DNA from: a virus
IMG/VR virus record: IMGVR_UViG_3300023115_000079
Span: 1 to 28,929 of that record
Reading direction: 5' to 3' (one strand)
DNA: 28,929 nucleotides
Part shown: in pieces, positions 1-28,929 of the stretch
Layout of the letters: every line of letters starts with the position of its first letter
How positions within the stretch are numbered: the stretch's first letter is position 1
Program-made: the position numbers and the translations under genes
Notes under the pieces: generated by a model
Databases searched by the model: none
Seen by the model: only the letters and a program-made list of their open reading frames with translations
What the model was told of the DNA's origin: nothing

Positions 1-1
1 A

Positions 2-1711
2 ATTGTTTTTGCAATTGAAGAAGAAAGACTAACTCGACACAAATACGACGGTGGACCTCTAGCTTCTTTAGTTAAAATATTAGACTATACTGACAGATTA
101 GATTATTTAGTCATTGCTCATACACATTCATTGTATTCACCTGATACACCTAAGGTTGATTTTACAGGCGATGACATTTATACAGGGCTAGCAAGGAAAC
201 TTGGATTGATAAGTAGAGATACTAGCTTGCTACCAAATCATCCGCAAGTTTTAGATTCAAGTCAGTATCATCATAATTTACATGCTGCTTGTGCTTTTTA
301 CAGATCTGGATTTAATGACGCTGTTGCGTTGATTGTTGACGGTGCTGGAACAATATCTCATTTTCAAGCAGACGGAGTAGAGTACGGTGGTTGGGAAACT
401 GAATCGATGTTTTGCTGCGAGTACCCAAATACAATAAAGTGTATTTATAAGCACATAGGTTCTAGGGGACCTCATAGAGCAGACTGTATACTTGATGAAA
501 GTGATAAAAATAATAAATATCCTGTCTATGTAACAGATAGAGGTGGTATTGTAAAAGTATACGAAGCTGTTACTCAATATTGCGGTTTTGATGCAATAGA
601 AGCCGGAAAAACTATGGGGTTATTTCCATATGGTAAAAAGAATCCTAATATTCCTCCATTATTTGACGATAGTTTAGACATTCCATTGTCTAATAGAAAT
701 ATCATAATTCCTACATATCCTAATGGTGCAGATATAAATGACAAACTTAATTCAGAATTGTCATTTAGTACAGATAAAGAACTATCTAAATTAAACAATA
801 GAAGAGATTTAGCTTATCATTGTCAAATTGAAACGCAAGAACAGGTCCTAAAATTAATTAAAAAAGCAGTTAAAATGAGCGGAAATAAAAATGTAGTTTT
901 GTCAGGAGGGTATGGACTCAATTGTGTTGCTAATTATTATTATCTAAATGAAATAAAAGACCTAGATATAAACCTGTATGTCGAACCTATTTCTAGTGAT
1001 GCTGGAACAGCAATAGGAGCAGCTTTGTGGGCTAATAACATTATGTCAAATAATCCTAGCAGATATAAAAAGCAAACAAACTTATATTTAGGCTTAGATC
1101 ATTTTTACACAAACGAAAAAATAACTAATATAGTAGAAAAGTTAGAAGTAGATGTAACAGAAATATCTAAGAAACAAGTAATTGATATTATTTTAGATAA
1201 AAATATTGTTGCTATTTTTCAAGGAAAATCTGAAAATGGGCCAAGAGCATTAGGTAACAGGAGTTTATTGTTTGATCCACGTCACAAAGACGGGAAAGAT
1301 TTTGTTAATAGAGTTAAACATAGAGAATATTTTAGACCCTTTGCAGGAACTATTTTACAAGAAGATGTACATGATTGGTTTGATTTACGAGGAATGGCAG
1401 ACTCTCCAAGCATGATGTATGCAGTAAATTGTAAACCCGGTGTTGCAGAAAAAATTCCATCAATTATTCATGTAGATGGAACATGTAGGATTCAAACAGT
1501 TACAAAAGAACAAAATTTACATTTTTATGAACTTATAGAACTTTTTAAAGAAAAAACAGGAACTCCTATTCTTTTTAATACCAGCTTTAATTTAGGGGGC
1601 CAGCCTCTTGTTGAAACACTTGAAGATGCTATATGGACTTTAAAACAAAGCGAATTAGAATATCTATACATGCCAGAATTTAATTATTTAATCACATGTC
1701 CTAATACATAA
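2..1711 (+). CDS. NodU/CmcH-family carbamoyltransferase, 5' end outside window
   Basis: The reading frame is open from base 2, before any start codon, and the upstream residues (AIEEERLTRHKYDGG) match the family N-terminus, so the gene begins left of the window. Family members move a carbamoyl group from carbamoyl phosphate, through carbamoyl-adenylate, to a hydroxyl of a sugar, antibiotic or nucleobase. Visible motifs are HHNLHA near 270-285 (probable metal-binding histidines of the Kae1-like domain), VDGAGT near 335-350, SGGYGLNC near 903-926, SSDAGTAIGAA near 993-1022, and the YrdC-like signature GPRALGNRS near 1239-1265 followed by FRPFAG. All key motifs look intact, so the enzyme is probably active. 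The acceptor cannot be read from sequence. Marine T4-like phages often carry this family. A late promoter motif overlaps its stop codon and serves the next gene. Confidence 0.9.
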   Translation: MVFAIEEERLTRHKYDGGPLASLVKILDYTDRLDYLVIAHTHSLYSPDTPKVDFTGDDIYTGLARKLGLISRDTSLLPNHPQVLDSSQYHHNLHAACAFYRSGFNDAVALIVDGAGTISHFQADGVEYGGWETESMFCCEYPNTIKCIYKHIGSRGPHRADCILDESDKNNKYPVYVTDRGGIVKVYEAVTQYCGFDAIEAGKTMGLFPYGKKNPNIPPLFDDSLDIPLSNRNIIIPTYPNGADINDKLNSELSFSTDKELSKLNNRRDLAYHCQIETQEQVLKLIKKAVKMSGNKNVVLSGGYGLNCVANYYYLNEIKDLDINLYVEPISSDAGTAIGAALWANNIMSNNPSRYKKQTNLYLGLDHFYTNEKITNIVEKLEVDVTEISKKQVIDIILDKNIVAIFQGKSENGPRALGNRSLLFDPRHKDGKDFVNRVKHREYFRPFAGTILQEDVHDWFDLRGMADSPSMMYAVNCKPGVAEKIPSIIHVDGTCRIQTVTKEQNLHFYELIELFKEKTGTPILFNTSFNLGGQPLVETLEDAIWTLKQSELEYLYMPEFNYLITCPNT

Positions 1712-1714
1712 ATA
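1707..1714 (+). promoter_or_regulatory. Candidate T4-type late promoter (CATAAATA)
   Basis: CATAAATA overlaps the stop codon of the carbamoyltransferase and lies 19 bases before the next ATG, with AGAGG as the ribosome-binding site between them. It differs from the T4 late -10 consensus TATAAATA by one base. Confidence 0.5.
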
Positions 1715-1733
1715 ACATATAAAGAGGTAAGAC

Positions 1734-2138
1734 ATGGATCCTGTTAAAAAATTTTTTGAACTTGGTGCTAATAATTCAATTCTTATAAAAAATAATGCTG
1801 GATTTTCTCATAGAGGACCATGGAAGCAAGTAGGAACAAAAAACACATTTGATAGATGGTATATAGGAGAAATTTCAGCTGCTGAATATACAATAAGTAT
1901 AGATTATAACACCGAGAATAGAGAAATTTTAAAATGTTTAATTATAGCAAGCACAAATACTGCAAATATTCATGTGTATGCAAGATCATTTCTTAATAGA
2001 GAATTGGTAGATGTCACAGCAGTTGTTAATCAGTCGTATGTTGACGTAAGCATAGAACCAAAAGCACCTCAAATTTACTCTGCAAAATTTATTTTTACTG
2101 CACAATATTTTCAATCACAAAATCCTATTACCGCTTAA
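1734..2138 (+). CDS. Small unknown protein, probably virion-associated
   Basis: A 134-residue protein that I do not recognise. It has no signal peptide, membrane segment or cysteine motif. The C-terminal two thirds alternate hydrophobic and polar residues and look beta-rich (for example EYTISIDY and YVDVSIEP). It starts at an ATG preceded by AGAGG and lies 22 bases after the carbamoyltransferase and 29 bases before a fibre-like gene, behind its own late promoter motif. Its place at the head of a run of tail-fibre-type genes suggests a small structural or fibre-accessory protein. This is inference from context only. Confidence 0.7.
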   Translation: MDPVKKFFELGANNSILIKNNAGFSHRGPWKQVGTKNTFDRWYIGEISAAEYTISIDYNTENREILKCLIIASTNTANIHVYARSFLNRELVDVTAVVNQSYVDVSIEPKAPQIYSAKFIFTAQYFQSQNPITA

Positions 2139-2142
2139 TTTA

Positions 2143-2150
2143 GCTAAATA
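2143..2150 (+). promoter_or_regulatory. Candidate late promoter (GCTAAATA)
   Basis: GCTAAATA lies in the 29-base gap before the fibre-like gene at 2168 and is followed by a strong ribosome-binding site, GGAGG. It is a weaker match to TATAAATA than the other sites (CTAAATA variant). Confidence 0.4.
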
Positions 2151-2167
2151 TTTACATTGGAGGTATT

Positions 2168-3076
2168 ATGCGGAAAGCATTAAAATCAGCGTTTTTTTCT
2201 GATTATGGATTTAACAGTCCTAATTTTTCTGTAGATCAGAATGGAAATATCAGTGCAAATTCAATTATTTTAAATATTGATACAACTAAAGTATTAATTG
2301 ATTTTTCAATTACTGACGACGAAAATTCAAATTATATAATCAATGATAGTGTAGAAACTAACCCACCGATTACACTAGCAAAAGGAAGAACATATCTTAT
2401 AAGCTTAGAATTAACAACTACAGGATTTTACATACTACAAGAAGATCAATTTACAGAGTACATTCAAGGTTTAACTCATGATACTGGTGCATCTGGATCA
2501 GGAGCGCAAGGAAAACTAGAAGGAACTTTATCAATAACAATACCAACTAATGTTGACACTGATGTATTATATTACACTAATAGCAATAGAACATTTTATG
2601 GTATTATTAATGTAGTAGATCCAATTGGCTTGTTTAGTTCTTTATCCGTAACCAATACTGATAATTCTACGTCTAAAACTACAGGAGCTGCATTAATAAG
2701 CGGAGGCGTTGGAGTTGAAAAAAATCTTTCAATTGGTGGCAATCTTATATTTGACAATTCTATACCGGTGGTGATAGATAGTTCAACAGATCTAACAATC
2801 TTTGTAGCAAATAATTTAACTTTAGAAAACGAAGACGGAACAATTGGTGTAATGAATTCTACAGGATCAACTGTACCTTTAATTAATACTTCGATAGATA
2901 ATTCTAGTATTGATAATTCGACGATTAATGACACACCAATAGGAACAAATACGCCAAGTACTGGAAATTTTACTCAAGGAACAGTTCAAACTACAGGCAG
3001 TAATATTTACAGTTTACCTAATAAATTATATGTTGATAGCACAGCATTATCTCTTGCAATAACATTTGGAATCTAA
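2168..3076 (+). CDS. Fibre-like virion protein with a ligand-less cupredoxin-like domain
   Basis: A 302-residue protein. The N-terminus (FSVDQNGNISANSI) is of the kind seen at the start of phage fibre proteins. Residues about 64-150 follow the layout of the cupredoxin-like domain common in marine phage structural proteins: NPPITLAKGRTYLISL, a GFYIL strand, then LYYT...YGIINV. The copper ligands are absent. Where that domain has C-x2-H-x2-M, this one has N138, R141 and Y144, and the upstream His-Pro is missing. Residues about 165-200 hold a KTTGAALISGGVGV segment typical of marine phage fibre and baseplate proteins, and the C-terminus is rich in Asn, Ser and Thr. It is preceded by GGAGG and followed two bases later by the giant structural gene, so the two are probably co-translated. 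The role as a tail or baseplate appendage component is inferred. Confidence 0.75.
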   Translation: MRKALKSAFFSDYGFNSPNFSVDQNGNISANSIILNIDTTKVLIDFSITDDENSNYIINDSVETNPPITLAKGRTYLISLELTTTGFYILQEDQFTEYIQGLTHDTGASGSGAQGKLEGTLSITIPTNVDTDVLYYTNSNRTFYGIINVVDPIGLFSSLSVTNTDNSTSKTTGAALISGGVGVEKNLSIGGNLIFDNSIPVVIDSSTDLTIFVANNLTLENEDGTIGVMNSTGSTVPLINTSIDNSSIDNSTINDTPIGTNTPSTGNFTQGTVQTTGSNIYSLPNKLYVDSTALSLAITFGI

Positions 3077-3078
3077 GT

Positions 3079-6000
3079 ATGGCAAAAACTATTATAAAAA
3101 ATTATGTTTTTAAACCAGGTATAGGTTATTTAGATAATAAATTACCTAATGCCTGGAATCTATTTTTACTTAATAAGGATTTTATTTTATCAGAAATTTT
3201 ATCTTATATAAATCAAGAAATAGCGGATGTTGAAAAATGCCAAAGAGATATAAATTACATCATAGAAGGAGCTGCAAATGACGCTGCATTAAATACTAAT
3301 TATAATGCAAGATTTTTAGGTTATACTGAAGTAAATAGTTTAGATTTATCAAATACTGTAATAAGAACTATAAACAGAGCAAGAAATGCTATTTTAAATT
3401 TAAATGTAACCAGCAGTAGTAATCTTGCTGTTAATAATATCAATGCTTTTTTTGATCAACTTATAGAGATTATAAATGACGGAAGAGATGCTGCACAACC
3501 TATTTTTATTACTCCTGGAGTTACTACACCAGTAAATAGTACTGCAGCAAAGGATCAATTATTAAATAACATAGATTTTATTGTTGCAGAAATAAATGCC
3601 TATGTTGCATTTACGTATCCTAATGCAGACCATAATGTAGATAAATGTTCAAGAGACATAAAATATGCCACCGAAGCATTAGCTTATGATATTTTGTATG
3701 GAGGAAACGCTGCAACTTATGATCAATCAAAATTCTTTTTTTATAATACTAACGAAAATTTTCCAGGAATTGATCCGACTCATCGAATTCAAACCGTAAG
3801 TGCATATCAACATTTTCAAACTATCATACAAGATATAGTACAAGGAATTGGAGTAACTCCAAGTGACGGAAATTTAGCTGAACAAAATGTTAGTGGAAAT
3901 GTTGCAACTGCATCAGAAGCATCTGTACTAAATGCTTTAGTAGAAATTACAATAAATGTTGTAAGTGCAGAAACTTCTGCAGAAGCTAATCAAGTATTAT
4001 CAAATATTAGTCGTACACCTCCTGTTGTAACATTATGGGCAGTAGCTGAATTACAGGATGTCTACCTTGAAATAATTGATAATCAAGAAGATATAGTAAC
4101 CGCTATCACATGGCCAAGTAATTATACATACAATGCAGAAAAGTGTACTCGAGACGCAAATTATGTATTAGATGCTTACCTTTATGATTTAAGATACGGA
4201 GGCAATGAGCAGACTTTAGAAACAGTGAAATATTATTGGGACGAAGATGTAGCTCAAGTTGATGGTACTCGGTTACCGGAAATTGACACTCATGCTTTTA
4301 TAGGTGAGTTATTAAATGATTTTATACTTTTAAATATTGAATTTCCAAGATTAGGCACGGTGCCGCAAAGCATTGATTTAAGTTATACAAGCGAAAATGA
4401 TGCATTTACACGAATTACTACTCTTACTAATACAACAGTAGCAATTATTGAAAATGGACTAGCATCTGCTCCAACAAAAGAATATAACGATGTCGGAACA
4501 GTAAAATTTACTGGAATGTATAATCTAGAAGAAATTTTACTTATAACTAATGTTAGTAAAAATGAAATTATTTACAACTTCGGAACGTCTGTTGCAGGCG
4601 GAACACTAAGAAAAAGTAAAAATTATGATAGTGATTTTCCAGCTTTTAATCAAACAACAGATTTTGTTTTAACTTTAACTTTAAATTATAATACAGAGTC
4701 TCATACTGCTGACGATGATTTACAACTATTTGTAGAACAAGTTGAAAATGGTAAAAGTATTTTAACCACTAGACCGTATAATTTTGGCACAGATGCTATT
4801 GAAAGAAACAGAGTAGCAAATCCTCTATCAATGTTAGATGCTGATTTTGAATACGGATTGCAACCTACGAAATGGGCAGCAATAGGAACATTAAGAGGAT
4901 ATCCTTCCATATATGAAATACCAGGTACAGACACTCCTGTTCAAAACATAACTACGGATGCAAGTGCAGGCACTTTTGGTATTGGCCAATCATTAATAAC
5001 TGTAACTACAGTAGGTCCGCATCAATTGTATCCAGGAGATCCTTTTACAATTAAAGCATTAGAAGATTCAGTTGCAGGAGCTGCAAGAGCAGAAGGATCG
5101 TTTACTGTTGTTACTACACCTAGCTCGTCTAGTTTTACATATTATGCTAAGGCAAAAGTAGGTACTGTAAATGGGCAGGTAATAGCAACAAGTTATACTC
5201 AATTAAGGAAGGCAGGGTTTTATTCTGGATCAAGTATTGGCAATGCAACGTTTGACATTTTAAGTCAAGGAGCTGATGCAACAATAACCTTGGAATTAGA
5301 TCTACTTGCAGGAAACAATCTTATACCTTTTGATGGAATAGCACCAGACATTGGATCTCCAACTGATCCTGTAACAGTTACTGATTTTCCAACTGGAACA
5401 CAAGTAACATCAGTTCAAGCAACAAGTGCAGGCGGTGGTACTTACATATCAGCACAAGCAGATGGCGATTGGCCTGCAGGATCTGATTTTATTGAAGTAA
5501 TTGATGCTACCGGAATAATAGAAGATTTAGCAATTGACAGAGGAGATGGTACAGCAACATTTGTAGAAAGTATAGTAGGTAATAGATTATTTTTGACCAA
5601 TCCTCTTACATCAACTTTAATTGGTTATACTACTCTATATGAAAATATTAGCGCTCAGAATGAAATTTCGTCAGGAGCTGATGCTTTATTTGACATTACA
5701 GCAACTGGAGCAAATTATTCAGTTACAATTGTCGCAACAGGACAAGATTACGGCGCAGGTAATAGACTCTTTGTGCCTGGAAACCAATTAGGAGGATTAA
5801 TAAATGTTCACGATTTGTTAATCAATGTAGAAACTGTCGTTGGTAATGGAAGCATAGATACAATTTCAATTTCAGGAACAGCTTTTGACGGTAATGCAAC
5901 AATTGAAAATGTAGTAGGAATTGTAGAAAATAATTCAGGTTCTGGAGCAATTTTTGATGTAAGCTATGCAGATAACATTTATAGTGTAAGTGTAAGTTCG

Positions 6001-9000
6001 CCAGATGTTTCATTTGGATACGAACTAAACGACAAGATTTTAATAAGTGGATCAACATTTAATAATGGCGATAATACTAATGATTTAATACTTACTGTAA
6101 GTCAAACAGGATTAAATGGTTCTGTTGTAAATGTGAGTATAGCAGGCACTGCTCCAGATGCAATAGTAACTTACCTTAATCCATCGTATACAACAACCGG
6201 TGTTGGCATTTTAAATTCGTATGATATTACCAGAACTGGCGTTACGTATTCTTTAAATTTCACCAATACACAAGATTTTGGGCCGGCTGATACTATCACT
6301 ATCTTAGGAACAGAGCTAGATGGCGCTGCACCTGCTAATGATTGCGAAATAACAGTTAACACGGTAGATGTAAATGGAGCAATAGAAACTTTTAGTATCG
6401 TAGGGACTGCAGTGAATATAGATTCAGCTGCTGATTTAGCTGGAACAAATTTTGATGGCCTTAATGCAACATTTAACATAGAGCTATCAGCAGGAAGTTA
6501 TGTAAATGCTACAGTAAATCAACCCGGTAACAATTTTGCAGTTGGACAAGAAATAATTGTTTCTGGGTCAGATTTACTTGGAACAAGTCCTACAAATGAT
6601 TTAACATTACAAGTTGTAAGTGTTAATACCGATTACAGTTTAGCAACTGTATCTGTTTCGCAAGGAATAGCAGCAGGAGGTATAGGATCATTTACAAATG
6701 TTAGCCCAACTATTGATAATCCATCTGGAAGTAATGCTATTTTTTCTGTTCTTAGATCAGGCCCAACTTACAGTGTTAATGTTATTAATGGAGGAATAGG
6801 TTATAGGATTGGTGACAGATTAATTATTACAGGAAATTTATTAGGCGGAAGTTCGCCGGCAAATGATTTAATTATAAGAATTTTAGAAGACTATGATGGG
6901 CAAATTTTAGATGATTCAACAAATAGATTTGAACTTATATACGAATCTACAACTACAAGTTTTTTAATTAATTTTATATCAACTGTAAGAGTAACTGAAT
7001 TATCTACAGGCGATCTTACGCAAGGTACTGAAATAGATTTTACAGCGTTAGCATCTCTTGAAATTAACTTCCAAAATGCACACGGGCTTGTACCCGGAGA
7101 CACATTTATTGTGACTATAAATTCAGATGATGGTGTAAATAATCATCTATTAGCATCGGGAGCTTTTTTTGTTTCAGACGTTCCTGAAACAAATCTATTA
7201 AGATATCAAGCACGTTCAGTAGGTTTTATTGACACAGATATACAAACTATTGAGACCCCTACAACACAATATAATGCAGGTGAGTGGGAATGGTTAGAAT
7301 CAAATGGATTTATAGATGATACTCCTGTTACGTATATTACTATATTCTGGAATGAAGAAATCATCTATCAAGTAAACAGTTATGACAATCCTATTGAATA
7401 TAATAATGTTAGACTAACAAATCCAGATTCTTACACTTTGCCAGATGGAACAAAGAGGTACGAACGAGGCTCGTTGCAAAATAATTTACCACCTACAATT
7501 ATAAGCTATCAAGTAACAGAAGTAATAATCACAATAGAAGCACAAGATCCTATTAATGGCGACATTTATCCTCGACCTGATTCATTTTTTATTCATAGAC
7601 CATATGACGGCGGTGTACAATTAGGAACTGGTGGTCCGCAACATGGGGCGCAAGCTATTAGACAAAGTAAAAAATATATTAGATACCAATCTGGTAAAGG
7701 TATTATGTACACAACTGGTGCTTTATTTGCGCCAAGTTATGATTTAAGAAGTGTAACTGCTAATGGTATTGAAGTTAATAGTTTAATAACTGTAGTAACA
7801 GATGACAACGATCACGGCGTGCAAGAAGGTGGCGTGATAAGACTGTTAGGTATAGAAACACCAGGATTCAATAGTGGTCCACAAACTGCAGTTCCTCCAG
7901 TCTTTGATTACACTGTTGTATCGGTTATAGACGAAAGAACCTTTACAGTAAGATCACAAAGAAGATTAGGATCAACAACAGCTAAATTAGGATTTGATGC
8001 TCAAATGTCGGTTGTTTCATGGCATGGAGCAACTGTTAGATCTGGAATTTTCGACGACCAAAATGGATTATTTTGGGAATACGACGGAACAAATATTAAT
8101 GTAGTGCAACGTACTGGTACAAAACAAATTTCTGGAACAATCGCAATTGACCAGAATACAAACTTGATGACTGGAACAAATACAAAGTTTAGAGATCAAT
8201 TAAAGGCAGGCGATAGAATTATTTTAAAAGGCATGACTCATGTGGTTACTCATGTTGATAGCAATACTGAATGCACAATTTCCCCTGATTGGCGCGGTGT
8301 TGTAAATATCAGTGGTGCAAAAGCAAATTTGATAGTTGAAAAAAGAGTAAAACAATCTGACTTTAATCATGATAAATTAGATGGAACAGGACCTAGCGGA
8401 TATGATATTGATATTGCAAAAATGCAAATGATTGGAATACAATACAGTTGGTACGGAGCTGGATTTATTGATTATATGTTACGAGGAACAGATGGTAATT
8501 TTGTATTTGCCCACAGAATGCGAAATTCTAATGTTAACACTGAAGCTTTTATGCGTTCTGGAAATTTACCAGTTAGATACGAAGTGTCAAATGAAGGACC
8601 ATCTGGAAAACTTAAAAATAGTATGGATCTTGCCCAAACAACATGTACCTTGTATGATAGTAGCTTTTTTCCTAATAACGGAGTGATATATATAGACAAT
8701 GAAGTTATACAATTTACTGGTAATGATATAGAAAATAATCAATTAACTGGATTAATTAGAGGATCTTCCTTAACTAATTTTCAAGCAGGTGCAATAAGAA
8801 ACTATACAGCAGGACCTGCAGCAAGTCATCAAGCAGACACGGGAATAATTTTAATATCAACGACAATAACGCCTCTTATCAGTCATTGGGGGAGTGCATT
8901 TTTAACAGACGGTGGCTTTGATGAAGATCGTGGATACATTTTTTCATATACTGTTTCTCAATTATCAATTTCAACTAGTGCTCAAACAGCATTTTTAATT

Positions 9001-10041
9001 AGACTTGCGCCAAGTGTTTCTAATGCGCTAGTTGGTGACTTAGGAGAAAGAGAACTTTTAAATAGAGCACAACTCTTATTACAAGGAATTGAAATAACAA
9101 GCGATACTGGTTCAGGTGGTATTGTTATTGATGGAATATTGAACCCGCAAAATTATCCAACTAATCCTTCTGCTATTACTTGGTCTGGTTTATCAAATCA
9201 AGCACAAGGAGGACAACCAAGTTTTGCACAAGTTGCCGCTGGAGGAGCTATTGATTGGGGAGCAGGTACACCTGTAACAGCTACAGCAACTGTAGAATCA
9301 AGCATAGATACAGGTTTTGTATTCAACGGTATTCAAAGAGATAGATATAGTCCACTTCCGTTATTGTTATCAGAATTCAATAATAATCCTATATTAGTCG
9401 GATCAATTATGTATTCTACAAATCCCGATGTTTTTACAGATTCAGGAGAGACATTTTTTGTAACAAATATCATCCAATTTCCAAATTTTGGAGAAGTTGA
9501 CATTTATTATAATTCTACTTTAGGAAATCAACAGTCTCAAGGTAATACAAACACAAATACTGATTTTAAATTTATATATGCTGCACCGAGTGGTAAAGTA
9601 AGTAAATTGTTATTTACTAAAAGTTCATGGGAAGCGTCTGGTGCTTCAATTGGTACTCCTATATCACCAACAGATAGTAATTGGCCAGCAGGAACAGCCG
9701 TTTCAAATGTACAATTTTTACGGCACGGACAGACTGAATTTTACGAAGTTTCATTTAACAATACTTCAGTTAACAACATATCGCCAGGCAATACAGTAAC
9801 ATTTGAATTTGGCTCTGCATCTTATGCCGAGCCTGGAGAAACGGTTTTTTCTTTTATTGCAAATCCTGGAGAAAGATCAGTCCTTGGTCTTCAAGAATTA
9901 AAAGAACTTACGAATACGCCATTAGGTGGTAGAGGTATCTATCCAAACGGACCAGATATTTTAGCCATAAATGTTTATAAAGTAACTGGTTCTGCAGTAA
10001 ATAGTAACATTACCTTAAGATGGGGAGAAGCACAAGCTTAA
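3079..10041 (+). CDS. Giant structural protein (2320 aa), tail-fibre/adhesin-like
   Basis: By far the largest gene here, an uninterrupted 2320-residue frame. The N-terminus (YVFKPGIGYLDNKLPNAWN) resembles large structural proteins of T4-like cyanophages. Residues about 52, 188 and 354 begin three related helical segments built on [ED]KCxRDxxY, two of them continuing into YGGN. Residues about 864-1270 hold about five imperfect repeats of roughly 80-90 residues with the pattern Y-S-V...G...GD-x-I-x-I-x-G...ND-L. From about residue 1640 to 1840 is a segment I recognise as conserved in marine T4-like phages, with GIFDDQNGLFWEYDG, DGTGPSGYDID, YSWYGAGF and NTEAFMRSGNLPVRYE. The last 40 residues (GLQELKELTNTPLGGRG) are also typical. 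No signal peptide or enzyme motif is seen. It is probably a distal tail or baseplate appendage. Its exact place in the virion is unknown. Confidence 0.85.
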   Translation: MAKTIIKNYVFKPGIGYLDNKLPNAWNLFLLNKDFILSEILSYINQEIADVEKCQRDINYIIEGAANDAALNTNYNARFLGYTEVNSLDLSNTVIRTINRARNAILNLNVTSSSNLAVNNINAFFDQLIEIINDGRDAAQPIFITPGVTTPVNSTAAKDQLLNNIDFIVAEINAYVAFTYPNADHNVDKCSRDIKYATEALAYDILYGGNAATYDQSKFFFYNTNENFPGIDPTHRIQTVSAYQHFQTIIQDIVQGIGVTPSDGNLAEQNVSGNVATASEASVLNALVEITINVVSAETSAEANQVLSNISRTPPVVTLWAVAELQDVYLEIIDNQEDIVTAITWPSNYTYNAEKCTRDANYVLDAYLYDLRYGGNEQTLETVKYYWDEDVAQVDGTRLPEIDTHAFIGELLNDFILLNIEFPRLGTVPQSIDLSYTSENDAFTRITTLTNTTVAIIENGLASAPTKEYNDVGTVKFTGMYNLEEILLITNVSKNEIIYNFGTSVAGGTLRKSKNYDSDFPAFNQTTDFVLTLTLNYNTESHTADDDLQLFVEQVENGKSILTTRPYNFGTDAIERNRVANPLSMLDADFEYGLQPTKWAAIGTLRGYPSIYEIPGTDTPVQNITTDASAGTFGIGQSLITVTTVGPHQLYPGDPFTIKALEDSVAGAARAEGSFTVVTTPSSSSFTYYAKAKVGTVNGQVIATSYTQLRKAGFYSGSSIGNATFDILSQGADATITLELDLLAGNNLIPFDGIAPDIGSPTDPVTVTDFPTGTQVTSVQATSAGGGTYISAQADGDWPAGSDFIEVIDATGIIEDLAIDRGDGTATFVESIVGNRLFLTNPLTSTLIGYTTLYENISAQNEISSGADALFDITATGANYSVTIVATGQDYGAGNRLFVPGNQLGGLINVHDLLINVETVVGNGSIDTISISGTAFDGNATIENVVGIVENNSGSGAIFDVSYADNIYSVSVSSPDVSFGYELNDKILISGSTFNNGDNTNDLILTVSQTGLNGSVVNVSIAGTAPDAIVTYLNPSYTTTGVGILNSYDITRTGVTYSLNFTNTQDFGPADTITILGTELDGAAPANDCEITVNTVDVNGAIETFSIVGTAVNIDSAADLAGTNFDGLNATFNIELSAGSYVNATVNQPGNNFAVGQEIIVSGSDLLGTSPTNDLTLQVVSVNTDYSLATVSVSQGIAAGGIGSFTNVSPTIDNPSGSNAIFSVLRSGPTYSVNVINGGIGYRIGDRLIITGNLLGGSSPANDLIIRILEDYDGQILDDSTNRFELIYESTTTSFLINFISTVRVTELSTGDLTQGTEIDFTALASLEINFQNAHGLVPGDTFIVTINSDDGVNNHLLASGAFFVSDVPETNLLRYQARSVGFIDTDIQTIETPTTQYNAGEWEWLESNGFIDDTPVTYITIFWNEEIIYQVNSYDNPIEYNNVRLTNPDSYTLPDGTKRYERGSLQNNLPPTIISYQVTEVIITIEAQDPINGDIYPRPDSFFIHRPYDGGVQLGTGGPQHGAQAIRQSKKYIRYQSGKGIMYTTGALFAPSYDLRSVTANGIEVNSLITVVTDDNDHGVQEGGVIRLLGIETPGFNSGPQTAVPPVFDYTVVSVIDERTFTVRSQRRLGSTTAKLGFDAQMSVVSWHGATVRSGIFDDQNGLFWEYDGTNINVVQRTGTKQISGTIAIDQNTNLMTGTNTKFRDQLKAGDRIILKGMTHVVTHVDSNTECTISPDWRGVVNISGAKANLIVEKRVKQSDFNHDKLDGTGPSGYDIDIAKMQMIGIQYSWYGAGFIDYMLRGTDGNFVFAHRMRNSNVNTEAFMRSGNLPVRYEVSNEGPSGKLKNSMDLAQTTCTLYDSSFFPNNGVIYIDNEVIQFTGNDIENNQLTGLIRGSSLTNFQAGAIRNYTAGPAASHQADTGIILISTTITPLISHWGSAFLTDGGFDEDRGYIFSYTVSQLSISTSAQTAFLIRLAPSVSNALVGDLGERELLNRAQLLLQGIEITSDTGSGGIVIDGILNPQNYPTNPSAITWSGLSNQAQGGQPSFAQVAAGGAIDWGAGTPVTATATVESSIDTGFVFNGIQRDRYSPLPLLLSEFNNNPILVGSIMYSTNPDVFTDSGETFFVTNIIQFPNFGEVDIYYNSTLGNQQSQGNTNTNTDFKFIYAAPSGKVSKLLFTKSSWEASGASIGTPISPTDSNWPAGTAVSNVQFLRHGQTEFYEVSFNNTSVNNISPGNTVTFEFGSASYAEPGETVFSFIANPGERSVLGLQELKELTNTPLGGRGIYPNGPDILAINVYKVTGSAVNSNITLRWGEAQA
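5668..6890 (+). repeat. Five-fold degenerate protein repeat within the giant structural gene
   Basis: Residues about 864-1270 contain roughly five copies of an 80-90-residue beta-rich unit. Each copy has a F-D-[IV] or F-x-[IV] strand, then YSV, then G-x-x-[IVL]-x-[IV]-x-G, then ND-L-x-[IL]-x-V, then S-[IV]-x-GTA. The DNA copies have diverged, so the repeat is visible mainly at protein level. Confidence 0.65.
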
Positions 10042-10045
10042 AATT

Positions 10046-10348
10046 ATGCCAATTTACAATTTTGAATGCAATAATTGCACTAATAATTTTTTATCATTAG
10101 AAAATATTAACGAAGAACCCGATAAATGTCCAGAATGTTTAGAAAGCAAAGGGTTTAAAAAATTAGTATCGGCTTCTGTAATTAGAACAGCAGGTAAAAA
10201 AAGTATGAGTGTAAAGCAAACAACAAGTGAATATTTTGGACCTAACGGTCCGATTAAAAAAGAAGAATATTTTCCAGAAGAAGTTAAGAGGAAAACCGAA
10301 GAAGAGCGTAAAAAAAGAGACGGAAAAGGGTCAAGTATTATAGTCTAA
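10046..10348 (+). CDS. FmdB-type zinc-ribbon protein
   Basis: A 100-residue protein with the FmdB-family start MPIYNFEC and two CxxC pairs (C8/C11 and C28/C31) that should bind one zinc ion. Spacing between the pairs fits a small zinc ribbon. The C-terminal half is highly charged and lysine-rich, including the stretch EERKKRDGKG. FmdB-like proteins are called putative regulators, but their role in phages is not settled. The ATG is four bases after the giant gene and has no clear Shine-Dalgarno sequence, so translational coupling is likely. Its TAA stop interlocks with the TAG stop of the opposite-strand HAD gene (10345-10348). Confidence 0.8.
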   Translation: MPIYNFECNNCTNNFLSLENINEEPDKCPECLESKGFKKLVSASVIRTAGKKSMSVKQTTSEYFGPNGPIKKEEYFPEEVKRKTEEERKKRDGKGSSIIV

Positions 10349-10938
10349 TTTAAAGCATTAACAAAATCATATAAGCTATCAAAGGTATAGATTTTTTGCA
10401 ATAAATTTTTGTTTAACCCTCTCTTTAAATTATTAATAGTTTTTTGCCCTTGTGCATTTTTTATTATTATCGGACGCGATCCAATCTTTAAGGCAGCTTT
10501 TATATCTTCTAGCTTTGTACCAACATAAAAGCTATTTTTAAAAGAGATATAAGGATGCTCTGTTTCGCATCTTTTAAACATTCCAATATTTGGTTTGGCA
10601 TAATAATCATTTTTTTTATCACTTGCACTGTAATATAATGCATCAATGGATGGACAACCATATTGTCCTAATAATGAAAGCATATAACTATTAACTGCTT
10701 CTACATCGTCGATAGTCAAAAGTCCTTTCTCGATACCTCCTTGATTTGAAAGGATTACAACAGAAAACCCTTTTTGCTTTAATTTTGTTATAGCCTCTAA
10801 ACTTTTTGGTATACTTTTAAAATCTTTGGGATCGCGGATCCAACCGTTACATTCATTTATTACACCATCTCTTTCTAATCCTATTACACATTTATTATTC
10901 TTGCTGAAAGAATCGTTATCGCCCCAATATATGTTCAT
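10345..10938 (-). CDS. HAD-superfamily (HisB/GmhB-like) phosphatase homologue with altered catalytic residues
   Basis: A 197-residue protein with the fold signature of the HisB/GmhB branch of HAD phosphatases, which remove phosphate from histidinol phosphate or heptose bisphosphate. Motif I reads GLERDGVIN (E22, D24) where active enzymes have DRDG, so the nucleophilic Asp is Glu. Motif II is intact (SNQGGI, S64-N65-Q66). Motif III is intact (K115-P116 followed by GM). Motif IV reads VGTKLEDI, with T141 where Asp is expected and D145 kept. The Cys/His zinc loop of GmhB is absent. The fold is therefore clear, but normal phosphatase activity is doubtful. It is the last gene of the minus-strand block, starts one base after the cupin stop with no visible ribosome-binding site, and ends interlocked with the FmdB gene. 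Confidence 0.8.
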   Translation of the reverse strand: MNIYWGDNDSFSKNNKCVIGLERDGVINECNGWIRDPKDFKSIPKSLEAITKLKQKGFSVVILSNQGGIEKGLLTIDDVEAVNSYMLSLLGQYGCPSIDALYYSASDKKNDYYAKPNIGMFKRCETEHPYISFKNSFYVGTKLEDIKAALKIGSRPIIIKNAQGQKTINNLKRGLNKNLLQKIYTFDSLYDFVNALN

Positions 10939-10939
10939 A

Positions 10940-11287
10940 TTAATTTGTAATTATAAAATTATCTTTTTCAGTTTCTCCTGCAGAAACTTCTGCTAAACTT
11001 CCACTTTCTTTTAAACAAGTAATTTGATATGGAACTAATTTAGGTATTGTAAATGTGTTTCCGTCTTGTAGTTCTTGGGATTTTAGTTCACCGGATGTAG
11101 TATCAATTATTTGCAATAAAAAATTTCCTGAATTAATAAAAAAACTTTTATCAGTATCTTTATGGAAAATTAATTTAGTTTTTGCTTTTTGTCTTGAAAA
11201 AACATGAATCTTTGCTGAATAATTATCAAAATTTGCCCAATGCAAAAAATATCCATAATCAGTTTCTTTTACATTTTCATTTGACAT
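10940..11287 (-). CDS. Cupin-fold protein with degenerate metal site
   Basis: A 115-residue single-domain protein with a cupin-like strand pattern, including LIFHKDTDKSFFINSG (residues 39-54) and GNTFTIPKLVPYQI (76-89). Cupins usually bind a metal through HxH and E in the first motif and H in the second. Here H42 remains, but the second His is D44, the Glu is not evident, and the second-motif His is Y87. It most resembles the small sugar-isomerase-type cupins, without their full ligand set, so binding without catalysis is as likely as an enzyme role. It has a ribosome-binding site (AAGGTAA) and sits 7 bases after the Nudix gene and one base before the HAD gene. Confidence 0.65.
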   Translation of the reverse strand: MSNENVKETDYGYFLHWANFDNYSAKIHVFSRQKAKTKLIFHKDTDKSFFINSGNFLLQIIDTTSGELKSQELQDGNTFTIPKLVPYQITCLKESGSLAEVSAGETEKDNFIITN

Positions 11288-11294
11288 ATTACCT

Positions 11295-11726
11295 TTATTC
11301 TAACTCATTTATGTATTTGAGAATTGTTTCAATTTTTATTTGATTAATTTTATTGTTTAATGTATTTTTTAGTCCATGATGTAAGGGCCTTGGCCATTTT
11401 CCTAATGATACCCAAGCATACCCATTGTGTTCACAATTTAATATAGGAGAAAATTCTTTTTCTACTAAACAAAGATAAGTGTGGAATAAAAAATGGTCAT
11501 CTTTACTAACAAAAGTTTCTAAAGGTATAATTTTTTTTATATTAATTTCACCTACTTCTTCTTGAACTTCTCTAAAAAGCCCATTAGTTGGTGTTTCAAA
11601 TTTTTCATTTGTTCCACCAACTAATCCCCAAAAATTAGAATACTTACCTTTTGCTCTGTGTAAAAATAAGAATCTTTTGTAATCTAAAGAATAAAATAAA
11701 GCGCCACTGCAAACTATTTCTTTCAT
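11295..11726 (-). CDS. Nudix hydrolase
   Basis: A 143-residue protein with a complete Nudix box: G38, E44, R52-E53, E56-E57 and G59, fitting G-x5-E-x7-REVQEEVGE. Before it lies FLFLHRAKGKYSNFWGLVGG, the usual strand that leads into the box. Nudix enzymes cleave nucleoside diphosphates linked to another group. The substrate (nucleotide sugar, dNTP, cofactor or RNA cap) cannot be told from sequence. Unlike its HAD and cupin neighbours, its catalytic signature is whole. It lies between gp15 (13 bases upstream) and the cupin (7 bases downstream) on the same strand and so is probably on the gp14-gp15 late transcript. No clear Shine-Dalgarno sequence precedes the ATG. Confidence 0.9.
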   Translation of the reverse strand: MKEIVCSGALFYSLDYKRFLFLHRAKGKYSNFWGLVGGTNEKFETPTNGLFREVQEEVGEINIKKIIPLETFVSKDDHFLFHTYLCLVEKEFSPILNCEHNGYAWVSLGKWPRPLHHGLKNTLNNKINQIKIETILKYINELE

Positions 11727-11739
11727 GTAAATAGTTATC

Positions 11740-13206
11740 TTAAAAATTTATACGCCATGCTCCATGTGGATATTCTCCTTCAAAACTTAAAATCCACTCT
11801 CCGTTAATAAATTTATATTGTATGCCTGTGTTTAGATTTGTTGTGTAAACAATATCAGTTCCATTAGTGCTTGCGTCAAAAACAATTGTCCAATTATTAC
11901 CATCCCACTCAATAATATCATTGGCTTCTGCTGTAAAATCACTACCATTGTTATTTTTCCATGCATCTGCACCATCTGAATTATTTAAAGAACCTATATT
12001 TTCATTTAATAATAAAAGTCGCAAACCAGTTGATTTTAAATTACTAGGATTTGTTTTTAACGGATCAATAATATAATCTATTTTTGTTTTACTACCAGTT
12101 GGACCAATAAAAATTGTATCACTTGGCAGTGTATCAATATCCCAATTAACACTCATTATAAAATCATCTAATGGGTTAAAAGATAAATTTCCAACAATAT
12201 CACTATCTAAATCATTTCTATATAAATGTATTTCTGAAAGACCAGGATTAAATACGTCTGGATATGCGTCTAAGTATTCTCTCCATGTAACTAGTTTAGC
12301 CGAAGCAGTATTTGGTATTAATTTCAATGTATTATTAATTACTAGTAAATCATAATCTTTATAAGTGGTTGCAATAACAGCATCGGTATCGGGTCGACTT
12401 GCAATTAAATCGCCAAATTCATTTTGCGATGTTCCATCATTATTAGTTGCAGGGAAGTGTTTTGCATCGGATTTGTATCTACTGTCGGCATATGCTAATA
12501 ATTCTGGCATAGTTTGTTGTAGATCCACATTGCCATAAGACTCATTAAAAATACTTGTTATGATTGTATGTATAATACCAAGTTTTTTAACTTTAGCAGG
12601 AGCTGAAATGTATATAGGCGTACTAAAACCTAAAGTTGCAATATCTATTTCACTTTCTGTACTTGTTCCTATACTTCTACTACTAAAAGTTATATTTTCT
12701 AAATTTACTACACTTAAACTAGTCCAGTCTACAAAATTATCAGTAGTTTGTATCTCTAAACTTGGATTAAACAACATAAGAATTTGTTCTAAGATTTGTA
12801 ATTTTTGATCTGTATTTGTTGACCAAATATCTGCATTAACTGATAAATTATATGGAGTTGGCATTAATCTTTCAACTGTATAATTTTTACCTTGCATGTT
12901 TAGATATTCTTCGTTGTTCGCATCATATGCCCGCTCTCTAATATTAACCTTACTTACAAAACTACTATCAGATAATCTAGACCTATCTAATTCTAAACCA
13001 GTTATGTATACTGAAATCTTTGGTGCTCCTATTAATTTTAATTCTGAATTATCTTTCAGTATAGATCCAACTTGCCGAGCTAAATCTCCATACACAACAG
13101 GAATAGTTTTAATATTTCCTTCAATATCTTTATGACTAAAATTACTCAACATCCTGACAATTTGAGTTATGTATCTTCTGATTTGACCATCATAAAAATG
13201 TTGCAT
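11740..13206 (-). CDS. gp15: gp15-like proximal tail sheath stabiliser / tail terminator
   Basis: A 488-residue protein. The N-terminus (MQHFYDGQIRRYITQIVRML) corresponds to the T4 gp15 start, with the conserved aromatic-rich F-Y...RRY pattern, and residues about 115-145 (PYNLSVNADIWSTNTDQKLQILEQIL) match the gp15 core, where T4 also has an EQIL segment. gp15 caps the tail tube and sheath and joins the tail to the neck. T4 gp15 is 272 residues. The extra length is mainly a C-terminal region (about 250-488) ending in an EWDGNNWTIVFD segment and a Trp-rich tail, a form I associate with marine T4-like phages. Its Shine-Dalgarno sequence (AAGGTGA) overlaps the stop codon of gp14, so the two neck and tail-end genes are translationally linked. 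Confidence 0.85.
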   Translation of the reverse strand: MQHFYDGQIRRYITQIVRMLSNFSHKDIEGNIKTIPVVYGDLARQVGSILKDNSELKLIGAPKISVYITGLELDRSRLSDSSFVSKVNIRERAYDANNEEYLNMQGKNYTVERLMPTPYNLSVNADIWSTNTDQKLQILEQILMLFNPSLEIQTTDNFVDWTSLSVVNLENITFSSRSIGTSTESEIDIATLGFSTPIYISAPAKVKKLGIIHTIITSIFNESYGNVDLQQTMPELLAYADSRYKSDAKHFPATNNDGTSQNEFGDLIASRPDTDAVIATTYKDYDLLVINNTLKLIPNTASAKLVTWREYLDAYPDVFNPGLSEIHLYRNDLDSDIVGNLSFNPLDDFIMSVNWDIDTLPSDTIFIGPTGSKTKIDYIIDPLKTNPSNLKSTGLRLLLLNENIGSLNNSDGADAWKNNNGSDFTAEANDIIEWDGNNWTIVFDASTNGTDIVYTTNLNTGIQYKFINGEWILSFEGEYPHGAWRINF

Positions 13207-13214
13207 TATTCACC

Positions 13215-14381
13215 TTACACATTATCGGTTTTAGCCTTAAGAGCTTTACTTACACTCTGTCTTTCAGGCACAGTCTCACCAGCGACTGTTGTAATATTTG
13301 TATTGTTAATAAACGTACCTTTTTGCGTACTTCTATCATTAGTTTGAGTCATTGTCATACGAACATTATCTTCCATCTTAATCCAGCGTCTTCCGTCATA
13401 TCTAAATAATCTATTTGGAATCATATCTGTCCTTAAAAAATAATCTCCTTTTACACTACCTTCAGGAAAAAGAGTACCATGACCAAAAATTTCGCCATTA
13501 GGGGCTATTCCATCACCAAGTAAGTAACCTGTATATCCTGTCCTTTCTGGAGTTTGCATAACTCTATCTGCTAATTCATTTGCCACACTTGCATCTAATT
13601 CTGTTAAATCAGCTGTAACTAACTCTACTCTACCTTCATCATTTGTTTGCAATGTAAAATAATGTCCAGTTTCGTAACCACTTTTCTTTGCATCAGCTTC
13701 TGCTTGTGCAATCACTGCATTATTAACTTGCATGTCTTTTTCATATGTTGATAATAAGTCTCGTAGACTACCTGCAGCAGGAACTTCTTCGTCCATTGGT
13801 AGATCAAGAATTTCTTTAAATTCTTGACTATCTACTATCTGCTTGCATTTTAATCTATACAAATGAGGGTACCATGTTGGACTGTATCCTTCTGCTGCTC
13901 TACTTACTTCTTCAACAACATAATAACTCTTGAGTGCAACATGAAAATCATTTGCAGCGTATTCATCCTTCATGTGTGGTAATTCAATAACATCTCCGCT
14001 CATTATTTTGCGACCTATTGTTTTTACCGAACTATTAATATGAATAGTCATAAAAAGAGTGTCGTTATTCAAAAATAATCCAAACTGACTTAAATTAAAA
14101 TCAATATCTTGAACGCTATAAATTCCTCTAATTGTATAGACATCCGGATCGTATTTCCTATCTCTATTTTCTAAAAATAGCAAATCTTGTATGTTTGTTT
14201 CAGTTATAGCATCATAGTGAGGAATGTCTGCAGTTGCATCTTCCTCAGTTGGATTTTTTGGTCCTAAATATTTGTGGATATTTACATCTGTTCCTCCAAC
14301 AGTAAACATTTCAAATATTCGTGCATCTATAAAATTGTAATCATTCCCTTTACTGGGTTTATATAAAGATATTCTAGGCAT
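13215..14381 (-). CDS. gp14: gp14-like neck protein
   Basis: A 388-residue protein aligned by pattern with T4 gp14 (256 residues). Shared features are an N-terminal Y/H-rich start, NIQDLLFLENRDRKYDPDVY where T4 has an INDIMQQLV...Y segment, then FLNNDTLFMTI and the K-x-MSGDVIELPHM turn. gp14 with gp13 forms the neck ring that seals the filled head and receives the tail. The C-terminal third carries GDYFLRTDMIPNRLFRYDGRRW (shortened here to its key residues G, D, T, YDG, W), a small module also seen in gp18 and a fibre. The ATG has no Shine-Dalgarno sequence. A GATAAATA promoter motif lies only four bases upstream, which suggests a leaderless or nearly leaderless message. Confidence 0.85.
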   Translation of the reverse strand: MPRISLYKPSKGNDYNFIDARIFEMFTVGGTDVNIHKYLGPKNPTEEDATADIPHYDAITETNIQDLLFLENRDRKYDPDVYTIRGIYSVQDIDFNLSQFGLFLNNDTLFMTIHINSSVKTIGRKIMSGDVIELPHMKDEYAANDFHVALKSYYVVEEVSRAAEGYSPTWYPHLYRLKCKQIVDSQEFKEILDLPMDEEVPAAGSLRDLLSTYEKDMQVNNAVIAQAEADAKKSGYETGHYFTLQTNDEGRVELVTADLTELDASVANELADRVMQTPERTGYTGYLLGDGIAPNGEIFGHGTLFPEGSVKGDYFLRTDMIPNRLFRYDGRRWIKMEDNVRMTMTQTNDRSTQKGTFINNTNITTVAGETVPERQSVSKALKAKTDNV

Positions 14382-14411
14382 ATAGTATTTATCGAGTCGA
14401 TAAATACTATA
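14381..14411. promoter_or_regulatory. Perfect 31-bp palindrome with divergent late promoter motifs
   Basis: Arms of 15 bases (tatagtatttatcga and tcgataaatactata) flank one central G without a mismatch. Each arm carries GATAAATA, a one-base variant of the T4 late promoter, pointing outwards: leftwards into gp14 and rightwards into gp13. The left arm touches the gp14 start codon, and the right arm runs into the AGGAG ribosome-binding site of gp13 (14411-14415). It most probably starts both neck transcripts. It could also act as a hairpin or a binding site. Confidence 0.7.
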
Positions 14412-14425
14412 GGAGACATAAAAAT

Positions 14426-15184
14426 ATGACTGAATTAGCTACATTAAGACAAGAAGTTTACGATTACATTCACAACATGCTAGGTGGAGGAATGGTAGAT
14501 GTAGAACTGGATCCTGTACACTATGAAACTGCTTTAGATAAAGCTTTATCACGATATAGGCAACGTAATGAAAATAGTACAGAAGAAAGTTATTTTTTTA
14601 TGCCAACAATTGTAGATCAAAATACCTACACCTTACCAAAAGAAATTTTAGAAGTAAGGCGTATTTTTAGACGTAGTATTGGCTCTCGAACAGGTGGTGG
14701 TGACGGTGGTAGTATTTTCGAACCATTTAACTTAGCATATACAAATACCTATTTACTTGCAAGTTCTAATTTAGGCGGGTTAGCAACCTATGATTTTTTT
14801 AGTCAATTCCAAGAACTTGTAGGAAGGATGTTTGGATCTTTTATAGAATTCAATTGGAATAGGACACGTCATGTCTTAACAATACTACAACGACCTAGAG
14901 CAGAAGAAACGTTATTACTAGAGTGTTATAACTACAGACCAGACGATCAATTATTAAGTGATTATATGGGTAATGTTTGGATAAAAGACTATGCTTTAGC
15001 AATGTGTAAAATGATGCTTGGCGAAGCACGATCTAAATTTGCTACAATAGCCGGACCACAAGGCGGTGGACAACTGAATGGTGATGCATTAAAAGCCGAA
15101 GCACAAGCAGAAATGGAAAAATTAGAACAAGAAATTTCTACAGCAGTTGCAGGCGGTACAGGATATGGATTTATTATAGGCTAG
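14426..15184 (+). CDS. gp13: gp13-like neck protein
   Basis: A 252-residue protein matching the marine T4-like gp13 pattern: an N-terminal helix TLRQEVYDYIHNML, LDPVHYETALDKALSRYRQR, then YFFMPTIVDQNTYTLPKEI, and later YNYRPDD followed by WIKDYALAMCKMMLGEARSK. gp13 caps the portal after packaging, together with gp14. It is shorter than T4 gp13 (309 residues). A Gly-rich insertion (GGGDGG) lies near residue 92. The start ATG follows AGGAG by ten bases and lies just right of the divergent promoter palindrome. The stop codon interlocks with that of the opposite-strand HNH gene in the palindrome CTAG. Confidence 0.9.
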   Translation: MTELATLRQEVYDYIHNMLGGGMVDVELDPVHYETALDKALSRYRQRNENSTEESYFFMPTIVDQNTYTLPKEILEVRRIFRRSIGSRTGGGDGGSIFEPFNLAYTNTYLLASSNLGGLATYDFFSQFQELVGRMFGSFIEFNWNRTRHVLTILQRPRAEETLLLECYNYRPDDQLLSDYMGNVWIKDYALAMCKMMLGEARSKFATIAGPQGGGQLNGDALKAEAQAEMEKLEQEISTAVAGGTGYGFIIG

Positions 15185-15519
15185 AAATCTGGAAGCAAAT
15201 CTCCCTGTTTCCATTTTACTCCCTCTTTATACAAAATACGTTGACAATTAGCACAAATTGTTTTTAAATTGTTAATTCTGCAATTATTTAAATTTCCATC
15301 AATGTGGTATACATTAAATTGTTCAGGATAATTACTTTTATAATTACATTTTTCACAAAAAGTTTTCTTAATATAACCTGATTGTTTCCATTTTGGAATA
15401 CCAATACAAACAGTTGGTGTTTTTAGACAAATATCACATTTTTTTCTATAATAAATTTTATTATTTTTTTTATAATTAATTGCAGCTGGTCTAAATCCAC
15501 AGATACACAAAGGTCTCAT
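15181..15519 (-). CDS. Small HNH-type zinc protein, possible free-standing endonuclease
   Basis: A 112-residue protein with eight cysteines in four pairs (C5/C7, C28/C31, C55/C58, C89/C92) and an HNH-like core: YHIDGN (H72, D74, N76), NN at 78-79, NNL at 83-85, then C89-x2-C92. In standard HNH nucleases the residue after the last Cys is usually His; here it is Gln (Q93). The start MRPLCICG resembles a family of small zinc proteins that I recall from T4-like cyanophages. HNH enzymes nick or cut DNA. A homing-type or regulatory role is possible. It lies between gp13 and gp18 on the opposite strand. A GATAAATA motif sits four bases before its ATG and no Shine-Dalgarno sequence fits in between. 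Confidence 0.75.
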   Translation of the reverse strand: MRPLCICGFRPAAINYKKNNKIYYRKKCDICLKTPTVCIGIPKWKQSGYIKKTFCEKCNYKSNYPEQFNVYHIDGNLNNCRINNLKTICANCQRILYKEGVKWKQGDLLPDF

Positions 15520-15523
15520 TTTA

Positions 15524-15531
15524 TATTTATC
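15524..15531 (-). promoter_or_regulatory. Candidate late promoter for the HNH gene (GATAAATA)
   Basis: GATAAATA on the minus strand ends four bases before the ATG of the HNH gene, the same spacing as for gp14. If used as a late -10 element, transcription would start at or very near the start codon. Confidence 0.5.
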
Positions 15532-15587
15532 TCACCTTTACTGCACCTTTTTGACGGTATCTAAGAAAAGAAAATTACTATTTTTTT

Positions 15588-15595
15588 TATAAATA
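15588..15595 (+). promoter_or_regulatory. Perfect T4 late promoter motif (TATAAATA) upstream of gp18
   Basis: An exact TATAAATA follows a run of T and lies 36 bases before the gp18 ATG. AGGAG (15619-15623) is the ribosome-binding site. With the minus-strand site at 15524-15531 it makes a second divergent late-promoter pair. Confidence 0.75.
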
Positions 15596-15631
15596 CTTTT
15601 AGAATATTTAAGCCTTATAGGAGAATGTAAC

Positions 15632-18600
15632 ATGGCACTAGTATCACCAGGTGTAGAGGTTAAAGTAGTTGACGAGAGTTTTTATACTCCAGCCGAACCA
15701 GGCACCTTACCTTGTATTTTTGTAGCAACAGCTTCAAACAAACCCAACGGAGCCGGCACAGGTACAGCTCCTGGAACATTAGCAGTAAATGCTGGTGTAC
15801 CGTATCTTATAACATCACAAAGAGATTTAGTAGATACCTTTGGCGATCCAATCTTTAAAACAGATAACAACAACAATCCAATTCATGGAGGAGAACTTAA
15901 TGAATACGGACTGCAAGCTGCGTATTCTTATTTAGGAATTGCAAATAGAGCTTACATCGTAAGAGCAGATGTAGATTTAGCTGCTTTAGAAGGGTCGCCT
16001 ACTGCTCCTGGAGCTGATCCAGCAGATGGAACTTATTGGTTAGACACAAGTACTTCGTTATGGGGTATTCAAGAATGGAACGGAGCATCTATCTTAGATG
16101 GGGGGCAAAATTTCACAGTAAGAACACCAATTGTGATAACCGAAACTACCGATCTTGTTGTAAACGGTGGCTCAGTAGCTGTTAACGGATTTGCAGGAGA
16201 TATTCCAAAAAAATCTGTTGGTTTAGAAGGTTCATATGCTGTAATCGCTACAACAACTTTAAATAAAATTTTCTACAGAGCAACAACTGAATGGGTTCTT
16301 GTTGGAAGCGATGCATGGCGAAAAAGTTGGGCAAGTGTAAGAGGAACAGCAGTTAACACTGTTTTCTCAAATGATGTTGGTGCAGTTGCTGCAGATTTTG
16401 ATATTAATGGAGTTACTATCGTTGTAAGTCCAGGAAACACTGTAGAAGATGTGAAAAATACAATTATTACAAATCATCCAAACGGAAATATATCAGCTGC
16501 AGTTGTTGACGGCAGACTTGAAATTTATAGCGATGGCACAGATGGAGTAGGTGGCGAAGTTGAGACAATTGTTTTAACAAATAATCCAAGTGCTAATATT
16601 AACCCATTGTCTGAGCTTGGTATTGCTTTTGATATAGGTACCGGACAAGCAACATATTATGTTCCTGCTTTAGAAATAAATCCTCATACTATTGTACCAG
16701 AATATAAAAGTACAGCAGATCAGCCTCGACCAACTGGATCTATATGGTTAAAAACAACTAGTCCAAATAAAGGTATGGCATTTTCAGTTCAAAAATGGAA
16801 CGATAACACAAAGTTATGGGAGCAACAAGATATTTCAGTGTATGGAAGCAATCAAGAAGCCCTTTACACATTAGATAGAAGTGGAGGAGGCAGCACGTTA
16901 CTTACAGGAGAAATTTATGCTCAAACAAACATTGGAAATGCTAGCCGACCGGTAGCAACAATCAAATTTTATAGAAGAAACGATATAGCGCCTACCCAGA
17001 TTACTGGATCAAGAATAAGTACTCAAATGAGTGGCAATGCCCAAACATTCACCGTACAAGTATCCGATGCAGGAGAATTAGATTTGTTGGCAGCAGTAAC
17101 AATCTCAGTAGATTTTACTGGAACAACAACCGATGCAACTGCTTTAGCAGATGCAATAAACGGAGCCGGCGTTAAGAATTTAAGTGCAAATGTAAGTGCT
17201 CAAAATAAAGTAACGATATCGCATTCTTTAGGCGGAGAAATGAAATTTGTAGATACAGACGGTGTATTAGCGTCTGCTGGTTTTGTTCCATACCAAGATG
17301 AAACAACAGGAGTAGAAAACCTGTATTATTGGCCTGGTACTGATACTAATACAAGTCCGTGGCAATTACAGGGAACTTTATGGAAAGTTTTAAGTTACAC
17401 AGCAAGCGATACTGAAGTTGTAGCAGACACTGCTGATAATTCTTTATGGTACAGTTCTATTATTGACGAAGTTGACATTCTTGTCCACAACGGTAGTGAA
17501 TTTGTAGGATATCAATACGATGGTGCATCAGGTATGTCAGGTACCGCTAGCCCATATTATACTGCAATTGAAGCAGACCAAACTGATCCTAATGGACCAA
17601 TAGTAAGTGCGTCAATGCCAAAAACTCAAAGCGATAACACTGCTCTAGTTACTGGAGATCTATGGATAGATACTTCGAATATAGAATTATATCCTCAAAT
17701 TTTTAGATATAATAATGATAGGACAGACTTACCAAAAGCAAATAGATGGTTTATTTTAGATACGTCAGATCAAACAACAGAAGATGGTGTTTTATTTGCT
17801 GATGCAAGATATAATACATCAGGTGTGAATAGCGATAAACCAGGAGATATTGTAGATTTGCTGGCTAGCGATTATGTTGATCCAGATAGTCCTGATCCAG
17901 CATTATATCCTAAAGGAATGTTATTATTTAATCTAAGACGAAGTGGTTTCAATGTTAAAAGATACAAGAAAAACTATTATGATTTAGCCGGTAAGAATGT
18001 AAGATATAATAACGAATCAATGACTGGGTTGACTCCAGAGACTACATATTTTCCTGATAGATGGGTAACTGAATCAGGAAATCAAGTTGATGGTAGCGGA
18101 TCGTTTGGAAGCATTGCACAAAGAAAAGTTGTTGTTCAACAATTGCAAGCTGTTGTTAACAGCAATGATGAAATTAGAGATGACGAATCGAGATTATTTA
18201 ATTTAATGGCTTGTCCGGGATATCCAGAGCTAATTGGAGAAATGAATTCATTAAATTATGATAGAAACCTATCAGCATTTATTGTAGGCGATTCACCGTT
18301 TAAATTACAACCAAATGCTACTGTGCTTAATGAATGGGCAACTAATGTCAATGGAGCAACAGAAGACAATATTGTTGGTTTAACTTCAGCAGATCCATAC
18401 ATTGCAGTTTATTATCCAAGCGGTTTTACAAGTGATAATTTTGGTAATAATATTGTTGTTCCGGCTAGTCATATGATGTTAAGAACTATTGCTTTAAGCG
18501 ATCAAGTTTCTTATCCTTGGTTTGCACCTGCAGGAACAAGAAGAGGTAACATAACTAATGCAACATCAAGTGGAACTGTTACAGCTGAAGGCGAATTTAA

Positions 18601-19048
18601 AACTTTGGCAATGAATGAAGGTATGCGAGATACACTATATTCAAATAATGTAAACCCAATTACTTTTATAACTGGTGCTGGACTTGTATGTTTTGGGCAA
18701 AAAACAAGACAATTAACTGCTAGTTCTTTGGATAGAATAAATGTTGCAAGACTTATAATTTATTTAAGAAGTCAATTGAAAGTTTTAGCTAAACCTTATC
18801 TTTTTGAACCAAATGACAAAATTACAAGAGATGAAATCAAGCAACAAACTGAAACGTTATTGCTTGAACTTGTTGGACTAAGAGCATTGTATGACTTTTT
18901 AGTGGTGTGTGACGAATCTAATAATACACCTTCTAGAATAGACAGGAATGAATTATATGTAGATATTGCTATTGAGCCAGTGAAAGCAATTGAATTTATC
19001 TACATACCATTAAGAATTAAGAATACCGGCGAAATATCCGGGCTTTAA
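15632..19048 (+). CDS. gp18: Contractile tail sheath protein, enlarged
   Basis: The N-terminus (MALVSPGVEVKVVDESFYTP) and C-terminus (YPWFAPAGTRRG, NPITFITGAGLVCFGQKT, then FEPNDKITRDEI) are clear T4 gp18 sheath features. The protein forms the rings that contract to drive the tube into the host. At 1138 residues it is far longer than T4 gp18 (659). The extra sequence lies between residue about 115 and 800 and includes several copies of a short module of the form G-x-x-W-x-D-T-S...W or Y (DGTYWLDTS at 132, GSIWLKTTS near 370, GDLWIDTSN near 675). The conserved inner sheath domain takes up roughly residues 800-1138. It is preceded by TATAAATA and AGGAG, and gp19 follows 30 bases later behind its own motif. 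Confidence 0.93.
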   Translation: MALVSPGVEVKVVDESFYTPAEPGTLPCIFVATASNKPNGAGTGTAPGTLAVNAGVPYLITSQRDLVDTFGDPIFKTDNNNNPIHGGELNEYGLQAAYSYLGIANRAYIVRADVDLAALEGSPTAPGADPADGTYWLDTSTSLWGIQEWNGASILDGGQNFTVRTPIVITETTDLVVNGGSVAVNGFAGDIPKKSVGLEGSYAVIATTTLNKIFYRATTEWVLVGSDAWRKSWASVRGTAVNTVFSNDVGAVAADFDINGVTIVVSPGNTVEDVKNTIITNHPNGNISAAVVDGRLEIYSDGTDGVGGEVETIVLTNNPSANINPLSELGIAFDIGTGQATYYVPALEINPHTIVPEYKSTADQPRPTGSIWLKTTSPNKGMAFSVQKWNDNTKLWEQQDISVYGSNQEALYTLDRSGGGSTLLTGEIYAQTNIGNASRPVATIKFYRRNDIAPTQITGSRISTQMSGNAQTFTVQVSDAGELDLLAAVTISVDFTGTTTDATALADAINGAGVKNLSANVSAQNKVTISHSLGGEMKFVDTDGVLASAGFVPYQDETTGVENLYYWPGTDTNTSPWQLQGTLWKVLSYTASDTEVVADTADNSLWYSSIIDEVDILVHNGSEFVGYQYDGASGMSGTASPYYTAIEADQTDPNGPIVSASMPKTQSDNTALVTGDLWIDTSNIELYPQIFRYNNDRTDLPKANRWFILDTSDQTTEDGVLFADARYNTSGVNSDKPGDIVDLLASDYVDPDSPDPALYPKGMLLFNLRRSGFNVKRYKKNYYDLAGKNVRYNNESMTGLTPETTYFPDRWVTESGNQVDGSGSFGSIAQRKVVVQQLQAVVNSNDEIRDDESRLFNLMACPGYPELIGEMNSLNYDRNLSAFIVGDSPFKLQPNATVLNEWATNVNGATEDNIVGLTSADPYIAVYYPSGFTSDNFGNNIVVPASHMMLRTIALSDQVSYPWFAPAGTRRGNITNATSSGTVTAEGEFKTLAMNEGMRDTLYSNNVNPITFITGAGLVCFGQKTRQLTASSLDRINVARLIIYLRSQLKVLAKPYLFEPNDKITRDEIKQQTETLLLELVGLRALYDFLVVCDESNNTPSRIDRNELYVDIAIEPVKAIEFIYIPLRIKNTGEISGL

Positions 19049-19053
19049 TTTAG

Positions 19054-19061
19054 GATAAATA
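19054..19061 (+). promoter_or_regulatory. Candidate late promoter upstream of gp19 (GATAAATA)
   Basis: GATAAATA lies six bases after the gp18 stop codon and is followed by TAGGAGC, the gp19 ribosome-binding site. It would allow gp19 to be made independently of the long gp18 message. Confidence 0.6.
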
Positions 19062-19078
19062 TATTAGGAGCAAATTAA

Positions 19079-19705
19079 ATGGCTATAGCAACATTATCTA
19101 AAATGACAGTGCCCTTAGCATCCGGTGATTCAGCATCATCGCAAGGGCTATTAATGCCAAAATTACAATATCGATTTAGAGTATCGTTTAATAATTTTGG
19201 TGTAAAAACACCTACTACTGAATTGACAAAACAAGTTGTAGATTGCAGCAAACCAAATTTATCATTTGATCAAATAACACTAGATGTTTATAACTCTAGG
19301 GTTTATTTAGCAGGAAAGCATACTTGGGAACCAATTACAATTAACTTACGTGAAGATGTCAATAACGAAGTACAAATTCTAGTAGGTGAGCAGTTACAAA
19401 AACAATTTGACTTTTATGAGCAATCTAGTGCAGCTTCTGGATTAGATTATAAATTTACAACTGTAATAGAAATATTAGACGGCGGAAATGCAGCAAATGT
19501 ACCAACTGTTTTAGAAACTTTTGAACTTTATGGATGCTATTTAGAAAGTGCTAATTACAACAGTTTAAATTATGCTGAATCTGCACCTGTAACAATTACT
19601 TTAAACATTAGATACGACAATGCAATTCAAACACCACAAGGTGTAGGTATTGGAACAGCTATTGCTAGAAATGTAAGCACTCTAGCAACCGGCGGTGGAA
19701 TCTAA
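19079..19705 (+). CDS. gp19: Tail tube protein
   Basis: A 208-residue protein placed directly after the sheath gene, as in T4. The pattern LMPKLQYRFRVSF...VVDCSKPNLSF...ITLDVYNSRVYLAGKHTWEPI (segments separated by other residues) is that of the gp19 tube fold, followed by a C-terminal ELYGCYLES and VTITLNIRYDNAI strand pair. It polymerises on the baseplate into the inner tube through which DNA passes. It is slightly longer than T4 gp19 (163 residues). The ATG follows AGGAG. A strong hairpin lies just after the stop codon. Confidence 0.9.
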   Translation: MAIATLSKMTVPLASGDSASSQGLLMPKLQYRFRVSFNNFGVKTPTTELTKQVVDCSKPNLSFDQITLDVYNSRVYLAGKHTWEPITINLREDVNNEVQILVGEQLQKQFDFYEQSSAASGLDYKFTTVIEILDGGNAANVPTVLETFELYGCYLESANYNSLNYAESAPVTITLNIRYDNAIQTPQGVGIGTAIARNVSTLATGGGI

Positions 19706-19716
19706 TTATTTAACAA

Positions 19717-19737
19717 AGGGATAGTAGAACTATCCCT
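19717..19737 (+). terminator. Hairpin after gp19, possible terminator
   Basis: A perfect 9-bp stem, agggatagt and actatccct, with a 3-base loop, begins 12 bases after the gp19 stop. It is followed by gca and four T. The U-tract is short, so it may be a weak terminator or an mRNA-stabilising or attenuating structure between gp19 and the next tail gene. Confidence 0.55.
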
Positions 19738-19756
19738 GCATTTTAAAAGAATTATT

Positions 19757-20797
19757 ATGGGAATATTCGACGGTTTTTTTGACAATCTTGTAAGTGGCAT
19801 CCTCAATCCAAAAGGAAATTTAGCTGATTGGCGACACGCAAGTCGAACGTTTGTTAAAAATAGTTTTCGATTAGCTCCAAAAGTAAAATTCCTATATCAT
19901 GTTGCTTTTACATTTAGTCCAGCAATACAAAAAACTTTGCCTACCTGGAATGAAAAAAAACATGGTCTAGAAGCTGGTATAATTGTAAAATCCGCCGATT
20001 TGCCTAGTTTTTCTGCAAACATTGAAACAAAAAAGAAATATAATAGAACAGCAAATATTCAAACTGGAATTCAATACAATCCAGTTAATATATCTTTGCA
20101 CGATGACAATCTAGGAATAGCTACTGGATTATTTGAAGCTTATTACAGATATTATTTTGCGGATGCAAATTATGGCACTGATGAACTAAGACGTGCATAT
20201 GATAAAAGTTGGCCTGCAAGAGATAGCACTTATTTAGGCTCAGAAAGAAATCGATATACATTTGGTTTGCACAATCAAATTACCGATCCATTCTTTAAAG
20301 ATATACAAATAAGTCAAATGACTAGACATACGTACACTACATACACACTTGTAAATCCAATTATAACAGAATGGAAACATGGAGATGTAAATTCTGCTGA
20401 CGGAAGTAGCACAAATGAGAATACTATGACTGTTGCATATGAAACAGTTTGGATTGATAGAGGTGGTACTGAAGCAGGACCAGATGGAGATCCAAAAGGA
20501 TTTGGAGATCTTCCTCATTATGATGTAACTCCTAGTCCTATTACTTTAGTTGGTGGAGGGTCTGTGTCATTAGGTGCAGTTTTGTCAGGTGCAGCCGATT
20601 TATTTGATTATGGAAGAACTGGCAAAGGATTTAGCAATCCAATTGCTGCAGCTATTGCAGGTGTAAATTTATTAAACAATATTCAAAATCTTACACAGGA
20701 AGGTATTACCGAAGACATTACTAACATTATCACATCAGGATCAGATAGTGTTTATGACAATGTAGTAAGTGGACTTCCTAACACAAGTTTTGATTAA
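19757..20797 (+). CDS. Second tail-tube-fold protein (gp19/gp54-like)
   Basis: A 346-residue protein. Residues about 75-135 (VKSADLPSFSANIETKKKYN, then GIQYNPVNISLHDD) parallel the gp19 segment in this window by pattern (V-x-x-[SC]...P...YN...G...[YW]-x-P-[VI]-x-I...[DE]-D), so it appears to share the tube fold. T4 uses such a protein, gp54, to start tube assembly on the baseplate, and gp48 is related. The C-terminal 100 residues are Gly/Ser/Asn-rich with an Ala/Ile stretch (NPIAAAIAGVNLL). It has no good Shine-Dalgarno sequence and follows the hairpin after gp19. It is best read as a tube initiator or baseplate-tube connector. The exact T4 counterpart is uncertain. Confidence 0.65.
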   Translation: MGIFDGFFDNLVSGILNPKGNLADWRHASRTFVKNSFRLAPKVKFLYHVAFTFSPAIQKTLPTWNEKKHGLEAGIIVKSADLPSFSANIETKKKYNRTANIQTGIQYNPVNISLHDDNLGIATGLFEAYYRYYFADANYGTDELRRAYDKSWPARDSTYLGSERNRYTFGLHNQITDPFFKDIQISQMTRHTYTTYTLVNPIITEWKHGDVNSADGSSTNENTMTVAYETVWIDRGGTEAGPDGDPKGFGDLPHYDVTPSPITLVGGGSVSLGAVLSGAADLFDYGRTGKGFSNPIAAAIAGVNLLNNIQNLTQEGITEDITNIITSGSDSVYDNVVSGLPNTSFD

Positions 20798-20805
20798 GGA
20801 GATTT

Positions 20806-21273
20806 ATGACAGATTTGCCAAGTAAGATTAGAAAAAATTCAGAAACAAAAGTTATTAGATATTTTGATCAATATTTTAATAAACCTGTAGAAATAGCAGC
20901 TAGTGAATATGATGCTGTTCTTGGGTTTTTTGAAAAAAGAGAGTTTGATACAACTGCTGCAAGAGTAATAACGCAAGTTTTAATAACACAGGCACGAGCA
21001 GAAGGTATTAAAGTTTTTTCCTTGATTGATAGTCTACAAGGTTTGCAAAAAAAACAGCTAAGTTCTGTAATTACAAAAATTATTAATCTTAGTAGAGATA
21101 AAACATCTCAATTAGGTTACAAAACTAAAAGTCAAAATAACTTGCGTGAATTACGAAATTTAAAAGATCCTGTTGTAACTACAATAAATATAATAGAAGA
21201 CGTAGCCGAAGATCCAGTGCAGGATGTTAACTATATTGAACCGGGCTATGTACAAATAGGATATGTAGAATAA
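20806..21273 (+). CDS. Conserved marine T4-like helical protein of unknown function
   Basis: A 155-residue protein, mostly helical in the first two thirds. The segments ASEYDAVLGFFEKREFD and TAARVITQVLITQARAEGIK are familiar from marine T4-like phages, but I know no assigned role. The C-terminal 40 residues are acidic and proline-containing and end in YVQIGYVE. The start has a good ribosome-binding site (AAGGAG). The stop overlaps the next start as TAATG, so it is coupled to the fibre gene. The context (after tube genes, before fibres) suggests a tail or baseplate assembly factor. Confidence 0.7.
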   Translation: MTDLPSKIRKNSETKVIRYFDQYFNKPVEIAASEYDAVLGFFEKREFDTTAARVITQVLITQARAEGIKVFSLIDSLQGLQKKQLSSVITKIINLSRDKTSQLGYKTKSQNNLRELRNLKDPVVTTINIIEDVAEDPVQDVNYIEPGYVQIGYVE

Positions 21274-22793
21274 TGGCAATAGTATTAAGACTTTCAAAAG
21301 GCGATACTCTTACATATGCAGAATTAGATGGAAACTTTTCTGATCTAGACACAAGAGTTATATCGTTAGAAGCAAATAAAACAAATTGGGACCAAGCATA
21401 TACATGGGGAAACCATGCAGCTCAAGGGTATTTAACTTTTTATACCGAAACTGATCCAGTTTTTGTAGCAAGTGCTGCATATGACATAACTACTCAAAAT
21501 ATTAATAATTGGAGCACTGCTTATAATTGGGGAGATCATTCTTCTGTAGGATATTTAACATCAATTAATACCGAAAGCATAGGAAATTTAAGCGATGTAG
21601 ACTTGAGCAATTCACCAAATATTGGTAATACATTGCAATGGAATGGCACTGCTTGGGTACCATCGCAATCAAGCGGAAGCGAAACAGATCCGGTGTTTGG
21701 AACAAGTCCTGCTGCTACAATTGATAATACTATGATTAGCAATTGGAACGATGCATACAGTTGGGGAGATCATTCTTCTGTTGGATACTTAGGCAGTAGT
21801 CATCCTACTGCTAATATTGTTGCTTCTAATATAACCAATTGGAACGATGCATACAGTTGGGGAGATCATTCTCTTGCTGGATATTTAACATCGTTAGGAA
21901 GTATTGCCAATCATTCAGATGTTAGTTTATCAGGAGTTACAGACGGATTTACTCTTGTATGGCAAACTGATAAATTTGTGCCCCAAGCAGTAAGCGGTGG
22001 TACAAATGTTAGTATTGCCGATACTAGTCCCACTAACGCTGTCAATGGCGACATGTGGTGGGATTCAAGCGACGGCGTGCTAAAAATTTATTACAATGAC
22101 GGTACAAGTTTGCAATGGGTAGATGCAGTCCCGCAAGGCGGGGGTGCAGGAACATCATATACAAATTCTGATGTAGATAACCATCTAAATCAATCCGGAC
22201 CTACTGATGGCTATGTATTAAGTTGGTCAAGCGGTGACTATGCATGGGTAGCACCAAGTGGATTGTCAATACCATGGACACGATTTTATTTTGATAGAGG
22301 TGGTGTGACTCCTACAACAGTAGCTAATAGTGAAAATGTAGGAAAGAATTTTGGATCATGGACTGAGACTACATCATCAAATAATGGAACATCTGGTATT
22401 ACTCCATCAAGCGCAATTTATGACCCAACACTTTCTGGTGTTACAGTTAACGCTAATGGCGAATTTGAATTTCCTGCAGGTGTCTATGAAGTACATGCGT
22501 CTATTCAGTTTAAAATCTATAATACAACCGGAAATTTACAAAAATATGATTTTTATCTTTATGCAGAATCAGGTACAAATTGGGCAGGAAGTTACGATGA
22601 ACAATTGTTAGTACCTGATACGTCTACGCTTGTTGATAATAATATGATGATTAAGATAAGCGGACTATACGTATTCGAAAATGCAACACAAACAAATAAT
22701 ATATTATATTTACAAATGGGTAGTACAACGTCTCCTGTTAATGCAAATATGTTTCCAGATTATGGATATTTAGATATTAAGAAAATAGGATAG
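21273..22793 (+). CDS. Tail-fibre-like protein with W-G-x-H repeats and a C-terminal jelly-roll-like domain
   Basis: A 506-residue protein. The start (AIVLRLSKGDTLTYAELDGN) is typical of phage fibre N-termini. Four repeats of the form NW-x2-AY-x-WG-[ND]-H-x3-GYL start at residues about 38, 79, 157 and 189. The last two share an identical 36-base DNA stretch. A GDMWWDSSDG...W module, as in gp18 and gp14, lies near residue 260. From about residue 330 the sequence looks like a C1q/TNF-type beta sandwich (FEFPAGVYEVHASIQFKIY), a fold common at receptor-binding tips. The host-contact role is inferred. Its start overlaps the previous stop (TAATG), and the next fibre gene starts 5 bases after it. 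Confidence 0.75.
   Translation: MAIVLRLSKGDTLTYAELDGNFSDLDTRVISLEANKTNWDQAYTWGNHAAQGYLTFYTETDPVFVASAAYDITTQNINNWSTAYNWGDHSSVGYLTSINTESIGNLSDVDLSNSPNIGNTLQWNGTAWVPSQSSGSETDPVFGTSPAATIDNTMISNWNDAYSWGDHSSVGYLGSSHPTANIVASNITNWNDAYSWGDHSLAGYLTSLGSIANHSDVSLSGVTDGFTLVWQTDKFVPQAVSGGTNVSIADTSPTNAVNGDMWWDSSDGVLKIYYNDGTSLQWVDAVPQGGGAGTSYTNSDVDNHLNQSGPTDGYVLSWSSGDYAWVAPSGLSIPWTRFYFDRGGVTPTTVANSENVGKNFGSWTETTSSNNGTSGITPSSAIYDPTLSGVTVNANGEFEFPAGVYEVHASIQFKIYNTTGNLQKYDFYLYAESGTNWAGSYDEQLLVPDTSTLVDNNMMIKISGLYVFENATQTNNILYLQMGSTTSPVNANMFPDYGYLDIKKIG
21741..21872 (+). repeat. Identical 36-base direct repeats encoding W-G-D-H units
   Basis: Bases 21741-21776 and 21837-21872 are identical and in phase, 96 bases (32 codons) apart. 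Both encode NWNDAYSWGDHS. Two more diverged copies lie upstream at about 21384 and 21507. Identity at DNA level points to a recent duplication or recombination within the fibre. Confidence 0.8.
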
Positions 22794-22798
22794 AAAAA

Positions 22799-23677
22799 AT
22801 GGCAATTAATTTTCCAGATTCACCAACAATTGGACCACCTGCTACTACACACACTGTAGGAGATGTAACATGGACTTGGGATGGAACGACTTGGCGTGCA
22901 ACAGCATCGGGCGGTTCTAGTTATGTTTTACCACCCGCAACTACAACAGTCTTAGGTGGTGTAAAAATAGATGGCTCTACAATTACAATAGACGGAAATG
23001 GTGTAATATCATCTACAGCATCAGGCGATGTAACAAAGGCAGCAAGTTCTACTGATAATGCTTTGGTTAGATTTGACGGTACCAACGGAGATACTTTACA
23101 AAATTCTCTCGTTCAAATATCAGATATAGGACAAATATTGGCTCCAAAAGTTGAAGGGCATATAATTCCTTTTTATTACAATAGTCAGGCCGCTTTTCCT
23201 ACAATGACAGCTGATACTCGAGGTATCATAGCTTACAGTGAATTTGATGGCAATCTTTTTTTCTGTGACACAGCTGAATATAAAAGGTTAGCAAATTATA
23301 ATGAAAGACGTGAGCTAACCACAACTTCTGCTACAATAAATAATGGTAACTATGCTTTTGGTACAATAACAGGATACGGAAGTTATTACTTGTTTAAAAT
23401 CGAAGTATCGCATGCCGCATGGGTAATTGTATATTCAGATACTATTTCAAGAACAGCAGACGGAACAAGAAACGAAACGGAAGATCCTTTGCCGGGATCA
23501 GGCGTAATTGCAGAAGTAATTACAACAGGAGCAGATACTGTAATTTTTACACCTGCTACAATTGGATGGAATAATGCATCTCCAAAAACTTCAGATATAT
23601 ATTTAAAAGTATGGAACAAATCTGGATCAAGTGCGGCTATTACTGTAACCTTAACGGTTCTACCAATAGAAGATTAA
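22799..23677 (+). CDS. Tail-fibre-like protein
   Basis: A 292-residue protein. The N-terminus (MAINFPDSPTIG, then GDVTWTWDGTTWRAT) is a common start in marine phage fibre proteins. A VLGGVKIDGSTITIDGNG segment near residues 51-68 is typical of fibre shafts. The C-terminal 130 residues are a beta-rich domain (YAFGTITGYGSYYLFKIEV ... YLKVWNKSGSSAAITVTL) that may be the tip. No enzyme motif is seen. It lies between another fibre gene (5 bases upstream) and the subtilase gene (3 bases downstream), so all three are probably translated from one message. Host recognition or decoration of the tail is the likely role, by inference. Confidence 0.7.
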   Translation: MAINFPDSPTIGPPATTHTVGDVTWTWDGTTWRATASGGSSYVLPPATTTVLGGVKIDGSTITIDGNGVISSTASGDVTKAASSTDNALVRFDGTNGDTLQNSLVQISDIGQILAPKVEGHIIPFYYNSQAAFPTMTADTRGIIAYSEFDGNLFFCDTAEYKRLANYNERRELTTTSATINNGNYAFGTITGYGSYYLFKIEVSHAAWVIVYSDTISRTADGTRNETEDPLPGSGVIAEVITTGADTVIFTPATIGWNNASPKTSDIYLKVWNKSGSSAAITVTLTVLPIED

Positions 23678-23680
23678 TAT

Positions 23681-26600
23681 ATGGAAAAATACATTGTAAC
23701 GTGTACTTCATCTGAAGTCTTAGAAACTTTATATATTGACATGGAAACAGCTGGCGGAAATGGAATAATTCCTGACCGAGCAGTTGAATGTAAAAAAAGA
23801 TTAAGAAATTCAAGAAATACAGTTTATATATTGACTGCTGAAGAGGCAGAAAATCTAAAACAAGATGAACGAATTACAAACATTGTAAAAGAATCTGACA
23901 TTTTACTCCACGAACCTAAACCTAACGGATATACTCAGTTTTCTCAATATTGGAAAAAAAATTCTACGCAATTAACTGGCGAAGAAAAGAATTGGGGTTT
24001 AAAAAGATGTATAGATGGTACTCAAAGAGAAGAATTTTGGGGTTACAATGGATATGATACCGTATCTGGTAAAATTACAAATACAATGTCAGGAAAGAAT
24101 GTAGATGTAGTTATTATTGACGGACATTTAAATCTTTTACATCCTGAATTTGCAAAACATCCTTTAGGCATTGGAGAATCGAGAGTAAAACATTTAGATT
24201 GGGATGTATTTACTAATTATATCGATGGAACTACTTTAGATTTGCCAACAACAAATGGAACCTATATTTATGGCGATGGACTTGGCGGATTTACTGAGTA
24301 CGGAGCTAATCACGGAATGCATGTTGCAGGCACTGTTGCAGGAAATACACAAGGCTGGGCAAGAGATGCTAATATTTACAATATATCTCCTTATGGCTCA
24401 GGCGGTGCAGGAACCGTAGCTAATCCTAACAATTCAGATTATAGGGTCTATTACGAAAATTATGTAAAATCTTTTCATGAACTCAAACCTATAAATCCAA
24501 AAACTGGTGTTAAAAATCCTACTGTTGCAAATGGAAGTTTTGGTACATATTATGCAGCATTTAGAGATAATACAACCACAATTAATTATCAAGGAGCTAT
24601 TGTTTCTACTGATCCTAGTCAAGATAGCGATGCCCAATTACAACTATGGAATTGGGGCGACTTTAATGAAAATTTTGTTTACTCGCCGTATAGACCAGAT
24701 TTGTCAGATCCTAGTATAATTGAAATACAAGATATGCTTGCTTCAGGAGTCATATATGTTATTGCTGCAGGAAATGCTCTCGATTATTATGCAGCAGAAA
24801 ATGATATTAACTGGAACAATTATTTTACAAGCTCTGTAATTACAAACGGCGGATTACCGATAAATTGGTATTATAGTAGAGGTGACTATAAAGCTCTAGG
24901 TGGTGCTATTTCTGCAGGGAATCTTATTGCATTTTACGTACAATTAAAAAGATCCGATTCGGCTAGAGGACCAGGTTTAGACTTATGGGCACCAGGAGAT
25001 AATATTATGTCCTCGATACATGCTATTGGAGATAGTGGTTCTACAGGCGTAATACAAGATCCAAGAAATTCAAACTTTTATTTAGACATGTATGGCGGAA
25101 CTAGTATGGCAAGTCCGCAAATTGCAGGAATGATTGCATGTTTAGCAGAATTATATCCAAACATGACTAATGAACTTGCCAAAGAATATATAAAAGGAAC
25201 AGCAACTACTGGAGAAATGGACAACTTCCTAATTTCTCAAGATTTATCAGATGCATGGTATCTTGCAGATAGTACAGATAAAGTAGCCTTTAATAAACTT
25301 ATTAGACAAATTAGCGGAAATGTAAGCGACAAAACACACGCTTATAGACCAAGTACAGGAGTTGTTTATCCTAGGAAGAAAATTAAAAAATTTAATCCAA
25401 AGCATATTAAAGAGTGGTATCCTATATTCATAGGATATGCAAATATGGGACCTGATCATTTTAAGATTACAGGCGAAGATTTTAATGGTAGTTTTACTAA
25501 TAGAGACACAAGTGTAACCGGAGTAACAATAGGATTAGGAGATGCAATCAGTTTTGCAAATCTGTGGGGCAGTGGTGCAGTGTCAGGCGCTCATCCTATT
25601 CGAATTAGCAGCACAGTTGGAGGTAATGAACATGCTGATGTAATTAATAATTCTCAGGCATCATACACATTCTTTCCACAAGCCGCAGGCACATACTATG
25701 CTTTTTGCACTAATCATAATTCTATGCAATGCGAAATTACTGTATTACCTGCTCCTACATATTCAGTTTCGTCTCCAACATCAACTGCAGCAGAAGGTAA
25801 TTCTTTTACATTTACTGTAACAACAACGAATGTAAAAGATAAGACATTGTTGTATTATGAAGCGGAATTAACAGGTACAACAGAAAACACAGATACAGAT
25901 CCAGTTAAAGGAGTAGTAGAAGTAATTTCTAATACAGCAACAATAATTGTTGAGCATACAGAAGATTATTTATCAGAAATTTTTACCAAGCAATTTGTGT
26001 TGCAGGTAAGAACAGATTGGGCTGACGGACCTACAGTAGCGTCAAGCGCAGTTAAGACTCTTTCTTCTAGCACAACAAGTTTAGTAACACAAGTAACAGC
26101 AGGAGATAGAGAACTTACGTTAGGCGAAGGATCGTCTGATTGGCTACCAAGAGATTGGGTAGAAATTAGAAATTCAGAATCAGATGAACAGGGATACACT
26201 ATACAATGTCCATTTACCTTTTATGTAAATGGAACAGCATACACCAATTTTTTCATACATCCTAACCAATATATTCTATTTGGGTCAACTGCATCTGTTT
26301 TTAATTTTGCTGATAACAGTCCGGCAGCAAATAAAATTTTTATTGGAGCCTACGATACTAATTATCATAGACTTGCTTCATTTACAGATCCAGGTAGCAG
26401 ATTTGTCCGTGTTCGTGTTGAAGGAAACTGGACGTACCAAGAAAGCACGCCTACCGAATTTGCTACAGTTAATTATGAATTTACTGTTTTTAACCCAGAT
26501 TATACCGCAAGTAATGGTACAACGTTTGAAATATTGTTAGGTAATAGACTCACAAGAGGCACAGGTAGTGTCGTAGACGGATTTAACAATACAACTTTTG

Positions 26601-26758
26601 TTGGAATTTATAACTCCACAACAAGACTTGCTCCTGCTACAGCGCAAACTGTTACAGCAAATGCCAGTTATACCATTGTTGGAGATTCTAACGGCAATAA
26701 CTGGACTTGGACAAACAATTCGCATATTGTAAGTCAAGGAGGCACCACTGTTTATTAA
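23681..26758 (+). CDS. Subtilisin-like serine protease fused to a cupredoxin-like domain
   Basis: A 1025-residue multidomain protein. Residues about 3-75 resemble an I9-type propeptide (TVYILTAEEAENLKQDERI). The S8 catalytic domain, about 80-545, has D147 (VVIIDGHLNLLHPEF), H211 (GANHGMHVAGT), oxyanion N365 (IAAGNA) and S475 (GGTSMASPQIAG), so it should be active. The D147 motif reads DGH instead of the usual D-[ST]-G. Residues about 590-690 look like a cupredoxin, with H638 (AHPIRIS) and C676-TN-H679-NS-M682, the spacing of a type-1 copper site. An EGNSFTFTVTTTNV beta-sandwich (about 695-795) and a beta-rich C-terminal region follow. There is no signal peptide. Placed with fibre genes, it may be a virion component that cuts host surface proteins or matures fibres. 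Its stop overlaps the next start (TAATG). Confidence 0.85.
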   Translation: MEKYIVTCTSSEVLETLYIDMETAGGNGIIPDRAVECKKRLRNSRNTVYILTAEEAENLKQDERITNIVKESDILLHEPKPNGYTQFSQYWKKNSTQLTGEEKNWGLKRCIDGTQREEFWGYNGYDTVSGKITNTMSGKNVDVVIIDGHLNLLHPEFAKHPLGIGESRVKHLDWDVFTNYIDGTTLDLPTTNGTYIYGDGLGGFTEYGANHGMHVAGTVAGNTQGWARDANIYNISPYGSGGAGTVANPNNSDYRVYYENYVKSFHELKPINPKTGVKNPTVANGSFGTYYAAFRDNTTTINYQGAIVSTDPSQDSDAQLQLWNWGDFNENFVYSPYRPDLSDPSIIEIQDMLASGVIYVIAAGNALDYYAAENDINWNNYFTSSVITNGGLPINWYYSRGDYKALGGAISAGNLIAFYVQLKRSDSARGPGLDLWAPGDNIMSSIHAIGDSGSTGVIQDPRNSNFYLDMYGGTSMASPQIAGMIACLAELYPNMTNELAKEYIKGTATTGEMDNFLISQDLSDAWYLADSTDKVAFNKLIRQISGNVSDKTHAYRPSTGVVYPRKKIKKFNPKHIKEWYPIFIGYANMGPDHFKITGEDFNGSFTNRDTSVTGVTIGLGDAISFANLWGSGAVSGAHPIRISSTVGGNEHADVINNSQASYTFFPQAAGTYYAFCTNHNSMQCEITVLPAPTYSVSSPTSTAAEGNSFTFTVTTTNVKDKTLLYYEAELTGTTENTDTDPVKGVVEVISNTATIIVEHTEDYLSEIFTKQFVLQVRTDWADGPTVASSAVKTLSSSTTSLVTQVTAGDRELTLGEGSSDWLPRDWVEIRNSESDEQGYTIQCPFTFYVNGTAYTNFFIHPNQYILFGSTASVFNFADNSPAANKIFIGAYDTNYHRLASFTDPGSRFVRVRVEGNWTYQESTPTEFATVNYEFTVFNPDYTASNGTTFEILLGNRLTRGTGSVVDGFNNTTFVGIYNSTTRLAPATAQTVTANASYTIVGDSNGNNWTWTNNSHIVSQGGTTVY

Positions 26759-27195
26759 TGGCACGTTTTGCACAAGGTAGATTCCGCTGTAAAAATCCAG
26801 AAAAATATATAGGCAGTAGTACACCTTTGTATAGGAGTAGCTGGGAGTTTACTATGATGCGATTTTGTGACGAACACCCTAGCATAACACAATGGGTATC
26901 AGAAGGTATTAAAATTCCCTATATCAATCCTCTAACTGGTAAAAGAACAGTCTATGTACCAGACTTTTTAATCCAATTCAGTGATAAAACAGGAAAAGTT
27001 AGAACAGAACTTATAGAAGTAAAACCTGCAAATCAAACGCTACAAGAAAAAATTGGACGTAGCAGGAACAATCAAGCACACTATGCACTCAATCAAGCTA
27101 AATGGGCAGCAGCCAAAATGTGGTGTAAAAAACAAGGAATAATCTTCAGAGTTATTACTGAAAATGACATTTTTCATTATGGAGCAAGGAGGTAA
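26758..27195 (+). CDS. gp4: gp4-like head-completion protein with PD-(D/E)XK nuclease-type motif
   Basis: A 145-residue protein starting at the ATG inside the TAATG overlap with the subtilase stop. The start MARFAQGRF followed by KNPEKYIG and YRSSWEF is the T4 gp4-type head-completion pattern. The residues E30, P68-D69 and E87-V88-K89 are spaced as in PD-(D/E)XK nucleases, and an Asn/Gln-rich helix follows. In T4 this protein is needed to finish packaged heads before tail joining, possibly by acting on DNA ends. The length is close to the family norm. A TTG start at 26707 is open in the same frame, but it lies inside the subtilase gene and adds no family sequence. Confidence 0.85.
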   Translation: MARFAQGRFRCKNPEKYIGSSTPLYRSSWEFTMMRFCDEHPSITQWVSEGIKIPYINPLTGKRTVYVPDFLIQFSDKTGKVRTELIEVKPANQTLQEKIGRSRNNQAHYALNQAKWAAAKMWCKKQGIIFRVITENDIFHYGARR

Positions 27196-27212
27196 AATAA
27201 ATAGTATTTATT
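27196..27212 (+). promoter_or_regulatory. Late promoter motif within a small palindrome upstream of gp16
   Basis: AATAAATA (27196-27203), a central G, and TATTTATT (27205-27212) form a perfect inverted repeat right after the gp4-like stop codon. The plus-strand motif faces gp16, whose ATG lies 21 bases after it. Here the two motifs point towards each other, unlike the outward-facing pair at 14381-14411. Confidence 0.5.
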
Positions 27213-27224
27213 AGAGATTTTGCT

Positions 27225-27713
27225 ATGACTAAAAAATTAGAAGAATTATTAAACCTGCCTGAATCAAAAGAAATAATCCAACAAGAAAACGAAAAAAACA
27301 AAATTCCTAAAAAATCTTCAATTCCAGTTCATGCGCTAGAACAATTGCAAGAATTTGATAAAATTACTGCTGCATTGCCGCAAGTTACAGGCTTAGGTGA
27401 TTTAGGTGATACAGAACTTGACGAAGTCAGTGAAAAATCAATGGCTGCATACGAAGACTTAATGGATCTAGGTATGAATGTAGAAGCAAGGTACAGCGGC
27501 AGGATATTTGAAGTTGCTGGTAATATGCTTAGGACTAACTTAGATAGTAAAGTTGCAAAATTAGATAAAAAATTAAAAATGGTTGAGCTACAATTGAAGA
27601 AAGAGAAGCTAGATAAAGAAGCTAGTCCGGAGCAAAATATTGTGCAAGGAGAGGGATACCTTGTTACTGATCGTAACAGTCTCCTAGAAAAACTAAAAAA
27701 TATGGATAAATAG
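27225..27713 (+). CDS. gp16: Small terminase subunit
   Basis: A 162-residue protein with the marine T4-like gp16 layout: a charged N-terminal tail, DLMDLGMNVEARYSGRIFEVAGNMLRTNLDSK (split here by key residues Y, F, A and ML), then a coiled coil of about 30 residues (KLDKKLKMVELQLKKEKL), and a short C-terminal tail ending NSLLEKLKNMDK. gp16 forms an oligomer that recognises viral DNA and regulates the large terminase gp17 during packaging. T4 gp16 is 164 residues, so the length fits. gp17 is not in the window and may lie to the right. In T4 gp16 sits between gp15 and gp17; here it is more than 12 kb from gp15. Confidence 0.8.
   Translation: MTKKLEELLNLPESKEIIQQENEKNKIPKKSSIPVHALEQLQEFDKITAALPQVTGLGDLGDTELDEVSEKSMAAYEDLMDLGMNVEARYSGRIFEVAGNMLRTNLDSKVAKLDKKLKMVELQLKKEKLDKEASPEQNIVQGEGYLVTDRNSLLEKLKNMDK
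27705..27712 (+). promoter_or_regulatory. Candidate late promoter at the end of gp16 (GATAAATA)
   Basis: GATAAATA is formed by the last codons and stop of gp16 (GAT AAA TAG) and lies 21 bases before the next ATG, with TAGGAT as a modest ribosome-binding site. Confidence 0.5.
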
Positions 27714-27733
27714 ATAAAACTAGGATTATTGCA

Positions 27734-28243
27734 ATGAAATCACTTAAAGAATTTTTAACCGAATCAAAAAAAACTTATAAATTTAAAATTAGAGCTGCTG
27801 GAGAATTACCAGAAGGGTTTATAGATAGACTCGAAACCGCTCTTAACAAGTACGAAGTTGTTAGCTTTTCCAAAGGTAAGACAACTCCTATTACCGAAAG
27901 ACCATTAGACTTTCCTCAATTGACCAACTGCGAAGTTACAACTTTTGATGCTGAAGTAAGTTATCCAACTACAAGTCATGTTTTAGAAAGTTATCTAACA
28001 CTTAATACTGATTATCCTGCTAGTCATTTGCGAGTTCGTGGCGAAAATGACGAAACAGAAAAGTATCAAGAAGAAAAAGAACCTACACAATACGAAACAC
28101 TGCTTACCAAAGAAGAACTTGGCGGAGAATCTGCACAGGATCAAGTTGGACAAAATAGGGTTATGGATCTATTAAAAGAATTAGAAACTGCAAAAAAAGA
28201 AAACGAATATGATCCAACTAAAGGCATTGCTAAGGAAAAATAA
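27734..28243 (+). CDS. Unknown protein with a possible capsid-targeting N-terminus
   Basis: A 169-residue protein found next to gp16. The start MKSLKEFLTES closely follows the T4 internal-protein capsid-targeting sequence (IPIII begins MKTYQEFIAE), and LTE fits the (L/I)xE cleavage site of the prohead protease gp21. The next part (YKFKIRAAGELPEGFIDRL and VSFSKGKTTPI) looks like a small alpha/beta domain. The C-terminal 60 residues are highly charged (EKYQEEKEPTQYE) and probably disordered. I recall similar proteins in T4-like cyanophages without a firm function. It could be a packaged head protein or a scaffold component. Its stop overlaps the next start (TAATG). Confidence 0.7.
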   Translation: MKSLKEFLTESKKTYKFKIRAAGELPEGFIDRLETALNKYEVVSFSKGKTTPITERPLDFPQLTNCEVTTFDAEVSYPTTSHVLESYLTLNTDYPASHLRVRGENDETEKYQEEKEPTQYETLLTKEELGGESAQDQVGQNRVMDLLKELETAKKENEYDPTKGIAKEK

Positions 28244-28929
28244 TGAGAGATTTGTTAGAAAAAATAGATTCTATATCTGAATATTCTATTAAAAAAGTTG
28301 GTGACACGACTGAAATAGATAAAGACATTGATAATGCTGTTGCTCCAAGAGGAATTTCACGAGATTATACTCCTCAAAAGTTAGAGCAAAAACTCGAGTG
28401 GTTAATTAACGATCATGCAGGATTTTTTAAGGTCGTAAATGATGATTATATTAAAAATAGATTCTATGGCAGATTAGCTCAAACTTTAAAATTACGTGCA
28501 TTCACGGCACCGGATGGTACAACTGTTAGTACTGAATTGCAAAAAGACGGAACGTTTAAAGAATTTAAAAAAGGTGATTTAACATCTGCACGTAAACAAA
28601 ATGAACTTGGATGGTTAGATCAAAAAATTGCAAAAAAATATAATTTGAAATGGAACGATAAGTTTAAAGAAATTGAACCAGAAAAAGAACCAGAAAAAGA
28701 TGATAAATCATCATCTCCAGATTATAAAAATCACGGTAAACAAGATTTTTTTAGCGGCGGAGGTCAAGTTAAAGTTAAATGGAATGGAACTGATGTACCA
28801 CAGCTGAGTAAAGACAATTGGCAGGATTGGATTAAATTAGGCAATGAATTATTAAACAGATATGTAGAGTCGGTAGAACTAGGAAAATCTTTCACTTTAA
28901 CTGAAAGTATTCGATTGACCCTACAGCAA
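28243..28929 (+). CDS. Unknown protein, 3' end outside window
   Basis: An open frame of 229 codons that starts at the ATG in the TAATG overlap and runs to the right edge without a stop. The codon bias matches its neighbours. It starts MRDLLEKIDSISEYS, followed by a segment that I recall as conserved in marine T4-like phages (DYTPQKLEQKLEWLINDHAG, then NRFYGRLAQTLKLRAF). A charged linker (EPEKEPEKDDKSSS) near residues 148-161 separates this from a further domain. LLE (4-6) and ISE (11-13) near the N-terminus are possible gp21-type cleavage sites, though weaker than in the preceding gene. It may be a large internal or structural protein. The function is unknown. Confidence 0.75.
   Translation, partial: MRDLLEKIDSISEYSIKKVGDTTEIDKDIDNAVAPRGISRDYTPQKLEQKLEWLINDHAGFFKVVNDDYIKNRFYGRLAQTLKLRAFTAPDGTTVSTELQKDGTFKEFKKGDLTSARKQNELGWLDQKIAKKYNLKWNDKFKEIEPEKEPEKDDKSSSPDYKNHGKQDFFSGGGQVKVKWNGTDVPQLSKDNWQDWIKLGNELLNRYVESVELGKSFTLTESIRLTLQQ

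Follow-up and report, generated by a model that had tools for sequence, protein, structure and literature searches.

A subtilase with a cupredoxin-like domain in a fibre-protease gene pair of tailed phages

INTRODUCTION

Could the tail of a phage carry a protease, and if so, what would a copper-type domain be doing beside it? This question is raised by a single long reading frame of an aquatic phage. The frame lies in an IMG/VR virus record that is linear and 28,929 bases long (a fragment of 28.9 kb); the whole of this stretch is referred to here as the window. A first-pass annotation had read this frame as a propeptide-like segment, a subtilase, and a type-1-copper-like domain followed by beta-sandwich domains, had suggested that it forms an unusual host-entry device on the phage particle, and had proposed structure prediction and profile searches as checks. 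Cupredoxins are well known in cells. In the open-access PMC literature, searched also for phage-tail subtilases, we found no paper on a phage-tail cupredoxin or on the gene pair described below, an absence that is weak evidence in itself, and the domain is not named as copper binding in the libraries and papers searched. Phage subtilases are already annotated in several cyanophage genomes.

RESULTS AND DISCUSSION

Gene order at the locus

The genes surrounding the frame are as follows.

21273 to 22793, plus strand: first fibre gene, 506 amino acids (aa), with repeats; PHROG 9729 (tail fiber protein), E 2e-59
22799 to 23677, plus strand: second fibre gene, the partner gene of the protease, 292 aa; PHROG 15343, E 7e-49
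23303 to 23674, plus strand: conserved fibre C-terminal domain (FCD, a name coined here), about 124 aa; 50 to 56% identity to S-CREM1, S-H38, and Sf-FR1
23681 to 26758, plus strand: subtilase-cupredoxin gene, 1025 aa, ATG start
26758 to 27195, plus strand: gp4-like head closure gene; PHROG 218, E 2e-44; Pfam TnsA-like N, E 4e-23

The coordinates and the PHROG 218 match bear out the earlier description of the locus, in which this gene, two fibre genes, and a gp4-like head gene are tightly packed. Three bases separate the second fibre gene from the protease gene, and the gp4-like gene begins on the last base of the protease stop codon, giving a one-base overlap. A tail sheath gene and two tail tube genes lie upstream of the run. 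In S-CREM1 and S-H38, the gene ahead of the protease is annotated “baseplate wedge subunit and tail pin” and is a homologue of the second fibre gene.

An S8 protease with a propeptide-like N terminus

The N-terminal half of the protein contains the following features.

23681 to 23929, plus strand: propeptide-like segment, residues 1 to 83, with I9-like topology in the secondary structure of the model
23930 to 25318, plus strand: S8 protease domain, residues 84 to 546; Pfam PF00082 and fold matches
24119 to 24121, plus strand: codon of catalytic D147, invariant in the 74-sequence alignment
24311 to 24313, plus strand: codon of catalytic H211, invariant in the same alignment
24773 to 24775, plus strand: codon of oxyanion-hole N365, likewise invariant
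25103 to 25105, plus strand: codon of catalytic S475, in the motif GTSMASPQ, likewise invariant

The Pfam profile PF00082 (Peptidase_S8) matches residues 139 to 512 with an E value of 5e-21 and 75.7 bits, above the curated cut-off of 21.8 bits. The Asp/His/Ser triad and the oxyanion Asn stand in their respective motifs, at the positions first assigned to them, and show no variation across the 74 aligned relatives. An AlphaFold2 model of the whole protein, for which this alignment served as input, is confident at residues 1 to 180 and at most of residues 205 to 545, and its S8 part matches the folds of keratinase (5wsl; Z 34.3, 278 residues aligned, rmsd 2.5) and aqualysin I (4dzt; Z 33.9). By profile, catalytic residues, and modelled fold, residues 84 to 546 are an S8 protease, and proteolysis is the predicted activity.

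Within the S8 family, the domain resembles the proteinase K/aqualysin I subfamily (fold Z about 34, 25 to 29% identity). Those enzymes are secreted with a signal peptide, whereas the window protease lacks one and is paired with a phage fibre; the search for a hydrophobic segment at the N terminus of the window protein found none, in agreement with the earlier remark that a secretion signal is missing. A propeptide-like segment is also supported by the model. Residues 2 to 75 are modelled as beta-alpha-beta-beta-alpha-beta, mostly at pLDDT above 80, which is the order seen in I9 propeptides, and the mature N terminus of proteinase K-like enzymes aligns at window residue 84. The Pfam I9 profile gave no match to the window protein itself and weak matches in 3 of the 74 relatives (best E, 0.014).

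A cupredoxin-like domain with a conserved type-1 ligand set

Downstream of the protease domain, the following features were assigned.

25439 to 25750, plus strand: cupredoxin-like domain, residues 587 to 690, from a family profile against the PDB, the model, fold matches, and conservation
25592 to 25594, plus strand: codon of putative copper ligand H638, kept in 62 of 64 non-redundant phage copies
25706 to 25708, plus strand: codon of putative copper ligand C676, kept in 61 of 64
25715 to 25717, plus strand: codon of putative copper ligand H679, kept in 61 of 64
25724 to 25726, plus strand: codon of putative axial ligand M682, kept in 61 of 64
25751 to 26755, plus strand: C-terminal region, residues 691 to 1025, strand-rich to about residue 795 and modelled at pLDDT below 50 thereafter

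Five poor or truncated copies are missing from one domain alignment (A3), and it is the set of 64 non-redundant phage copies that gives a fair count of conservation. The copper-like assignment had initially been put forward on motif spacing only; it now has a family profile, fold matches, and conservation behind it. The profile search gave two answers of different strength: the window copy alone matches Pfam Cupredoxin_1 weakly (E 0.02, under the Pfam cut-off), and a profile built from 67 phage copies finds blue-copper proteins in the PDB at E values from 4e-6 to 1e-4, with all four ligands aligned and the H638 column on the first His ligand of plastocyanins. The proteins found are plastocyanin, pseudoazurin, auracyanin, amicyanin, rusticyanin, and copper nitrite reductases; every one of the best 60 rows belongs to the cupredoxin kind, including one cytochrome oxidase subunit 2 and one two-metal relative. 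Glucose/ribitol dehydrogenase matches, obtained in a PDB search with a single sequence, disappeared once the profile was used and were rejected as spurious. Of the 67 phage copies, 59 match Pfam Copper-bind at E below 0.1.

Structure prediction points the same way at moderate strength. The domain was modelled separately with pLDDT 75 and pTM 0.70, a moderate confidence, and lies at pLDDT 60 to 80 in the full-length model. Compared by two methods, the domain model recovers mostly cupredoxins, among them amicyanin, rusticyanin, and nitrite reductase, and the Greek-key beta-sandwich fold is found, with moderate Z scores of 7 to 8.6. The top match (Z 8.6) has an rmsd of 5.3 over 103 residues, rusticyanin aligns with Z 7.8 and an rmsd of 2.9 over 97 residues, and amicyanin is found by Foldseek with a probability of 1.00 but an E value of 2.6e-3. 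The Z scores are modest, and it is the profile, the fold, and the ligands taken together that identify residues 587 to 690 as a cupredoxin-like domain with a putative type-1 ligand set, H/C/H/M in that order.

As for the claim that H638, C676, H679, and M682 are plastocyanin-like, the positions and the order are confirmed and the spacing is not. The ligand loop reads C-x2-H-x2-M in all 67 aligned copies; this is the amicyanin spacing, the plastocyanin loop being C-x2-H-x4-M, and plastocyanin proper was ruled out on that ground. The phage domain thus shares its fold and ligand order with amicyanin, rusticyanin, plastocyanin, and copper nitrite reductase and has a loop of the amicyanin type, but it differs from these blue-copper proteins in having HP instead of HN after the first His and in lying within a phage tail-region protein that has no known redox partner. 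The window copy is a divergent member of the family: it carries an insert before H638, HPI in place of HPF, and C684 where most copies carry G, and its His-Cys distance is 38, compared with mostly 43 to 47 in the family.

The conserved ligands make metal binding likely. A very unlikely alternative is that the site is empty or holds another metal; the domain would then be an adhesin-like beta-sandwich whose ligand residues persist because folding needs them. The HP that replaces the usual HN would suit such a domain, as would the cytoplasm in which phage proteins fold, which is reducing and poor in copper. However, multicopper oxidases likewise have HP at their first type-1 ligand, and the four ligands are conserved together at 95 to 99% in phages and cells although the phage copies share a mean identity of only about 47%, a pattern that is hard to explain without a metal. 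Nor can an intradomain disulfide account for the conservation, since 41 of the 67 copies contain a single Cys. Among 100 cellular copies, mostly from marine bacteria, the four ligands are kept in 98 to 99. These cellular domains, from marine Bacteroidetes, Alphaproteobacteria, and other organisms, belong to the same family as the phage domain; neither an S8 partner nor an FCD gene was detected beside them, with the single exception of a locus (L181) that is phage-like by gene content.

The beta-sandwich domains proposed beyond residue 700 are compatible with the modelled strands as far as about residue 795; past that point, where the model falls below pLDDT 50, they are not borne out. The C-terminal 337 residues have a single weak phage match, to a hypothetical protein of S-SRM01 (33% identity over 151 aa), and no relatives of them were found in IMG/VR.

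Relatives in cultured phages and viral contigs

A tblastn search with the window protein found 42 phage records, mostly cyanomyoviruses, and the match extends through the cupredoxin-like domain in S-CAM4, ACG-2014e, i, and j, and S-H9-1. PHROG 9158, a family of “unknown function,” matches residues 3 to 688 at E 1.5e-91 over profile positions 7 to 695 of 696 and so spans the S8 and cupredoxin parts end to end. Its members S-CAM4 N231010_190 and ACG-2014e Syn7803C85_176 have the same order of propeptide-like part, S8 domain, and C-terminal cupredoxin with the H/C/H/M ligands, but they end after the cupredoxin (about 680 aa), while the window protein continues for 335 residues and is only about 30% identical to them. 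The closest cultured relatives of the protease (36 to 38%) are in S-CREM1, S-H38, and Sf-FR1, where they are annotated as peptidase or subtilisin-like serine protease; these share the fibre-protease gene pair but lack the cupredoxin domain. The reverse is also seen, as P-SSM2 tail fibres and a large P-HM1 protein carry the cupredoxin without an S8 domain, and the domain recurs in PHROGs for the baseplate wedge-tail fibre connector, tail fibre, and tail spike.

In IMG/VR, at least 578 contigs match the S8 family. Both S8 and cupredoxin were present in 85 reading frames of the fetched loci, a count inflated by selection because the cupredoxin was among the queries and some loci represent the same contig. 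A pattern search with the single window sequence found no close relatives of the whole protein in IMG/VR. Nine aligned copies of the domain varied too much to serve as a pattern; relatives of the domain were sought with a single relative and with closer alignments. The idea that the fusion is unique to this phage was rejected, as it occurs in cultured cyanophages, in PHROG 9158, and in dozens of viral contigs. The device is likewise not the unusual one that it had been taken for: the fibre-protease pair, often with a cupredoxin domain, is widespread in aquatic phages.

A two-gene module with an optional cupredoxin

Of 133 distinct S8 genes, 124 are directly preceded by a fibre gene that ends in the FCD, and in the reverse scan, with the FCD as query, an S8 gene comes next in 54 of the 57 distinct loci with room downstream. 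S8 and FCD thus form a nearly obligate gene pair, and the two-gene module is a real unit. The FCD showed no significant match to Pfam. The order of FCD (about 124 aa, PHROG 15343) followed by S8 is nearly invariant in both search directions, in the window and in loci L095 to L174 and L258 to L333.

The position of the cupredoxin is far less fixed. Among the 133 S8 genes, it is fused to S8 in 58 cases, located in the FCD gene in 10, and found in neither gene in 65. It can be C terminal to S8, nested within S8 (L181 and S-CAM1), or part of the upstream fibre. In a tree built from the S8 part, at least seven changes of fusion state are required, three of them forced by well-supported branches; the window protein sits on a long branch, in a group whose members have the domain in the fibre gene, have it in the protease, or lack it. 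These repeated changes and the varied placement show that the cupredoxin is an optional accessory that moves between protease and fibre within the module. Many protease copies lack it, so the device does not have the copper-type domain at its core.

It is quite unlikely that redox chemistry of the cupredoxin at the host surface, through electron exchange with a host protein or copper-dependent damage, is what aids entry. Such a role would fit a complete and strongly conserved type-1 ligand set, the amicyanin-type loop, and homology to electron carriers. However, no redox partner was seen, the absence of the domain from about half of the sampled protease-fibre modules makes redox dispensable for the core function, and the domain also occurs in many fibre, baseplate, and cellular proteins that have no evident redox partner.

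Two loci show unusual arrangements. L181, filed under a Gammaproteobacteria metagenome-assembled genome, is phage-like: a fibre gene with a C-terminal cupredoxin is followed by an S8 gene whose cupredoxin is nested inside the catalytic domain, then by a heme oxygenase-like gene and another fibre-like gene (L181:6534-8945 and L181:4322-6274). The S-CAM1 tail fiber protein (L257:4993-7248) is of the S8 type, with cupredoxin-like parts inserted and an altered catalytic Asp motif (VDIVTLESG), and may be an inactive protease.

Proposed role

On balance, we favor the view that the window encodes a tail-borne subtilase that partners the fibre encoded upstream and cuts the host surface, with the cupredoxin as an exchangeable accessory, and we regard this as somewhat more probable than the alternatives combined. 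The protease would be synthesized as a zymogen in the cytoplasm of the host, as suggested by its propeptide-like residues 1 to 83 and the lack of a signal peptide, and would fold into a proteinase K-like enzyme that presumably processes itself. It would then be assembled into the tail together with its partner, the product of the adjacent upstream fibre gene, and would probably dock on the FCD of that fibre, as the gene order suggests. On the particle, it would most likely cut host-surface proteins (S-layer, outer-membrane, or pilus proteins are candidates), thereby opening the way for the fibre to its receptor. Whether on the protease or on the fibre, the cupredoxin-like domain keeps an intact type-1 ligand set; most likely exposed on the particle, it would take up copper outside the cell and act as a stable surface-binding module.

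The location of the protease in the phage tail or particle is supported indirectly, by the near-obligate pairing with a fibre gene and by the annotation of the S-SCSM1 relative, gp144 (1411 aa), as “baseplate wedge subunit (virion protein).” The recorded name of the S-CAM1 relative is tail fibre protein, and further relatives carry either that label or the label virion structural protein; these annotations, together with the occurrence of the same domain in PHROG tail families, argue for a tail module. That the protease instead works inside the host cell or at lysis, outside any virion, is most improbable: the virion location of the window gene product is itself a prediction, but the gene order and the relatives point to the tail, and the fused domain occurs in tail-fibre and baseplate families.

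The most serious competing explanation is that the enzyme serves tail maturation, with the fibre as its substrate. The subtilase would cut the phage's own fibre, for example near the FCD, during tail maturation and play no part in host entry, and the cupredoxin-like part would only anchor or fold it. The near-obligate pairing with the FCD suits an enzyme and its substrate as well as an enzyme and its carrier, and a cytoplasmic zymogen suits self-activation during assembly. We nevertheless consider this unlikely, since the baseplate and tail fibre annotations of the S-SCSM1 and S-CAM1 relatives suggest a structural part that is retained, and accessory domains of a surface type would be odd on a maturation enzyme.

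A bolder reading is that the tails of many aquatic tailed phages bear, on protease or fibres, a type-1 cupredoxin loaded with copper, which would serve as a metalloredox host-entry device. The cupredoxin would sense or exchange electrons with host surface proteins, or environmental copper would control adsorption or protease activity. We hold this to be doubtful. If the domain does hold copper, phage tails bear a class of metal center otherwise known from electron-transfer proteins, and infection could respond to how much copper the water contains; otherwise, something else must conserve the type-1 ligand set, and that would be worth knowing too. The analysis gives a likely chemistry to a large phage family listed without a function, and the fibre-protease gene pair, as defined here, is testable in cultured cyanophages.

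Other genes in the window

The tail sheath gene (15632 to 19048, 1138 aa) has its top phage matches in the jumbo phages Atu_ph07, Phosso, and PA5oct, not in cyanophages. Jumbo phages of Agrobacterium, Sinorhizobium, and Pseudomonas thus have the closest sheaths, and we did not adopt cyanophage as the host assignment. Atu_ph07 and Phosso encode S8 proteins too. The two tail tube paralogues adjoin each other (19079 to 19705 and 19757 to 20797), the second being far longer (346 aa). A minus-strand block (10345 to 14381) mixes structural genes, namely, a tail sheath stabilizer-like gene (11740 to 13206) and a virion structural protein gene (13215 to 14381), with a NUDIX hydrolase gene and a cysteine-dioxygenase-like gene. 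At the start of the window, which cuts it off, is a Nol-like carbamoyltransferase gene (2 to 1711; PHROG 1601, E 1e-155). Between the head-tail adaptor gene called by PHROG and the sheath gene lies a weakly HNH endonuclease-like reading frame on the minus strand (15181 to 15519), which is possibly a homing endonuclease.
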